A stretch of 60,056 nt of DNA, taken from the NCBI RefSeq assembly GCF_937859865.1, contig NZ_CALMAT010000003.1:14477-74532 (forward strand), in the 5' to 3' direction. Positions 1 through 60,056 of this stretch are shown here, in pieces. Both the position numbers and the translations under genes were made by a program. Source of the stretch: an uncultured Mucilaginibacter sp. Its GTDB lineage: Bacteria > Bacteroidota > Bacteroidia > Sphingobacteriales > Sphingobacteriaceae. The notes beneath the pieces are model-generated. The model had not been told where the DNA came from. It did no database searches and saw nothing but the letters and a program-made list of their open reading frames with translations. Position 1 is the stretch's first letter. Every line of letters begins with the position of its first letter.

Positions 1-628
1 GTGTAAGCAGATCGAACGTTTGGAAGTTTGCAAACAGGATCATGATGCCGATGAGCAAGCCAATATCACCAATCCGGTTCATGATAAAAGCTTTTTTATT
101 GGCCTGAACTGCTTTTTCTCGCGTAAACCAAAAACCGATGAGCAGATAGGAAGCAAAGCCGACCAATTCCCAGAAAGCGTACATCAACAACAAGTTATCA
201 ACCACCACCAAAGCCAGCATTGCGAAGCAAAAAAAGCTGAGGTAACGGAAATAGCGGCGGAACTTTTGGTCGCCTGCCATATAAGCCAAAGAATAAAAAT
301 GTACGGCCAGAGCGATTCCAGAGACTAAAACCAGCATCAACACCGAAAGGTTATTGAGCAGTAAACCGGCAAAGATTTTTACGGTGCCGATTTGAAACCA
401 TAAAACCTGTTGGTGCAAAGGTTCCTGGTTCCAAATTTTTGAAAAGAGAACAGCCGAGCTAATCAAACTCAGCAAAACACAAACGGTGGCCAGCCAGCCT
501 TCTGCTTTGCCCGATGCTGTTTTTAGCACTAAAAAATTGGTGGTAAAAGCAGCAAAAGGCAACAGCACGGCAATTAACGCAAGCTGGATTTCGAGCGTAT
601 GATTTTGTAAAGTGTTGATCTGTTCCAA
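1..628 (-). CDS. nuoL: NADH-quinone oxidoreductase subunit L, N-terminal part (cut by window edge)
   Basis: Membrane proton-pumping subunit of respiratory complex I. Reading the minus strand from a TTG at 626-628 gives an open frame to the window edge, beginning LEQINTLQNHTLEIQ and running through several hydrophobic helices to the typical NuoL segments YAFWELVGFASYLLIGFW and KAFIMNRIGDIGLL. The C-terminal two thirds lie outside the window. The TTG start is chosen because it falls 4 bases after the nuoK stop and no ATG lies near in frame; NuoL proteins often start close to this point. It is the last visible member of the nuoH-I-J-K-L run, whose order matches the standard complex I operon. Confidence 0.93.
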   Translation of the reverse strand, partial: MEQINTLQNHTLEIQLALIAVLLPFAAFTTNFLVLKTASGKAEGWLATVCVLLSLISSAVLFSKIWNQEPLHQQVLWFQIGTVKIFAGLLLNNLSVLMLVLVSGIALAVHFYSLAYMAGDQKFRRYFRYLSFFCFAMLALVVVDNLLLMYAFWELVGFASYLLIGFWFTREKAVQANKKAFIMNRIGDIGLLIGIMILFANFQTFDLLT

Positions 629-632
629 ATAT

Positions 633-938
633 CTAATCTTTTAATTCGTCAATTTTACCGGGATCAATGGTTTTGAACCGACGGTAAACGTTCAAAATAA
701 TGGCCAATGCAACCGCAGTTGCAGCAGCGGCGAGAACGATGGCAAACAAAGCAAAAATTTGTCCGCTGTTGTGGTAGCGGTCGTATTTCCCGAAAGCAAC
801 CAGGTTGATTACGCCTGCATTGATGATAAATTCAATCCCAATCAAAACCTGGATCGCGTTACTTTTGGTCAAAACCATGTACAAACCGGCGGCAAATAAA
901 CACGCGCCAATCAGCATAAAAGTTTGCAGGTTAATCAA
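633..938 (-). CDS. nuoK: NADH-quinone oxidoreductase subunit K
   Basis: Small membrane subunit of complex I with three predicted helices, part of the proton-translocating arm. The protein contains the family signature around GIEFIINAGVINLVAF with its conserved helix-2 glutamate. I choose a TTG start at 936-938, which gives 101 residues (E. coli NuoK has 100) and places AAGGAG a few bases upstream. A longer reading from 974 would overlap nuoJ by 44 bases without family support. With the chosen start it overlaps the end of nuoJ by 8 bases, so translational coupling is likely. Confidence 0.93.
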   Translation of the reverse strand: MINLQTFMLIGACLFAAGLYMVLTKSNAIQVLIGIEFIINAGVINLVAFGKYDRYHNSGQIFALFAIVLAAAATAVALAIILNVYRRFKTIDPGKIDELKD

Positions 939-1470
939 AAGAGCGCTCCTTTCTGGCCAAATGTGCGGCACCAATCAGCGCCATCATCAGCAAAATGGAA
1001 ATGGCTTCAAAAGGCAGCAAAAAAGTAGTCATTAAATTGGTGCCGATGTTGGTAACGGTGTTATCTTGGGGACGAAAAGTATTATTAGTTGCCTGCAAAA
1101 TCCATCCCAATTGATCGGGTTTGAGTTTGAAAATAGCATTCACCAATACAATCAAAAACGCTGCTGCCACCAGCAATGCCGGAAACTGTTTCAAAGTAAA
1201 AACCGGATGCCGACTCTCCTCCAACTTTTCCAGCGTTTCTTTGCTTGACAGCATAAACGTGAACAGCATCAGCACCAAAACGCCACCCACATAAATCACA
1301 ATTTGGGTTACGGCCACAAAATCCGCCAGGGCAAAAACGTACAGGCCGGCAACGGCAAAAAGCGTTACAAAAAACATAAAAACCGAGCGTACCAGGTTTT
1401 GGCTTGCTGCCACAAACCAGGCCGAAGCAACCGTTGTTAAACCCAAAAAAATAAATATGCCTTGCTCCAT
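931..1470 (-). CDS. nuoJ: NADH-quinone oxidoreductase subunit J
   Basis: Membrane subunit of complex I, about five hydrophobic helices, 179 residues. The conserved region VTQIVIYVGGVLVLMLF, which carries the pi-bulge helix of NuoJ/ND6, is visible at about residues 54-70. It lies between nuoI and nuoK in canonical order. The ATG at 1468-1470 is embedded in a copy of the dispersed 12-base word described in the findings: on the coding strand the start reads GGGGTAAAAGAAGCATG, so the repeat supplies both the purine-rich stretch upstream and the start codon. Confidence 0.95.
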   Translation of the reverse strand: MEQGIFIFLGLTTVASAWFVAASQNLVRSVFMFFVTLFAVAGLYVFALADFVAVTQIVIYVGGVLVLMLFTFMLSSKETLEKLEESRHPVFTLKQFPALLVAAAFLIVLVNAIFKLKPDQLGWILQATNNTFRPQDNTVTNIGTNLMTTFLLPFEAISILLMMALIGAAHLARKERSFD

Positions 1471-1480
1471 GCTTCTTTTA
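1469..1480 (+). repeat. Dispersed word ATGCTTCTTTTA, single copy over the nuoJ start
   Basis: Exact copy of the 12-base word. It fills most of the 13-base gap between nuoJ and nuoI and includes the nuoJ ATG on the opposite strand. Downstream flank is CC, short spacer, then a T tract, as in other copies. Confidence 0.85.
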
Positions 1481-1483
1481 CCC

Positions 1484-2059
1484 CTATTTTTTTTGTGCGG
1501 CCGCTTGTTTGGCGGCCAACTTTTCGGCCTGCTGCTTTTCTAAAGCCAAGCGTTTTTCTTCTGCTTCGGCTTCGCTCATCGGCGAAAAACGGTAAGTCAG
1601 CAAATCCAAATCCTGCACGCTTTTATCGTATTGATTGGTCATCGTGATACATTCCGTTGGGCAAACTGTGGTGCACAAACCGCAGTACAGGCATTTGGCC
1701 ATGTTGATGTCGAACTTAGCGGCGTACAAACGTTTGGTTGTGCCGTCGGAAGTTTGGCCGATGGCTTCCGTTGATTTGATGGATTCGATTTCGATACAAT
1801 TAACCGGACAAATTTTGGCGCACAAATCGCAGACAATACAATCGTCCATTTCCACAAAAAGCTGGTAACGGCCAACTTCCGGAATGGGCAATTTTTGGTG
1901 CGGATATTGGATGGTAACATTCCCCTCCTGCTGTTTAAAATAATTATCTGATTGAATGCCAACCACTTCCCTGCTGTTTTTAGCAGCCAAAAAATGTTTC
2001 AGGGTAAGGTTGAAACCTTTTCCTGCTGATTTAATTCCGTTGATGATATTGTTGAACAT
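1484..2059 (-). CDS. nuoI: NADH-quinone oxidoreductase subunit I (two 4Fe-4S ferredoxin)
   Basis: Peripheral-arm subunit of complex I that relays electrons through two 4Fe-4S clusters. Both CxxCxxCxxxCP motifs are present: CIVCDLCAKICPVNC and CLYCGLCTTVCPTEC. Length is 191 residues, with an alanine/lysine/glutamine-rich C-terminal tail after about residue 160 that is not part of the ferredoxin fold. It lies between nuoH and nuoJ. A palindromic repeat occupies the gap to nuoH. Confidence 0.96.
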   Translation of the reverse strand: MFNNIINGIKSAGKGFNLTLKHFLAAKNSREVVGIQSDNYFKQQEGNVTIQYPHQKLPIPEVGRYQLFVEMDDCIVCDLCAKICPVNCIEIESIKSTEAIGQTSDGTTKRLYAAKFDINMAKCLYCGLCTTVCPTECITMTNQYDKSVQDLDLLTYRFSPMSEAEAEEKRLALEKQQAEKLAAKQAAAQKK

Positions 2060-2084
2060 TTTGATTTTTTAATTTTTGATTTGC

Positions 2085-2145
2085 GTAGAGACGTTGCATG
2101 CAACGTCTCTACGCCTGCAACGTCTCTACACCTACAACGTCCCTA
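2085..2145. repeat. 28-bp perfect palindrome with two decayed half-copies
   Basis: Positions 2085-2112 form a perfect 28-base palindrome with half-site GTAGAGACGTTGCA. It is followed by two half-site relatives ending CAACGTCTCTAC and CAACGTCCCTAC, up to about 2145. The array lies between nuoI and nuoH and runs into the last codons of nuoH, supplying its TAG stop at 2143-2145. It resembles a REP-type intergenic palindrome. I recall near-identical words from other bacterial genomes but could not check this. Confidence 0.8.
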
Positions 2146-3213
2146 CATTAACCACAACCGCCAAATTCCTGAAATCAACATACACAAAAATGCAAGCGGC
2201 GTTAAAACTTTCCAGCATAAATCCATCAACTGGTCAACCCGGAAACGCGGCAACGTCCAACGAACCCACATTTGCAAACCAATTAAAAGTAATGATTTCA
2301 GAAAAATCCAGCCAATTCCCCAGATATTTCCGGTTGTCCAATCGGCCAGTTTTACGGCTCCAATGTTTGGCAAAGGCGTATTCCAGGCACCGAGAAACAG
2401 GATGACGCCAACCATTGATACCAAAAACATCATTGAATATTCGGCCAGAAAAACCAGTGCAAAACGTATTCCGGTGTATTCGGTATGAAAACCGGCAACC
2501 AATTCCGATTCTGCTTCCGGGATATCAAACGGCGCACGGTTGCTTTCGGCCAAGGAAGCGATAAAGTAAATCACAAAAGCAACGATCAAATGCGGTGCGC
2601 GAAAAATGTTCCAAGCCAAAATTCCGCCTACTTCTTTTACCGGTATAAATCCTAAAAACTTTACGTTTTCTGCGGAAAGGATGCCTTGCTGTTTGGAAAT
2701 CTCCTGTAAATCCAAACTTTGCGAAATCATGATGACAGAAATAATGGCAAAACCAGCCGGGATTTCATAAGAAACAATTTGTGCCACTGAACGCATGGCC
2801 CCAAGCAAAGCATATTTGTTGTTCGATCCCCATCCAGCCATTAAAATACCAACGGTTTCGATGGAAAGTACGGCCAGAATATAAAAAATCCCAACATTGA
2901 TACTGGCCGGAATTAAACCCGGTGCCCAAGGCAAAGCGGCAAAACCTAAATAAACGGCAACAAAAATGATGATCGGAGCTAAAGCAAAAAGGATTTTATC
3001 AGCAGCCAACGGCGTGATCAGTTCTTTTTGCAGCATCTTTAGCATATCCGCAAAAACCTGTAACGAACCATATTTTCCGGTTTCCATCGGCCCCAACCGG
3101 TCTTGTATAAACGCGGAAACTTTGCGCTCAGCATAAACGCCAAACGTGGTAAACAGCGCCACAAAAGTAAACAGCGCCAGGGCAACCAAAATGTTGAGGA
3201 GGTAATGGTTCAA
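2143..3213 (-). CDS. nuoH: NADH-quinone oxidoreductase subunit H
   Basis: Membrane subunit of complex I that forms part of the quinone site and joins the peripheral to the membrane arm. About eight hydrophobic helices in 356 residues. The strongly conserved loop ESNRAPFDIPEAESELVAG is present at about residues 222-240, as is the early segment AERKVSAFIQDRLGP. It is the first gene of the visible nuo run on the minus strand; nuoA-G are not upstream (murI follows), so the peripheral-arm genes must lie elsewhere. The last codons overlap the palindromic repeat at 2085-2145. Confidence 0.96.
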   Translation of the reverse strand: MNHYLLNILVALALFTFVALFTTFGVYAERKVSAFIQDRLGPMETGKYGSLQVFADMLKMLQKELITPLAADKILFALAPIIIFVAVYLGFAALPWAPGLIPASINVGIFYILAVLSIETVGILMAGWGSNNKYALLGAMRSVAQIVSYEIPAGFAIISVIMISQSLDLQEISKQQGILSAENVKFLGFIPVKEVGGILAWNIFRAPHLIVAFVIYFIASLAESNRAPFDIPEAESELVAGFHTEYTGIRFALVFLAEYSMMFLVSMVGVILFLGAWNTPLPNIGAVKLADWTTGNIWGIGWIFLKSLLLIGLQMWVRWTLPRFRVDQLMDLCWKVLTPLAFLCMLISGIWRLWLM

Positions 3214-3289
3214 AACAAATAATTTACTAAGCCTACAAACTTACTTATTTAGAACGATTGCGGGAAGCAAAGGATTTGAGCGTGTAATC

Positions 3290-4096
3290 TTAATCCCAAA
3301 TTTGACGAAGGTTTAACCCGATTTGCTGACCGAAAAACAACTGCGTGCTTTTTTCAAAAGAATCGGTATAATCAGAAACGTAAAAACGGTGCGGTGCTGG
3401 TTCTTCGTCGTTTAACAAATCCATTTGCTGCAGTTCTTGCCGGAGATGACGGGCAACAATTTCAGTATTATCAACGATGGTTATTTTGGGATGATAATAA
3501 GCTGCAATCTCGTTTCGGATTAATGGATAATGCGTGCAACCTAAAATCAAACTGTCAATTCCCTGCAAAACAGGGTCGGAAAGATAAGTGTGGATGAGCG
3601 TGTTGCTGATCTGATCGTTAAAAAAACCTTCTTCAATCATCGGCACCAGCAAAGGTGTGGCGAGGGAATGCACGTTTAATTCCGGCTTTTTCTGTTGAAG
3701 TTTTTGCGCGTAGATATTGGATTTGATGGTTGCACGCGTAGCAATCACACCGATATTTTGAAAATGATTAGCGGCGGTCATAAAATCCACCACCGGATCA
3801 ATTACGCTGTAAATTGGGATTTGGTTCCCCAAAAACAGTTTCAAATCCTGGTAAGCCAAAGAAGATGCGGTGTTGCAGGCAATCACAATAGCTTTGCAAC
3901 CTTCGTCCATTAAAAACTTGGCGATTTTTAGAGAGTAATATTTGATGGCTTCCGGCGATTTATCGCCGTAAGGCAAGTGCGCGGTATCGCCAAAATAAAC
4001 CAATGCTTCTTTTGGCATCAATTTATTGATGGCGTTGGCAACGGTCAATCCGCCAATTCCCGAATCAAAAACACCGATGGGCTGATTTGCTGGCAT
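3290..4096 (-). CDS. murI: Glutamate racemase
   Basis: Makes D-glutamate from L-glutamate for peptidoglycan. The N-terminal signature GVFDSGIGGLTVANAI and both catalytic cysteines, in ACNTASS and LGCTHYPL, are visible; length is 268 residues, normal for the family. It follows bamA and two ompH genes on the minus strand, a common Bacteroidota order, but a strong hairpin at 4110-4148 separates it from ompH. A one-mismatch relative of the dispersed word (ATGCTTCTTTTG) lies inside it at 4003-4014. Confidence 0.95.
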   Translation of the reverse strand: MPANQPIGVFDSGIGGLTVANAINKLMPKEALVYFGDTAHLPYGDKSPEAIKYYSLKIAKFLMDEGCKAIVIACNTASSLAYQDLKLFLGNQIPIYSVIDPVVDFMTAANHFQNIGVIATRATIKSNIYAQKLQQKKPELNVHSLATPLLVPMIEEGFFNDQISNTLIHTYLSDPVLQGIDSLILGCTHYPLIRNEIAAYYHPKITIVDNTEIVARHLRQELQQMDLLNDEEPAPHRFYVSDYTDSFEKSTQLFFGQQIGLNLRQIWD

Positions 4097-4109
4097 CCGG
4101 CTAAAATAA

Positions 4110-4148
4110 AAAAAGCGGTGTCTTATTTAGCTAAAGACACCGCTTTTT
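4110..4148. terminator. Intrinsic terminator hairpin between ompH and murI
   Basis: Perfect 15-base arms AAAAAGCGGTGTCTT (4110-4124) and AAGACACCGCTTTTT (4134-4148) around a 9-base loop, with A and T tracts at the outer ends. It should end transcription after the minus-strand ompH gene. Confidence 0.85.
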
Positions 4149-4154
4149 AGTGGA

Positions 4155-4166
4155 TAAAAGAAGTAT
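4155..4166 (-). repeat. Dispersed word, GTA variant, after ompH
   Basis: TAAAAGAAGTAT on the plus strand, between the terminator hairpin and the stop codon of the ompH gene at 4168. It is followed on its own strand by a short spacer and AAAAA. Confidence 0.75.
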
Positions 4167-4167
4167 G

Positions 4168-4680
4168 TTACTTTAAACCTAATCTTGCTTTCACGGCAGC
4201 CATCATATTGTCAGCTTCCGGGGAAACGATCAAGTCTTGATTAGTTGTATCAAGAACATAAGCATAACCTTTTTCTTTGGCTACAGCTTGTACAGCAGCA
4301 CGAGCTTTATCCAATAATGGTTTTGATAATTGCTGCGTTTTGTCGCTAACTTGTTGTTGTGCTTTTGCCTGAAAATCCTGCAAACGTTTGTTCTGATCTT
4401 GCAGTTCGGCTTCTTTAGCGGTACGTGCAGCATCCGTCATGGTTGCTTTTTTAGCATCATAACCTTGCGCATTCGCCTGTAACTCATTGTTCAAAGCTGT
4501 TAATTGATCAACAAAAGTTTTTTGGTAGTCTTGAATTTGTTTTTGCACATTTTTAGTGTCAGGCATTTGATCAATTAATTGATTGAATGCAATGTGGCCA
4601 ATTTTAGATTGTGCCTGGGCAACATTTCCTGCAAAAAATAAACAGCCGGCAACTAAAGCAACTTTAAATAGTTTTTTCAT
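4168..4680 (-). CDS. OmpH/Skp-family periplasmic chaperone (first copy)
   Basis: 170 residues: signal peptide ending near AQAQ (about residue 24), then a long glutamine- and lysine-rich helical region (about 30-135) typical of the Skp trimer tentacles. The family role is to hold unfolded outer-membrane proteins in the periplasm before BamA inserts them. It lies directly downstream of a second ompH-like gene and of bamA, which supports that role. The pair differs in sequence, so this is an old duplication. Confidence 0.9.
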   Translation of the reverse strand: MKKLFKVALVAGCLFFAGNVAQAQSKIGHIAFNQLIDQMPDTKNVQKQIQDYQKTFVDQLTALNNELQANAQGYDAKKATMTDAARTAKEAELQDQNKRLQDFQAKAQQQVSDKTQQLSKPLLDKARAAVQAVAKEKGYAYVLDTTNQDLIVSPEADNMMAAVKARLGLK

Positions 4681-4705
4681 TTTTGTTATTGAGGGTGATT
4701 TTTAT

Positions 4706-4717
4706 ATACTGTTTTTA
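4706..4717 (+). repeat. Dispersed word, second form ATACTGTTTTTA
   Basis: Exact copy of the second form of the word, in the 51-base gap between the two ompH genes, followed by a TTTTTT tract 7 bases on. Confidence 0.7.
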
Positions 4718-4731
4718 TAAGGTGTTTTTTG

Positions 4732-5262
4732 TTATTGGGCAAATACGCCTGGTTTTAAACCCAAACGGGTAATTACGGCAGCACTTTTATCATAACGCGG
4801 ATTTGCGTAAAGCATTATCACTTCGCTGTTTTTATCAAAAATCATATCCAAGTTTTCACTTTCGGCAATAGCTTGAACGGCTTTTGCAATTCGGTCTTGG
4901 ATTGGTTTGACCAATGCTGTACTGCGTTGCGCCAGTTCGCCGTCTGGCCCGAATTTTTGGCGTTGAAAATCTTTTGCTGCTTTTTCTTTGTCAATAATTT
5001 CGTTCTCGCGGCGTTTCTTCATATCTGCCGTCATCAGCACCTGGTCGGCCTGGTAAGCTTTGTACATCCGGTCAATTTCCTGAAAACGGGCATCGGTTTC
5101 TTTTTGCCACTGATCTGAAATTGCAGCCAACTGCTTTTGCGAAGACGCGTATTCGGGCACGTGCTTCAAAATATATTCAGAATCAACATAAGCAAAACGC
5201 TGTGCAAACGCGGCTGTTACGGCAAGCACAGGGATCAATAATGTTAAAAATAATTTCTTCAT
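4732..5262 (-). CDS. OmpH/Skp-family periplasmic chaperone (second copy)
   Basis: 176 residues with signal peptide MKKLFLTLLIPVLAVTAAFA and a mostly helical body of OmpH type; the conserved opening RFAYVDSEYILKHVPEY follows the cleavage site. It ends LGLKPGVFAQ. It lies 51 bases upstream of the other ompH gene and about 96 bases downstream of bamA on the minus strand. Function as periplasmic chaperone for outer-membrane proteins is by family. Confidence 0.9.
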   Translation of the reverse strand: MKKLFLTLLIPVLAVTAAFAQRFAYVDSEYILKHVPEYASSQKQLAAISDQWQKETDARFQEIDRMYKAYQADQVLMTADMKKRRENEIIDKEKAAKDFQRQKFGPDGELAQRSTALVKPIQDRIAKAVQAIAESENLDMIFDKNSEVIMLYANPRYDKSAAVITRLGLKPGVFAQ

Positions 5263-5358
5263 ACTGCAAAACTACGTAAAATTATGATTTTGAAATCTTA
5301 CGGAAACCAATTTGATTTAGTGTTCAGGGTTGAATTAAAAACAATTAGCTGACAATGC

Positions 5359-7914
5359 TTAGTTAAAACTTCCACTTAAACTTTGTGCAATGGAAAAGTG
5401 GAAATGGCCTTTGTTGGCCGATGGCAAACCAGGGATTGCATCGAAACCATAACCATAATCCAAACCCAGCAAACCAAATATCGGCAGGAATATCCGTGCG
5501 CCAACGCCGGCCGAACGCCTCACGTTAAAAGGTGCAAAGTCATTAAACGAGTTCCAGGTATTTCCGCCTTCGGTAAATGCTAACAAAAATATAGTTGCCG
5601 ACTGGCTTGCAATAACCGGATGACGCAATTCTAACTGAAATTTATCAAAAATCGGGCTTCCGGAATTACTGGCAATATTAACATTAGAACCTAATGGCAC
5701 AATATCAAAGTTTTCATATCCCCGCAAACCGATAATTTCAGACCCTTGCAAAAACTGGAAGCTTTGCATACCATCGCCACCCAGTTTAAAACGCTCGAAA
5801 GGCGATTGCCCGACTACTTTATTGTAAGAGCTTAAAAAACCAAATTGTGTCTGGGCTTTCAAAACCAGCTTGCCATAAACCTTCTGGAACCACTGCGCCT
5901 CGAACTTGGCTTTGTAATACTCTACAAAATGATAACGTTCTTCGGGTGTTGCAATGGCATAATTAACATTGTTAAACAAAGAATATGGTGGTGTAAATTG
6001 AGCGGTTAACCTGATGTTAGAACCAGAGGTCGGATATATCGGTGCATCTAACGAATAACGGCTGAATGTTTCGGTCAATTTAATGTTGATAGATTTTCCG
6101 TTAGAAAACAGATAACCCGGATATTCGGTTAAGTTATAATGGTCAAAGCTCAGCGTATGGCTTAAGTTAAAATAATCATCGGGCCATTTTAACTGCTTGC
6201 CAATTGTTGCCGAAATACCATTGATGGTAATGCCATAATAACCTACATCACCTTTTTTACGTTGAAAACCAATCACATTAGAACCGTTTGATTGCAACTG
6301 TGTGTAAGCTGTTATACCAAAGTTAACCGGCTTTTTACCGCCAAACCAAGGCTCAGAATAAGTAAAAGAAAAATTCTGGTAGTTTTTGCCGTTTGCCTGG
6401 CCACGCAAACTTAACTTCTCGCCATCGCCTTTTGGCAATGGTTTGTAAGCTTTTAAGTTAAAAATATTGCGCAACGAAAAGTTGTTGAATGTTAAACCCA
6501 ACGTTCCGACAATACTGCCACCGCCAAAACCACCGGAAAGCTCGATCTGATCAGAAGGTTTTTCTACCACATTGTACAAAATATCCACTGTCCCATCGTT
6601 CGGGTTGATGTTGGTTGGCCTTGGGTCAATCTTTTGCTCATCGAAATTACCTAACTGCGTAATGGCTTGTGTACTTCTTATAATGGCTTCTTTTGAGAAT
6701 TTTTGGCCAGGTTTGGTGCGGATTTCCCTGCGGATTACCTTATCGTTGGTTACTTCGTTCCCTTTGATTACCACATTGTTGATCGTATATTGCGGGCCTT
6801 CGTAAACACGCAAGTCCACATCAACGGTATCGTTGTGGATACGTTTTTGAACGGGGTCAGTTTGATAAGTCAGATAACCGTCGTTCAAATAAAGCGAAGA
6901 AATATCATCACCGTTTGGCGAACCGCTTAAGCGCTTGTTCAGTTCCTCTTCGCTAAAAACATCACCTTTTTTAATCCTTAAAAGTGTGTTTAAAATCTTG
7001 CTTGGATACTTGGCATTTCCTGACCATACGATATCACCAAAATAATACTTCGGGCCTTCGTAAACTTTGATTTTGATGTTTACCGTTTTGTCGTCGTGTT
7101 TCCAAACCGAATCGCTTAAAACCTCGGCATCGCGATAGCCGTTGGCCTGCATTTTGGCAACCAGGGTTTGCTTGTCTTCTTCGTATTTGTCCCGCAAAAA
7201 CTTTTTGGAACCAAAAACATTATACCCTTTTTTCTCTCTGGTTTTTTTGAGGTACTTTTTTAGCTTGGCATCTTTAAAAGCACTGTTTCCTGTAAAAACA
7301 ATACTGTTTACCTTAACTTTAGTCTTTTTATCTACAAAAGCATCCAGGATGAGGCTGTTTGCTTCGCCATTGTCCTTGCGTTGTTTAATGTCAACTGTTG
7401 CGTTGAGGTAGCCTTTTTCGGCAAAATGCTTTTTGATGATCGCCGTAGTTGTATTAATCAGGTTTTCGTTTACAATTTTACCCGTTTTGTCTTTCAGTTT
7501 TTTCTGTATGTCTTCCACCTCGCCTTTGCGCAAACCTTTTATATTCAGTTTAGACAGCCGCGGACGTTCTTTTACATTGATCTCAAAATTGATGGTATCG
7601 TTGCGCAACGTATATAATAATTTCACATCGTCAAACAATCCTTGCAACCACAGGTTTTTAATCACATTAGAGGTTGCATCACCCGGAACGGTTATTTTAT
7701 CGCCTTTGTTAAGTTGGGAGATTTTGATCAACACATCTTTGTCCAGGTACTGCGATCCGGTAACGGTAACTGTACCAACGGTCAATTCTTTCGGGTTAAG
7801 ATAACTCAGGCTATCAGCAGGCAAAATTGGTGTAGCCGTTTGCTGTCGGCCTGCCTGTGCCAAAGCAACAGAGGATATTGCACAAAAAATTATAGCTAAA
7901 AAGTACCTGTTCAT
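5359..7914 (-). CDS. bamA: Outer membrane protein assembly factor BamA
   Basis: Central component of the BAM complex, inserting beta-barrel proteins in the outer membrane. 851 residues: signal peptide (to about residue 20), a run of POTRA domains (about 45-470; repeated NVKERPRL / VYEGPKYYFG / VYEGPQYTIN strands), then a C-terminal beta barrel. The conserved loop-6 motif appears as GLRGYENF. The barrel ends with an aromatic-rich strand HFHFSIAQSLSGSFN. Position between uppS and ompH is the classic arrangement of this phylum. Confidence 0.96.
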   Translation of the reverse strand: MNRYFLAIIFCAISSVALAQAGRQQTATPILPADSLSYLNPKELTVGTVTVTGSQYLDKDVLIKISQLNKGDKITVPGDATSNVIKNLWLQGLFDDVKLLYTLRNDTINFEINVKERPRLSKLNIKGLRKGEVEDIQKKLKDKTGKIVNENLINTTTAIIKKHFAEKGYLNATVDIKQRKDNGEANSLILDAFVDKKTKVKVNSIVFTGNSAFKDAKLKKYLKKTREKKGYNVFGSKKFLRDKYEEDKQTLVAKMQANGYRDAEVLSDSVWKHDDKTVNIKIKVYEGPKYYFGDIVWSGNAKYPSKILNTLLRIKKGDVFSEEELNKRLSGSPNGDDISSLYLNDGYLTYQTDPVQKRIHNDTVDVDLRVYEGPQYTINNVVIKGNEVTNDKVIRREIRTKPGQKFSKEAIIRSTQAITQLGNFDEQKIDPRPTNINPNDGTVDILYNVVEKPSDQIELSGGFGGGSIVGTLGLTFNNFSLRNIFNLKAYKPLPKGDGEKLSLRGQANGKNYQNFSFTYSEPWFGGKKPVNFGITAYTQLQSNGSNVIGFQRKKGDVGYYGITINGISATIGKQLKWPDDYFNLSHTLSFDHYNLTEYPGYLFSNGKSINIKLTETFSRYSLDAPIYPTSGSNIRLTAQFTPPYSLFNNVNYAIATPEERYHFVEYYKAKFEAQWFQKVYGKLVLKAQTQFGFLSSYNKVVGQSPFERFKLGGDGMQSFQFLQGSEIIGLRGYENFDIVPLGSNVNIASNSGSPIFDKFQLELRHPVIASQSATIFLLAFTEGGNTWNSFNDFAPFNVRRSAGVGARIFLPIFGLLGLDYGYGFDAIPGLPSANKGHFHFSIAQSLSGSFN

Positions 7915-7975
7915 TCGTAGGATTTGGAGGCTAAAGTAATTTAAACAGTTGTTAAAAAGTGTTAAACATTAAAAT

Positions 7976-8716
7976 TTAGTTCACTTGCTCGCTTGTCTTG
8001 CCAAAACGACGTTCGCGGGTTTGGTAATCTAAAACGGCTTCAAACAAATCTTCTTTGCGGTAGTCGGGCCATAACTTGGCTGTGAAATAAAGTTCGGCAT
8101 AAGCAATTTGCCATAACAAATAGTTGCTGATCCGGTATTCGCCGCTCGTCCTGATCAGCAGTTCCGGGTCAGGCATTTCCGATGTATGGAGTTCTTTTGC
8201 AAACAGTTCTTCACTGATGTCTGCTGCTTTCAGTTCGCCTTTTTCCACCTTTTCGGCCAGTTTGCGGGCAGCGCCCACAATTTCCCTTCTCGAACTATAA
8301 CTTAGGGCCAATGTTAAAACCAAACCAGTATTGGCAGAAGTTTTATCAATTGCATTTTGCAGTTCCTGGTGGCACTTTCCGGGCAGCATGTCCAGATCGC
8401 CGATGGCATTTAAACGCACATTGTTTTCCATCAGTTTCTTGATTTCTTTGTTGATGGTGGAGATTAGCAGTTCCATAATGGCGGTAACCTCGTATTTCGG
8501 CCGGTTCCAGTTTTCCGAAGAAAAAGTATATAAAGTTAAATAAGCAATGCCCAGTTCGCCCGCGCCTTCTACCACATCGCGCACCGCCAAAACACCGTTG
8601 TGGTGGCCAAATACGCGCAATTTGCCTTTGCCTTTTGCCCATCGCCCGTTGCCGTCCATAATAATGGCCACGTGTTTGGGCAATTTTGCTTTATCTATTT
8701 GTGCTCTGAAATCCAT
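7976..8716 (-). CDS. uppS: Isoprenyl transferase (undecaprenyl diphosphate synthase)
   Basis: Condenses isopentenyl diphosphate units in cis to make undecaprenyl diphosphate, the lipid carrier for peptidoglycan and surface polysaccharide. The signature IIMDGNGRWAKGKG puts the catalytic aspartate at residue 21. The C-terminal motifs DPELLIRTSGEYRISNYLLWQ and the SNYLLWQIAYAEL region bind the substrate. 246 residues, usual length. It is upstream of bamA by about 60 bases and probably cotranscribed. Confidence 0.96.
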   Translation of the reverse strand: MDFRAQIDKAKLPKHVAIIMDGNGRWAKGKGKLRVFGHHNGVLAVRDVVEGAGELGIAYLTLYTFSSENWNRPKYEVTAIMELLISTINKEIKKLMENNVRLNAIGDLDMLPGKCHQELQNAIDKTSANTGLVLTLALSYSSRREIVGAARKLAEKVEKGELKAADISEELFAKELHTSEMPDPELLIRTSGEYRISNYLLWQIAYAELYFTAKLWPDYRKEDLFEAVLDYQTRERRFGKTSEQVN

Positions 8717-8872
8717 TGATCAGTTTCGTGCATTTAATATTGCAGGCCAATTTTTTATGTTCAGGTTGAAGTTTGCCAAACTGTTTTTTTTGATAAAAAA
8801 TTCAGGCTGCAAAGGTAAAATTAATCTTTAAATTATGGTGTCCGGGACGATTATCATTTTGAAACCGAAATT
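8717..8872. other. Non-coding stretch upstream of uppS
   Basis: About 155 bases with no reading frame I would call a gene. It should contain the promoter of the uppS-bamA run on the minus strand; I could not pick a convincing -7 element. With the repeat array that follows, the gene-free gap reaches about 350 bases. Confidence 0.5.
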
Positions 8873-9064
8873 GAATTTGTCCGATGCTTCTTTTACCATA
8901 TAAAATCATTGCGCTGCAACTAAACATTATTGCCTCAACAATTTGAATTTGACCGATGCTTCTTTTACCATATAAAAATTATTGCGCTGCAACTAAATAT
9001 TATTGCCTCAACTACTTTTTGCCCAACAATTTTAAATTTGGCCAATGCTTCTTTTACCATATAA
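8873..9064. repeat. Tandem array of 72-bp units, each carrying the dispersed word
   Basis: Units starting at 8873 and 8945 are near-identical over 72 bases (GAATTTG.CCGATGCTTC, then TTTTACCATATAAAA, then TTGCGCTGCAACTAAA). A third, more diverged unit holds the word at 9045-9056. The exact 12-base word occurs at 8884-8895, 8956-8967 and 9045-9056, always in the same orientation and with the same ACCATATAAAA flank. The array sits between uppS and the stop codon of the next minus-strand gene. Confidence 0.85.
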
Positions 9065-9067
9065 AAA

Positions 9068-9859
9068 TTATGGCGACACAACCGGACATTTTTGACTTAA
9101 AAAAGTGTACGAAAGCGTAAGCCCGGTAATCATATAAGTGTCCCGCCGAAAATTTCCGCGTTGCGAACCGGGCGAACCGATGTAAACGCCGGTTTTTTCT
9201 CCGGAGCGGTCTGTTAAAACCCTTGAATCAACATTAACCAAACCTGCTTTATCGGGATAATAACTGCTCACATCATCCAGATAGTTGGTAAAAGCCGTGC
9301 GGTAGCCCAGCTCGATACCCAAATTCCAGCTTCCCGAAAAATTAACTTTTACACCAACGCCGTAAGGAACACTTAAAGCATTGTACGGATATTCTTTTTG
9401 CTGGCCTTCTGTTTTTAATGGCCGAAGCACGTACGTATCGCCTTTGTAAACGGCTTTCGGGTTATAGTTTACCAAGGCCACACCGCCAAAAATATATGGT
9501 GTCCATCTTTTAAGGCTAATGCCCGAATAGTAATTAAAAAAGTTAAGCTCGCCGGTGAGCGATACTTCGTTTATCGGCGAAAAAAAGCTGAGGTTGCGGT
9601 TGCGCAGTTGTGGGTTGGACGACAAGCTGTCGGCACCGCGGATTTTACCATAAGTATAACCGAGTTTGGCAGAAAAATAACCGTTAAAGTTTCGTTTTAC
9701 AAAAACACCGGCCGAAAAATCGGTAAATTTAAAAGGGTTCACCTCGTTAAAATCACCCATGTAGCCAGATGAACCTGCAAAAATCCCCGGTTCCCAGGTT
9801 TGGGCAAAACAGGCCGAAGAAAGCAGCAGTAAAAGAAGCAAACCATAAAGTTTACGCAT
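9068..9859 (-). CDS. DUF6089-like outer-membrane beta-barrel protein
   Basis: 263 residues from the ATG at 9857-9859, starting MRKLYGLLLLLLLSSACFAQ, a clear signal peptide; a GTG 13 codons upstream would overlap nadK and is less likely. The rest alternates short beta strands with aromatic residues (for example FKTDFSAG-type and LGYTYGKIRG-type segments) as in small outer-membrane barrels. It resembles the DUF6089 family that accompanies nadK in this phylum. No catalytic motif seen; role unknown. A copy of the dispersed word (TAAAAGAAGCA, 9830-9840) falls in the signal-peptide codons as a leucine run. Confidence 0.75.
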   Translation of the reverse strand: MRKLYGLLLLLLLSSACFAQTWEPGIFAGSSGYMGDFNEVNPFKFTDFSAGVFVKRNFNGYFSAKLGYTYGKIRGADSLSSNPQLRNRNLSFFSPINEVSLTGELNFFNYYSGISLKRWTPYIFGGVALVNYNPKAVYKGDTYVLRPLKTEGQQKEYPYNALSVPYGVGVKVNFSGSWNLGIELGYRTAFTNYLDDVSSYYPDKAGLVNVDSRVLTDRSGEKTGVYIGSPGSQRGNFRRDTYMITGLTLSYTFLSQKCPVVSP

Positions 9860-9870
9860 CCGTATCAAAT

Positions 9871-10752
9871 TCAGTAATTGCGGGCATCCAGTCCCCACAT
9901 TAATTTGTTCCTTAACGTGGATAAATAACTTTCATTATTTAAGCGGACGAGATTAAAACCATAACCCGCTTTTCGGATGGTAAAAACGCTCGGACTATCA
10001 ATGGTCTCTGTTTTAGAATCGCAGGAAACCAAGTAGTTTGTGCTTCGGGTTTCTACTTTAAAAGTAAGCGTGTGGTCATCAGATATTATGATGGGGCGTA
10101 CATTTAGGTTATGCGGAGAAATAGGCGTGATCACGAAATTGCCGGATTGCGGAAAAACGATTGGGCCGCCGCAGCTTAAAGAATAAGCCGTAGAACCCGT
10201 TGGCGTAGAAACAATAATGCCATCGCCCCAGTAAGAATTCAGAAACTCATCGTTTAAAAAAGCATGAATGGTGATCATGGCCGCATTGTCGCGCTTGTGG
10301 ATGGTAATATCGTTTAAGGCAATATTGATGTTTTTAAAAACCGGTGGGTTTGATTCTAACTCTAACAGCACCCTTTCGTCTAGCGTAAACTGCTTGTTAA
10401 CCAAAGCTTTAATGGCTTCTTCAATATCGTTTTTGTTGACGCTGGCCAAAAACCCCAAGCGGCCAAAATTGATACCGATAACCGGGATTTTTGAATCCCG
10501 GATGAGGTCTACCGTTCCTAATATCGTTCCGTCTCCGCCTAGTGTCAGCATGACATCTACTAGGCCATTGATGTCTTCGTAACTGCTAAAGTGGGCGTAG
10601 TTTTTTGAAAAATCCGGTTGCTCTGCTATAAAATAATACAGATCAACATGTACAAAAACTTCCGAGCCATATTTTTCCAGGCAATCAAAAACCTGTTTGA
10701 TAAACGGAAGTACCGATTGGTTGAAAGGTTTGCCGTAAACTGCAATCTTCAT
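9871..10752 (-). CDS. nadK: NAD kinase
   Basis: Phosphorylates NAD to NADP. The nucleotide-binding motif GGDGT is at residues 72-76, followed by the conserved INFGRLGFLA segment and the C-terminal domain motif TPTGSTAYSLSCGGP. 293 residues, normal for the bacterial enzyme. It is 8 bases downstream of the CBS-domain gene and 11 bases upstream of the DUF6089-like gene, so these three are probably one transcript. Confidence 0.96.
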   Translation of the reverse strand: MKIAVYGKPFNQSVLPFIKQVFDCLEKYGSEVFVHVDLYYFIAEQPDFSKNYAHFSSYEDINGLVDVMLTLGGDGTILGTVDLIRDSKIPVIGINFGRLGFLASVNKNDIEEAIKALVNKQFTLDERVLLELESNPPVFKNINIALNDITIHKRDNAAMITIHAFLNDEFLNSYWGDGIIVSTPTGSTAYSLSCGGPIVFPQSGNFVITPISPHNLNVRPIIISDDHTLTFKVETRSTNYLVSCDSKTETIDSPSVFTIRKAGYGFNLVRLNNESYLSTLRNKLMWGLDARNY

Positions 10753-10760
10753 TTTTAAAA

Positions 10761-11423
10761 TTATAGGTTGATGAAATTCATCAGTAATTCGTAGCGGTTC
10801 ATAGAATCGTCATCAACCTGGGCCTGGTTAAATACTGCTTTTATGGTGTAATCGTAGCGGATAAAACTGGCCTGGATAGCAGAAATGTCTTTTTTATTGA
10901 TTTTTAAAGTAACTTCCAAACGGGTAGAATCAGCAAAAGAGCGGGTGTACGAACTCAATATCTGTGCTTTGTCCGATTCTACAATCTGTGCCATTTGTGC
11001 CAGTGAATTGTCGCGGTTGTTCATCTCCAAAACAATGATGGCGCCCGGCTCGTTGGCTGCAGTAAGGCTGGCAAAATAACGGTTTAAAGCATGGATATTG
11101 ATAAGGCCGAGATAATTGCTTTTTTGATCGAGCACTGGCAAAATGCTTAATTGCTGTGCGCTGAACATCCGGACAACATCATAAACATGCTGGTTTTCGC
11201 GCACAAAAGTTTGTGCTTTTAGGATGGATAACGTATTAACGGTACGTTCTTCATCGGTAATTTCGATCAAATCATCTTCGGCAATCAGCCCTAAAAACAA
11301 ATCGCCATCCACAACCGGCAGTTCGCTTACCCTGAATTCTTCCAGCAGTAAATTTACTTTTTCAACCGTATCGGTAAGTTTAACCGGCGGGATGATATCA
11401 GAAATCAGTTCGGCAGCAACCAT
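10761..11423 (-). CDS. CBS-domain protein
   Basis: 220 residues with two CBS motifs in the first 125 residues (ELISDIIPPVKLTDTVEKV and VRENQHVYDVVRMF mark their starts), followed by a region of about 90 residues that looks like a small regulatory (ACT-like) fold. CBS pairs commonly bind adenosine nucleotides; the target is unknown. Similar AcuB-like proteins precede nadK in related genomes. A near-miss of the second dispersed word (ATACTGCTTTTA) is at 10832-10843. Confidence 0.8.
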   Translation of the reverse strand: MVAAELISDIIPPVKLTDTVEKVNLLLEEFRVSELPVVDGDLFLGLIAEDDLIEITDEERTVNTLSILKAQTFVRENQHVYDVVRMFSAQQLSILPVLDQKSNYLGLINIHALNRYFASLTAANEPGAIIVLEMNNRDNSLAQMAQIVESDKAQILSSYTRSFADSTRLEVTLKINKKDISAIQASFIRYDYTIKAVFNQAQVDDDSMNRYELLMNFINL

Positions 11424-11424
11424 A

Positions 11425-12186
11425 TTAAACTTTAATTTTTTTCAAAAAATCTTTTAACAACCGGTTAAATTCCTGCGGCTGCTCCATCATTGGCACATGC
11501 CCGCAATGGTCAACCCAGGTAAGTTCGGCATTGGGTAGCAAGTGGCTAAATTCTACCGCAACTTCCGGCGGCGTAATTTTATCACTTTTGCCCCAAATTA
11601 AAGCAACTGGAATTTTAATCTTATGTAAATCTTTTGCCATGTTATGCCGGATCGCTGATTTTGCCATCGCCAACAAACGGATGATTTTATGCCGGTCGTT
11701 CACGGTTGCATAAACTTCATCTACCAGCTCTTTGCTTGCTGTTTTTGGGTCATAAAAAGTATGCTCTACCCTTTCTTTAATAAACGCGTAACTCTCTCTT
11801 TTAGGAAAAGAACCACCAAAAGCATTTTCGTACAAACCAGAACTTCCGGCCAGCACCATACCTTTTAGCCTTTCAGGATGAGACATGGCATAAATAAGCG
11901 CCACATGCCCTCCCAAAGAATTTCCCAAAACACAAAAATTTTCCAGCTCTTTAAACTTCACAAACTTATGGACGAATTTAGAAAGTGTTTTTACACCCAG
12001 GGTTAACAAAGGCAATTCATAAATAGGCAGCATCGGAATGATTACGCGGTAACCTTTACTAAATTCTTTAATCACATGTTCCCAATTACTTAACTCACCC
12101 ATCAAACCGTGCAGCAACAACAGAACATTACCTTTGCCTTCTTCTATATATTTAAAACCTTTTTCTTCTTTTACCACAAAGTCCAT
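11425..12186 (-). CDS. Alpha/beta hydrolase
   Basis: 253 residues with the alpha/beta-hydrolase fold: oxyanion region LLLHGLMGELSNWEHV, nucleophile elbow GNSLGGH (serine at about residue 95), acid region WGKSDKITPP and catalytic histidine in DHCGHVPMMEQP. Substrate unknown. It ends one base from the start of the CBS gene, so it is probably first in that operon. Confidence 0.88.
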   Translation of the reverse strand: MDFVVKEEKGFKYIEEGKGNVLLLLHGLMGELSNWEHVIKEFSKGYRVIIPMLPIYELPLLTLGVKTLSKFVHKFVKFKELENFCVLGNSLGGHVALIYAMSHPERLKGMVLAGSSGLYENAFGGSFPKRESYAFIKERVEHTFYDPKTASKELVDEVYATVNDRHKIIRLLAMAKSAIRHNMAKDLHKIKIPVALIWGKSDKITPPEVAVEFSHLLPNAELTWVDHCGHVPMMEQPQEFNRLLKDFLKKIKV

Positions 12187-12317
12187 AAACGTGTTTTGAA
12201 AATAATGCTGTTATCGGAAAAAATAAAAACCAAAAAAGGCTAACCGTATAAAACCTGTTGTAACGGCTATAAAATTAGCTTTTTTAAAATGGCTTTCTAC
12301 CAGTAACTCTAATTATA

Positions 12318-12764
12318 TTATTGCAACAGCTGCTTCACAATTTCAGAAATTGTTTTGCCATCGGCCTTTCCGGCCAGTTCTTTGTTGGCAGTGCCCATGA
12401 TCTTGCCCATATCTTTTACCGAAGTTGCGCCTGTTTTTTTGATCACCTCCTGCAAATAGGCCGCAATTTCTTCCCGCCCCATTTGCTGCGGCAAATACAC
12501 TTCGATCACCTGCATTTCTTCTTTTTCGATCCGGTACAAATCGTCGCGGTTTTGCGACTGGTAAATTTCTGCGGATTCTTTGCGCTGCTTAATCAGCTTT
12601 TGCAACACTTTCAGTTCGGTTTCTTCGGAGATATTTTCGGATGCGCCTTTTTCTGTTCTGGCCAGCAACAAAGCCGATTTAATGGCCCGCAAGCCGCGCA
12701 GCCTGGCCTCCTCTTTTGCCAGCATAGCTTTTTTTATATCCTGGTCTATGGTTTCTATTAACAT
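12318..12764 (-). CDS. GatB/YqeY-domain protein
   Basis: 148 residues matching the YqeY family, related to the tRNA-binding tail of GatB: LRGLRAIKSALLLARTEKG near the N terminus and KDMGKIMGTANKELAGKADGKTISEIVKQLL at the end (conserved MG..M......G..D). Role in bacteria is poorly defined; a link to tRNA amidotransferase is only by homology. The ATG is embedded in a copy of the dispersed word, so the coding strand reads GATAAAAGAAGCATG at the start, as for nuoJ. Confidence 0.9.
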   Translation of the reverse strand: MLIETIDQDIKKAMLAKEEARLRGLRAIKSALLLARTEKGASENISEETELKVLQKLIKQRKESAEIYQSQNRDDLYRIEKEEMQVIEVYLPQQMGREEIAAYLQEVIKKTGATSVKDMGKIMGTANKELAGKADGKTISEIVKQLLQ

Positions 12765-12774
12765 GCTTCTTTTA
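12763..12774 (+). repeat. Dispersed word over the yqeY start codon
   Basis: Exact ATGCTTCTTTTA followed by TCGGTA and a T7 tract. Its first two bases overlap the complement of the yqeY start codon. Confidence 0.8.
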
Positions 12775-12822
12775 TCGGTATTTTTTTAGTGTTGATGTGT
12801 TTTATTTGATTGCTCCAAATCA

Positions 12823-12860
12823 CCCGCTCCCCGCTCGTTCTCTTTTCCCGCTCCCCGCTC
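12823..12860. repeat. Pyrimidine-rich direct repeat
   Basis: CCCGCTCCCCGCTC occurs at about 12823-12836 and 12847-12860, 24 bases apart, in a C/T-only tract continuing to about 12878. It lies in the gap between yqeY and the SDR gene on the minus strand, so a transcript of that strand would carry a purine-only leader or trailer. Confidence 0.6.
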
Positions 12861-12876
12861 TTTTCTCTCCGTTCCC

Positions 12877-13635
12877 CTACTTCCTCACAATCGTAACCGC
12901 ATTTGCCTGCGCGGTTGGCATAATGGTCAAATCGTTGATGTTGACGTGTGCCGGGCGCGAAACGATAAAGTAAATGGTTTCGGCAATATCCATCGCAGCC
13001 AGCGGCGTAAAACCTTGGTAAACTTTTTTTGCCCTTTCAGCATCGCCATTAAACCGGACGTTGGAAAATTCGGTTTCCACGGCACCGGGATTAATGGCCG
13101 AAACTTTAATGCCATGTTGCACCAAATCCAGCCGCATCCCTTTATTCAGTGCATCAACTGCATGTTTGGTAGCGCAATAAACATTGCCGTTGGGATAAAC
13201 TTCTTTTCCGGCAATTGAACCTAAATTTACAATATGCCCGCGGCCATTTGCAATCATCCAGTTGGAAACAATTTTGCTGGTGTACAGCAAACCTTTGATA
13301 TTGGTGTCAATCATCAAATCCCAATCGTTCGTATCGCCGGCATTGATCGGTTCCAAACCTTTGCTCAAACCAGCGTTGTTGATCAGCACATCAACTTTTT
13401 TCCAGGCTTCGGGCAATTGCTCTAAATTTTGGATAACCGAAGCTTTGTTGCGGATGTCGAAATTGGCCACGGCAACTTCCGTATTGTATTGCACATTTAA
13501 AGCGTTGGCCAGTTTTTCCAGCTTTTCTGCACGGCGGCCGGTCAGGATCAAATTAAAACCTTCGCGGGCAAAAACGTGTGCACAAGCTTCGCCAATGCCA
13601 GAACTGGCGCCCGTTATCAATGCAATTTTATTCAT
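12877..13635 (-). CDS. Short-chain dehydrogenase/reductase
   Basis: 252 residues, classical SDR: cofactor motif TGASSGIGEA at residues 7-16, NNAG at about 86-89, and active-site YCATK with tyrosine at about 153. The sequence resembles the YdfG/NADP-dependent serine or 3-hydroxy acid dehydrogenase branch (ending with the region around NDLTIMPTAQ), but the substrate is not established. It is monocistronic on the minus strand. Confidence 0.88.
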   Translation of the reverse strand: MNKIALITGASSGIGEACAHVFAREGFNLILTGRRAEKLEKLANALNVQYNTEVAVANFDIRNKASVIQNLEQLPEAWKKVDVLINNAGLSKGLEPINAGDTNDWDLMIDTNIKGLLYTSKIVSNWMIANGRGHIVNLGSIAGKEVYPNGNVYCATKHAVDALNKGMRLDLVQHGIKVSAINPGAVETEFSNVRFNGDAERAKKVYQGFTPLAAMDIAETIYFIVSRPAHVNINDLTIMPTAQANAVTIVRK

Positions 13636-13636
13636 A

Positions 13637-13648
13637 TAAAAGAAGTAT
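13637..13648 (-). repeat. Dispersed word, GTA variant, just upstream of the SDR start
   Basis: TAAAAGAAGTAT on the plus strand, one base before the complement of the SDR start codon. On the coding strand the leader reads ATACTTCTTTTATATG. Confidence 0.7.
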
Positions 13649-13699
13649 TAACCAAAGCACAAATAAATGCTTTTGAGCCGAAATTGTGTTTTTTAATTT

Positions 13700-14446
13700 T
13701 TATTCAAAGATCAAACTAAACACAATAGTATGCAGGTATAGTTTTTCGAGCGGGCTGGCGTAAGGATGGTTTTCGGGATATAAAACGCTGCCAAATGAGT
13801 TGGACAGTTTGATTTCGGGCGAAAGTTTGAAATATTCCAGGTAAATATCGCAACCAAAACCGGCGACATAAGAAGAAAAGTTGGGCACGTTTTTAAGCTT
13901 TCTTTCCAGTGGGGCCAAATCTGCTTCATTAGTTTTACTTTGATTGCCAATGCCGTAAGCATATTTTACGCCGCCTAAAACGTAAGCCCGAAAGTTGCCC
14001 AAACGGTTGGATTTCAGTTTGAGTTCGAGCGGAAACTCAGCTTGCGTTGTCGAAACCACCTGGTTTTTGTCGGGCGCCAAATCCTGTGTCCGGTATTGAT
14101 AGCTCATTGTTCGATCAGCAAAAACCAAAGTTGGCGTTAGGCGTACTTCAAAATTATCCGTTATGCTATACCGTGCCAAAAAACCCAGGGCAAAACCGGC
14201 TGTGCCAGGCGAAGTAATGCTGTTTAAAGAGTCGGTTACGTTGCGGTTCGTTCCCTGGTCGTAATACGGCGTGCGCCAATCCGGCTTTTTTAAAATTTTG
14301 TAGGAAGAGTTGACGTACTGAAAAGTGTAGCCGAAAGAAAAAGCGTTTTGGTCTGCACCGCCTGCCCAGGCCTGCACCACGCGCTGTGCAAAAATAGGGG
14401 AAGCCAAAAAAAACATGCCTAAAAACAGTATGTACTTAATCTTCAT
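13700..14446 (-). CDS. porT: Type IX secretion system outer-membrane protein PorT
   Basis: 248 residues, signal peptide (cleavage near PIFAQ, residue 21), then a small beta-barrel of the PorT family with aromatic-rich strands. PorT is an outer-membrane component required for T9SS export. Position directly after ubiE with a 4-base ATGA overlap is a conserved arrangement in this phylum and supports the call. The second form of the dispersed word is in the signal-peptide codons at 14420-14431. A T9SS-tagged substrate is encoded at 25098. Confidence 0.82.
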   Translation of the reverse strand: MKIKYILFLGMFFLASPIFAQRVVQAWAGGADQNAFSFGYTFQYVNSSYKILKKPDWRTPYYDQGTNRNVTDSLNSITSPGTAGFALGFLARYSITDNFEVRLTPTLVFADRTMSYQYRTQDLAPDKNQVVSTTQAEFPLELKLKSNRLGNFRAYVLGGVKYAYGIGNQSKTNEADLAPLERKLKNVPNFSSYVAGFGCDIYLEYFKLSPEIKLSNSFGSVLYPENHPYASPLEKLYLHTIVFSLIFE

Positions 14447-15171
14447 TTAACGCCGGTGTAAACAGAACAAATCCCAAACGCCAGTGGCCGTTGTTTGGTA
14501 TTTTTGAAACCTACTTTCTGCATCAGGCCGGTAAAACGTTCGCCATCCGGAAACGCGGCAACAGATTCGGGCAGGTAACTGTAAGCGCGGGCATCTTTAG
14601 AAAAAACTTTGCCGATAAAAGGCGTGATATAATTGAAGTAAAAATTGTACAAATGTTTAACCGGGAAGATTCTCGGTTTGGAAAACTCTAAAATAACCGC
14701 TTTTCCGTTTGGTTTTAACACGCGGAACATATCGGCCAGCCCGGCTTCCAAATTCTCAAAATTACGAACGCCGTAAGCAACGGTAACGGCATCGAAAGTA
14801 TCTGTATCAAACAACAACTTTTCCGAATCGCCCAAACGCACTTCGAACTTATCAGCCATGCTTCTTTTACCGATCTTTTTTTGGGCGATGTTGAGCATGC
14901 CTTGCGAAATATCCACACCAATTATTTTTTTTGGGTTGAGGATTTTGATGGCTTCAAAAGCAAAATCTCCGGTTCCGGTTGCTACATCCAAAATCAGTTG
15001 CGGTTGGTCTTTTTTCAGTTCGTTGATCGCAATTTTCCGCCAGATAATATCAATCCCAACAGATAAAAAATGGTTCAGGAAATCGTAAGTCTTGGAAATA
15101 TTGTTGAACATATCCGCCACTTGTTCTTTCTTGGTGGCCTGGTTTTGGTAAGGCGTAATCGTTTTGTTCAT
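14443..15171 (-). CDS. ubiE: Demethylmenaquinone methyltransferase (UbiE/MenG)
   Basis: Methylates demethylmenaquinone to menaquinone with S-adenosylmethionine. Visible: FLNHFLSVGIDIIWR, SAM motif DVATGTGDFAFE, VAYGVRNF and the post-motif LKPNGKAVILEFSKP. 242 residues. Overlaps the porT start by 4 bases. The dispersed word sits in the middle of the gene at 14858-14869, read as GKRSM, without any visible insertion relative to the family. Confidence 0.95.
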   Translation of the reverse strand: MNKTITPYQNQATKKEQVADMFNNISKTYDFLNHFLSVGIDIIWRKIAINELKKDQPQLILDVATGTGDFAFEAIKILNPKKIIGVDISQGMLNIAQKKIGKRSMADKFEVRLGDSEKLLFDTDTFDAVTVAYGVRNFENLEAGLADMFRVLKPNGKAVILEFSKPRIFPVKHLYNFYFNYITPFIGKVFSKDARAYSYLPESVAAFPDGERFTGLMQKVGFKNTKQRPLAFGICSVYTGVK

Positions 15172-15204
15172 GCTGATGTTTCAAAGATGCAAAAAAATAG
15201 GTGC

Positions 15205-15216
15205 TAAAAGAAGCAT
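15205..15216 (-). repeat. Dispersed word between ubiE and the VOC gene
   Basis: Exact TAAAAGAAGCAT, 4 bases from the stop codon of the VOC gene at 15220; its A/T-tract side (ATTTTTTTG on its own strand) points towards ubiE. Confidence 0.8.
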
Positions 15217-15219
15217 CGG

Positions 15220-15705
15220 TTAAACGGCAAGTGAAAGCAAACCTTCCACATCAAGCCGTTCAGTAAACACCTTAACGTCTCCGTTTTCGTCCCTTGGCCA
15301 CAATTCCCGCGGCCGGTCCCAGTATAGTTCCACGCCGTTTTTGTCGGGATCGTCCAGGTAAATAGCTTCCGAAACACCGTGGTCAGAAAGCCCGGTAAGC
15401 GGATATTTGGCATCAACCAAACGTTTTAAAATCGTTGCCAGGTCTTTTCTTTCCGGATACAAAATTGCCGTGTGGTACAATCCCGGCGCCCTTTCCGGTG
15501 CCGGAGGCGAATTTTTACTATGCCACGTATTTAAACCAATGTGGTGATGATAACCGCCAGCAGAAACAAAAGCAGCCTGGTCGCCATACATAGTCATTAG
15601 TTCAAAACCAAGCAATCCAGAGTAAAAATCTAACGAACGCTGCAAATTGCTTACTTTTAAATGTATATGCCCAATGCGTGTTTGGGCCGGGATTTGATAT
15701 TCCAT
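15220..15705 (-). CDS. VOC-family (glyoxalase/extradiol dioxygenase-like) protein
   Basis: 161 residues with paired beta-alpha-beta-beta-beta units: IGHIHLKVSNLQRSLDFY with the first metal-ligand histidine, YHHHIGLNTW in the middle, GLYHTAILYP and a late EAIYLDDPDKNGVELYW with the glutamate ligand. This pattern fits the catechol-2,3-dioxygenase-like CatE group of the vicinal oxygen chelate superfamily. Real substrate unknown. Confidence 0.85.
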   Translation of the reverse strand: MEYQIPAQTRIGHIHLKVSNLQRSLDFYSGLLGFELMTMYGDQAAFVSAGGYHHHIGLNTWHSKNSPPAPERAPGLYHTAILYPERKDLATILKRLVDAKYPLTGLSDHGVSEAIYLDDPDKNGVELYWDRPRELWPRDENGDVKVFTERLDVEGLLSLAV

Positions 15706-15760
15706 GAGTTTAATCTTTTAAATATATGTTTAAACATCAAATTTTAAGCCACAAAACCTT

Positions 15761-15768
15761 TATCTTTG
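15761..15768 (+). promoter_or_regulatory. -7 promoter element TATCTTTG for engB
   Basis: Matches the Bacteroidota -7 consensus TAnnTTTG. It ends 5 bases before the engB ATG at 15773, so the transcript probably begins at or almost at the start codon (leaderless). Confidence 0.6.
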
Positions 15769-15772
15769 TTTT

Positions 15773-16408
15773 ATGATTGTCAAATCTGCCGAATTTATTT
15801 GCAGCAACACGCAAATGTCCAAACTGCCGCCGCCTGTAAAACCAGAATATGCTTTTATCGGCCGTTCCAACGTCGGCAAATCTTCTTTGATTAATATGCT
15901 GACGGGCAAAAAAGGTTTGGCCAAAACTTCGCAAACGCCTGGCAAAACGCAATTAATTAATCATTTTTTAATTAATGAGAATTGGTATCTGGTTGATTTG
16001 CCAGGTTACGGTTACGCGCGGATTTCGAAAAGCAAAAAGGAAGAATGGAACAAGTACATCCGCAATTACTTGGAAAAACGGGAAAACCTGCAATGCGTTT
16101 TTGTATTGATTGACAGCCGGTTGGAACCTCAAAAAATTGATTTGGAGTTTTGCGCTGCGCTGGGCGAACGCGGCATTCCTTTCGTCATCGCTTTTACCAA
16201 AGCCGATAAACAGGGTAAAGTAAAAACGGATCAAAACGTGGACAAATTTCGGCGTGCGATGTTGACCTTGTTTGAAGAAGTGCCGCAACATTTTATTACT
16301 TCTGCCGAATTGCAAACCGGCCGAGACGAAATTTTAAATTTTATTGGCGAGATCAACCAAAAGTTTGATGTAAAAGACGTTTCAATTTACCAGCCGGATC
16401 AAGATTAG
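15773..16408 (+). CDS. engB: Ribosome biogenesis GTPase YihA/YsxC (EngB)
   Basis: Essential small GTPase acting in large-subunit assembly. All G motifs are visible: G1 GRSNVGKSSLIN, G3 DLPGYGYA, G4 TKADK and G5 region TSAE. 211 residues, usual length. It is followed by a UbiA-family gene after 12 bases. Confidence 0.95.
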   Translation: MIVKSAEFICSNTQMSKLPPPVKPEYAFIGRSNVGKSSLINMLTGKKGLAKTSQTPGKTQLINHFLINENWYLVDLPGYGYARISKSKKEEWNKYIRNYLEKRENLQCVFVLIDSRLEPQKIDLEFCAALGERGIPFVIAFTKADKQGKVKTDQNVDKFRRAMLTLFEEVPQHFITSAELQTGRDEILNFIGEINQKFDVKDVSIYQPDQD

Positions 16409-16420
16409 TTTCCCTTTCAA

Positions 16421-17275
16421 ATGAAAAAATATTTTTCCCTCGTTACTTTTTCGCATACTATTTTTGCCATGCCTTTTGCCTTTATTGGCTTTTTTCTGGC
16501 AGTTACTACCACTAACCATGTTTTCTCAGCTTTAAAATTAGCGTTAATGCTGCTGTGTATGGTTTTTGCCCGAAGCGCGGCGATGGCTTTTAACCGTTAT
16601 TTAGACCGGGATATTGATGCCAAAAACCCGCGGACCAAAGCACGCGATATTCCGGCTGGCCGAATTTCGGCAAAAGCAGCTTTAACTTTTACCATTGCCA
16701 ATTGCCTGCTTTTTATGCTGACGACTTGGTTTATCAACCCGCTTTGTTTTTATTTATCGCCAGTTGCCTTGCTCGTAATTTTGGGTTATAGTGCCACAAA
16801 ACGTTTTACTTTTTTATGCCATTTGGTGTTGGGTTTGGGTTTGGGCCTCGCTCCGATTGGTGCTTATTTAGTGGTTACCGGAGCATTTGCAATATTACCA
16901 ATTTTGTTTTCAGCGTCAGTTTTGTGTTGGGTTAGTGGTTTTGATATTATCTACGCCTTACAGGACGAAGATTTCGACCGCGAAGAAAAGCTGCATTCTA
17001 TTCCAGCCCGTTTAGGTAAAGTCAACGCGCTCAACCTTTCTACTTTTTTGCATGTTTTATCGGCCATATTTGTAATCCAGCCAATCTTTTTGACACCGGT
17101 TGGCTGGCCTTATTATGTCGGTTTATTGGTTTTTTGTTCGATGCTAATCTATCAGCACAGTTTGGTAAAACCACACGATTTGAGCCGGGTCAACTTTGCT
17201 TTTATGACGACTAACGGCATTGCCAGCGTTGTTTTTGCTGTATTTTTTTTAATAGACAGGTTATGGATTCGATGA
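16421..17275 (+). CDS. UbiA-family prenyltransferase (4-hydroxybenzoate polyprenyltransferase-like)
   Basis: Integral membrane enzyme of 284 residues with about eight helices. Both aspartate-rich motifs that bind Mg-prenyl diphosphate are present: NRYLDRDIDAKN (N-x3-D-x3-D) and DIIYALQDEDFDREE. Family members attach a polyprenyl chain to an aromatic acid in quinone synthesis. Since ubiE lies nearby and the phylum uses menaquinone, a role in quinone synthesis (MqnP- or UbiA-like) is likely, but the exact acceptor cannot be read from sequence. Confidence 0.85.
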   Translation: MKKYFSLVTFSHTIFAMPFAFIGFFLAVTTTNHVFSALKLALMLLCMVFARSAAMAFNRYLDRDIDAKNPRTKARDIPAGRISAKAALTFTIANCLLFMLTTWFINPLCFYLSPVALLVILGYSATKRFTFLCHLVLGLGLGLAPIGAYLVVTGAFAILPILFSASVLCWVSGFDIIYALQDEDFDREEKLHSIPARLGKVNALNLSTFLHVLSAIFVIQPIFLTPVGWPYYVGLLVFCSMLIYQHSLVKPHDLSRVNFAFMTTNGIASVVFAVFFLIDRLWIR

Positions 17276-17293
17276 TCTTTTTACAAAAACAAA

Positions 17294-17305
17294 ATGCTTC
17301 TTTTA
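17294..17305 (+). repeat. Dispersed word between convergent genes
   Basis: Exact ATGCTTCTTTTA followed by CCACCTATTTTT, in the 53-base gap between the convergent UbiA-family and RES-toxin genes. Unpaired. Confidence 0.8.
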
Positions 17306-17328
17306 CCACCTATTTTTCATTGTCAAAA

Positions 17329-17781
17329 TTAAACCAACCGCTCGTCCCAAAAATAATTCTCTGTCCTCACCAAACTTACTTTCTCCAAAAAATCAGGGTG
17401 TTTGGTGCTGATCAAATAATTGTATTCCTGAGAAATAACAGCAGAAGGAACCTTTAAAACCAGCGATTGCCTGCTTTTGTACCAATCACTGCCGATTTGC
17501 TGCAATTTTGAATATGCACTGACGCTTCTCCAATTCTCCGGCAAATTATTTTGTAGAACAGCAGTAAAAAGTTTTTCTTCATCCGCAACAGAAATAATCA
17601 GCATTCGGTAAGCAAAAGCCGGAGCAATATTATTTCGATGAACAACCAATTCCAACGTAGAAAGCGAGCGCGAACTTCCGGTATAAACCACAAATTCGTC
17701 GGGATTGTTCCATCGGTTTGCGGCACCGGAAGCGGTTAATCTTTTGGAAAATGCTTCTTTTACAATCCTAAAAACTTCCAT
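17329..17781 (-). CDS. RES-family toxin
   Basis: 150 residues of the RES domain, the toxin half of RES-Xre modules; characterised relatives degrade or modify NAD. Conserved arginine and serine regions are visible in AANRWNNPDEFVVYTGSS and RSLSTLELVVH, with the late segment near YNYLISTKHPDF. It starts 4 bases after its antitoxin. Unlike the other three toxins in this window the frame is intact. The dispersed word lies at 17751-17762, read as VKEAF. Confidence 0.88.
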   Translation of the reverse strand: MEVFRIVKEAFSKRLTASGAANRWNNPDEFVVYTGSSRSLSTLELVVHRNNIAPAFAYRMLIISVADEEKLFTAVLQNNLPENWRSVSAYSKLQQIGSDWYKSRQSLVLKVPSAVISQEYNYLISTKHPDFLEKVSLVRTENYFWDERLV

Positions 17782-17785
17782 CTAT

Positions 17786-18238
17786 TTAGGCATTGTCTCC
17801 ATATTCCATTCCTGTAAGCCGGTCATCAATAAATTTCATCCCACTTCCCGTATTCATAAAAGTGATTGGCGCCTTTTTATCAAAGTAAAAGTTGTCTCCT
17901 TCCAGCCATTGCAAAAAGTTTTTAATACTGCCAAAAACTTCGGCTCCGTGCCTAATTAGAGATAATATGATTAGCGCGTGTTCCTTAATACTATCCTTAA
18001 TCTGCGCACCGGGTTTGGTATAGGTACGATAAGTTTTTACGCTGATATCAAGCCAACCTGCAATTTTTTCATCGGTAAAAGAAGTAATGTCTTTTATCGC
18101 TTTAAAATGTTGGTAATTAGCTTTATTACTTTGAATCAAACCTAAAGTAGCAGCCGGGTCAATTTTGGAAGGAATATAACTCAGCATTGGTTCTTCAAAT
18201 GTTCCCATATTCAAATTTAGTAATTTTCCCTTTTGCAA
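17786..18238 (-). CDS. Xre/MbcA/ParS-type antitoxin of the RES toxin
   Basis: 150 residues. Central Xre-like helix-turn-helix (about 45-85, TSFTDEKIAGWLDISVKTYRT) followed by the DUF2384 toxin-binding region (HALIILSLIRHGAEVFGS...FLQWLEG). Order antitoxin then toxin, 4-base gap, is the standard arrangement; autoregulation is expected. A partial dispersed word (TAAAAGAAGTA) is at 18076-18086. Confidence 0.88.
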   Translation of the reverse strand: MQKGKLLNLNMGTFEEPMLSYIPSKIDPAATLGLIQSNKANYQHFKAIKDITSFTDEKIAGWLDISVKTYRTYTKPGAQIKDSIKEHALIILSLIRHGAEVFGSIKNFLQWLEGDNFYFDKKAPITFMNTGSGMKFIDDRLTGMEYGDNA

Positions 18239-18275
18239 AAAGTAACTTTCCCTTTTTTGTTTTTCAAAATTCTTG

Positions 18276-18287
18276 ATACTTCTTTTA
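18276..18287 (+). repeat. Dispersed word, GTA variant, between divergent genes
   Basis: ATACTTCTTTTACC followed by a short spacer and TATAATT, in the shared upstream region of the antitoxin and the M3 peptidase. Confidence 0.7.
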
Positions 18288-18317
18288 CCGCCTATAATTC
18301 TGATAAATTGTATTTGC

Positions 18318-18325
18318 TAATTTTG
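18318..18325 (+). promoter_or_regulatory. -7 promoter element TAATTTTG for the M3 peptidase
   Basis: Fits TAnnTTTG, 20 bases upstream of the ATG at 18346, giving a predicted short leader. Confidence 0.5.
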
Positions 18326-18345
18326 CAGCTTAATTCTGCCTGAAT

Positions 18346-20046
18346 ATGATCCTCAAAAAAGAAAAGAAATATATCCCCGAAAACTTAGAGATTAAGTGGG
18401 AAAACCTGGAACCGATTTTTATCGAACTGCAAAATCGTGCCATCCATTCGGTTGAAGATCTGGAACAATGGCTGCGCGACCGGAGCGAACTGGAAGCGGC
18501 GTTGGAAGAAGATTTTGCCTGGCGCTACATCCGCATGACTTGCGATACCACCAACGAAGAACTACTGCAAAGTTTCCAATATTTTGCAACCGAAATCGAA
18601 CCGAAAATTGCGCCGTTAAACAACGATTTGAACAAAAAGCTGATGGATTCTCCTTTTAAAGATCAATTGAACGAAGAAAAGTATTTCATTTTGCTGCGCG
18701 GGATTAAGAAATCGTTGGAATTGTTCCGCGAAGAAAACATCCCGCTGCAAACCGAATTGCAGGTTGAACAGCAAAAATATCAATCTATCACCGGCGGGAT
18801 GTCGGTTTTTATTGACGAAAAAGAATATACGCTGGAGCAAGCCGCTGTCTTTTTAAAAGACCTGAACCGTGAGAAACGCCAGCAGGTTTGGGAGAAAATC
18901 ACGTTCCGCCGTTTGCAGGACAAAGATCAATTGGATACTCTTTTTAACCACCTAAAAACAGTACGTCATCAGGTTGCTTTAAATGCCGGCTTCGAGAACT
19001 TTCGTGATTATATGTTCCAAGCTTTAGGCCGGTTTGATTATACGCCGCACGATTGCTACAAATTCCACGAAGCGATTGAAACTGAAATTGTCCCGATTTT
19101 GCACGAACAGGCCGAAAAACGCAAAGCAGCTTTGGGTTTGGAAACGTTAAAACCATGGGACACGGAAGTTGATATTTCAGGAAAACCAGCTTTAAAACCT
19201 TTTTACAGCGGCGAAGAACTGATCGGAAAATCCATCCGTTGTTTAAACAACATCAACCCAGATTTGGGCGAAAAGCTGAACACGATGCGCGAATACGGTT
19301 TGTTTGATGTGGAAAGCCGAAAAGGCAAAGCACCGGGCGGTTACAATTATCCGTTGGCCGAAACCGGTGCACCTTTTATCTTTATGAATTCGGCGGGAAC
19401 TTTTCGTGATCTAACCACAATGGTGCATGAAGGCGGACACGCAATCCATACTTTTTTAACTGCCGATTTAGAGCTGAACGATTTTAAACATTGCCCAAGT
19501 GAAGTGGCTGAGTTGGCTTCGATGTCAATGGAACTGATTTCCATGGATAACTGGAATGTTTATTTTGAAAACGAAGAAGATTTGAAACGCGCCAAACGCG
19601 ACCAGCTTTTTGATGTTTTAAAAACGCTTCCCTGGGTTGCCGTGGTTGATCAGTTTCAGCATTGGATTTATACCAATCCGGATCATACTTCGGAACAAAG
19701 AACCGAAGCCTGGACGCAAATTTACGAGCAGTTTGGAGCCGGTTTTGTAGATTGGAGCGAACACCGCGAAGCCGAACAAAACCTGTGGCAAAAGCAGTTG
19801 CATATTTTTGAAGTGCCTTTTTATTATATTGAATATGGCATGGCGCAATTGGGCGCAATTGCGGTTTGGAAAAATTACAAAGAAAACCCCGAAAAAGGTT
19901 TGCAGCAATATTTGGATGCATTGAAGTTAGGCTACACCAAAACCATCAAAGAAATTTACGAAACGGCCGGCATCAAATTTGATTTTAGTGCCGAATACGT
20001 AAAAGAACTGGCCGCTTTTGTAAAAGCAGAAATGGACAAAATTTAA
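18346..20046 (+). CDS. M3-family oligoendopeptidase (PepF-like)
   Basis: 566-residue zinc metallopeptidase, probably cytoplasmic since no signal peptide is seen. Zinc motif HEGGHAIH begins at residue 361, followed about 25 residues later by the downstream glutamate ligand region ASMSMELISMDNW. Family members cut short peptides of about 6-20 residues. Preceded by its own -7 element and followed by an inverted pair of the second dispersed word. A single copy of that word (TAAAAACAGTA) is inside the gene at 18953-18963. Confidence 0.92.
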   Translation: MILKKEKKYIPENLEIKWENLEPIFIELQNRAIHSVEDLEQWLRDRSELEAALEEDFAWRYIRMTCDTTNEELLQSFQYFATEIEPKIAPLNNDLNKKLMDSPFKDQLNEEKYFILLRGIKKSLELFREENIPLQTELQVEQQKYQSITGGMSVFIDEKEYTLEQAAVFLKDLNREKRQQVWEKITFRRLQDKDQLDTLFNHLKTVRHQVALNAGFENFRDYMFQALGRFDYTPHDCYKFHEAIETEIVPILHEQAEKRKAALGLETLKPWDTEVDISGKPALKPFYSGEELIGKSIRCLNNINPDLGEKLNTMREYGLFDVESRKGKAPGGYNYPLAETGAPFIFMNSAGTFRDLTTMVHEGGHAIHTFLTADLELNDFKHCPSEVAELASMSMELISMDNWNVYFENEEDLKRAKRDQLFDVLKTLPWVAVVDQFQHWIYTNPDHTSEQRTEAWTQIYEQFGAGFVDWSEHREAEQNLWQKQLHIFEVPFYYIEYGMAQLGAIAVWKNYKENPEKGLQQYLDALKLGYTKTIKEIYETAGIKFDFSAEYVKELAAFVKAEMDKI

Positions 20047-20067
20047 CAATCACCAATTTTTACCCGG

Positions 20068-20108
20068 TAAAAACAGTATGTCAGTTTTCTTAACCAATAC
20101 TGTTTTTA
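20068..20108. repeat. Inverted pair of the second dispersed word after the M3 gene
   Basis: TAAAAACAGTAT at 20068-20079 and ATACTGTTTTTA at 20097-20108, separated by 17 bases; outer flanks CCCGG and TCGG extend the arms. Can fold into a hairpin downstream of the M3 stop codon; possible terminator. A/T tracts lie outside the pair on both sides. Confidence 0.75.
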
Positions 20109-20174
20109 TCGGTGTTTTTTCAGTATTGCCTTGGATATTTTTATACGAAAAACAAACCCTCAACCCAAAAAATT

Positions 20175-20381
20175 ATGGCTTCAACAGCATCAGCATCCAT
20201 CGAAACCCAAAACGGCGAACTTGTTTTTACCGGAACGGCTACCAGCGTTTCTATCTTTTTTAACTATTTGAAAGCCGGCCGCAACACCGAAACTTTTTTG
20301 GAAGATTATCCGAAAGTTAAACTGCAACAAGTTTTGGATGTACTGGAAACGGCAGAGCAACAGTTAAATAACTTAGGCTGA
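20175..20381 (+). CDS. DUF433-like small protein
   Basis: 68 residues from the ATG at 20175, MASTASASIETQNGELVF, chosen because homology to DUF433 starts there. The segment LVFTGTATSVSIFFNYLKAG...FLEDYPKVKLQQVLDVLE follows the DUF433 pattern (VF.GT...V...L..L..G.....F..DYP.....Q...). DUF433 proteins are often antitoxins of PIN-type toxins, but no such partner is adjacent. The stop overlaps the 3' end of the convergent PAP2 gene by 9 bases. Confidence 0.7.
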   Translation: MASTASASIETQNGELVFTGTATSVSIFFNYLKAGRNTETFLEDYPKVKLQQVLDVLETAEQQLNNLG

Positions 20382-21047
20382 TTGGCTTTTGCTGCTTCCA
20401 AAAATCCCCCTGTCCCACTTGGGCGATTGCAGGAATGGATGTCGGTCAATCCAAAAGAGCCAAATTGAAGTAACTACAATTCCCAAAGCAGAACCGGCGG
20501 TTACGTCAATCAAAAAATGTTCGCTCAAATACATGCGCGAGTAGGCAATTAAAACGGCAAAAATGAGCATGAACGACCCCCACCATTTCTTTTTGGCCAC
20601 ATAAGTTAAAACCAAAGCGGCAGTAAAGGCAGAAACCGAATGGCCAGACGGAAAGCTGTTGGTATCCAGTATTGTTACGCCTTTTACCAAATAAATCCCG
20701 CTTAGTTTTTTGGCAAAAAACAAGTGCGGTCGTGGCGCTTTTACCAAATGTTTGATGGTTTGAGAAATGATAAAGCTGATGATATAACTTGTCGCCAGCA
20801 AAAACCCTTTTCTAAAATTAATCAAAAAAACGATGATGGCGATGATGGTACAGCCCAAACTATCGCCCAAATTAGTGAGGTTTTCAAAAAAAACATCGGC
20901 AAAAGCAGTATGGATATGGTTGATGGCAAAATAAATTTCTTCTTTGCTAAAAACCAGCATCAACAAAACACAAAACGCCAGCAAAACCATATATGGATAC
21001 AAAAGCGAACTGATTTTATGCAAAAATTCGGATAACTTAACTTTCAT
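20373..21047 (-). CDS. PAP2-family phosphatase (membrane)
   Basis: 224 residues with about six hydrophobic helices. The three PAP2 motifs are present: KAPRPHLFF, SFPSGHSVSAF and SRMYLSEHFLIDVTAGS. Family members dephosphorylate lipid phosphates such as undecaprenyl diphosphate or phosphatidic acid at the outer face of the inner membrane; the substrate here is unknown. Confidence 0.9.
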   Translation of the reverse strand: MKVKLSEFLHKISSLLYPYMVLLAFCVLLMLVFSKEEIYFAINHIHTAFADVFFENLTNLGDSLGCTIIAIIVFLINFRKGFLLATSYIISFIISQTIKHLVKAPRPHLFFAKKLSGIYLVKGVTILDTNSFPSGHSVSAFTAALVLTYVAKKKWWGSFMLIFAVLIAYSRMYLSEHFLIDVTAGSALGIVVTSIWLFWIDRHPFLQSPKWDRGIFGSSKSQSA

Positions 21048-21093
21048 TCGTTCAATTTAAAGCTTTCAAACTTTTATTGTAGTTATTTTTTGA

Positions 21094-21101
21094 TAAGTTT
21101 G
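21094..21101 (+). promoter_or_regulatory. -7 promoter element TAAGTTTG for the amino acid permease
   Basis: Fits TAnnTTTG, about 30 bases before the ATG at 21131. Confidence 0.5.
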
Positions 21102-21130
21102 GTCAAAGTGTAAACGCAATAATACGGTAA

Positions 21131-22837
21131 ATGAACAAAAGTATATTCCGCAAAAAATCAGTTTCTAAATTATTGGAAGATCTTGCTTCCGGTTATGGCG
21201 ACAGTGAACACGCAGCCGGCGGAGGAAAATTAAATAAAGTACTGCGTACCAAAGATTTAACCTTTATGGGCATTGCGGCCGTTATTGGCGCAGGCATTTT
21301 TTCGACCATCGGCGTGGCTTCTTACAACGGCGGCCCGGGCGTTTCAATTTTGTTTGTGATTACGGCCGTTACCTGCGGTTTTTCGGCTTTGTGCTATGCC
21401 GAATTTGCTTCGCGGATACCGGTTTCGGGCAGTGCCTACACGTATGCTTATGCTTCTTTTGGCGAGCTGATTGCCTGGATCATCGGTTGGGATTTGCTGA
21501 TGGAATACGCCATCGGAAACATTGCGGTGGCCATTTCCTGGAGCAAATATTTTACCAATTTGATGGAAGGTTTCCACATCCATATTCCCGGCTTTTTAAC
21601 CATGGATTATTTGTCGGCTTTTCGCGGGTTTGAGCAGTTGCAAAAACTAAAAGTAGGCGGCGGCGCGGTTGATGAAAACGTACGTTTGGCAGCATCAGCT
21701 TGGAGCAGCGCGCCGCAAATTGGCAGTTTAAAAATCATTGCGGATATTCCTGCTTTGTTTATTGTTTTCATCATCACCTGGCTGGTTTATACCGGCATTA
21801 AGGAAACCAAAAAAGCAACCAATGCAATGGTGATGCTGAAAATTGCCGTGGTTCTGGGCGTCATTGTTCTTGGTTTTTTTTATGTAAAACCGGTCAACTG
21901 GAGCCCGTTTATGCCCAATGGTTTTGCTGGTGTGATGAAAGGCGTTTCGGGCGTGTTTTTTGCTTATATTGGTTTTGATGCGATTTCTACAACAGCCGAA
22001 GAATGCGAAAATCCGCAGCGTGATTTGCCCCGCGGCATGATCTATTCGCTCATTATTTGTACCGTTTTATACATTTTAATTGCGCTGGTGCTAACCGGAA
22101 TGGTGAATTACAAGGAGTTGCAGGTAGAAGACCCGCTGGCTTTTGTTTTCGCACGCATCGGTTTAAAAAACATCAGTTATGTCATTTCCATCAGTGCGGT
22201 TATTGCCACAGCAAGTGTTTTGCTGATTTTCCAGATGGGCCAGCCGCGTATTTGGATGAGCATGAGCCGCGATGGTTTGCTGCCGAAAGCTTTTTCGCGC
22301 ATCCATCCAAAATACCAAACGCCTTCTTTTGCAACGATAGTTACCGGTTTTGTGGTAGCTGTTCCGGCTTTGTTTTTGAATTTGACGGAAGTAACCGATC
22401 TAACCAGCATCGGTACTTTGTTTGCTTTTGTGCTGGTTTGCGGCGGCGTTTTGCTGCTGCCAAAAGAAGACAAAGCATCGGAAGGCGAACATAAAAAGTT
22501 CAAAATTCCTTATGTCAACTCCAAATACATTGTGCCGGTTTTGTTTTTGGTTGGCTTGGTGGTGATGTGGAAACCATTTGTCGCCCTGTTCCACTACACC
22601 GGCGATCACGATAAATTACCATATTTTCTGTTTATCGGGCTTTCTGCCGTCATCACTGTTTTGTCGTTTCTTAAAAATTTGTCGCTGATACCTGTTTTAG
22701 GTTTGATAAGCTGCTTTTATTTGATGACCGAACTGGGCTACACCAACTGGTTGCGGTTTTTGATTTGGCTGGTCATCGGTTTGGTTATTTATTTTACGTA
22801 CAGCTATCGGCACAGCAAATTAAACACGGCAGCATAG
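21131..22837 (+). CDS. APC-family amino acid permease (cationic amino acid transporter-like)
   Basis: 568 residues with about 12 hydrophobic segments. The N-terminal stretch GIAAVIGAGIFSTIG with the conserved glycine-rich helix 1, and the FFAYIGFDAISTTAEE segment, place it in the amino acid-polyamine-organocation superfamily near the CAT/YhdG branch. Substrate specificity cannot be read. Convergent to kup, with two stacked inverted repeats between them. Confidence 0.9.
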   Translation: MNKSIFRKKSVSKLLEDLASGYGDSEHAAGGGKLNKVLRTKDLTFMGIAAVIGAGIFSTIGVASYNGGPGVSILFVITAVTCGFSALCYAEFASRIPVSGSAYTYAYASFGELIAWIIGWDLLMEYAIGNIAVAISWSKYFTNLMEGFHIHIPGFLTMDYLSAFRGFEQLQKLKVGGGAVDENVRLAASAWSSAPQIGSLKIIADIPALFIVFIITWLVYTGIKETKKATNAMVMLKIAVVLGVIVLGFFYVKPVNWSPFMPNGFAGVMKGVSGVFFAYIGFDAISTTAEECENPQRDLPRGMIYSLIICTVLYILIALVLTGMVNYKELQVEDPLAFVFARIGLKNISYVISISAVIATASVLLIFQMGQPRIWMSMSRDGLLPKAFSRIHPKYQTPSFATIVTGFVVAVPALFLNLTEVTDLTSIGTLFAFVLVCGGVLLLPKEDKASEGEHKKFKIPYVNSKYIVPVLFLVGLVVMWKPFVALFHYTGDHDKLPYFLFIGLSAVITVLSFLKNLSLIPVLGLISCFYLMTELGYTNWLRFLIWLVIGLVIYFTYSYRHSKLNTAA

Positions 22838-22841
22838 ATTG

Positions 22842-22961
22842 GCAATGCTTCTTTTACCACACAAATTTTAGTGTGGTAAAAGAAGTATTCGTATTTTTTT
22901 TAATGTATTGGCCGATGCTTCTTTTAGCGCACAAATTTTAGTGTGATAAAAGAAGCATCGG
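22842..22961. repeat. Two stacked inverted pairs of the dispersed word between convergent genes
   Basis: First hairpin: ATGCTTCTTTTACCACAC at 22845-22862 and its near-perfect complement GTGTGGTAAAAGAAGTAT at 22871-22888 around AAATTTTA. Second hairpin: ATGCTTCTTTTA at 22915-22926 and TAAAAGAAGCAT at 22947-22958 with the same AAATTTTA centre and CCG/CGG outer bases. The two are about 70 bases apart and look like a duplication. Placement between the permease and kup stops suggests a bidirectional terminator. Confidence 0.88.
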
Positions 22962-22967
22962 CTTTTG

Positions 22968-24908
22968 TTAGTGGATTTGTATCCTTTTGATGTTGACAGG
23001 TTCTGCTTCGGCCAGCAAAAGCGGAACTTTTTCTACCGTTACAAAACTCAAATCGAGGCCGAAACCGCGTTCTTCGGATAAACTCAGTTCTTTCAACAAC
23101 AAATAATACTCCATTGTGAACTGCTCATAAAAAGAAAGGTTGTGCGACCTGGAAAGGATTTTTTCCAACACGATAAACCTGAAATCGCCTACTATTTTGT
23201 GCCGGTTTAACGAGATGTATTTGCTGGTAATGTCGGCTTCTCCGTTTTTAACCAAATCTTCCACCACTTTTCTAAATAAAATATTGATGCGCTGCTCTAC
23301 CCGGAAACCCAGTTTAAAATCAATCCGGATCAATTTTCCCGGCACCAAAAATTCTACTTTGTAATCGCACATGTGGGGTTCGTCCATCACATCAACATGC
23401 ACCAGCCAATAAATATCGGCACGCTTTGGCTGTTTTTGCAGAATGGAATAAATGATCTTGGATTCGATTTCGGAACTAAAATTGGCACTGGTAAGATAAA
23501 CCAATTGCGATGCAAATTTCGGTACAGATTCGTCTTCGCTCAACTCTTTGATGATCTCGTAATAATCGCTCAGTTCCACAAATTTGATATACCGGTTCCT
23601 GATTTTTCGTGCCGAATGCCAGGCCCACATCACCGAAAACAACAAAAACCCGATCATCACCGTAAACCAGCCGCCATGAACAAACTTGGCTAAATTACTA
23701 GCCAAAAATGTCCCTTCGATCAATACATAAACGGTAAAGAAAGTATAAACAAGGTAACTCGGATATTTTTTGCGTTTTAGGTAAACGGAGACTAATATGG
23801 TGGTCATCAGCATCGCAATGGTGATGCTTAAACCATAAGCCGATTCCATTCTTTCCGATCTCCTAAAAATGGCAACAACCGTTAAACAACCAGCCCAAAG
23901 CAGCCAGTTGACGCTTGGAATATACAATTGCCCTTTTTGGTTAGTGGGATAATTGATTTTGATCTTTGGCCATAAATTTAACCTTACCGCTTCTGAAATC
24001 AATGTAAACGAACCGGAGATCAAGGCCTGGCTGGCAATAATAGCAGCCATTGTGGCAATGCCAATGCCAAAAATCAAAAACCAGGAAGGCATAATTTCAT
24101 AAAAAGGGTTTTGCGTGCCCAACTTTAAATTCTCGTGCTGCAACAACCAGACAGCCTGCCCCAGATAATTTAAAACAAGACAGGTTTTAACATAAACCCA
24201 GCTTACGCGGATATTTTCCCGGCCAGTATGGCCCAGGTCAGAATAAAGCGCTTCGGCACCGGTTGTACACAAAAACACAGCGCCCAAAATAATAAAGGCG
24301 TTAGGGTTATGTACCAAAAGCAAATAGGCATAATAAGGGTTAAGCGCTTTAAAAATGCCCGGCATCTGGATGATATAAGAAATACCCAGCACGGCCATCA
24401 TGGTAAACCAAATAACCATAATCGGCCCAAATGCCTTGCCCACCACAGAGGTGCCAAACTGCTGGATCAAAAACAAAGCAGTGATAATGGCAACCACAAT
24501 ATAAATAGTGGGCAGCCCTTTGTAAATAATATCCAAACCTTGTATGGCCGAAGAAATGGTGATTGGCGGCGTGATAATACCATCGGCCAGCAAGGCGCAA
24601 CCACCAACTACGGCTGGTACAATTAACCATTTGGCTTTTTTTCGAACCAAAGAAAACAAGGAAAAAATGCCGCCTTCGCCTTTATTATCGGCTTGTAAAG
24701 TAATCACGACATATTTTAAAGTAGTTTGCAGGGTAAGTGTCCAAAAAATGCAAGACATTCCACCTAAAATAAGTATGTTTGAAATGGGCTGACTGTTTAC
24801 AATGGCCGTAAAAACATACAAAGGCGATGTTCCAATATCACCATATATAATCCCTAAACTTATTAAAAAACCGGCAGCAGAAAACTTGTGGAGATTTTTA
24901 TGGTTCAC
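22968..24908 (-). CDS. kup: Kup-family potassium uptake protein
   Basis: 646 residues. About 12 hydrophobic helices (to about residue 430) followed by a soluble C-terminal domain. The start GIIYGDIGTSPLYVF is the family signature, and GTSVVGKAFGPIMVIWF and TGAEALYSDLGHTGR are typical pore-domain segments. Takes up potassium with protons at the inner membrane. No copy of the dispersed word inside this 1.9-kb gene. Confidence 0.95.
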   Translation of the reverse strand: MNHKNLHKFSAAGFLISLGIIYGDIGTSPLYVFTAIVNSQPISNILILGGMSCIFWTLTLQTTLKYVVITLQADNKGEGGIFSLFSLVRKKAKWLIVPAVVGGCALLADGIITPPITISSAIQGLDIIYKGLPTIYIVVAIITALFLIQQFGTSVVGKAFGPIMVIWFTMMAVLGISYIIQMPGIFKALNPYYAYLLLVHNPNAFIILGAVFLCTTGAEALYSDLGHTGRENIRVSWVYVKTCLVLNYLGQAVWLLQHENLKLGTQNPFYEIMPSWFLIFGIGIATMAAIIASQALISGSFTLISEAVRLNLWPKIKINYPTNQKGQLYIPSVNWLLWAGCLTVVAIFRRSERMESAYGLSITIAMLMTTILVSVYLKRKKYPSYLVYTFFTVYVLIEGTFLASNLAKFVHGGWFTVMIGFLLFSVMWAWHSARKIRNRYIKFVELSDYYEIIKELSEDESVPKFASQLVYLTSANFSSEIESKIIYSILQKQPKRADIYWLVHVDVMDEPHMCDYKVEFLVPGKLIRIDFKLGFRVEQRINILFRKVVEDLVKNGEADITSKYISLNRHKIVGDFRFIVLEKILSRSHNLSFYEQFTMEYYLLLKELSLSEERGFGLDLSFVTVEKVPLLLAEAEPVNIKRIQIH

Positions 24909-25029
24909 GCTTTATGGGTAAATCAAACAATAATGTAACATGTGCAGAATATATAAGTATAATACAAGGCCCGCTTTAAATATGGCACGAATTTAGACAT
25001 TTTTATATATGTTAATTATTGTTAAATTA

Positions 25030-25041
25030 ATACTGTTTTTA
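25030..25041 (+). repeat. Dispersed word, second form, upstream of the T9SS cargo gene
   Basis: Exact ATACTGTTTTTA followed by TCGGTGTAATTTTT; lies in the 189-base gap between the divergent kup and T9SS cargo genes. Unpaired. Confidence 0.7.
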
Positions 25042-25073
25042 TCGGTGTAATTTTTAGTGCATTAGTAAATCTA

Positions 25074-25081
25074 TACTTTTG
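25074..25081 (+). promoter_or_regulatory. -7 promoter element TACTTTTG
   Basis: Fits TAnnTTTG, 16 bases upstream of the ATG at 25098. Confidence 0.5.
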
Positions 25082-25097
25082 GTTAGGATTTTTATAC

Positions 25098-25610
25098 ATG
25101 AAACACAACTACCCTATTTTAAGCCCTATCATTGTATTGCTGACTGCGGTGCTGTTAATGAGTTTTGTGTGGCAAAAAAGTGTTTTGCCAAAAGTTAAGT
25201 TTGACAGCATCCCTTCAAAATTTCAAACCAAAACTGAACATACATCTTATCTAAAAAACGGTTTAAAAGTAACTTTGCCTGCTATTAAACCTACTCAATA
25301 CCAGGCTACTGCCAATAAACAAACCTCAGACAAGGTAGAAAACGAAAAACTGCTTTCGGATGTCAGCATCTACCCAAACCCGATTACGGACAAGCTTAAC
25401 CTAACTTACAACGTCAGAAAAAACACCACCGTTTCCATCAAAATTATGGATGTTTTGGGCAATGAGGTGTTGACATTATTATCGCAACGTGTAGAAGCCG
25501 GCGAGCAAAAAAATACTTTCCAGATCAGTAGCAGGCTTTCCAGTGGTTTTTATTTTGTACGAATGATCGTAGGCACAGAATCTGTTATTAAGCGCATTTC
25601 TGTACTGTAA
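25098..25610 (+). CDS. Small secreted protein with T9SS C-terminal sorting domain
   Basis: 170 residues: N-terminal hydrophobic segment (about 8-25), a middle part without recognisable fold, and a C-terminal type A sorting domain (about 95-170) starting VSIYPNPITDKLNLTY and ending GFYFVRMIVGTESVIKRISVL. Such domains direct export through the type IX system and attachment to the surface. The body between signal and tag is too short for a known enzyme; possibly a small surface protein. porT at 13700 supports an active T9SS. Confidence 0.85.
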   Translation: MKHNYPILSPIIVLLTAVLLMSFVWQKSVLPKVKFDSIPSKFQTKTEHTSYLKNGLKVTLPAIKPTQYQATANKQTSDKVENEKLLSDVSIYPNPITDKLNLTYNVRKNTTVSIKIMDVLGNEVLTLLSQRVEAGEQKNTFQISSRLSSGFYFVRMIVGTESVIKRISVL

Positions 25611-25625
25611 CAGCTATTTTATAAC

Positions 25626-25660
25626 AAAAGCGCTACTGTTTTATAACGGTGGCGCTTTTT
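25626..25660 (+). terminator. Intrinsic terminator after the T9SS cargo gene
   Basis: AAAAGCGC and GCGCTTTTTT arms extended by wobble and normal pairs through TACTGTT / AACGGTG around a short loop, ending in a T run. It sits 16 bases after the stop codon. Confidence 0.85.
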
Positions 25661-25690
25661 TATTTTTTAGTTTTGAAAAAAATTACCCGA

Positions 25691-26302
25691 ATGAAAATCA
25701 TCGCAATTGGCCGGAATTATGCCGAACACGCCAAAGAATTGAATAACCCAATACCTGCGGCACCAGTTATTTTTTTGAAACCTGATACCGCTATTTTAAA
25801 AGACAATAAGCCTTTTTACCATCCGGATTTTTCGGAAGACATCCACCACGAAATAGAAATTGTGCTGAAAGTAAGCAAGGAAGGCAAAAATATCAGCGAA
25901 AAATTTGCCGCCACTTATTATGATGAAATTGGTCTGGGCATTGATTTTACCGCCCGGGACATTCAGCAAAAACACAAAGAAAAAGGCTTGCCCTGGGAAT
26001 TGGCCAAAGGGTTTGACAATTCTGCACCAATCAGCAATTTTGTGCCGAAAACCCAGTTCCCGGATATTTACCAGATCAGTTTTCATTTGGATGTGAACCA
26101 GGAAACGCGGCAAACCGGAAACACAAAAGACCTGCTTTTTTCTTTCGAACAGATCATTGTGTTTGTTTCTCAATACATTACATTAAAAAAAGGCGATTTG
26201 ATATTTACCGGAACCCCGGCAGGCGTTTCGCGCGTAAAAGCAGGCGATCATTTAGAAGGCTACTTGGAAAACGAGAAGCTGCTTGATTTTTTTGTCCGCT
26301 GA
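25691..26302 (+). CDS. Fumarylacetoacetate hydrolase-fold protein
   Basis: 203 residues from the ATG at 25691 (MKIIAIGRNYAEHAKELN); an upstream start would run through the terminator hairpin and is rejected. FAH-fold motifs: FLKPDTAI, metal ligands in HHEIEIVL, GIDFTARDIQ, the KGFDNSAPI region and the late FTGTPAGV. Family members hydrolyse or decarboxylate beta-diketo acids or act as acylpyruvases; exact substrate unknown. One base separates it from the M23 peptidase, so the two are cotranscribed. Confidence 0.88.
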   Translation: MKIIAIGRNYAEHAKELNNPIPAAPVIFLKPDTAILKDNKPFYHPDFSEDIHHEIEIVLKVSKEGKNISEKFAATYYDEIGLGIDFTARDIQQKHKEKGLPWELAKGFDNSAPISNFVPKTQFPDIYQISFHLDVNQETRQTGNTKDLLFSFEQIIVFVSQYITLKKGDLIFTGTPAGVSRVKAGDHLEGYLENEKLLDFFVR

Positions 26303-26303
26303 T

Positions 26304-28043
26304 ATGCCAAGATATTTTCTACCTGTTTTTTGTTTTTTATTGAGTTTTTGTACGAATTTAAAAGCACAAATTTTTACTGAAAACAGCAGTTTTCCCCAAA
26401 GCATTTACCGTTATCCGCCAGCTTATTTTCGTTATCCTTTGGATTTGCCGCCCAGTACGGCCGGTTCTTTTGCCGAATTGCGGGCCAATCATTTTCATTC
26501 GGGATTGGATTTTAAAACCAATCAACGTACAGGTTATCCAATCCATGTCGTTGCCGATGGTTATGTTTCTCGGCTGCGCGTGCAGTATGGCGGTTTTGGT
26601 TTGGCGGTTTACATCAACCATCCAAACGGTTTTACTTCGGTTTACGGGCATTTGGAAAGATTAACGCCAGAGTTGGCCAAGATCATCAAAGATTATCAAT
26701 ACAAAAACCAGGTTTGGGACGCCGATTTTGTGCTTCAGCCAAACCAGGCACCATTGCAAAAAGGCGATGTTTTTGCCTGGTCGGGCAATGCTGGCGCTTC
26801 TGCCGGCCCGCATTTGCATTTCGAGATCAGGGACACAAAATCCGAACAAACCATCAACCCTCAATTGTTTGGCTTAACTATTCCTGATCATGTTTCGCCA
26901 AATATTTATGCCATTGCAGCTTATCACCTCGATGGAAAACCATTTAGTGAGAATACGGCCAAACAGTTTATTCCGGTTGTTGGCAGCGCAGGAAATTACC
27001 GGCTAAAAGAAGCATCGCCCGTCCGTTTGAGCGGACAATGTGCTTTTGGTATCACCACAAACGATATGAACAGCACTTCGATGAACCACAACGGCATTTA
27101 CTCGATCCAATTAAATGCCGATGGCAAAACTGTTTTTGTTTTTACGGTTGACCGTTTTGCTTTTGATCAAACACATGCCATCAATTCGCATATTGATTAT
27201 CCAGCTTTTTTAACTTATGGCCGATGGATACAAAAAAGCTTTATTGACCCCGGCAACCAGATCGGTTTGTACAACGGAACCCAAAACCGCGGTTTGATTG
27301 ATTTTAACGATGACGCCATCCACGATTTGGAATATGTAGTTAAAGATATTGCCGGCAACACATCTGTTCTTAAGTTCCAGGTAAAATCTTCGCCGCCTTC
27401 GCTATCAGCAGAAACCATTTCAACAAAAGGCACTTTTTTTAAGTACGACCAGCCAAATACTTTTTCTACCGATCAGGTTAAAGTTGTTCTTCCTGCCGGA
27501 GATTTGTACGATAATTTAGATTTTGTTTACGCCGCTTTGTCCAAAAAAGCTACTGGTTATTCTGCGGTCCATCGTATCCATAACCGTTTTACACCGTTGC
27601 ACGATAGTTTTGAATTATGGATAAAACCGGATGTTTCTTTAGGAACTAATACCAACAAAGCAGTGATTGTAAATACCGGCGGAGGCGCGCAGCCCAGCGT
27701 TTTTCAGGATGGTTTTGTTAAAGCCAACGTACGCAGCTTTGGCGATTATTATGTTGCTTTGGATACCATCGCGCCAACGATTTCGCCCGTCAACATCACC
27801 GAAGGGAAAAACATGGCGGGAAGCACGAACCTAAGTTTCAGAATTGGCGATAATTTATCCGGGATTAAAAGTTATAATGCTTACTTAGATGGTCAATGGG
27901 TTTTACTGGAACACGATTACAAATCGAAACTGTTCCGCTATTTTTTTGATGAACATTGTCCTTCCGGGAAACACAAATTGGATCTAATTGCGGTTGATAT
28001 GAAAGACAATTTGAAAAAGCTGACACTAAATTTTTACCGATAA
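26304..28043 (+). CDS. M23-family peptidoglycan endopeptidase
   Basis: 579 residues from ATG 26304: signal peptide (about 1-22), then an M23/LytM zinc domain at about 40-190 with ELRANHFHSGLDFKTN (first zinc histidine and aspartate) and AGPHLHFEIRD (HLH motif). The following 380 residues are beta-rich without a named domain. Likely cleaves peptide cross-links of cell wall in the periplasm. The dispersed word is inside at 27004-27015 (LKEAS), and another copy overlaps the TAA stop at 28041-28043. Confidence 0.9.
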   Translation: MPRYFLPVFCFLLSFCTNLKAQIFTENSSFPQSIYRYPPAYFRYPLDLPPSTAGSFAELRANHFHSGLDFKTNQRTGYPIHVVADGYVSRLRVQYGGFGLAVYINHPNGFTSVYGHLERLTPELAKIIKDYQYKNQVWDADFVLQPNQAPLQKGDVFAWSGNAGASAGPHLHFEIRDTKSEQTINPQLFGLTIPDHVSPNIYAIAAYHLDGKPFSENTAKQFIPVVGSAGNYRLKEASPVRLSGQCAFGITTNDMNSTSMNHNGIYSIQLNADGKTVFVFTVDRFAFDQTHAINSHIDYPAFLTYGRWIQKSFIDPGNQIGLYNGTQNRGLIDFNDDAIHDLEYVVKDIAGNTSVLKFQVKSSPPSLSAETISTKGTFFKYDQPNTFSTDQVKVVLPAGDLYDNLDFVYAALSKKATGYSAVHRIHNRFTPLHDSFELWIKPDVSLGTNTNKAVIVNTGGGAQPSVFQDGFVKANVRSFGDYYVALDTIAPTISPVNITEGKNMAGSTNLSFRIGDNLSGIKSYNAYLDGQWVLLEHDYKSKLFRYFFDEHCPSGKHKLDLIAVDMKDNLKKLTLNFYR

Positions 28044-28052
28044 AAGAAGCAT
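28041..28052 (-). repeat. Dispersed word starting at the M23 stop codon
   Basis: Exact TAAAAGAAGCAT on the plus strand; its first three bases are the TAA stop of the M23 gene. It fills most of the 17-base gap to bcp. Flank on its own strand is TCGGTAAAAATTTAGTG. Confidence 0.8.
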
Positions 28053-28060
28053 TTGAAATT

Positions 28061-28534
28061 ATGGCAACCAAAAACACGGTTTTAAAAGAAGGCAACAAAG
28101 CACCGGATTTTACCGCAAAAGACCAAAATGGAAAAACCGTTTCGTTAACCGGTTTTTTGGACAAAACGTTGATCTTGTACTTTTATCCAAAAGACGATAC
28201 GCCGGGCTGCACGGCCGAAGCTTGCAGTTTTCGCGATAATTACGAATCGTTGTTGCAGCAAGGTTATAATGTAGTTGGCGTGAGTACGGACGATGAGAAA
28301 GCACACAAAAAGTTTGAAAACAAATACAGTTTGCCTTTTCCGTTGATTGCTGATACGGACCATAAAATTGTGGAAAGCTACGGCGTTTGGGTAGAGAAAA
28401 ACATGTATGGAAAATTGTATATGGGCACCGCACGGACTACTTTTTTGATTGATAAAAACAGCATCATCCAAAAAATTATTGAAAAAGTAGATACCAAAAA
28501 CTCTTCACAGCAAGTGTTGGATTTGCTGGCTTAG
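28061..28534 (+). CDS. bcp: Thioredoxin-dependent thiol peroxidase (Bcp/PrxQ)
   Basis: Reduces hydrogen peroxide and organic hydroperoxides in the cytoplasm using thioredoxin. 157 residues; peroxidatic cysteine C50 in DDTPGCT and resolving cysteine C55 in EACSF match the PrxQ spacing. The gap from the M23 gene is 17 bases, so it may be read from the same transcript. Confidence 0.95.
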   Translation: MATKNTVLKEGNKAPDFTAKDQNGKTVSLTGFLDKTLILYFYPKDDTPGCTAEACSFRDNYESLLQQGYNVVGVSTDDEKAHKKFENKYSLPFPLIADTDHKIVESYGVWVEKNMYGKLYMGTARTTFLIDKNSIIQKIIEKVDTKNSSQQVLDLLA

Positions 28535-28536
28535 CT

Positions 28537-28950
28537 TTAAAAAATCAATACAAATGTTCCGCCGATAATTAGCCCGGCACCAAGCAATGTTTTTGTGGTC
28601 AATGGTTCGCCCAAAAATATGGCTGAAAGCAAAATGGCCAATGCCACGCTTAATTTATCAACCGGCGCCACTTGCGATACTTCGCCCAGTTGCAACGCTT
28701 TAAAGTAAAAAATCCAGGACAGGCCGGTTGCACAGCCCGAAAGCAGCAGGAAAACCCAGTTGTGCGGCGTTAGTTGTTGCGCTTGTTTTGCGCTTCCTTT
28801 AAACAAAACAATGCCCCAGGCAATAAACAAAATCACAACGGTACGGATAGCGGTTGCCAAATCAGAATTAACATTTTTAATCCCGATCTTGGCAAAAATA
28901 GCTGTCAAGGCTGCAAAAACTGCGGAAAGTAAGGCGTAGATCCACCACAT
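28537..28950 (-). CDS. Half-size EamA/DMT-family transporter
   Basis: 137 residues with about five hydrophobic helices, one EamA unit; most DMT exporters have two. It starts WWIYALLSAVFAALTAIFAKIG, typical of the YddG/EamA repeat, and ends LGAGLIIGGTFVLIF. Proteins of this size presumably dimerise. Substrate unknown. It is convergent with bcp with 2 bases between the stops. Confidence 0.85.
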   Translation of the reverse strand: MWWIYALLSAVFAALTAIFAKIGIKNVNSDLATAIRTVVILFIAWGIVLFKGSAKQAQQLTPHNWVFLLLSGCATGLSWIFYFKALQLGEVSQVAPVDKLSVALAILLSAIFLGEPLTTKTLLGAGLIIGGTFVLIF

Positions 28951-28973
28951 AGTTTATATTTTTTTGTTGTTTG

Positions 28974-28985
28974 ATACTTCTTTTA
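28974..28985 (+). repeat. Dispersed word, GTA variant, upstream of the EamA gene
   Basis: ATACTTCTTTTA followed by ACACCTAAAAATG, in the 168-base divergent gap between the EamA gene and the sigma factor. Confidence 0.7.
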
Positions 28986-29074
28986 ACACCTAAAAATGAA
29001 GCAGTTTGTTTTGAATGATGTAAAGTTGTGCCGATATTATTCTTAATCAAATAATAATTAAGGGTATAAAAGGT

Positions 29075-29082
29075 TAAGTTTG
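29075..29082 (+). promoter_or_regulatory. -7 promoter element TAAGTTTG for the sigma factor gene
   Basis: Fits TAnnTTTG, 36 bases before the ATG at 29119. Confidence 0.5.
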
Positions 29083-29118
29083 TTTAATAAAATCCGATAA
29101 ACCAAACATAATTGTTAG

Positions 29119-29673
29119 ATGTCCACACAGATTGAAGATACCGAGATACTCGAAAAGTTTCAAAACGAAAAAACACGCAATGAGGCTTTTAATCTGTTGC
29201 TGAAAAAATATCAGCAAAAAATATACTGGCACGTACGCCGTATGGTGATTGACCATGACGATGCAGACGATTTGGTGCAGGAAATTTTTGTAAAAGTTTG
29301 GAAAAACCTGCTTGGCTTTCGCAACGATGCGCAGCTTTATACTTGGATGTACCGCATTGCCACCAACGAGTGCATCACATTTTTGAACCGTAAAAAACTC
29401 AAAAATAATATTTCTTTTGATGACGTGGCTTACGAACTATCAGAATCGCTGACCGAATCTGCTTATTTTGACGGCGATAAAGCGCAGCGAAAATTGCAGC
29501 AAGCCATACTTACTCTGCCTGAAAAACAAAGGTTGGTATTTAATTTGAAGTACTTTGACGAGATGAAATACGAAGAAATGTCGGAGGTTTTGGGTACCAG
29601 CGTTGGCGCTTTAAAATCTTCTTTTCATTTGGCCGTTAAAAAGATTGAAGCTTATTTGCTGGCAGAAGATTAA
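29119..29673 (+). CDS. ECF-type RNA polymerase sigma factor
   Basis: 184 residues. Region 2 is seen in DHDDADDLVQEIFVKVWKNL...YTWMYRIATNECITFLNRKK and region 4 in LPEKQRLVFNLKYFDEMKYEEMSEVLGTSVGALKSSFHLAVKKI. No region 3, as expected for ECF sigmas. The next two genes encode a single-helix membrane protein and an exported protein, a common sigma/anti-sigma/sensor layout in this phylum. Confidence 0.93.
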   Translation: MSTQIEDTEILEKFQNEKTRNEAFNLLLKKYQQKIYWHVRRMVIDHDDADDLVQEIFVKVWKNLLGFRNDAQLYTWMYRIATNECITFLNRKKLKNNISFDDVAYELSESLTESAYFDGDKAQRKLQQAILTLPEKQRLVFNLKYFDEMKYEEMSEVLGTSVGALKSSFHLAVKKIEAYLLAED

Positions 29674-29723
29674 TCGAAAACTATTTTAAACCTTTTCAAA
29701 GAAACTGATTCTATCCTTGTGTG

Positions 29724-30446
29724 ATGAGTGATAATACTGAAAATATGGACTGGTTAAACGATTCTCCTGCTTTAAAAGCACAAAGCAGGAAAAACCCGTT
29801 CCTGGTCCCCGATCATTTTTTCGAGGAACAGCAGGAACATATCCATTCGGCTATTTATGCAGATGGGCTGAAGCAAAAAACCTCGTCTGCCGGTTTTACG
29901 GTTCCGGATGGTTATTTTGAAAATATGCAGGGGCAAATTCTTTCGGTTGTTAAATTGGAAGAAATGCGCGCTGCAAACCCGATGGCTGCAAAATCAGATG
30001 CGTTTTTTGACGAGCAGCAAAGCGTTATTGCTGCCCGTATCAAAATAAACGAATATGCAGCATTGGGGAGCGGTTTTACCGTTCCTGATAATTATTTTAA
30101 TGATTTGTCAAACCGGATCACCGAAAAAACAGGCATAAAAGAAGCATTGCAACCGGCAGCAAAAGTACGCAACCTGTTTACCCGCGCCGCTTGGAAATAT
30201 GCGACGGCGGCTTGTATTGCAGTGGCAGTGGCAACGGGCTTTTATGTAAAACAATACCAGGCGGCTCACAACATACAAACCCAGCTTTCTAATTTGCCGG
30301 ATGCGGATATCGAAAATTATTTAAAAATTAATGCCGATACTTACGATAATCACATTATTTTAGAAAACAGTACTTCTGATGCTGGGTTATCAGATATTAA
30401 AAACGACCAAACGGGTATCGACAGCAACGAGACCAACAACTTTTAA
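29724..30446 (+). CDS. Single-pass membrane protein with VPDxYF repeats, putative anti-sigma factor
   Basis: 240 residues from ATG 29724 (a GTG just before is the alternative). Cytoplasmic N-terminal region carries repeated units: FLVPDHFFEEQQ (about 26), FTVPDGYFENMQ (about 58), SDAFFDEQQ (about 92) and FTVPDNYFNDLS (about 113). One hydrophobic helix (KYATAACIAVAVATGFYV, about 160-178) follows, then an acidic tail. No zinc anti-sigma motif. By position it may control the ECF sigma; not proven. The dispersed word is at 30136-30147 (IKEAL). Confidence 0.6.
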   Translation: MSDNTENMDWLNDSPALKAQSRKNPFLVPDHFFEEQQEHIHSAIYADGLKQKTSSAGFTVPDGYFENMQGQILSVVKLEEMRAANPMAAKSDAFFDEQQSVIAARIKINEYAALGSGFTVPDNYFNDLSNRITEKTGIKEALQPAAKVRNLFTRAAWKYATAACIAVAVATGFYVKQYQAAHNIQTQLSNLPDADIENYLKINADTYDNHIILENSTSDAGLSDIKNDQTGIDSNETNNF

Positions 30447-30456
30447 AAGTTGTGTT

Positions 30457-30978
30457 ATGAATTCAAGAAATTTAACAATGATCAAAATATACGGCACCGG
30501 CCTTTTGTTGCTGCTTTTGTTTGGCAAAACCGAATGGAGCCATGCACAAAACTTCCGTGTTCCTTCCCGTGGCAACCAGGACGTGAGGAGCAATTTCAGC
30601 AACAGTAATATTGATAATTCGGTCGGCATGCACAAGATACAATCCATTAAAATGGATTATATTTCGGATAATTTGCACCTTTCTTCTGATGAAGCAGATA
30701 AATTTTGGCCGGTGTATAACCAATATCAAAACGAACTGAACGTGGTTTTGCACCAAAAACGTCAAAACATGCTCAATTCGAGCAAAAACCCGCAAGACAT
30801 TGTGAACGATAACTTAGATTACGACTCTAAGATTTTAAACATTAAAAAACATTACAAAGATGAATTTGCCCGGATTTTGCCTTCGGATAAACTGGCGCAA
30901 TTTTATAAAAGCGAACGCTCTTTTAATGAGGAAATGATCAAAAGGCTGAAATATCAAAAAGGCAACGATGGGAATTAA
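30457..30978 (+). CDS. Exported helical protein, Spy/CpxP-like sensor associated with ECF sigma
   Basis: 173 residues from ATG 30457 (alternative ATG at 30478). Signal-type N terminus IKIYGTGLLLLLLFGKTEWSH. The body DNLHLSSDEADKFWPVYNQYQNELN...KHYKDEFARILPSDKLAQFYKSERSF resembles small periplasmic helical sensors of the CpxP/Spy type that Bacteroidota place downstream of ECF sigma genes. Function is inferred from context. Followed by a strong terminator. Confidence 0.6.
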   Translation: MNSRNLTMIKIYGTGLLLLLLFGKTEWSHAQNFRVPSRGNQDVRSNFSNSNIDNSVGMHKIQSIKMDYISDNLHLSSDEADKFWPVYNQYQNELNVVLHQKRQNMLNSSKNPQDIVNDNLDYDSKILNIKKHYKDEFARILPSDKLAQFYKSERSFNEEMIKRLKYQKGNDGN

Positions 30979-30997
30979 ACTTTACTAAAACATAGGT

Positions 30998-31029
30998 AAA
31001 AGGCTTTTAACACTTGTTAAAAGCCTTTT
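30998..31029 (+). terminator. Intrinsic terminator after the sigma factor operon
   Basis: Perfect 14-base arms AAAAGGCTTTTAAC and GTTAAAAGCCTTTT with a 4-base loop. The T side runs directly into the promoter of the next gene. Confidence 0.85.
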
Positions 31030-31030
31030 G

Positions 31031-31038
31031 TATTTTTG
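31031..31038 (+). promoter_or_regulatory. -7 promoter element TATTTTTG of the aminotransferase
   Basis: Fits TAnnTTTG and ends 3 bases before the ATG at 31042; predicted leaderless transcript. It abuts the preceding terminator hairpin. Confidence 0.6.
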
Positions 31039-31041
31039 CAC

Positions 31042-32229
31042 ATGCTCACCCAAAAACAGCTTTTTTTGCTGAATGTTGCCCAAACCTCCAACTCACCACG
31101 ATTATTAGAAATTGAGCGAGCCGAAGGACTGTATCTGTACGACGGCGAAGGCAAAGCGTACATGGATTTGGTTTCAGGTTTTGCCGTAAGCAACACTGGC
31201 CACCGTCATCCGGAAGTGGTACAAGCCATTAAAAACCAGGTTGATTTGTATATGCATTTGAGTGTTTACGGCGAGTTTGTGCAAACGCCGCAGGTAAAGC
31301 TGGCGCAAAAAATCACCTCGCTCCTGCCGCAAACGCTCAACTCGGTTTACTTTGTTAACTCGGGCACGGAAGCAACCGAAGGCGCCATGAAATTAGCTAA
31401 ACGTTTTACTGGCCGACACGAAATTATTGCCTATAAAAACAGCTATCACGGCAGTTCGCAAGGTGCGTTGAGTTTGATGGGAAATGAAGAATTTAAGCAA
31501 GCTTATCGCCCGTTACTTCCGGGAGTTAAATTCATCAACTTTAACCAACAACAAGATTTAGCACAAATTACAACGGAAACCGCGGCCGTCATTATAGAAA
31601 CGATTCAGGGAGAAGCTGGAGTGCGCGTTCCTGATTTGGATTACATGCTTCTTTTACGGCATAAATGTTGGCAAACCGGCACGTTATTAATTATGGACGA
31701 GATACAAAGCGGTTTGGGCCGAACAGGGAAACTGTTTGCTTTTGAGCATTTCAACATCGTTCCTGATATTTTGCTGACTGCAAAAGCATTCGGTGGCGGT
31801 ATGCCTTTGGGCGCTTTTATCGCACCAAAACACATCATGGATGCGTTGAAAGAAAACCCAATTTTAGGTCACATTACTACTTTTGGCGGCCATCCAGTTT
31901 GCTGCGCGGCTGGTTTAGCTTCGCTAGAAGTAATTTTGGAAGAAGATTTAATGAAAACCGTTCCGGAAAAAGAAAACTTGTTCCGAAAATTGCTTCAACA
32001 TTACGAAATCAAAGAAATTAGAGGAAAAGGTTTAATGCTTTCCATTCAACTCAGCAGTTTTGCACAAGTAGAAAATGTCAGCAAACGGTGTATAGAAAAC
32101 GGTGTGATTGTAGATTGGTTTTTACATTGCGAAACCGCTTTGCGCATTGCTCCGCCGCTGATTATTACTTTGGAAGAGATCGAAAAGGCTTGTAAAGTAA
32201 TTTTGGAAGCAATTGAATTTTGCTCTTGA
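31042..32229 (+). CDS. Class III aminotransferase (acetylornithine aminotransferase-like)
   Basis: 395 residues, PLP-dependent fold type I. Visible: YFVNSGTEATEGAMKLAKR, IMDEIQSGLGRTGKLFAFEH with the PLP-binding aspartate, and the Schiff-base lysine in LTAKAFGGGMPLGAF. I use the ATG at 31042 rather than a TTG two codons upstream. Similar to acetylornithine/4-aminobutyrate aminotransferases, but no arginine-synthesis genes are adjacent, so the substrate is open. The dispersed word is at 31645-31656 (MLLLR), and the TGA stop overlaps the hairpin at 32229-32258. Confidence 0.88.
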   Translation: MLTQKQLFLLNVAQTSNSPRLLEIERAEGLYLYDGEGKAYMDLVSGFAVSNTGHRHPEVVQAIKNQVDLYMHLSVYGEFVQTPQVKLAQKITSLLPQTLNSVYFVNSGTEATEGAMKLAKRFTGRHEIIAYKNSYHGSSQGALSLMGNEEFKQAYRPLLPGVKFINFNQQQDLAQITTETAAVIIETIQGEAGVRVPDLDYMLLLRHKCWQTGTLLIMDEIQSGLGRTGKLFAFEHFNIVPDILLTAKAFGGGMPLGAFIAPKHIMDALKENPILGHITTFGGHPVCCAAGLASLEVILEEDLMKTVPEKENLFRKLLQHYEIKEIRGKGLMLSIQLSSFAQVENVSKRCIENGVIVDWFLHCETALRIAPPLIITLEEIEKACKVILEAIEFCS

Positions 32230-32258
32230 TACTGTTTTTATGCCGATAAAAACAGTAT
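32229..32258. terminator. Hairpin of the second dispersed word joining two convergent stop codons
   Basis: Perfect inverted repeat ATACTGTTTTTAT (32229-32241), four bases, ATAAAAACAGTAT (32246-32258). The last base of the aminotransferase TGA is the first base of the hairpin, and the DUF58 stop begins at its last base. A bidirectional terminator role is likely although the stem is A/T-rich. Confidence 0.75.
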
Positions 32259-33181
32259 CACGCCATTTTGTTCCTTTTGATTAAATATGCTTTTAAAACT
32301 TGATCATAACCGTCGTGCAAATTCGCATCCACCAAATCAATGTGATATTGCGCGCACTTCAACTCCAAATTATGGCGGTATTTATTTAAAGCTGAACGGT
32401 AACCTTCACGGATTTCGTTGGGATGAATTTTCATTTCAGCACCGCTTTCCAAATCCACAAAATGATACGGCCGGTTTTCAAAATTAAACTCCAACTCTTT
32501 TTGATGATCGGAAATGTTAAAGATCACGACCTCGTGTTTGCTGTGTTTTAAATGTTGCAAGGCTGCAAACAAGTTAGCCGATTTTTGTTCGTCCAACGCA
32601 TTTTCCAGCATATCACTAAAAATAACAATCAACGAACGTTTGTGAACCTGACCGGCCAGTTGATGCAAAACGGTTGAAATTTCGGTAGCTTGTTTGCTCT
32701 TTTTATCCTGCAAAACTTTTTCCAATTGCGCAAAAAGGTAAAAAAGATGCGCCGAAGTTGATTTGGCCGGACTGATAAAATTGACTTCACCAGAAAACAA
32801 ACACAAACCAAAAGCGTCGCGCTGTTTTTTAAACAGATACATTAAAGAAGCTGCAGCATAAACGCCAAATTCCAACTTGCTTAAACCTTTTTCTGGAAAG
32901 TTCATGCTGGAAGAAGTATCCAAAACTAAAAAACAGCGGAGGTTGGTTTCTTCTTCAAACTGTTTCACAAACAATTTATCGGTTCTGGCCATCAGTTTCC
33001 AATCCACATTGCGCACCGATTCGCCATTGTTATAAGCGCGATGCTCAGCAAATTCCACTGAGAACCCATGAAACGGACTTTGGTGCAAACCGGTTATAAA
33101 ACCTTCTACCACTTGCTTGGCCAGCAGTTCGAGGTTGGCAAATTGTTGGATTTCCTGGTTGAGGCTTAAAGCGTTACTCAT
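32258..33181 (-). CDS. DUF58 / von Willebrand factor A-like protein
   Basis: 307 residues. DUF58 core: GFSVEFAEHRAYNNGESVRNVDWKLMARTDKLFVKQFEEE, followed by a VWA-like fold with metal-site motif LVLDTSSSM (about residue 95). Members usually accompany MoxR ATPases; no moxR lies next to this gene within the window. It is separated from trxA by a decayed toxin-antitoxin module. Confidence 0.88.
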   Translation of the reverse strand: MSNALSLNQEIQQFANLELLAKQVVEGFITGLHQSPFHGFSVEFAEHRAYNNGESVRNVDWKLMARTDKLFVKQFEEETNLRCFLVLDTSSSMNFPEKGLSKLEFGVYAAASLMYLFKKQRDAFGLCLFSGEVNFISPAKSTSAHLFYLFAQLEKVLQDKKSKQATEISTVLHQLAGQVHKRSLIVIFSDMLENALDEQKSANLFAALQHLKHSKHEVVIFNISDHQKELEFNFENRPYHFVDLESGAEMKIHPNEIREGYRSALNKYRHNLELKCAQYHIDLVDANLHDGYDQVLKAYLIKRNKMA

Positions 33182-33238
33182 TGTATAAAGCTAACAATTT
33201 CAATTTGTCAATCTGAATTTAACCTAATAAAAAAGTAT

Positions 33239-33573
33239 TCATTGTATAAAGCCTTGATCCCTTAACCTTTCAATTATCGCTTGCTCATCAAATGTTTCAA
33301 ACTCGGATTTAAGGTATATCTCTGCTAAAAAACTATTTCCTTGGTATTATAAACATAAGTAACAACCCTTGCACCTCCACTTTTTCCTTTATTTGAACTT
33401 GAGATATTTAACCTGATTTTATACAAATTAGTTCGGACTTGAATGCCTGTTCGTGGCTCTCGTTCGAGCTGATTGATTAATTCTAAAATATCGTCCCGAA
33501 TACCCTTATGCTTCTTAGCAATCCTTTTTAAAGAGTGATCAAAATCAAGCGTGTACTTTACTTCAAAGTTCAT
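33239..33573 (-). pseudogene. RelE/ParE-family toxin, frameshifted
   Basis: The reading frame from ATG 33573 gives 82 residues (FEVKYTLDFDHSLKRIAKKH...TGIQVRTNLYKIRL...GARVVTYVYNTKEIVF) and then stops within a T6 run near 33328. Adding one T there restores a continuous C terminus FLAEIYLKSEFETFDEQAII... ending at a TGA at 33239-33241, which is what RelE/ParE toxins of this type carry. Total length 335 bases is one short of a whole number of codons. The antitoxin overlaps its start by 11 bases and is intact. A sequencing error in the T run cannot be excluded. Confidence 0.8.
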
Positions 33574-33808
33574 TTAAAAGGTCTCTTGCGTTCTTAAGTT
33601 CGATTTCACCTCTTTCCCATCTTTTAATGTCTGTAAGGGAACCTTTTAAAGACTCAAAAATTTGCTTTTCCTTTTTGTTCAATGGCCTTGGTTTACTTAC
33701 AGCATCGCCCGAACTTTGAACATGGTAATCTATATCCAATGCTTTCAAAATTGCTTTCAGCGCTTTTTCAGATTTTTTATCTTCTGTGTTGATTGTGAAC
33801 GTTGTCAT
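33563..33808 (-). CDS. Antitoxin of the RelE-like module (DUF2683-like)
   Basis: 81 residues from ATG 33808, MTTFTINTEDKKSEKALKAI; an in-frame ATG at 33880 would lengthen it through the dispersed word and is not favoured. The N-terminal beta-strand followed by EKALKAILKALDIDYHV resembles the DUF2683 family of small antitoxin-like proteins. The 11-base overlap with the toxin start is typical of TA operons. Compare the related gene at 48260. Confidence 0.7.
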   Translation of the reverse strand: MTTFTINTEDKKSEKALKAILKALDIDYHVQSSGDAVSKPRPLNKKEKQIFESLKGSLTDIKRWERGEIELKNARDLLNEL

Positions 33809-33849
33809 AATCACAAATTTAATTAATTTTTCTGCTGAAATAGATATGC

Positions 33850-33861
33850 TAAAAGAAGCAT
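33850..33861 (-). repeat. Dispersed word upstream of the antitoxin
   Basis: Exact TAAAAGAAGCAT, 42 bases upstream of the antitoxin start and 20 bases from the trxA terminator hairpin. Confidence 0.75.
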
Positions 33862-33880
33862 CTTCAAAAATCAACCCCAC

Positions 33881-33913
33881 AAAAAAACCCGGCTTATATA
33901 AGCCAGGTTTTTT
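33881..33913. terminator. Intrinsic terminator after trxA
   Basis: Arms AAAAAACC / GGTTTTTT around the palindrome GGCTTATATAAGCC, with one mismatch between them. It follows the minus-strand trxA stop, with a GTA-variant dispersed word at 33920-33931 between. Confidence 0.85.
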
Positions 33914-33919
33914 ATATGA

Positions 33920-33931
33920 TAAAAGAAGTAT
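33920..33931 (-). repeat. Dispersed word, GTA variant, at the trxA stop
   Basis: TAAAAGAAGTAT; its last base is the first base of the trxA stop-codon complement. On its own strand it is followed by TCATATAAAAAACC. Confidence 0.75.
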
Positions 33932-34251
33932 TATACCAATTGTTTGTTCAGTTTGTCTGCTAAAACAGATTTTGGAACAGCACCAATTTGCTTGTCCACA
34001 ATTTCGCCGTTCTTAAAAAACAACAAAGCCGGGATGTTACGAATGCCAAATTTCATGGAAATGCCCGGGTTGTTATCTACGTTTACTTTTCCAACTACGG
34101 CTTTATCGCCAAAGTCTTTTGAAATTTCTTCAACTACCGGTCCAACCATACGGCACGGTCCGCACCATTCTGCCCAAAAGTCAACCAAAACGGGTTTATC
34201 TGATTTTAACACAACTTCATCGAAGTTGGCATCTGTGATTTCTAAAGCCAT
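33931..34251 (-). CDS. trxA: Thioredoxin
   Basis: 106-residue cytoplasmic thiol-disulfide reductase with active site WAEWCGPCR (C32/C35 region) and the conserved cis-proline region RNIPALLFFKNG. In related genomes trxA commonly sits between dnaE and a DUF58 gene. Here a toxin-antitoxin module is inserted on each side of it. Confidence 0.96.
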   Translation of the reverse strand: MALEITDANFDEVVLKSDKPVLVDFWAEWCGPCRMVGPVVEEISKDFGDKAVVGKVNVDNNPGISMKFGIRNIPALLFFKNGEIVDKQIGAVPKSVLADKLNKQLV

Positions 34252-34354
34252 AATATTTATGTTTAATAATGTTCTAACAAATATAGATAATCAATTTACT
34301 TGCCACGTTCCCGTTATGACAAGTTGACATTTTATAAACTATTAAATTGAAATG

Positions 34355-34715
34355 CTACTCCTCGTCAGGTAAAATTCCTAACTGAAAGCACAAAGCTTCA
34401 ATAATTTCTTTTTGTTTTTCTTGATCGGTTATTTCACCATAAAATCCAGACAAACGCTTTTTATCTACGGCTCGAATCTGATGGCAAAGAACTATAGACT
34501 CATTAACTAAACCGTAATTACCACCAGCTAACGTTTGCTTCGTTAGGATAAATATTTCTGTTAGGTTTTCGGCTGGTTAAAGGAATGACGTTTACAATGT
34601 TTAGACCTTCATTTACCGAATTTTCACTAATAATCAAAACCGGCCTTGATTTTCCTTGCTCTGAGCCAACTACCGGATCGAGATTAGCTCTGTAAATAGA
34701 CCAACGCTTAAACAT
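34355..34715 (-). pseudogene. MazF/PemK-family toxin, frameshifted
   Basis: From ATG 34715 the frame gives 65 residues (WSIYRANLDPVVGSEQGKSRPVLIIS...VIPLTSRK...YPNEANVS) and stops at 34518. One base less near 34530 gives a continuous second half, ANVAGGNYGLVNESIVLCHQ then IRAVDKKRLSGFYG, ending at a TAG at 34355-34357; this is the normal MazF C terminus with the QIRaxDKxRL motif. Total length 361 bases is one more than 120 codons, so a single inserted base explains the break. Its antitoxin directly upstream is intact. Confidence 0.85.
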
Positions 34716-35102
34716 TTATATTTCGAAATCTATTGCTTCAAAATCATCACTTATTTCTTTAACATCATTTAAATATAAAGGATCAGATGCCGCTTGTTTC
34801 ATAAAATTAATTTTTTCAACCTTGGTCAATTTTTTCTCGTTTTTTTGATTTTGTTTTAACGCTGCTATGCACAATTCCGCAATCTCAATTAATTCAGGAT
34901 TTGGAATATATCCATTTTTAACACTTTCCTTCACGATAACTTTAATATCCTCAATTGGAATTTCACTGGAACTACTTGGACTAAACCCACCATTTGAAGT
35001 TGGATAACTATTTTTTAACGAAACAGCATTTTCATTCCAAGTTGCTTTTCCAAACTCTATTTTATGTCCATTGCCTAATTCTATTGTTCTTTCAACTTTC
35101 AT
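34716..35102 (-). CDS. Putative antitoxin of the MazF-like toxin
   Basis: 128 residues, starting MKVERTIELGNGHKIEFGKA, with a serine-rich stretch (SNGGFSPSSSSEIPIED, about 36-52) and an acidic C terminus (EISDDFEAIDFEI). No named domain recognised. The stop is immediately adjacent to the MazF start, so the two formed one operon; antitoxin role is inferred from that. Confidence 0.55.
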   Translation of the reverse strand: MKVERTIELGNGHKIEFGKATWNENAVSLKNSYPTSNGGFSPSSSSEIPIEDIKVIVKESVKNGYIPNPELIEIAELCIAALKQNQKNEKKLTKVEKINFMKQAASDPLYLNDVKEISDDFEAIDFEI

Positions 35103-35125
35103 ACAAACTATTTAAAAAACAATTA

Positions 35126-38100
35126 CTAATTTAATTGAGGTTGATTTTTAGTCAATTCTTTAACACTATCAATAAATTCATCAGCAGGATTTACCTTAAA
35201 ATTTCTTGAAGGCATTTCAATCGCAATTGCTTCTTCCTTATCTTTCACCTGAAAACGCAACATGCAATTTTTTACTGCATATTTTTGATTATTGGCTTCT
35301 ACCAAACCTTGCAAATCGTTTAGCAATTGGTCAGACAGTTCGTTTAAATTTAGGCTAATCGTGATTGATTTGGTTAACTTGTCGCGCAATTCTGAAAGCA
35401 AAACCATCTGCGAAATCCGCAAATCCCAATTGTCTTTTTGCCTGAATTTCTCTTCAATGGTTCCTCTAATTTGCAAAAAATAACCGTCGAACATCAGGTT
35501 TTTAAACTTGATGTAATCCTCGCCAAACAAAGCAAACTCGTACGAATCGTTGTAATCTTCTAACACAAAAGTGCCGAAAGGATTTCCAGTTTTAGTCATT
35601 TTATGCTGAACGTTGGACAACAATCCGCCAACGCAAAGATCAGCTTTTCGTTTTAACTCGTTAAAAGCAGCAATAACTTCATCGCCGCCTTCGCGGTTCT
35701 TCATTTGCTGGATCAGCTTTAAATCCTTTACCGTAGCGTTGCAAAACTTCTCCAACTCGAACTTGTAATTATCCAGCGGATGGCCGGTTAAATAAATGCC
35801 GATCAAATCTTTTTCGTATTTCAACTTCTCAATCAGCGGATATTCCTCGCCGTCGGGCATCGAAGGTTCGGGTATAAAAGAAGCATTGGAGCCACCAAAC
35901 AACGAAACCTGCGAACTGCTTTGCATGTTCTGGTAATCGTTGCCGTATTTGATCAGCCGTTCCAAACCCGTCAAAATGCCGTTTTCGGTCTTTAAAAAAA
36001 ATTGGGAACGTTTTAAACCGAAACTATCAAAAGCCCCGCTGTAAACTAAATTTTCGCAAGATTTTTTGTTGACAGAACGCGTGTTAGAACGACGGGCAAA
36101 ATCATAAATGGTTCGGTACGGGCCATTGGCATCACGTTCTTCAATGATACTTTCCACCGCTTTTTCGCCTACGCCTTTTATACCGGCCAACCCAAAACGG
36201 ATTTCGCCTTTCTGGTTTACAGTGAAAGTATTGAAAGATTCGTTCACATCCGGACCCAAAACCGGAATACCCATTTGCCGGCATTCGTCCATAAAAAAGG
36301 TGATCTTTTCAATGTTGTTTTGGTTATTTAAAACCGCGGCCATGTATTCGGCTGGATAATGCGCCTTTAAATAAGCCGTTTGATAAGCCACAAAAGCGTA
36401 GCAGGTAGAATGCGATTTATTGAAAGCATACTGTGCAAATGCCTTCCAGTCGTTCCAGATTTTGGTGAGCTTATCTTTAGGATGACCTTTTGCCGTTGCA
36501 CCTTCGGTAAATTGCGCTTCCATTTTGTTCAGGATCTCGATCTGCTTTTTGCCCATCGCTTTACGCAAAACGTCGGCATCGCCTTTGCTAAAACCGGCCA
36601 ACTTTTGCGATAAAAGCATCACCTGTTCTTGGTAAACCGTGATGCCGTAAGTTTCAGCCAAATACTCTTCCATATCGGGCAAATCGTAACTGATTGGCTC
36701 CAAACCGTGCTTCCGTTTAATAAAATTCGGAATATATTCCATCGGTCCCGGACGGTAAAGCGCGTTCATGGCAATCAAATCCTCAAACTTATCGGGCTTC
36801 AGTTCTCGCATGTACATTTGCATCCCGTCGCTTTCAAACTGAAAAGTGCCGTTGGTTTTTCCTTCCTGATACAACTCGTAGGTTTTGGCATCATCCAAAG
36901 GAATCTCATCAATCGAAATATCAATGTGGTGGTTCAGTTTGATCATCCGCAGCGCATCTTTCAGGATCGTTAGTGTTTTTAGCCCTAAAAAATCCATTTT
37001 GATAACGCCTGCATCTTCCACCACTTTTCCGTCAAACTGTGTAACCAGCAAGGTTGATTCTTTGGAAGTGGCAACCGGCAAAATATTGGTCAGGTCTTCC
37101 GGCGCGATGATAATCCCTGCCGCATGAACGCCCGTGTTCCTGACCGAACCTTCCAGCTTCTCTGCTTCTTTTAGCACCTTAGATTTGAGGTCGTTCCCTC
37201 GAAGTATTTCCTGCAATTCTGGAACCTGTTCGATTGCTTTTTTAAGCGTGATGCCAAGTGTTTCGGGCACTAACTTTTTAATCGTATTTACTTCGGATAA
37301 CGGCATGTTTAAAGCGCGCCCAACATCCTGAATGCTGGTTCGTGCCGCCATCGAGCCATAAGTGATAATTTGCGCAACCTGATTTTGTCCGTATTTATCA
37401 ACCACATAATCAATCACTTTTTGGCGGCCTTCATCGTCAAAATCCGTATCAATATCGGGCATGGATTTACGGTCCGGGTTGAGGAAACGCTCGAACAACA
37501 GATTGTATTTAATCGGATCAATATTGGTAATACCGATGCAATAAGCCACCGCAGAACCGGCCGCCGAACCACGGCCCGGACCAACAAAAACGCCCAAATT
37601 CCGGCCAGCTTTGATAAAATCGGCCACGATTAAAAAGTATCCGGCAAAACCCATCGTTTTGATCGTGAACAACTCGAAATCCAACCGTTCCTGTACTTCT
37701 GTGCCGATTTCGTGGTAACGTTCTTTCGCGCCTTTAAAAGTTAAATCTTTCAGGTATTCCCACTGGTTTAACACATCCGCTTCTGCGCCATGATGGATTT
37801 TAAATTCCGGCGGAACCGGGAAATTCGGCAACAAAATATCACGCTTTAGTTTCAGCGTTTCTACTTTATCTACAATTTCGTTGGTGTTATCCAACGATTC
37901 GGGAACATCATGAAAAAGTTGTCCCATCTCCGCTTGGGATTTGAAATAAAACTGATCGTTGGGGAAACCAAAACGATAGCCTTTTCCGCCTTCTTCATCC
38001 GTGGCAATCGGCGTGCTTTGCATATCGCCGGTATTTACGCACAATAAAATATCATGTGCATTGGCATCCTGCTGATCCACATAATGCGAATCGTTGGAGC

Positions 38101-38710
38101 ATATTACTTTTACCGCATGTTTTTTAGCGAAGGAAGTAAGTACGTTGTTGATCTTGATCTGTTCCGGAATGTCATGTCGCTGCAGTTCGATGTAATAATC
38201 CTCGCCAAATAAATCCAGCCACCATTTAAATTCGGCTTCTGCTTCGGCCTCGCTGTTTTTCAAAATCGCTTGCGGAACAGATGCACCGATACAACAAGTG
38301 GTGGCGATTAAACCTTTGTGGTATTTTAGGATCAATTCTTTATCAATGCGCGGCCACTTGCTGTACAAGCCTTCCATGTAGCCAAGGGAACACAATTTGA
38401 TAAGGTTTTTGTAACCTTCGGCATTTTTGGCAAGTAATAACTGGTGGCAGCGTACGTCTTTTTTGTCTTTTGTAAATTGTTTTTTATGGCGGTCATCCAC
38501 AACATAGAACTCGCAGCCCACAATAGGTTTAACATTGTGTTTGGCAGCTTCGGCAACAAATTTGAAAACGCCGAACATATTTCCATGATCGGTTATCGCC
38601 ATGGCTTTCATGCCATCGGCAGCAGCTTTTTTAAAAAGTTTGGTAACATCCGCGGCGCCATCCAGCAAAGAAAACTGGGTGTGAACGTGTAAATGAGAAA
38701 AATCAGGCAT
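35126..38710 (-). CDS. dnaE: DNA polymerase III subunit alpha
   Basis: Replicative polymerase, 1194 residues from the ATG at 38708-38710 (MPDFSHLHVHTQFSLLDGA). A longer reading 23 codons upstream crosses the promoter and is rejected. Order: PHP domain, palm with PDIDTDFDD (two catalytic aspartates), fingers, helix-hairpin-helix (FGLAGIKGVGEKA) and OB fold near the C terminus. Dispersed words at 35875-35886 and 37163-37173 lie inside the gene, and a GTA variant covers its start. Confidence 0.96.
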   Translation of the reverse strand: MPDFSHLHVHTQFSLLDGAADVTKLFKKAAADGMKAMAITDHGNMFGVFKFVAEAAKHNVKPIVGCEFYVVDDRHKKQFTKDKKDVRCHQLLLAKNAEGYKNLIKLCSLGYMEGLYSKWPRIDKELILKYHKGLIATTCCIGASVPQAILKNSEAEAEAEFKWWLDLFGEDYYIELQRHDIPEQIKINNVLTSFAKKHAVKVICSNDSHYVDQQDANAHDILLCVNTGDMQSTPIATDEEGGKGYRFGFPNDQFYFKSQAEMGQLFHDVPESLDNTNEIVDKVETLKLKRDILLPNFPVPPEFKIHHGAEADVLNQWEYLKDLTFKGAKERYHEIGTEVQERLDFELFTIKTMGFAGYFLIVADFIKAGRNLGVFVGPGRGSAAGSAVAYCIGITNIDPIKYNLLFERFLNPDRKSMPDIDTDFDDEGRQKVIDYVVDKYGQNQVAQIITYGSMAARTSIQDVGRALNMPLSEVNTIKKLVPETLGITLKKAIEQVPELQEILRGNDLKSKVLKEAEKLEGSVRNTGVHAAGIIIAPEDLTNILPVATSKESTLLVTQFDGKVVEDAGVIKMDFLGLKTLTILKDALRMIKLNHHIDISIDEIPLDDAKTYELYQEGKTNGTFQFESDGMQMYMRELKPDKFEDLIAMNALYRPGPMEYIPNFIKRKHGLEPISYDLPDMEEYLAETYGITVYQEQVMLLSQKLAGFSKGDADVLRKAMGKKQIEILNKMEAQFTEGATAKGHPKDKLTKIWNDWKAFAQYAFNKSHSTCYAFVAYQTAYLKAHYPAEYMAAVLNNQNNIEKITFFMDECRQMGIPVLGPDVNESFNTFTVNQKGEIRFGLAGIKGVGEKAVESIIEERDANGPYRTIYDFARRSNTRSVNKKSCENLVYSGAFDSFGLKRSQFFLKTENGILTGLERLIKYGNDYQNMQSSSQVSLFGGSNASFIPEPSMPDGEEYPLIEKLKYEKDLIGIYLTGHPLDNYKFELEKFCNATVKDLKLIQQMKNREGGDEVIAAFNELKRKADLCVGGLLSNVQHKMTKTGNPFGTFVLEDYNDSYEFALFGEDYIKFKNLMFDGYFLQIRGTIEEKFRQKDNWDLRISQMVLLSELRDKLTKSITISLNLNELSDQLLNDLQGLVEANNQKYAVKNCMLRFQVKDKEEAIAIEMPSRNFKVNPADEFIDSVKELTKNQPQLN

Positions 38711-38721
38711 AAAAGAAGTAT
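38710..38721 (-). repeat. Dispersed word, GTA variant, in the dnaE leader
   Basis: TAAAAGAAGTAT; on the coding strand the leader reads ATACTTCTTTTATG, with the start codon ATG completing the match region. Confidence 0.75.
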
Positions 38722-38727
38722 CTAATG

Positions 38728-38735
38728 CAAATTTA
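38728..38735 (-). promoter_or_regulatory. -7 promoter element TAAATTTG for dnaE
   Basis: Minus strand, fits TAnnTTTG; the predicted transcript starts a few bases later, so the leader is only about 10 bases and consists of the dispersed word. Confidence 0.55.
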
Positions 38736-39055
38736 CAAAAACTATATTTGCGATAATAAAATGTGGAAAAGCGACCCAAAAAATGACAATTATGTTCAGG
38801 GCCCGTTTAGGTTTATACCAGAAGAAATGTTAATGCTTCTTTTACCCTATAAAAATTGGTGCAGGCACCAGCCTAAACAAACCAGAAACTGGACGCTCAC
38901 CAATTTTTAGCCGATAAAAGAAGCATGGAAACTTCAACAAGTAAATTATAAACAGGCAATTGTTTTTTTAGAAAAATAATTTTGGGTACTTTGGTAAGGT
39001 TTCTCACGGGTACGTTTACGCTTGATAGGACAATGTTTAATCAACAATAAAAATT
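38736..39055. other. Intergenic region between divergent dnaE and tamB
   Basis: About 320 bases. It holds an inverted pair of the dispersed word (38833-38926) and presumably the tamB promoter near 38980-39010, where TTTTGGGTACTTTGG is a weak match. A 61-codon frame at 38725-38910 is judged not to be a gene. Confidence 0.6.
38833..38926. repeat. Inverted pair of the dispersed word with inner complementary A/T tracts
   Basis: ATGCTTCTTTTA at 38833-38844 and TAAAAGAAGCAT at 38915-38926. The inner flanks ATAAAAATTGGTG and CACCAATTTTT also pair, giving arms of about 29 bases with small mismatches and a loop of about 36 bases. Confidence 0.85.
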
Positions 39056-42000
39056 TTGGAAAAATACGGACGCATATTTCTTAAGGTTGTACTCTGGCTG
39101 ATAGTAAGTGTGATTGCGCTTATATTATTGGTGGTGGTTTTGATACAAGTTCCTGCCGTTCAAAACTTTGCAAAAGATAAAGCCGTTAGCTTTTTGGAAG
39201 GGAAAATCCACACACCGGTACGCATCGGCCACATTTCTTTGGGTTTGCCCAAGTTGCTGGTTTTAGAAGATGTTTATTTTGAAGACCAGAAAAAAGACAC
39301 GCTGCTGGCCGGCGAAAAGCTAAAGGTTGACATCAGTTTGTTAAAAATTTTGAACAACCAGATCGAGATAAACGAAGTTAATTTACAAGGCATCACGTCG
39401 CACATCAACCGAACGATGCCGGACAGTGCTTTTAACTTTACTTATATCATCAAAGCTTTTGCAAGCGACCAGAAGAAGCCAAAATCAACCGATACGGCTT
39501 CGATGAAGTTTTCGATCAGCAAAATCAACCTCGACCGTATCCATATTAAATACAACGATGCCGTTTCGGGCAATGATGTTGCTTTTAATTTAGGCCATTT
39601 TGATACCAACATCAAAGATTTTGATTTGGATAAGATGAAATTTACCGTTCCGAAAATTACGCTTTCGGATGTAAATGCACGCGTCATCCAACACCAAATT
39701 GCGGCGGCGGCCACTGCGGCTGCAACGGATACGGCTGCTTCCAAACCATTAAATTACGATTTGAAGTTGGGCGAAATTGATTTAAACCGGATTAAGGTTG
39801 ATTATCAAAACGAATCCAACGCTTTAAAAACCAAAGTTGATTTGGGCAAACTTTTGGTTGATTTGGACAGCATTGATATGAAAAACCAGCGCGTGGTGAT
39901 CCGAAATATCGAATTGAACCAAACCAAAGCCGCCATGGCAACCGGCCGGCCTGCAACAGCGGCCACCATAAAAACCACGGTAAAAGAAGCATCGAAAAAA
40001 GCAGTTGACAAAGACACGACCACAAAAACCGCTGCCGAAGAAAAAGGCTGGACGGTTAAATTAGGGAAAGTAGCTTTTGCCAATAACGATATCCAGTTTG
40101 ACAACAACGCCTCAAAACCGATTGCCCGCGGTATTGATTACATGCACCTGAATTTAAAAGGCTTGAACGTTGATGCAGATGATATTTTGTACAGTCCGAC
40201 TACGATTTCCGGCAAGATCAACCAATTTGCTTTTAGCGAGAAAAGCGGCGTGCAGGTTAGAAATTTTCACACCACATTTTTATACGGACAAAAACAGTCT
40301 TTCCTGAAAAACCTGTATCTGGAAACTCCCGGAACGGTTATCCGTGATTTTATTGATGTGAAATATCCTTCTATTTCCAGCCTCAGCAACAATTTGGGCG
40401 AGCTGCAGTTGAGCGCTAATTTTGCAAACAGCAAACTGGCTTTTAAAGATGTACTGGCTTTTGTGCCAACTTTGGCCACTACGCCGCCATTTAAAGGAAA
40501 TGCAAATGCGAGTTTAAACGTAAACGGAAAGGTCAGCGGCAAGGTAAACGATTTGACGATTCAAAACCTAAGCGTTTCGGGATTAGGGCAAACTAAAATT
40601 GCAGCTTCGGCACATTTAAAAGGTTTGCCGGATGTGGACAAAGCTTTTTTTGACCTCGACATCAAAGATTTTACTACAACTGGCCGCGATATTGCCAAGC
40701 TGGCACCGGCAGGTTCTATCCCAACCAGCGTACGACTTCCTGAGTCTTTAGGCCTAAAAGGCACCTTTAAAGGAAGCATCAAAAACTTTACGACCAACAT
40801 GGCTTTGCGTTCCAGTTATGGCAATATCCATGCAATTGCCGGGATGAAAAGCGGCAGCAAAAAAGGCAGCGAAGTTTATAACGCCGATGTGAAAATGGAC
40901 AATTTTAATGTTGGGCGGTTGATCAAACAGGAAAAGACTGTTGGACGCTTAACCTTGAATGCCAAAGTAAAAGGTTCTGGCACGAGTGTAAAAAATGCCA
41001 ATGCAACTTTATCAGCAAATTTAATCCGTGCTGATGTGAAAGGTTATGTTTACCGGAATTTGATTTTAACAGGCAATGCACACAATGGCTTAATCAATAC
41101 TGTAGCCAGGATGAAAGACCCGAACATCAACTTTGCGCTGAATGCCAAAGTGAACATGGCCAACAAATATCCTGCGGTAAATGCCACTTTGAATTTAGAC
41201 AGCATCAATTTGCAGCGACTGCATTTCTCAAGCACACCGCTTCGTTTACATGGTAAAATTGTGGCTGATGTCCCTACCGCTGACCCGGATTATCTGAATG
41301 GAAATATCCAATTGACCAACTTGCTGATCGTACAGGGAACGCAGCGCATTCAATTAGATTCGGTTGGTATTATTTCGACTGCCAATGCCGATAGTTCTTC
41401 GTTAAGGATCAAATCTCAGATACTAACTGCCCGAATGAGCGGCAAGTATAAGCTGACCGAAGTTGGAACGGCTTTGCAGGCAACTATCAACAAATACTAT
41501 AATACTGGTGCTTCTTTTACCAAGGTAAAATTTGCGCCAGAAAACTTTACATTCCAAGCTGTTATCACCAAAACACCTTTGTTAACGCAGTTTGTACCTG
41601 ATCTGAAACAATTAGACCCAGTTAAATTAACAGGGCGTTTTAACAGTGATGCCGGGGATTTGGTAATAAATGGTGCAGTGCCAAATACGGTTTATGGCAC
41701 TAACCAGATCAGCAATTTAAAGCTGGCGATCAACACAGGCAATAATGCTTTGAACTATAGTTTTGGTGTAGATAAAATTGCAACTTCGTCTATCCAATTG
41801 TTAAATACCAGCATCAGCGGCAACGCACAAAACAACCTGCTTTCTGTAAATGTCAGCATAAAAGATAAGGGCTTAAAAGAGCAATACCGCATTGCAGGCG
41901 TGTTGAAAGCTTTGACAAACCAGTACGAATTTAGCCTGTTGCAAAACGGATTGGTGTTGGATTATGACCCTTGGACGGTGAACGCCGGTAATGCACTACA

Positions 42001-44137
42001 ATTTGGCGGAAAAGGTATTTTGGCCCGAAACTTTAACATCACCAGCAATAACCAAACTTTAAGCGTAAATACAACAAACCAGAAACTAAACGGCCCGCTT
42101 GCCATTACTTTCCAAAACTTTAAAATAGAAACCTTAACCCAAATTGCAGAAAAAGATTCATTGAAAGTTGGCGGAAGAATAAACGGAAATGCACTGGTGA
42201 GCAATTTTGCAGCAAGCCCGGTTTTCACTTCTGATCTGAACATCCGCGATTTCAATTTTAAAGCAGATACCCTGGGCGACATTGCCATCAAAGTAAACAA
42301 CCAGCAAGCCAATACTTATGCTGCAAATGTGTCCATTACCGGGAAAGGCAATGAAGTAAGGCTCGCCGGTTTGTACCATACCAACCAGCCGGACAACAAC
42401 ATTGACTTGAACCTCGATATTGTAAAGCTAAACATGAAGAGTATTGAAGGCTATACATTAGGGTATTTGCGCAATACAACGGGGGCTATCAATGGCCAGG
42501 TTAAAATTGCTGGTTCGTCTTCCGCCCCAAATGTCAACGGCGATATCAACTTTAATAAAGTTGGTTTTAATGTAGCCATGCTCAACTCGTATTTTAGCTT
42601 GGATAATGAAAAGATCAATTTCAACCGGGACGGTATAACTTTTAATGATTTTACCCTGGTTGATTCTACCGGAAATAAAGCAACTATCAACGGCTCTGTT
42701 TACACCAAAACTTTTACCGATTTTAAATTTGGCCTCGATATCAACACGGATAATTTCAGGCTGATCAATTCTACTCGCGAAGACAATCAATTGTATTACG
42801 GCAGACTTTTCTTAAACAGCCGCATCAAAATACGCGGCGATATGAGCAAACCGGTAGTTGATGCCAATTTAACGGTGAACGACCAGACGAACCTGACTGT
42901 TGTATTGCCGCAAAGCGACCCGGGAGTGGAAGACCGGAAAGGCGTGGTAGAGTTTGTAAACAAAAATGCACCAAAATTAGATTCAATTTTGCTGGCCAAA
43001 CAACGCGACTCTGTCAGCAAGTCCGATATTACTGGAATGGATGTTTCTGCCAATGTTACGATTAATAAAAATGCCAACTTCAACATCGTTATTGATGAAA
43101 GCAACGGTGATATTGTGCACATAAAAGGGGCAGCACAACTGAATGCAGGTATTGACCCAAGTGGTAAAATTAATTTAACCGGTACTTATATTGTTAATAC
43201 AGGTTCGTACAACTTATCGTATGCAACAGTACAACGAAACTTCACTTTTAAACAAGGCAGCACCATTACCTGGACGGGCGACCCGACCAGTGCCAACATT
43301 GATTTAACTGCGGTAAACGTGGCCAATGTACCACCGATTGATTTGGTGGAGGACCAGTTGAGTTCTGAAACCGAAAAAACAATGTACAAACAAAAATTGC
43401 CATTCAATGTAAACCTGAATTTGAAAGACGAGTTGATGAAACCAACCATCAGCTTTGATATTGTACTGCCCGACAGCAGCTACAGCGTGTCTTCTGATGT
43501 TATCAATACGGTGGATGCGCGTTTGGCACAAATCAGACAAGACCCGAACGAGTTGAACAAGCAGGTTTTGGGCGTGCTTGTTTTAGGACACTTTATTGGT
43601 GATAACCCATTGCAAAGTTCGGGCGGAAGCAGTGGTGTGGAAGGTATTGTGCGGAACAGTGTCAGCGGTTTGTTGTCAGATCAGTTGAACAAGCTGGTTG
43701 GAAACTCAATAGCCGGTGTTGATTTAAACTTTGGCCTGACTTCCGGAGAAGATTACTCAACCGGAACTGCACAGAACCGTACCGATTTAAACGTTGCTTT
43801 ATCCAAACGCTTTTTGAATGACCGCCTGTCTGTTTCTGTTGGCAATAATTTTAATTTGGAAGGGCAAAACCAGCCCGGACAAAAAGCCAGTACCATCGCT
43901 GGTAACGTAAATGTAGGCTACAAACTAACCAAAGACGGCCGCTTCTCTTTAAGAGCTTACCGCCGAGACGAATACATTGTAATACAAGGCCAAGTGGTAG
44001 AAACAGGCGTTGGTTTTTCCTTTACCGTTGATTACAACCAGTTTAAAAACATCTTTAAAACTTCAGAACAGCTTAAAGAAATGCGCCGCCAGCAAAAACA
44101 GGACAAGAAGGACAAGAAAGCACAAACTTCAAAATAA
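39056..44137 (+). CDS. tamB: Translocation and assembly module protein TamB
   Basis: 1693 residues, inner-membrane-anchored (hydrophobic helix at about 8-32), spanning the periplasm as a long beta-taco made of many short strands; the C-terminal DUF490/TamB domain (about 1300-1640) contains NLTGTYIVNTGSYNLSY and VGNSIAGVDLNFGL. It partners with a TamA-type barrel; the next gene, 4 bases away, encodes one. The start is TTG at 39056, with no better start nearby. Dispersed words lie at 39981-39992 (VKEAS) and 41509-41519 (GASFTK). Confidence 0.9.
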   Translation: MEKYGRIFLKVVLWLIVSVIALILLVVVLIQVPAVQNFAKDKAVSFLEGKIHTPVRIGHISLGLPKLLVLEDVYFEDQKKDTLLAGEKLKVDISLLKILNNQIEINEVNLQGITSHINRTMPDSAFNFTYIIKAFASDQKKPKSTDTASMKFSISKINLDRIHIKYNDAVSGNDVAFNLGHFDTNIKDFDLDKMKFTVPKITLSDVNARVIQHQIAAAATAAATDTAASKPLNYDLKLGEIDLNRIKVDYQNESNALKTKVDLGKLLVDLDSIDMKNQRVVIRNIELNQTKAAMATGRPATAATIKTTVKEASKKAVDKDTTTKTAAEEKGWTVKLGKVAFANNDIQFDNNASKPIARGIDYMHLNLKGLNVDADDILYSPTTISGKINQFAFSEKSGVQVRNFHTTFLYGQKQSFLKNLYLETPGTVIRDFIDVKYPSISSLSNNLGELQLSANFANSKLAFKDVLAFVPTLATTPPFKGNANASLNVNGKVSGKVNDLTIQNLSVSGLGQTKIAASAHLKGLPDVDKAFFDLDIKDFTTTGRDIAKLAPAGSIPTSVRLPESLGLKGTFKGSIKNFTTNMALRSSYGNIHAIAGMKSGSKKGSEVYNADVKMDNFNVGRLIKQEKTVGRLTLNAKVKGSGTSVKNANATLSANLIRADVKGYVYRNLILTGNAHNGLINTVARMKDPNINFALNAKVNMANKYPAVNATLNLDSINLQRLHFSSTPLRLHGKIVADVPTADPDYLNGNIQLTNLLIVQGTQRIQLDSVGIISTANADSSSLRIKSQILTARMSGKYKLTEVGTALQATINKYYNTGASFTKVKFAPENFTFQAVITKTPLLTQFVPDLKQLDPVKLTGRFNSDAGDLVINGAVPNTVYGTNQISNLKLAINTGNNALNYSFGVDKIATSSIQLLNTSISGNAQNNLLSVNVSIKDKGLKEQYRIAGVLKALTNQYEFSLLQNGLVLDYDPWTVNAGNALQFGGKGILARNFNITSNNQTLSVNTTNQKLNGPLAITFQNFKIETLTQIAEKDSLKVGGRINGNALVSNFAASPVFTSDLNIRDFNFKADTLGDIAIKVNNQQANTYAANVSITGKGNEVRLAGLYHTNQPDNNIDLNLDIVKLNMKSIEGYTLGYLRNTTGAINGQVKIAGSSSAPNVNGDINFNKVGFNVAMLNSYFSLDNEKINFNRDGITFNDFTLVDSTGNKATINGSVYTKTFTDFKFGLDINTDNFRLINSTREDNQLYYGRLFLNSRIKIRGDMSKPVVDANLTVNDQTNLTVVLPQSDPGVEDRKGVVEFVNKNAPKLDSILLAKQRDSVSKSDITGMDVSANVTINKNANFNIVIDESNGDIVHIKGAAQLNAGIDPSGKINLTGTYIVNTGSYNLSYATVQRNFTFKQGSTITWTGDPTSANIDLTAVNVANVPPIDLVEDQLSSETEKTMYKQKLPFNVNLNLKDELMKPTISFDIVLPDSSYSVSSDVINTVDARLAQIRQDPNELNKQVLGVLVLGHFIGDNPLQSSGGSSGVEGIVRNSVSGLLSDQLNKLVGNSIAGVDLNFGLTSGEDYSTGTAQNRTDLNVALSKRFLNDRLSVSVGNNFNLEGQNQPGQKASTIAGNVNVGYKLTKDGRFSLRAYRRDEYIVIQGQVVETGVGFSFTVDYNQFKNIFKTSEQLKEMRRQQKQDKKDKKAQTSK

Positions 44138-44141
44138 ACCT

Positions 44142-46409
44142 ATGACCAGAGCTCTAATATATTTATTGTTAATTTCTATTTTTCTAAGTGCCTGCAGCAA
44201 TACCAAATACTTAACCGGTGCGCAAAAGCTGTATGTGGGCGGCAAAGTAAATATCACTAACAAAGACTTAAAGAAAAATGACAAAAAAGCTTTGGCCGGA
44301 GAATTAACAGGTTTGCTTCGCCCAAAACCTAATTCAACAATTTTCGGTTTAAGGCCGAAATTATACATCTACAACATTACCAGAACAACTAAGAAAAAAG
44401 GGCTGAAACATTATTTAAACACAAAATTTGGCGAGCCGCCTATTTTGGCAAGTGCAGTTGACCTTACCAAAAACACCAATATTATTGTTAACCGTTTACA
44501 GAACGAAGGTTATTTCCAGGCTCAGGCCACAGGCGATACTATCAGTAAAGCAAAAAAAACCACTGCGGTTTATACCGTAAACACTGGCCCGGCCTATACC
44601 ATCAAAACCCTTAGTTTTCCAACAGAAAAAGACAATTTGGATACCGCCATTGCAGGAATAGCAAAGCAGTCTTTGTTAAAAGTTGGCGATAAGTATAACC
44701 TGGATGTGATCAAAGCCGAACGGGAAAGAATTGATGCCAATTTGAAAGAAAAAGGCTTCTATTATTTTGCCCCGGAGGACCTGAAAGCAAGAGTTGACAG
44801 CACTGATGTAGGCAACCATCAGGTTGATATGTCGATCATTGTTATAAATACAACACCTGGCAAAGCGCGCAATATTTATAAAATCAACAACATTTACGTT
44901 TATCCAAACTATTCTTTACGAGACACATCTTTAATGCTCGACCAAGCGGTTAAGTACAACAATTATTATGTGATACAAAAAAAGCAAACCATTAAACCTT
45001 TTGTATTCAAAAATACCGTACAATTGCTGCCGGGTGGAGTTTACAACCGTGCGGACCATAACAAATCTTTAAGCCGTTTTATCAATTTAGGCCCTTTTAA
45101 ATATGTAAAAAACAGGTTTGAAGATGTCTCCACTGATTCGCCGAGGTTAAATGTTTATTATTTCCTGACCCAGTTTCCGCGTAAATCTTTATCAGTTGAT
45201 GTTTTGGCCCGAACTACATCCGCCAATTATAACGGCACGCAACTCAACTTAAACTTCCGCAACAGAAATACTTTCAGAGGGGCAGAACTGTTAACATTGA
45301 CCCTTTTTGGAAGTACCGATGCACAAGTTTCCGGGCAATATGGCGGCGGCCATCCCCTGTCCCAGGTTGGTTTTCAAGCCTCTTTGTCCTGGCCGCGTTT
45401 CATCAGCCCTTTCAATTTCAAAAACGACAATGCCTATATTCCCCGCACCAACTTTTCCGTGGGCTACTCCATTGTAAACCGCAGCGGCTTGTACAATTTA
45501 AATTCCTTTAACGGTTCTTTTGGCTACCAATGGCGAGAAAGTACACATCGCTCGCACGAGTTAAATTTAATTACAGTTACTTATGTAAAACCAGCCAAAG
45601 TAGATACCGCTTATACCAACAATATTGCAGTTACCGGCAACCCGGCTTTAAGACACGTTATTGACCCGCAGTTTACTTTCGGCCCGTCTTACAGTTATAC
45701 GTACACCAACACCACCGAAACTTATCGTACCAATACCGTTTATTATAACAGCCGCATCAGCTTTTCCGGAAATATTATTGGCTTGGCAAGCGGAGCGGAT
45801 ACGCTGGGCGGAAAAATAAAAAGGATATTTAATACGCCTTACAATCAATACATTAAGCTGGAAAACGAGATCAGGTTTTTTCATAAAGTAAGCACAAACA
45901 GCCAGATTGCAGCACGCTTAATAGCAAGTGCCGGTTTGCCTTATGGCAACTCCACCATTTTGCCTTACAGCCAGCAATTTTTTATTGGCGGTCCAAATAG
46001 TTTGCGCGGGTTTAGGGCGAGGTCTATTGGTCCGGGAAATGTTGACCCAGGGCAGTATATTCAAAATGTAGGCAACAACAATACATTTTTAGCCGATCAA
46101 TCAGGCGATATAAAGCTGGAAGGGAACTTAGAATACCGGCCAAAACTATTCAGCATTGTTTATGGTGCCTTGTTTGCCGATGCCGGTAATGTTTGGAATA
46201 CAAAACCGCATTATCCGGGCGGAAGTTTTGGCAAAAATTTTCTAAATCAATTGGCTGCCGATGTTGGCTTCGGTTTACGGTTTGATGCCAGCGTTTTGGT
46301 GTTGCGTACCGATTTAGGTTTCCCAGTAATGAGACCTTATACTTCAATAAACAGTAGTTTAAATACCAACAAACCAGTTTTCAACCTGGCTATCGGTTAT
46401 CCGTTTTAA
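44142..46409 (+). CDS. tamL: TamL: lipoprotein variant of TamA/BamA-family outer-membrane protein
   Basis: 755 residues from ATG 44142 (MTRALIYLLLISIFLSAC): lipoprotein signal with cysteine at 18. POTRA-like domains (about 60-330) precede a 16-strand BamA-type barrel with loop-6 motif SLRGFRARS. The lipidated TamA variant is described as TamL in Bacteroidota, found with tamB, as here. Longer upstream reading overlaps tamB out of frame and is rejected. Probable role: transport or insertion of outer-membrane components together with TamB. Confidence 0.88.
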   Translation: MTRALIYLLLISIFLSACSNTKYLTGAQKLYVGGKVNITNKDLKKNDKKALAGELTGLLRPKPNSTIFGLRPKLYIYNITRTTKKKGLKHYLNTKFGEPPILASAVDLTKNTNIIVNRLQNEGYFQAQATGDTISKAKKTTAVYTVNTGPAYTIKTLSFPTEKDNLDTAIAGIAKQSLLKVGDKYNLDVIKAERERIDANLKEKGFYYFAPEDLKARVDSTDVGNHQVDMSIIVINTTPGKARNIYKINNIYVYPNYSLRDTSLMLDQAVKYNNYYVIQKKQTIKPFVFKNTVQLLPGGVYNRADHNKSLSRFINLGPFKYVKNRFEDVSTDSPRLNVYYFLTQFPRKSLSVDVLARTTSANYNGTQLNLNFRNRNTFRGAELLTLTLFGSTDAQVSGQYGGGHPLSQVGFQASLSWPRFISPFNFKNDNAYIPRTNFSVGYSIVNRSGLYNLNSFNGSFGYQWRESTHRSHELNLITVTYVKPAKVDTAYTNNIAVTGNPALRHVIDPQFTFGPSYSYTYTNTTETYRTNTVYYNSRISFSGNIIGLASGADTLGGKIKRIFNTPYNQYIKLENEIRFFHKVSTNSQIAARLIASAGLPYGNSTILPYSQQFFIGGPNSLRGFRARSIGPGNVDPGQYIQNVGNNNTFLADQSGDIKLEGNLEYRPKLFSIVYGALFADAGNVWNTKPHYPGGSFGKNFLNQLAADVGFGLRFDASVLVLRTDLGFPVMRPYTSINSSLNTNKPVFNLAIGYPF

Positions 46410-46424
46410 TCTAAACTGAATTTT

Positions 46425-46478
46425 ACCCGATAAAAAAAGCATGGCCAATTAAATTAAGCCATGCTTCTTTTATCGGTA
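46425..46478. repeat. Inverted pair of the dispersed word between tamL and a hydrolase
   Basis: ATAAAAAAAGCATGGC at 46430-46445 (one G-to-A change from the word) and GCCATGCTTCTTTTATCGG from 46458. The stem spans about 18 pairs with a 12-base A/T loop. Genes on both sides converge on it, so it may act as a bidirectional terminator. Confidence 0.82.
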
Positions 46479-46493
46479 CTTTTTTGGTGAATA

Positions 46494-47324
46494 TTAGGCA
46501 ATAAAATCTACCAAGTCAGCCGTAAGTTTTTCTTTTTCGGTGATAAACAAACCATGCGGTGCGCCTTTATAAATTATAAATTTTGCATCCGGTAATAATT
46601 TTGAAGCTTGCTCTCCGGAAGTTTTAATCGGAACAGTTTGATCATCATCACCATGAATAATCAGCGTTGGCACTTTAACAGTGCTCACCTCCGCACGAAA
46701 ATCTGTTGAAGAAAAAGCTTTCATACAATCAATCGTTGCTTTTCCGCTTCCCGTTAAAGCCAGCATTTGTGTCCAGTCCAGCATTTCCGAACTTACCACG
46801 GGTTTCAATAAACTGTCGTTGTAAAACTGTTTTCCAAACGCTGCCAAAAACTTCGGACGGTCATCGCGCAACTGTGTTTCAAACTCGTCAAACATTTTTT
46901 GCGGAACGCCTTCCGGGTTGTCATCCGTTTTCAGCAAATACGGAATGATCGAACTTACCAAAACAATTTTTGCAATCCGTTCGCTTCCATACAAACTTAA
47001 ATAACGGATTACTTCTCCCCCGCCCATTGAAAAACCAACTAAAGTTACTTCGTTTAGGTCAAGCTCGTCCAGCAAAGCTTTTAAATCACTGGCCAACGTG
47101 CTGTAATCGTAATTTCCCCAGGGTTTGTCAGATTTTCCAAAACCACGGCGGTCATAAGCAATCACCCGAAAGCCATGTGCAGGCAACTCGTTCAATTGAT
47201 ATTCCCAGGAATCGCTTGTTAATGGCCAGCCATGGATCAGCACAACTGGTTTTCCCTGGCCTAAATCCTGATAAAAAATTTTAACAGGAGTTTCATTATT
47301 GTTTTTTGATTCTAGAAACGGCAT
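46494..47324 (-). CDS. Alpha/beta hydrolase (haloperoxidase/esterase-like)
   Basis: 276 residues. Motifs: LIHGWPLTSDSWEYQLNEL, YDRRGFGKSDKPW, nucleophile elbow GFSMGGGEVIRY (serine), acid in HGDDDQTVP and histidine in YKGAPHGLFITEKE. This is the pattern of cofactor-free chloroperoxidase/arylesterase relatives. No signal peptide. Substrate unknown. Confidence 0.87.
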   Translation of the reverse strand: MPFLESKNNNETPVKIFYQDLGQGKPVVLIHGWPLTSDSWEYQLNELPAHGFRVIAYDRRGFGKSDKPWGNYDYSTLASDLKALLDELDLNEVTLVGFSMGGGEVIRYLSLYGSERIAKIVLVSSIIPYLLKTDDNPEGVPQKMFDEFETQLRDDRPKFLAAFGKQFYNDSLLKPVVSSEMLDWTQMLALTGSGKATIDCMKAFSSTDFRAEVSTVKVPTLIIHGDDDQTVPIKTSGEQASKLLPDAKFIIYKGAPHGLFITEKEKLTADLVDFIA

Positions 47325-47404
47325 TTTAATTTGATTTAATTGTTTGTTATAACTTGAATTTTAAAACTGTTGTTTTTAACAAGCATGAAATAATTTTATG
47401 CCGG

Positions 47405-47416
47405 TAAAAGAAGCAT
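47405..47416 (-). repeat. Dispersed word between divergent hydrolase and retropepsin-like genes
   Basis: Exact TAAAAGAAGCAT inside CCGGTAAAAGAAGCATTGCC; on its own strand followed by CCGGCATAAAATTATTTC. Confidence 0.8.
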
Positions 47417-47482
47417 TGCCAATATTGGTTTAACCCTCAAATTAAAATTCTAAGTATTAGTTTTGGCAGATACTAATTTTAC

Positions 47483-47914
47483 ATGCCTAAAAAAAGCATC
47501 CCCCTGGAATTGATTGATCTGAACGGAAACGGTTTTCACGCACTAGTAAATGTAACCGTGTTTAACAAAACTTTTAAATTGGTTTTAGATACTGGCGCAT
47601 CAAAAACAGCTTTTGATAAAACACTGCTCCTGGAACAAATACATGAAAAAGAGCTGATTAATTCCGGCCATTTAACCACTGGTTTAGGCACCAACAACAT
47701 GGAATCTTTTATGACTACGATTACTGATTTCTACATTGGCAAGTTTCACATTCCTGAAATTGAAGTTGCTGTTTTGGATCTTTCCGCCATTAATATCGCT
47801 TACGAAAAGTTAGCCGTCGGGCCGGTGTTAGGTGTTTTAGGAGGCGATGTATTGGTGGAATTTAGGGCTGTGATTGATTATGAGAAGGGGAAGTTGAGTT
47901 TGAAAAGTGAGTAG
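47483..47914 (+). CDS. Retropepsin-like aspartic protease family protein
   Basis: 143 residues, one copy of the pepsin/retropepsin half-fold: LVLDTGASKTAFDK holds the catalytic DTG, and a late GVLGGDVLVEFRAVIDYEK matches the conserved I.G.D.L....IDY end. No signal peptide, so cytoplasmic. Would need to dimerise to be active. Function unknown. Confidence 0.82.
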   Translation: MPKKSIPLELIDLNGNGFHALVNVTVFNKTFKLVLDTGASKTAFDKTLLLEQIHEKELINSGHLTTGLGTNNMESFMTTITDFYIGKFHIPEIEVAVLDLSAINIAYEKLAVGPVLGVLGGDVLVEFRAVIDYEKGKLSLKSE

Positions 47915-47925
47915 TTTTTAGGTGA

Positions 47926-47937
47926 TAAAAGAAGTAT
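47926..47937 (-). repeat. Dispersed word, GTA variant, after the retropepsin-like gene
   Basis: TAAAAGAAGTAT 12 bases after the stop; own-strand flank TCACCTAAAAACTACTC. Confidence 0.7.
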
Positions 47938-47994
47938 AATGGATTTAGAAGTTCTAAACGCTGAAAACGTTGTTTACAACTTCCAGTCAAATAA

Positions 47995-48269
47995 TCAGTC
48001 ATTATAATGCCCTTTTAAAGATAAGATACTTAAAATAGAAAGTTCCCGCTTGGTAATATTTCATAAATTAATCAGTGTTCATTATTTATTCGCCTCGACC
48101 ATTTTCCTGATAGCTCATACTTTAGTGCTTCTGGCTTACCGATTCCTATGAAAGGATTTTTAATTATATCAGCAATCAGTTCGTGAATCTTTTTTTGAAT
48201 TTGTTTATTGCCGGATTTATTCCAAAAATCTAAATCTTTAATTGCCCTGCTGGAATAAATTATTTCCAT
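47995..48269 (-). pseudogene. YoeB/Txe-family toxin with a premature stop and a frameshift
   Basis: From ATG 48269 the frame gives 65 residues typical of Txe/YoeB (IIYSSRAIKDLDFWNKSG...NPFIGIGKPEALKYELSGKWSRRINNEH) and then a TGA where the family has arginine (EHRLIYE), consistent with CGA to TGA. Reading on, LIYEILPSG follows, then a one-base frameshift is needed to reach a YoeB-like C terminus KYLIFKGHYND and the TGA at 47995-47997. Length 275 bases is one short of a whole codon number. The antitoxin is intact. Confidence 0.82.
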
Positions 48270-48460
48270 AAATCTTCCAGCGCAATCTTGGTTCCTTTAC
48301 CTTCTGCTATTTCTTTGCTGCCTTCTAATATTTTGGCAACAAATTCAGGGTTATATTTAGTTTTTTCTTCTTTTTGAAAAGCAACATTTAAAGCCTTTAA
48401 AACAGCTTCAACTGTAGCCATTTGCTTTTGATTTTTTGGACGGACAATTAAAGTTTCCAT
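48260..48460 (-). CDS. DUF2683-like antitoxin of the YoeB-like toxin
   Basis: 66 residues: METLIVRPKNQKQMATVEAV is the typical start of DUF2683 proteins, with a short beta strand then a helix (VEAVLKALNVAF). It overlaps the toxin start by 10 bases, as in the RelE-like module at 33563, and both proteins share the LKALxVxF/Y pattern, so the two modules may be related. Confidence 0.75.
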   Translation of the reverse strand: METLIVRPKNQKQMATVEAVLKALNVAFQKEEKTKYNPEFVAKILEGSKEIAEGKGTKIALEDLWK

Positions 48461-48765
48461 AACACAAATTTAAGATAATTCTATTTCTTTTATTACAATT
48501 AGCAAGGCGATATTTTACGCAATACAAAGCAGTAGTTAATTACGAAAAATGTAGACTTGTTTTGAAAAGTATGGAATGCCTTACAGTCAATTCACTTTAT
48601 GTAAATTTCACTAAAATAACTATTCACGATTGGCAAATTCGTCTTTTTAAACTAAAAATTTTTAACTCATTTAATGCTTCTTTTACCACCTAAATTTCAA
48701 CATCAAACAAAAAAACCCTGCTCCAATTAAGGAACAGGGTTTCATACTTCTTTTACCACTATAAT
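48461..48765. other. Intergenic region between the antitoxin and gyrB
   Basis: About 305 A/T-rich bases without a gene. It contains two same-direction copies of the dispersed word, ATGCTTCTTTTA at 48674-48685 and the GTA variant at 48744-48755, on either side of the gyrB terminator, and presumably the antitoxin promoter near 48480-48560. Confidence 0.7.
48712..48742. terminator. Intrinsic terminator after gyrB
   Basis: Arms AAACCCTG and CAGGGTTT with inner TCC/GGA pairing around AATTAA. It lies 24 bases beyond the gyrB stop on the minus strand. Confidence 0.8.
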
Positions 48766-50742
<1,977 letters not shown>

Positions 50743-50757
50743 TCAAACATTAACCTT

Positions 50758-50765
50758 CAAAGATA
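50758..50765 (-). promoter_or_regulatory. -7 promoter element TATCTTTG for gyrB
   Basis: Minus strand, fits TAnnTTTG, about 25 bases before the gyrB ATG. Confidence 0.55.
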
Positions 50766-50858
50766 CGATTTTTAGCCTATATAAATGCTCTTTTTGCCAA
50801 CAAAAGCAGTACTTGGAAAGCTGGTTTTTAAAAGATTAGGATACTTGCAGCGAAAGAT

Positions 50859-50866
50859 TATCTTTG
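50859..50866 (+). promoter_or_regulatory. -7 promoter element TATCTTTG for the OmpH-like lipoprotein
   Basis: Fits TAnnTTTG, about 20 bases before the ATG at 50887. Confidence 0.55.
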
Positions 50867-50886
50867 TCAAAATTTTTTAAAAAACC

Positions 50887-51486
50887 ATGAAAATAACGGT
50901 ATCCCGGTTGATATTAGGAATAGCAGTATCCGCAATGGCAGCAGCCTGTAACCAAACGCCAAAAACCAATAGCAGCACTGTTTCTGCCGAGAAAAACACC
51001 ACTTCGGTTTCATCGGCAAAACAAGAGATTGTGTATGTAAATTCTGATTCGTTGCTGAACAAATACGATTATTTTAAAGATATGAGCAACCGCCTGGAAG
51101 ACAAAGGCAAAAAAGCGCAGGTTGATGTTTCTTCTAAAGGGCAGGCGTTTCAGCGTGAAGTGGCCGAATATCAAAAAGGCGCTGCTACTTTAAGTGCCGA
51201 CCAACGTGCCGCAACCGAACAACGTTTAGCGCGTAAACAGCAGGAACTGCAAACGTATAACCAAAATGCAAGCGCACAAATCCAGCAGGAACAAGCGGCA
51301 GAAAATGCAAAATTGTACGATAAAATTGCCGACTTTTTAAAAGGTTACGCCAAAGACAAAGGCTATAAACTGATTTTAACTTATTCTAAAGCCAACCCAA
51401 CTGTTTTGTTTGGCGATGAAAGCTTAAACGTAACTAATGATGTTGTGAAAATTTTGAACGAGAACTACAAAAAAGACAAAAAGTAA
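50887..51486 (+). CDS. OmpH/Skp-family lipoprotein
   Basis: 199 residues. Lipoprotein signal MKITVSRLILGIAVSAMAAAC with the lipidated cysteine at 21, a serine/threonine-rich linker, then an OmpH-like helical domain (IVYVNSDSLLNKYDYFKDM to the C terminus). It differs from the two soluble ompH copies at 4168 and 4732 by its lipid anchor and its separate location; the role is probably envelope protein quality control. Confidence 0.85.
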   Translation: MKITVSRLILGIAVSAMAAACNQTPKTNSSTVSAEKNTTSVSSAKQEIVYVNSDSLLNKYDYFKDMSNRLEDKGKKAQVDVSSKGQAFQREVAEYQKGAATLSADQRAATEQRLARKQQELQTYNQNASAQIQQEQAAENAKLYDKIADFLKGYAKDKGYKLILTYSKANPTVLFGDESLNVTNDVVKILNENYKKDKK

Positions 51487-51512
51487 TTATACCAATCAAA
51501 AAATTTAAGTAC

Positions 51513-51540
51513 AAAAACCCCGGCCAAACCGGGGTTTTTT
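51513..51540 (+). terminator. Intrinsic terminator after the OmpH-like lipoprotein
   Basis: Perfect AAAAACCCCGG / CCGGGGTTTTT stem with a 5-base loop and a terminal T run. Confidence 0.9.
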
Positions 51541-51554
51541 AATGTGTAAAAATA

Positions 51555-52037
51555 GTGGACGGGCAACAAAACCATGAAAAGTTTATGCGGATGGCCATTC
51601 AGCTTTCCGAGCAAAACGTAGAACAGCGGCAAGGCGGCCCGTTTGGTGCCGTGATTGTGAAAGACGGAATGGTGGTTGCGCGAAGTGCGAACAAAGTAGT
51701 TCCGCAAAAAGACCCAACGGCACATGCCGAAGTTTCGGCCATTCGTTTGGCTTGCAAAGAGTTGGACACGCACAATCTGGAAGGCTGCGTTATTTATACC
51801 AGTTGTGAGCCTTGCCCGATGTGCCTTGGCGCCATTTATTGGGCACATTTAGATGCCATTTATTACGCCAATACCAAAGCAGATGCAGCAGCAATAGCAT
51901 TTGATGACCAGTTTATTTACGATGAAATTGACCGGCCATTATCCGAACGGAAACTTCCGGCGGTACAATTGCTTCGAGACGAAGCTTTGGGCGCTTTTAA
52001 AAAATGGACAGCATCAGATTTGAATATCCATTATTAA
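51555..52037 (+). CDS. guaD: Guanine deaminase (cytidine deaminase fold)
   Basis: 160 residues from GTG 51555; an ATG at 51585 would remove the first helix. Zinc ligands: TAHAEVSAI (histidine and catalytic glutamate) and SCEPCPMCLGAIYWA (two cysteines). The SCEPCPMCLGAIYWA wording and the tail FDDQFIYDEID match the Bacillus-type guanine deaminase rather than TadA, which has an alanine before EPC. Converts guanine to xanthine. Confidence 0.85.
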   Translation: MDGQQNHEKFMRMAIQLSEQNVEQRQGGPFGAVIVKDGMVVARSANKVVPQKDPTAHAEVSAIRLACKELDTHNLEGCVIYTSCEPCPMCLGAIYWAHLDAIYYANTKADAAAIAFDDQFIYDEIDRPLSERKLPAVQLLRDEALGAFKKWTASDLNIHY

Positions 52038-52093
52038 TACTTCTTTTACCGGCATAAAATCATTCATCAATTTTTATACGATAAAAGAAGCAT
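52037..52093. repeat. Inverted pair of the dispersed word between guaD and the S4 gene
   Basis: ATACTTCTTTTA at 52037-52048 and TAAAAGAAGCAT at 52082-52093, with inner flanks CATAAAATCATT and CAATTTTTATACG. Lies between convergent genes; overlaps the guaD stop codon by one base. Confidence 0.85.
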
Positions 52094-52102
52094 TGGTTAA
52101 AA

Positions 52103-52501
52103 TCAAGGTTTATCAAAAAAACCATCCTGAAGGTCGTCAATATCGCGGCGGTCTTTTTTTGTGGGCCGGCCTGCGCCTTGGTCGCGCCGAATCATTGGCG
52201 ATTGAAAAACAGATTTATAGCCATACGTTTGTTCTACCGGCGTTTGGTCTTCATAAAACTGAACAGCGGTTTTCGCGTCTGAACGGTTTTCCAGCAAACC
52301 AGTAACTTTTAAAACTTTCTTTTCTATGCCTTTACTTACCTGGTAGGTTTCTCCAACCTTCACTTCGTGCGATGGTTTTATATTTTGACCATCCAGCTTT
52401 ACTTTGCCGGCTTTACACGCATCTGCGGCCATGGTTCGTGTTTTAAATATCCGGATGGCCCATAAATATTTATCAATCCGTAACTTCTCTTTTTCTGCCA
52501 T
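52103..52501 (-). CDS. S4-domain RNA-binding protein (Hsp15-like)
   Basis: 132 residues. S4 domain at about 6-65 (EKLRIDKYLWAIRIFKTRTMAADACKAGKVKLDGQ), followed by a basic tail rich in arginine, lysine and aspartate (RRDQGAGRPTKKDRRDIDD). Resembles HslR, which rescues stalled 50S subunits carrying peptidyl-tRNA. Function here by family only. Confidence 0.88.
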   Translation of the reverse strand: MAEKEKLRIDKYLWAIRIFKTRTMAADACKAGKVKLDGQNIKPSHEVKVGETYQVSKGIEKKVLKVTGLLENRSDAKTAVQFYEDQTPVEQTYGYKSVFQSPMIRRDQGAGRPTKKDRRDIDDLQDGFFDKP

Positions 52502-52791
52502 ACTTCAAGATTAACAATGCTAAAACTGATTTATTGTTTAGATCAGTTTAGAATTAGCTGCCTTCATACGCATTAATACAATTTCCGTAGAAACGAACAA
52601 CATTTAAAGACGCGATCGGAAGCATTGATAAAGATAAATTTTATTAAATGTGTAATTTAGCGCAACATTTCTTTTACAGTTTTAATAAACTTTTAAAATA
52701 AAAGCGTGTTTGATACTTTTATACCAAATTATACGCCTTTATTTTCTACCGAAACCAATTATACGTAAAACCGCATTTACTTTTTTATTTT
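52502..52791. other. Intergenic region upstream of the small gene at 52792
   Basis: About 290 A/T-rich bases between the divergent S4 gene and the small gene. No reading frame or strong hairpin seen; upstream signals for both genes must lie here. Confidence 0.5.
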
Positions 52792-53004
52792 ATGAAAAAT
52801 TCTGTTTTTACCTACAATGACGAACTGATTAAAATATCAGTTTTAAACGAAGTTGAAAAAGATGACATGAGCATTGAAGCTGATGTATTGATTGATGACG
52901 AAGACAATTACAAAATCTATAAAAAGAACGGGGTTAGTGTACCGGCGGAGAAAAGCTCGCGTTTAGATCCGTCGCTTTTGTCATTAATTAATAAATGTAT
53001 TTAG
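52792..53004 (+). CDS. Small hypothetical protein
   Basis: 70 residues, starting MKNSVFTYNDELIKISVLNE, acidic (EKDDMSIEADVLIDDEDNY) and predicted mostly beta then helix. No signal peptide or known domain recognised. The start is an ATG with a T-rich leader. It stands alone, flanked by long non-coding gaps. Frame use and amino acid balance look coding, but the call is moderate. Confidence 0.5.
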   Translation: MKNSVFTYNDELIKISVLNEVEKDDMSIEADVLIDDEDNYKIYKKNGVSVPAEKSSRLDPSLLSLINKCI

Positions 53005-53386
53005 CGCACGAAAGTTTTTTGGCCTTAGAGCCTGTTTAAATTTATATCATAAAATTTTACAATGCTTCTTTTATGCCTATAAATTTGGTGTGCCCGAATA
53101 TTTTAAGGGTACAAAAACCACAAAAAGACAATGAATTTTATGTGGTAAAAGAAGCATGGCAAATAAAATAAGGTTAACAAAATTTAAACAAGCTCTTAGT
53201 TTATTTCTAAAAACAACCTGTTCCAAACACAAGGCCATCGCCATTTCAGTTTAAACAGATTGTGCCTGCTTGCCGGTTTTAAAACCTCAATTTTTGTTAT
53301 GTTTGCCAAAGCGCAACTTATGCTGCTTGTGCCATTGGTAAAATTAAACTCAAAATTCTACAACAAAAATTAAGCTTGATACCGAG
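53005..53386. other. Gap upstream of dapD
   Basis: 382 bases without a gene. Contents: an inverted pair of the dispersed word (53062-53157), a -7 promoter element TATGTTTG at 53298-53305, and about 80 bases of leader before dapD. The phrase AAGAGCTTGTTTAAATTT-like occurs in inverse form at both edges of the pair (GAGCCTGTTTAAATTT at 53027 and AAATTTAAACAAGCTC near 53180), extending the palindrome outward. Confidence 0.7.
53027..53195. repeat. Long nested inverted repeat containing a pair of the dispersed word
   Basis: ATGCTTCTTTTA at 53062-53073 and TAAAAGAAGCAT at 53146-53157. Outer arms GAGCCTGTTTAAATTT (from 53027) and AAATTTAAACAAGCTC (near 53180-53195) also pair with one mismatch. The whole looks like a terminal-inverted-repeat unit of about 170 bases with no coding capacity. 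Confidence 0.75.
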
Positions 53387-54205
53387 ATGTATAATGATGT
53401 AAAGAAACTGATCGAAGATGCCTGGATTGACCGTACTTTACTGGAATCCAAAGAACATATTACGGCTATTGAAGATGTGATTGACGATTTGGACAAAGGA
53501 AAACTGCGCGTAGCCGAAATGATAACCGGCCGCTGGCACATCAATGATTGGATCAAAAAAGCAGTGATCCTATATTTTCCGATCCGCGATATGGCCGAAA
53601 TAAAAGTTGGACCGTTTGTGTTCCACGATAAAATGAAACTTAAAACCAATTACAAAGAAACTGGTGTCCGTGTCGTTCCGCATGGCATTGCCCGTTATGG
53701 CGCTTACTTGGCCAAAGGTGTTATTATGATGCCTTCTTACGTCAACATTGGCGCTTATGTGGATGAAGGTACGATGGTAGATACCTGGGCAACCGTTGGT
53801 TCTTGCGCTCAAATTGGCAAAAACGTGCATTTAAGCGGCGGCGTTGGCATTGGCGGCGTGCTGGAACCGGTTCAGGCAGCGCCGGTAATTATCGAAGACA
53901 ATTGTTTCATCGGTTCGCGCGCCATTGTAGTGGAAGGCGTACATCTGGAACACGAAGTTGTTTTAGGCGCCAACGTGGTTTTAACAGCTTCCACCAAAAT
54001 TATTGATGTAACCAAAGAAACACCGACAGAATATAAAAGCTTTGTGCCGGCACGTTCGGTTGTGATCCCTGGTTCTTACACTAAAAAATTTCCTGCGGGA
54101 GAATACCAGGTTCCTTGTGCGTTGATTATTGGCCGCAGAAAAGAATCAACCGACAAAAAAACATCGTTAAACAATGCTTTAAGAGAGCATAATGTAGCCG
54201 TTTAG
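53387..54205 (+). CDS. dapD: Tetrahydrodipicolinate N-succinyltransferase
   Basis: 272 residues. Lysine/diaminopimelate synthesis enzyme that adds succinyl from succinyl-CoA to tetrahydrodipicolinate. Left-handed beta-helix of hexapeptide repeats at about 110-215 (GVIMMPSYVNIGAYVDEGTM, GKNVHLSGGVGIGGV, EDNCFIGSRAIVVEGV). The start MYNDVKKLIEDAW fits the family. Starts about 82 bases after a predicted promoter. Confidence 0.95.
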   Translation: MYNDVKKLIEDAWIDRTLLESKEHITAIEDVIDDLDKGKLRVAEMITGRWHINDWIKKAVILYFPIRDMAEIKVGPFVFHDKMKLKTNYKETGVRVVPHGIARYGAYLAKGVIMMPSYVNIGAYVDEGTMVDTWATVGSCAQIGKNVHLSGGVGIGGVLEPVQAAPVIIEDNCFIGSRAIVVEGVHLEHEVVLGANVVLTASTKIIDVTKETPTEYKSFVPARSVVIPGSYTKKFPAGEYQVPCALIIGRRKESTDKKTSLNNALREHNVAV

Positions 54206-54214
54206 TTTTTTAGG

Positions 54215-54300
54215 TTCATGGATAATAGTTAATAGATAGTAAAAGCGGACAGGTCAGCAATAATTTATCAACCATGAGCCCATGAACTATTATCCATGAA
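54215..54300. repeat. Perfect 16-bp inverted repeat over the glycosyltransferase start
   Basis: TTCATGGATAATAGTT at 54215-54230 and AACTATTATCCATGAA at 54285-54300. The right arm contains the ATG of the glycosyltransferase (54296-54298). The span is 86 bases. A hairpin here would mask the start codon in RNA. Confidence 0.75.
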
Positions 54301-55438
54301 CAATCAACTTCTTAAAATCGCTTTCGATGCCAAACGTGCTTTTTTAAATAAAACCGGATTGGGCAACTACAGCCGGACAACAATTCGGGCTTTGGCAAGG
54401 CATGTTCTGCAAAACGAATATTTTTTATACACGCCAACAGTTGGGGAAGAAACAAGGCCGTTATTTTTGTTTAGCTTAAATAACATACAAGTTAAAACGC
54501 CTGCTATCGCAATTTTTAAATCTTTTTGGCGAAGTAAAGGCATTATCAAAGATTTAAAGCGCGATAAAATTCAGCTTTACCACGGTTTGAGCCAGGAGCT
54601 GCCGATCGGTATCAAAAAAAGTGGTATAAAAACAGTAGTTACCATCCACGATTTGATCTATCTGAAATATCCAAAATACTTTGACTGGATTGACCGGAAA
54701 ATTTATGAATGGAAAGCCAGGAATGCCTGTGAAAATGCGGATTTGGTGATTGCCGTAAGCGAACAAACCAAAGCAGATTTAATCAGTTTTTTCAACATCA
54801 ACCCTGAAAAAATAAAAGTTGTTTATCAAGGATGGAATTCAGATTTCACGCTAAAAGAAGTTGATGCGCTAAAACAATCAGTCCAAAAACGGTATCAGCT
54901 TCCGCAAAAATTTATATTGAACGTTGGCACGATAGAAACCCGAAAAAACCTGCTGCTGGTGGTAAAAGCTTTAAAAAATATTCCGGCTGATGTTTCTTTG
55001 GTTGTTATCGGGCGCGAAACCGAATATGCCGAAAAGGTCAAAAAACTGGTGGTAAAAGAAGCATTGCAAAAGCGCGTCATTTTTTTAAAAAACATTTCTT
55101 TTTACGATTTGCCATCTATCTATCATCTCGCACAGGTTTTTGTTTATCCCTCACGTTACGAAGGTTTTGGTATCCCGGTTTTGGAAGCTTTAACTTCGGG
55201 CACACCAGTTGTTGCGGCAACAGGTTCTTGTTTGGAAGAAGCCGGCGGGCCAGATAGCTTTTATGTTGATCCGGACGACGCAGTTGGCCTTGCAGAAAAA
55301 GTAAATTTGATTTTGCAAAACGATCAGCTTAGATTAAAAATGAAAGCACAAGGTTTTGAATATGCAAAACGTTTTCGGGAAGAAAACATTGCAAAAAATT
55401 TGATGGACGTGTATCTGCAAGTATTAAATAATGCTTAG
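54296..55438 (+). CDS. GT4-type glycosyltransferase
   Basis: 380 residues with GT-B fold of family 4: N-terminal domain with FDAKRAFLNKTGLGNYSRT, C-terminal nucleotide-sugar domain with ILNVGTIETRKNLLLVV, the EX7E motif region YPSRYEGFGIPVLEAL and GTPVVAATGSCLEEA. Donor and acceptor unknown; likely surface polysaccharide. The stop overlaps the next gene by 8 bases. A copy of the dispersed word lies at 55053-55064 (VKEAL) and one of the second form at 54627-54637. Confidence 0.9.
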   Translation: MNNQLLKIAFDAKRAFLNKTGLGNYSRTTIRALARHVLQNEYFLYTPTVGEETRPLFLFSLNNIQVKTPAIAIFKSFWRSKGIIKDLKRDKIQLYHGLSQELPIGIKKSGIKTVVTIHDLIYLKYPKYFDWIDRKIYEWKARNACENADLVIAVSEQTKADLISFFNINPEKIKVVYQGWNSDFTLKEVDALKQSVQKRYQLPQKFILNVGTIETRKNLLLVVKALKNIPADVSLVVIGRETEYAEKVKKLVVKEALQKRVIFLKNISFYDLPSIYHLAQVFVYPSRYEGFGIPVLEALTSGTPVVAATGSCLEEAGGPDSFYVDPDDAVGLAEKVNLILQNDQLRLKMKAQGFEYAKRFREENIAKNLMDVYLQVLNNA

Positions 55439-55997
55439 GGACGAAGTTGCCAAAGCACTAAAAATAGTACAGGAAGGCGGCATCATCCTCTATCCGACCG
55501 ACACGATTTGGGGAATTGGCTGCGATGCGACCAATACCGAAGCCGTCAAAAAAATTTACCAATTGAAGCAGCGCGAAGAAAGCAAAAGTATGATCATTTT
55601 GCTGGACAACGACAACAAGCTTTTGAGTTATGTACGCGAAGTGCCGGATATTGCTTATGATTTGATCGAATTTGCCGAAAATCCGCTCACGTTAATCCTT
55701 TCTGGTGCCAAAAATATTTCTCCGGCTTTAATCAATGCCGATGGCAGCATTGGCATCCGCGTAGTAAAGCACGAACTTTGCCAGCAATTGATCCAGCGTT
55801 TGCGCAAACCGCTGGTTTCTACTTCAGCCAATATCAGCGGCAAACCATCGCCAAAAAACTTTAGTGAAGTTTCTCCCGAAATTATTGAAGGTGTGGATTA
55901 TGTGGTTGATTTAGAACAGCACGACTTGCAGCAAAAAAAACCATCCACCATTATGAAACTGGAAGCCGACGGTCGTTTTAGCTTTATCAGAAAGTAA
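55431..55997 (+). CDS. L-threonylcarbamoyladenylate synthase (Sua5/YciO/YrdC)
   Basis: 188 residues. Makes threonylcarbamoyl-AMP for the t6A modification of ANN-decoding tRNAs. Motifs: GGIILYPTDTIWGIGCDA, the SKSMIILL and KPLVSTSANISGKPSP segments. The ATG at 55431 lies inside the end of the glycosyltransferase (8-base overlap), so it is translationally coupled. In this cluster cca and miaA are also tRNA maturation genes. Confidence 0.92.
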   Translation: MLRDEVAKALKIVQEGGIILYPTDTIWGIGCDATNTEAVKKIYQLKQREESKSMIILLDNDNKLLSYVREVPDIAYDLIEFAENPLTLILSGAKNISPALINADGSIGIRVVKHELCQQLIQRLRKPLVSTSANISGKPSPKNFSEVSPEIIEGVDYVVDLEQHDLQQKKPSTIMKLEADGRFSFIRK

Positions 55998-56004
55998 TAA
56001 TCAC

Positions 56005-56012
56005 TATTTTTG
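56005..56012 (+). promoter_or_regulatory. -7 promoter element TATTTTTG upstream of cca
   Basis: Fits TAnnTTTG; the predicted start site is at the beginning of the inverted pair that forms the cca leader. Confidence 0.5.
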
Positions 56013-56017
56013 CACGC

Positions 56018-56055
56018 TAAAAGAAGCATCTGCAAAACTATTGATGCTTCTTTTA
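56018..56055. repeat. Inverted pair of the dispersed word in the cca leader
   Basis: TAAAAGAAGCAT (56018-56029) and ATGCTTCTTTTA (56044-56055), both exact, separated by 14 bases; one more outer C/G pair. It sits between the Sua5-type stop and the cca start, so it could end the first transcript or shape the cca leader. Confidence 0.85.
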
Positions 56056-56082
56056 TCCATATAAAATTGGTACGCAAAATTG

Positions 56083-57498
56083 ATGAAACAACATCTGCAG
56101 CATCCGGTATTTCAAATTATTTCGAACGTTGCTTCCGGCAAACAAGTTCAAGCATTTGTGATCGGCGGCTACGTGCGAGATTTGTTTTTGAAACGCCTTT
56201 CTGCTGATATTGACGTTGTTGTTTTAGGAAACGGAATCGCTTTTGCCGAAGAAGTTGCGCAAAAACTCAAGGTAAAAGTTTCGGTTTTTAAAAATTTTGG
56301 CACGGCAAGTTTGAAATACAAAAACTTAGATTTAGAGTTTGTTGGCGCGCGAAAAGAATCATATCGGGCAGAATCACGCAAACCAATTGTAGAAGACGGC
56401 ACTTTGGAAGACGACCAAAACCGCCGCGATTTTACCATCAACGCTTTGGCCATTGCTTTAAATGAAGAAGATTTTGGCGAGCTGATTGATCCTTTTCAAG
56501 GTGTAAATGATTTGGAAAACAAGCTGATCCGTACGCCTTTAGATGCTGAAATCACTTTTTCTGATGACCCGCTGCGGATGATGCGTGCCGTCCGTTTTGC
56601 TGCCCAGTTAAGTTTTACCATTGATCCGGCAGCGTTGGAAGCGATCAAAACAAACCGCGAACGGATTAAAATTGTATCGCAGGAACGGATTACAGACGAA
56701 CTGAACAAAATCATTGCTTCGCCAAAACCTTCTGTTGGTTTCAACTATCTTTTTGATACCGGATTGCTGCAACTCATCTTCCCGCAAATGGTGGTATTGC
56801 AAGGCGTAGAAATTGTGAACGGACAAGGCCATAAAGACAATTTTTACCACACCTTGCAAGTGCTGGATAATATTTCGGAAAACACAACTGATTTGTGGTT
56901 GCGTTGGGCTGCAATTTTGCACGATATTGCCAAACCAGCAACCAAACGTTTTGAGCCTGGCCACGGCTGGACTTTTCACGGCCACGAAGATAAAGGTGCG
57001 CGGATGGTGCCAAAAATATTTGCCCAGTTAAAACTTCCGCTCAACGAAAAGTTAAAATTAGTGCAGAAATTAGTACAGTTGCACATGCGCCCCATTGTTT
57101 TGGCGCAAGAAATTGTAACGGATTCGGCGGTGCGGCGTTTACTTTTTGATGCAGGCGATGACATTGAAGGCTTGATGCTGCTTTGCAACGCCGATGTTAC
57201 CACTAAAAATGAGTATAAAGTAAAAAAATACCGCAACAATTTTGAACGCGTTAAGCAGAAATTGAAAGATGTGGAAGAGCGCGATCGCATCCGCAACTGG
57301 CAACCGCCTGTTAGCGGCGAAGATATTATGGAAACCTTTGGCATTAAGGCCGGAAGGGAAGTTGGCATCATTAAAAGCAGCATACGCGATGCGATTTTGG
57401 AAGGCGAAATTTTTAACTCCCGGCCCGAAGCTTTAAAACTGATGATTAAAAAAGGGGAAGATATTGGCTTAAAAGTTGTAGCAAAAATTTTAAATTAA
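56083..57498 (+). CDS. cca: CCA tRNA nucleotidyltransferase with HD domain
   Basis: 471 residues from ATG 56083 (a TTG just upstream is less likely). Adds or repairs the 3' CCA of tRNAs. N-terminal polymerase head with GGYVRD and DIDVVVLG, neck DEDDPLRMMRAVRFAA-like (FSDDPLRMMRAVRFAAQ), and an HD phosphohydrolase domain with HDIAKPATK (about residue 286). Neighbours include other tRNA maturation genes. Confidence 0.93.
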   Translation: MKQHLQHPVFQIISNVASGKQVQAFVIGGYVRDLFLKRLSADIDVVVLGNGIAFAEEVAQKLKVKVSVFKNFGTASLKYKNLDLEFVGARKESYRAESRKPIVEDGTLEDDQNRRDFTINALAIALNEEDFGELIDPFQGVNDLENKLIRTPLDAEITFSDDPLRMMRAVRFAAQLSFTIDPAALEAIKTNRERIKIVSQERITDELNKIIASPKPSVGFNYLFDTGLLQLIFPQMVVLQGVEIVNGQGHKDNFYHTLQVLDNISENTTDLWLRWAAILHDIAKPATKRFEPGHGWTFHGHEDKGARMVPKIFAQLKLPLNEKLKLVQKLVQLHMRPIVLAQEIVTDSAVRRLLFDAGDDIEGLMLLCNADVTTKNEYKVKKYRNNFERVKQKLKDVEERDRIRNWQPPVSGEDIMETFGIKAGREVGIIKSSIRDAILEGEIFNSRPEALKLMIKKGEDIGLKVVAKILN

Positions 57499-57530
57499 CG
57501 AACGATTAATCATTATAAAAAATATCAGGA

Positions 57531-58169
57531 ATGGCAGTTTACAGGTTTAAAGTGAGTTTTGAAGATTACGATGACGTTGTCAGAGAAGTTGAAATTCAAT
57601 CTAAACAAACATTTGAAGATTTACACCGCATTATCCAGCAGTCAACCGGTTACAACCCCGAGGCTTCTTCCTCTTTCTACGTTAGCAACGATCATTGGAT
57701 CAAAAGCGATGAGATTGCGTTTATGCCTTCTGCCAAAAAAATTGACCGCGGTGTTGCTTTGATGGAAAACTCTAAACTAAGCAGCTTTATTGATGACCCT
57801 CACCAAAAATTTTACTACACCTACAATTTCGATCGGCCGTATGATTTTCATGTCGAGTTGATAAAAATACTGTTGGATGATACGACCGGAAAAGTTTACC
57901 CGCAAATTGTGCGTTCTGCGGGCGATGCGCCAAAACCATTTGGCGCCGTAGCTGCCGTTCCGGTTGCTGATGGCGATGCCGAGGATTTCGACTTTTTGCA
58001 TGAAGAAGGTTTAAACCCGGAAGACGGCCACGATTTTACCGAACTGGACGAAGTGGACGATGTGCCGGCTGTAGACGAGGAAGAAGCGGAAGACGAGTTT
58101 GCCGATGACGAATTTGCTGACAATGGACACATTGAAGACGAAGAACACGGTGCAAAAGAAGATTATTAA
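57531..58169 (+). CDS. Plasmid pRiA4b ORF-3-like / IS1096-passenger TnpR-like protein
   Basis: 212 residues. Residues 1-145 match the pRiA4b ORF-3-like fold (YRFKVSFEDYDDVVREVEIQ, LHRIIQQSTGYN, FYYTYNFDRPYDFHVEL). The C-terminal about 60 residues are strongly acidic (EEEAEDEFADDEFADNGHIEDEEHG). Despite the name, no transposon features are present; it sits 32 bases downstream of cca in a housekeeping run. Function unknown. Confidence 0.8.
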   Translation: MAVYRFKVSFEDYDDVVREVEIQSKQTFEDLHRIIQQSTGYNPEASSSFYVSNDHWIKSDEIAFMPSAKKIDRGVALMENSKLSSFIDDPHQKFYYTYNFDRPYDFHVELIKILLDDTTGKVYPQIVRSAGDAPKPFGAVAAVPVADGDAEDFDFLHEEGLNPEDGHDFTELDEVDDVPAVDEEEAEDEFADDEFADNGHIEDEEHGAKEDY

Positions 58170-58175
58170 ACCTGA

Positions 58176-58187
58176 TGCTTCTTTTAC
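58176..58187 (+). repeat. Dispersed word in the gap before miaA
   Basis: Exact ATGCTTCTTTTA, 6 bases after the previous stop, followed by CTGTGCAAAAATTGG. Confidence 0.8.
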
Positions 58188-58214
58188 TGTGCAAAAATTG
58201 GTAAACAAAAAGCC

Positions 58215-59126
58215 TTGGTAAAGGCAAAATACATTTTAATTTCAGTTTGCGGGCCAACGGCAGCCGGAAAAACTACTTTGGCAATCGAGTTGGCAAAGTA
58301 TTTTCAAACAGAAATTATTTCAGCGGATTCGAGGCAATTTTATCGCGAAACGGAAATCGGAACAGCAAAACCATCCACCGAAGAATTGGCTGCGGTTCCG
58401 CATCATTTTATTAATTCGCATTCCATCACCGAAAATTTTTCTGTTGCCGATTTTGAAAAAGCAGCGTTAACAAAGCTGGAAGAACTATTTCAGCAACACA
58501 AAATTGTGCTGATGGTTGGTGGTTCCGGTTTGTATTTGCAGGCCATTTATCAGGGTTTTGATGATTTGCCCAATGCCGAACCGCAGGAAAGGGAACATTG
58601 GAACCAAGCTTATCAGGAGTTTGGTTTGGAATATTTGCAAAACCAGTTGAAAATTCTCGATCCCGAATATTATGAACAAGTTGACCTGCAAAACCCACAG
58701 CGCATCATCCGTGCTTTGGAAATTTCTGCTTCCACCGGAAAACCATTTTCTTCTTTCCTTACCAAAACCAAGAAGGAACGAGATTTTAAAATTATCAAAA
58801 TAGGTATCAACCCGGAAAGAGCGATTTTATATGAGCGCATTAATAACCGTGTTGATGAAATGGTTAAAAACGGCTTGGTAAAAGAAGCATCGGATTTGTT
58901 ACCGCAGCAACATTTAAATGCTTTAAATACGGTTGGTTACAAAGAAATTTTTGATGCTTTTAATAAAAAAACACCGGTAAAAGAAGCATTGACATTGATC
59001 AAACAAAACACGCGGCATTTTGCAAAAAGGCAAATCACCTGGTTTAAAAAAGATCAGGAGATTTTATGGTTTGATTCGCCGGACTTGCAAGCAGTTCTTT
59101 CCGTTTTACTTCCTTTAATTGGTTAA
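58215..59126 (+). CDS. miaA: tRNA dimethylallyltransferase
   Basis: 303 residues. Adds the isopentenyl group to A37 of tRNAs reading UNN codons. P-loop GPTAAGKTTLA at about residues 13-23, SADSRQFYRETEIGTAKP and the late ITWFKKDQEILWFD are family signatures. I use TTG 58215; no ATG fits. Two exact copies of the dispersed word lie 99 bases apart, at 58879-58890 (VKEAS) and 58978-58989 (VKEAL). Its stop overlaps that of the convergent glycosyltransferase by 4 bases. Confidence 0.93.
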   Translation: MVKAKYILISVCGPTAAGKTTLAIELAKYFQTEIISADSRQFYRETEIGTAKPSTEELAAVPHHFINSHSITENFSVADFEKAALTKLEELFQQHKIVLMVGGSGLYLQAIYQGFDDLPNAEPQEREHWNQAYQEFGLEYLQNQLKILDPEYYEQVDLQNPQRIIRALEISASTGKPFSSFLTKTKKERDFKIIKIGINPERAILYERINNRVDEMVKNGLVKEASDLLPQQHLNALNTVGYKEIFDAFNKKTPVKEALTLIKQNTRHFAKRQITWFKKDQEILWFDSPDLQAVLSVLLPLIG

Positions 59127-60056
59127 TTTTCGTTTTCCAATTCCTGATAAAGCAATTCGTATTGCGCCGCAACTTTTACTTTTGAGAAACGCTTTGCATT
59201 TTCAAAGCCTTTTTTAACGAGTTCATTTCTTAAATCTTCATTACCAATTAACGTTAGGATTCCATTTTTAATTGAATCAACATCAAAAGGATCAACCAAC
59301 AAAGCAGCGTTTCCGGCAACTTCCGGCATGGATGAACAATTAGCAGTAACCACCGCCAAACCGCAAGCATTGGCTTCAATAATTGGCAACCCAAAACCTT
59401 CTACGGTTGAAACGAAAGTTAACAAATCAGCATTTTGATATTCCAAATATAATTCCTGCTCAGTTAAATCCAGCTTGTTTATAACTTGTATTTGATACTT
59501 GTTAAGTATTTCTTTTTGCCGTTTATCCAACTTTCCGATAATAGTTAAAGTACAAGGAATTCCAAAAAGCGCTTCTGCCAAACATTCTATATTTTTGTTG
59601 AACGCTGTGCCAACTTGTAAAAGTTTAAGTTTGAATTGATTAAACTTTAGGTTTTGAATTGGACGAAAAGTATCCGAAATAAAGTTTGGAATTACTTTGA
59701 TTTTAGTTGGATCAACTTGCACATATTTTAAAACTTCAGCCTTAGTTGCTTCCGAAATTACCGTAACCCGATGTGCAAACTTTACCGGCAATACAATCCA
59801 AAACCATTTTAAGATGCTTCTTTTAATGCCATTATTTTGGTGCAGAAAGGCCAGATCGTGGATCGTTAAAACACGATGACTAAACCAAGCACCTAAAATA
59901 GCGTAATGTACATCGCCGGTTACATGAACAATTTTGTTTCGAAATGAAAGCAGCGAACAGATATTGACAACGCGGTTTAGAATTGAATTGCTAAACCGGG
60001 AAAGAACATATTTATCAATGCTGCGCGAAGTTTGTAAGGCTGTTTTAAGTTGATCG
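59123..60056 (-). CDS. GT4-type glycosyltransferase (cut by window edge)
   Basis: The frame is open from the window edge on the minus strand to the TAA at 59123. A Met at 59791 would begin a short version, but the upstream frame continues without a stop and carries typical GT4 N-terminal sequence (VHVTGDVHYAILGAW and RVLTIHDLAFLHQNNG), so the true start is outside the window. The C-terminal domain shows ISEATKAEVLKY, LLQVGTAFNKNIECL, STVEGFGLPIIEAN and GNAALLVDPFD. The dispersed word at 59814-59825 is in frame (IKRSI). Confidence 0.88.
   Translation of the reverse strand, partial: DQLKTALQTSRSIDKYVLSRFSNSILNRVVNICSLLSFRNKIVHVTGDVHYAILGAWFSHRVLTIHDLAFLHQNNGIKRSILKWFWIVLPVKFAHRVTVISEATKAEVLKYVQVDPTKIKVIPNFISDTFRPIQNLKFNQFKLKLLQVGTAFNKNIECLAEALFGIPCTLTIIGKLDKRQKEILNKYQIQVINKLDLTEQELYLEYQNADLLTFVSTVEGFGLPIIEANACGLAVVTANCSSMPEVAGNAALLVDPFDVDSIKNGILTLIGNEDLRNELVKKGFENAKRFSKVKVAAQYELLYQELENEN

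What the first reader, a model, noticed from the sequence alone, without database searches (positions are those of the whole stretch)
8873..9064. 72-base tandem units amplify the word beside uppS
Two near-identical 72-base units and a diverged third carry three same-direction copies of the exact word with identical ACCATATAAAA flanks. Unlike the inverted pairs this cannot form word-word hairpins, so amplification is by tandem duplication of a non-coding unit. It shows the word can also spread by slippage, and copy number may vary between strains.
Basis: seen in the sequence. Interest (0 to 1): 0.5.

Follow-up and report, generated by a model that had tools for sequence, protein, structure and literature searches.

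The report
Tandem copies of an uptake-like word
A stretch between two genes has been copied three times in a row, and each copy carries a short DNA word that one small group of bacteria repeats about once per thousand bases, in a pattern matching the self-recognition tags some bacteria use when taking up DNA; I found no report of such a tag in this phylum.

Summary
In detail: three same-direction copies of TGCTTCTTTTACCATATAAAA lie at 8885, 8957 and 9046, in two 72/73-base units (94% alike) and a diverged third (76%). Two sister species have one copy at this place, so the array is a lineage-specific tandem duplication of a site already there. Tandem duplication is a minor route for the word.

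The word is the real finding. TAAAAGAAGCAT (same word, other strand) occurs 2114, 1947 and 1118 times in the three held genomes of this genus (near Mucilaginibacter arboris) and 0-9 times in each of 57 other relatives. A 14-base form occurs 0-3 times in each of 198 other genomes of the family.

It sits in a bipartite motif: AT tract, gap, core. It lies between and inside genes, in both orientations, about one per kb. Its position is conserved between species at ~78% identity. It arises by substitution, even changing residues of NuoH, and often pairs as hairpins. These are the in-silico hallmarks of a DNA uptake sequence (USS/DUS).

ComEC, DprA and a ComEA-like gene are present; a type IV pilus ATPase and secretin were not found. 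I favour an uptake signal read by an unknown receptor (0.6). Uptake itself is untested.

The parts
8871..8943 (-). tandem unit 1 (word TAAAAGAAGCA at 8885-8895, - strand)
   Evidence: TRF 8871-9012, period 73, 94%
8944..9012 (-). tandem unit 2 (word at 8957-8967)
   Evidence: TRF; exact 21-mer
9016..9100 (-). diverged third unit (word at 9046-9056), 76% identical to unit 2; runs into the 3' end of the neighbouring gene
   Evidence: the repeat finder D1
7976..8716 (-). uppS, undecaprenyl diphosphate synthase, downstream of the array
   Evidence: Pfam PF01255, E 9e-84
9068..9859 (-). outer-membrane beta-barrel gene (DUF6089/OMP_b-brl), upstream of the array
   Evidence: PF19573 E 3e-29, PF13505
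2629..2639 (-). coding copy of the word (T variant) inside nuoH (2143-3213, -); word residues VKEV replace VTHx/VSHx/VGQA of 9 outgroup Mucilaginibacter, no gap
   Evidence: tblastn, Pfam NADHdh
14859..14869 (-). coding copy of the word inside a ubiE-type methyltransferase gene (14443-15171, -), no gap against 10 relatives
20068..20108 (.). inverted pair of the second dialect (TAAAAACAGTA / TACTGTTTTTA), pair conserved in both sister species; strong hairpin
   Evidence: z -6.6
22846..22957 (.). two inverted word pairs between convergent genes; one pair in each sister species
   Evidence: z -8.3 for the first
46431..46472 (.). inverted word pair between convergent genes, terminator-like hairpin; pair conserved in G002
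   Evidence: z -8.7
53027..53196 (.). MITE-like element (170 bp, inverted ends AGAGCCTGTTTAAA) carrying two inverted words at 53063 and 53146; absent from both sister species at this place

Best explanation
The word is the core of a DNA uptake sequence, working like the Haemophilus USS or Neisseria DUS. A cell-surface or periplasmic receptor prefers fragments that carry [AT tract, about 5 bases of spacer, G-R-TAAAAGAAGCAT]. Preferred uptake and recombination of kin DNA carrying the word makes sites that arise by mutation accumulate and persist (molecular drive), densest where they do least harm, between genes. The array at 8871-9100 is one such site tripled by ordinary tandem duplication in this lineage after it split from its sisters. 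Shown here: abundance, genus restriction, motif anatomy, both orientations, coding copies, origin by substitution, positional conservation, a second dialect, hairpin pairs, presence of comEC, dprA and a comEA-like gene, and the single ancestral site. Inferred: that a receptor reads it, that uptake is biased, and that drive made the sites.
For: Counts 2114/1947/1118 in the genus against 0-9 in 57 other relatives, reversed-word control 0-5 per genome over all 60; a 14-mer 1479/1357/711 against 0-3 in 198 other family genomes. About 1.05 sites per kb including main variants, +:- 249:224, no contig heterogeneity (p 0.66). Extended motif: W at -12..-8 in 88% of exact-word sites (background for five W 10%), G at -2 79%, T at +11 90%. 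The same motif in 88 coding solo sites, with A-tracts in place of T-tracts. 86 of 279 AAAAGAAGCA sites coding, 188 intergenic, 5 at a gene edge; orientation against genes 58:56 in same-direction intergenic gaps. 23 of 34 aligned sites identical in G001 against 9.6% of control 12-mers, 10 of 19 in G002 against 8.8%. Of 17 lost single sites, 13 have equal-length orthologues and none shows a clean excision of the word. nuoH VKEV against VTHx/VSHx/VGQA in 9 outgroups, no gap. Exact words outnumber all single mismatches in G000 (266:171) and G001 (183:162). Second dialect TAAAAACAG[CT]A with the same AT tract. Inverted pairs fold far better than shuffles. ComEC, DprA, HHH_3 protein of 314 aa. Published USS/DUS share these traits: about one per kb, strong consensus, AT-rich flanks, coding copies, not insertions (PMC1626085, passages); dialects and inverted pairs at terminators (PMC3630211, passages).
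Against: No uptake or competition assay. No PF00437 ATPase above cut-off and no secretin, so the pilus machinery that reads DUS/USS elsewhere was not found; ComEC also occurs in 26 of the 28 other genomes searched that lack the word, so it is no special mark. In the small G002 sample exact words do not outnumber single mismatches (30:35). Sites are mostly intergenic (67%). One class of inverted pairs spreads by a MITE-like element, so not all copies come from point mutation. Depletion from foreign DNA was not tested.
Confidence: 0.6

Rival explanations
1. The word is the binding site of an abundant intracellular DNA-binding protein (nucleoid-associated or segregation protein) that this genus uses chromosome-wide; the array is a chance duplication of one site.
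For: About 1 site per kb, both orientations, intergenic preference, ~30-bp bipartite motif with AT tract, strong positional conservation.
Against: Needs about 2000 sites to arise on the stem of one genus without a drive; exact words outnumber single mismatches in G000 and G001, unlike the relaxed consensus of regulatory sites (argument in PMC1626085, passages); residues of a conserved protein (NuoH) were changed to make a site.
Confidence: 0.17
2. The word is a mobile palindrome (MITE or REP-like) spread by a transposase; single words are half elements and the tandem array is one more product.
For: '-+' pairs have sharp spacings (17, 31, about 74-83); interiors of the ~92-bp class are homologous beyond shuffles (best score 27 against 12); 4 of 4 TIR-paired elements in the G000 sample and 1 of 1 in G001 carry words.
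Against: Single and coding sites change by substitution at equal length, not by insertion; coding copies rebuild the motif with different AT letters; Y1 (REP-type) transposase genes number 1, 2 and 1 in the genus, no more than in relatives; 15 of 44 ~80-spaced pairs lack TIR-like ends on either side.
Confidence: 0.1
3. The word is a transcription or translation signal (promoter, terminator half or leader) and the array modulates uppS expression.
For: Word pairs form terminator-like hairpins; convergent gaps are densest, 45 sites in 9.4 kb; several words touch start or stop codons.
Against: Orientation relative to genes is even, 58:56; 86 of 279 sites lie inside genes; single words form no structure; the terminator scan of 41000-60056 found fewer hits than shuffles (13 against 21.5); the array's two sister species do with one copy.
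Confidence: 0.08
4. The tandem units are an assembly artefact or pure chance, with no further meaning.
For: Draft genome of 177 contigs.
Against: Units differ from one another (94% and 76%), so they are not a mis-joined duplicate; the array lies inside a 60-kb window of one contig with syntenic flanks in two relatives.
Confidence: 0.03

Closest known systems
Uptake signal sequences (USS) of Pasteurellaceae (Hin-type AAGTGCGGT, Apl-type ACAAGCGGT)
   Same: Near 1 copy per kb, both orientations, strong consensus core plus AT-rich tracts, coding copies, not insertions, clade-specific (PMC1626085, abstract and passages; tests here).
   Different: Unrelated core; main AT tract lies on the other side of the core as written; phylum Bacteroidota; no PF00437 ATPase or secretin found; mostly intergenic here; uptake not shown.
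DNA uptake sequences (DUS) of Neisseriaceae and their dialects
   Same: Several dialects, inverted pairs as terminator-like hairpins, clade-specific distribution (PMC3630211, passages).
   Different: Neisseria DUS has no flanking motifs (PMC1626085, passage); its receptor ComP belongs to the type IV pilus system (PMC3868556, search listing; pilin identity recalled), which was not found here.
Self-preferring natural transformation of Riemerella columbina (Bacteroidota)
   Same: A member of the phylum prefers its own DNA in competition (PMC7965970, section 16); Riemerella needs ComEC, DprA, ComF and lineage-specific proteins of unknown function (PMC8459023, abstract).
   Different: Its table of frequent k-mers lists only A/T-rich words such as AAAAATAAAA, nothing like this motif.
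MITE / REP-type palindromic elements
   Same: One class of inverted pairs rides on a ~155-170 bp element with inverted ends.
   Different: Single and coding words are not insertions.

Membership tests
DNA uptake sequence (USS/DUS) | short word in hundreds to thousands of copies, near 1 per kb | tested here: met
   2114/1947/1118 exact 12-mers; 1.05 per kb with variants in 410 kb
DNA uptake sequence (USS/DUS) | no orientation bias along the chromosome | tested here: met
   249:224, heterogeneity p 0.66 over 8 contigs
DNA uptake sequence (USS/DUS) | copies in coding sequence that arose by mutation, not insertion | tested here: met
   86 of 279 sites coding
DNA uptake sequence (USS/DUS) | more exact copies than singly mismatched copies | tested here: inconclusive
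   met in G000 266:171 and G001 183:162, not in the 82-kb G002 sample 30:35
DNA uptake sequence (USS/DUS) | inverted pairs as terminator-like hairpins | tested here: met
   4 of 4 folded pairs beat all shuffles; 46 '+-' and 66 '-+' neighbours within 250 nt against 19 and 28 same-direction
DNA uptake sequence (USS/DUS) | core competence genes | tested here: met
   ComEC, DprA, HHH_3
DNA uptake sequence (USS/DUS) | type IV pilus or related pseudopilus for outer-membrane uptake, as in Neisseria and Haemophilus (recalled) | tested here: not met
   no PF00437 above cut-off in G000-G002; no secretin. Not required for filing as 'uptake word' in Bacteroidota, where Riemerella uses a unique machinery (PMC8459023, abstract)
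DNA uptake sequence (USS/DUS) | preferential uptake of DNA carrying the word | not testable with these tools
   needs an assay
MITE | copies are insertions with terminal inverted repeats and empty orthologous sites | tested here: not met
   for single words; met only for the ~155-170 bp carrier elements (window 53063 absent in both sisters)
REP elements with RAYT transposase | extragenic palindromes with a REP-associated Y1 transposase | tested here: not met
   coding copies; a single word is not a palindrome; Y1_Tnp 1/2/1 per genome, no excess
Chi / KOPS-type oriented motifs | strong strand bias along replichores | tested here: not met

The most novel reading that the evidence does not exclude
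A genus of Bacteroidota without recognisable type IV pilus parts has evolved its own DNA uptake signal, with an AT-tract plus TAAAAGAAGCAT core and at least one further dialect, about one site per kb. Self-specific DNA uptake has then arisen a further time outside Pasteurellaceae and Neisseriaceae, with a new receptor, and a MITE has picked up the word, possibly profiting from its uptake.
Probability: 0.5. Interest if true: 0.85.

Novelty: new variant of a known kind. Interest (0 to 1): 0.6.

Why it matters
Uptake words are described from Pasteurellaceae and Neisseriaceae, and how they arise and what reads them is debated. A third, independent case in another phylum, in a lineage without a recognisable type IV pilus ATPase or secretin, would show that the trait does not need that receptor. 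It would give a young, dense system with close outgroups that lack the word, in which gain of each site can be traced. One of the three species, Mucilaginibacter arboris HMF7410, is a named strain, so the test is practical. The tandem array itself is a small detail: a local triplication of one site.

Tried and rejected
Tandem amplification as the main route: rejected, 5 of 64 same-direction pairs show flank similarity. REP/RAYT: rejected, Y1_Tnp not expanded; the gene in G000 (L196) lies among signalling genes. Oriented chromosomal motifs: rejected, no strand bias. RNA structure of the array: none. Phage origin: the 17-mer GGTAAAAGAAGCATYGG gave 20 viral contigs with one match each, none dense; phage origin is not supported, though records near this genome may be left out. 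Other Bacteroidota words: 80 uppS loci were screened for frequent 9-mers; the 7 best leads outside the genus were read in full and were mostly local repeats or coding tracts, none a dispersed motif like this. Literature: searches found no uptake sequence reported for Bacteroidota; led to the Riemerella papers; one search lists three papers naming M. arboris (listing only).

Limits: gene calls are from my own script, on 450 kb (about 11%) of the genome; start sites are rough. Orthologue tests use 379 kb of G001 and 82 kb of G002. One single-site comparison (L052 8824 against G001_C34) is probably a paralogue; I left it in the count of 17. The exact-word conservation count includes the array's own sites, which align poorly. 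The first attempt to hand in this report lacked fields and was not accepted.

Full report
What is there. The window is bases 14477-74532 of contig 3 of a 3.98-Mb draft genome. Two sister species are held in the same genus. Between uppS and a beta-barrel gene lie three same-direction words in tandem units: two 94% alike with word spacing 72, and a third 76% alike with spacing 89. In both sisters the same gap holds one word and no repeat. The array is therefore a tandem duplication, in this lineage, of a site that was already present.

The word. Read on the other strand it is TAAAAGAAGCAT. It occurs 2114, 1947 and 1118 times in the three genomes of the genus, and 0-9 times in each of 57 other relatives (34 of the same family, 23 of other families of the class); the reversed word occurs at most five times per genome. 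A 14-base form occurs 1479, 1357 and 711 times, against 0-3 times in each of 198 other genomes of the family. In the uppS region of ten other Mucilaginibacter records (L081-L090) the 9-mer AAAAGAAGC occurs 0 or 1 times per 20.7 kb, against 9 and 8 in the genus.

Anatomy. Aligning 277 exact AAAAGAAGCA sites from 450 kb gives a motif of about 30 bp: an AT tract at -14 to -8, a spacer, S-Y-G-R, the core TAAAAGAAGCAT, and a weak AT tract at +15 to +20 (positions as numbered there). In 88 solitary coding sites the same positions are A/T in 94% of cases and G stands at -2 in 75%, but the tract is mostly A instead of T (positions counted from the T of TAAAAG). The motif is thus rebuilt with whatever letters the reading frame allows. 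That is expected if a protein reads DNA shape and core, and not if a fixed sequence was inserted. Variants TAAAAGAAGTA, TAAAAACAGCA and TAAAAACAGTA share the AT tract (67-93% with five W in G000 and G001, against 10% background) and act as further dialects.

Distribution. With variants there are 473 sites in 410 kb, 249 on one strand and 224 on the other, with no heterogeneity between contigs (p 0.66). Of 279 AAAAGAAGCA sites, 188 are intergenic, 86 coding and 5 at an edge, in sequence that is 85% coding by my gene calls. In gaps between same-direction genes the word points either way equally (58:56).

Evolution. Of 34 exact G000 sites within G001 alignments, 23 are identical, against 9.6% of control 12-mers; against G002, 10 of 19 and 8.8%. 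The reciprocal counts are 18 of 18 for G001 sites and 8 of 12 for G002 sites in G000. Of 77 single-site comparisons anchored by both flanks, 60 keep a site and 17 lack one. In 13 of those 17 the orthologous stretch has equal length and differs by substitutions; none shows the word cleanly missing. In nuoH the word encodes VKEV in this species and VKEV or VKEA in the sisters, where nine outgroup Mucilaginibacter have VTHx, VSHx or VGQA without any gap. One further coding site (515) did fall near alignment gaps in poorly conserved protein, so it is not informative. Exact words outnumber all single mismatches in G000 and G001, but not in the small G002 sample.

Pairs and a carrier element. Neighbouring words are often inverted. 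Four pairs folded as RNA beat all 200 shuffles. Both arms of a pair tend to be of the same dialect, and at window 56018 both arms differ together between G000 and G001. One class of '-+' pairs has spacing 63-95: 44 in the G000 sample, only 6 in G001. The interiors are homologous beyond chance. Some lie in a ~155-170 bp MITE-like element with ends AGAGCCTGTTTAAA (5 complete ones, all with words). So a mobile element carries two words and has added copies, more in this species. This is evidence against a pure point-mutation account. It does not explain the coding and single sites.

Mechanism. The features match those published for USS and DUS: near one per kb, both orientations, AT-rich flanks, unusually strong consensus, coding copies arising by mutation (PMC1626085, abstract and passages), dialects and inverted pairs at terminators (PMC3630211, passages). 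ComEC, DprA and a 314-aa protein with two HHH_3 domains are present. The PF00437 ATPase and the secretin were not found. Riemerella, also Bacteroidota, is transformable with ComEC, DprA, ComF and lineage-specific proteins (PMC8459023, abstract), and R. columbina prefers its own DNA (PMC7965970, section 16). So self-specific uptake has a precedent in the phylum and the lack of a pilus is not fatal. That a receptor reads this word is inference.

Verdict on the finding. The tandem array is genuine and lineage-specific, but incidental: it is one of 2 word-bearing arrays among 4 arrays in 450 kb. Its worth is as a pointer to a genus-specific, uptake-like word that I could not find in print for this phylum (searches; open-access library only).

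Noticed in passing
window 53027-53196; L043 8091-8245 and 16385-16542; L050 18558-18722; L062 14607-14762: MITE-like element of 155-170 bp with inverted ends AGAGCCTGTTTAAA, each with two inverted words inside; flanks often read as a TTA or TAA duplication. About 44 word pairs of this spacing in 450 kb of G000, 6 in 379 kb of G001: a recent expansion in this species.
   Followed up: partly
window 56018-56055; 20068-20108; 32230-32257: Inverted pairs tend to have both arms of the same dialect, and arms change together between species (56018: GAAG-type in G000, ACAG-type in G001), as if the hairpin were selected.
   Followed up: partly
L047 4848-5069: A second tandem array with the word: period 111, 2 copies, 94% alike.
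   Followed up: no
window 1470-1480 and 12764-12774: Word copies overlap the ATG of the following gene (TAAAAGAAGC-ATG); at 28041 the word supplies the TAA stop codon of the preceding gene.
   Followed up: no
window 2099-2147: Unrelated 17-base tandem repeat (2.9 copies) just beyond the 3' end of nuoH.
   Followed up: no
L114: GGTGACGGG occurs 12 times in 20.7 kb of a Bacteroidales MAG locus; not examined further.
   Followed up: no
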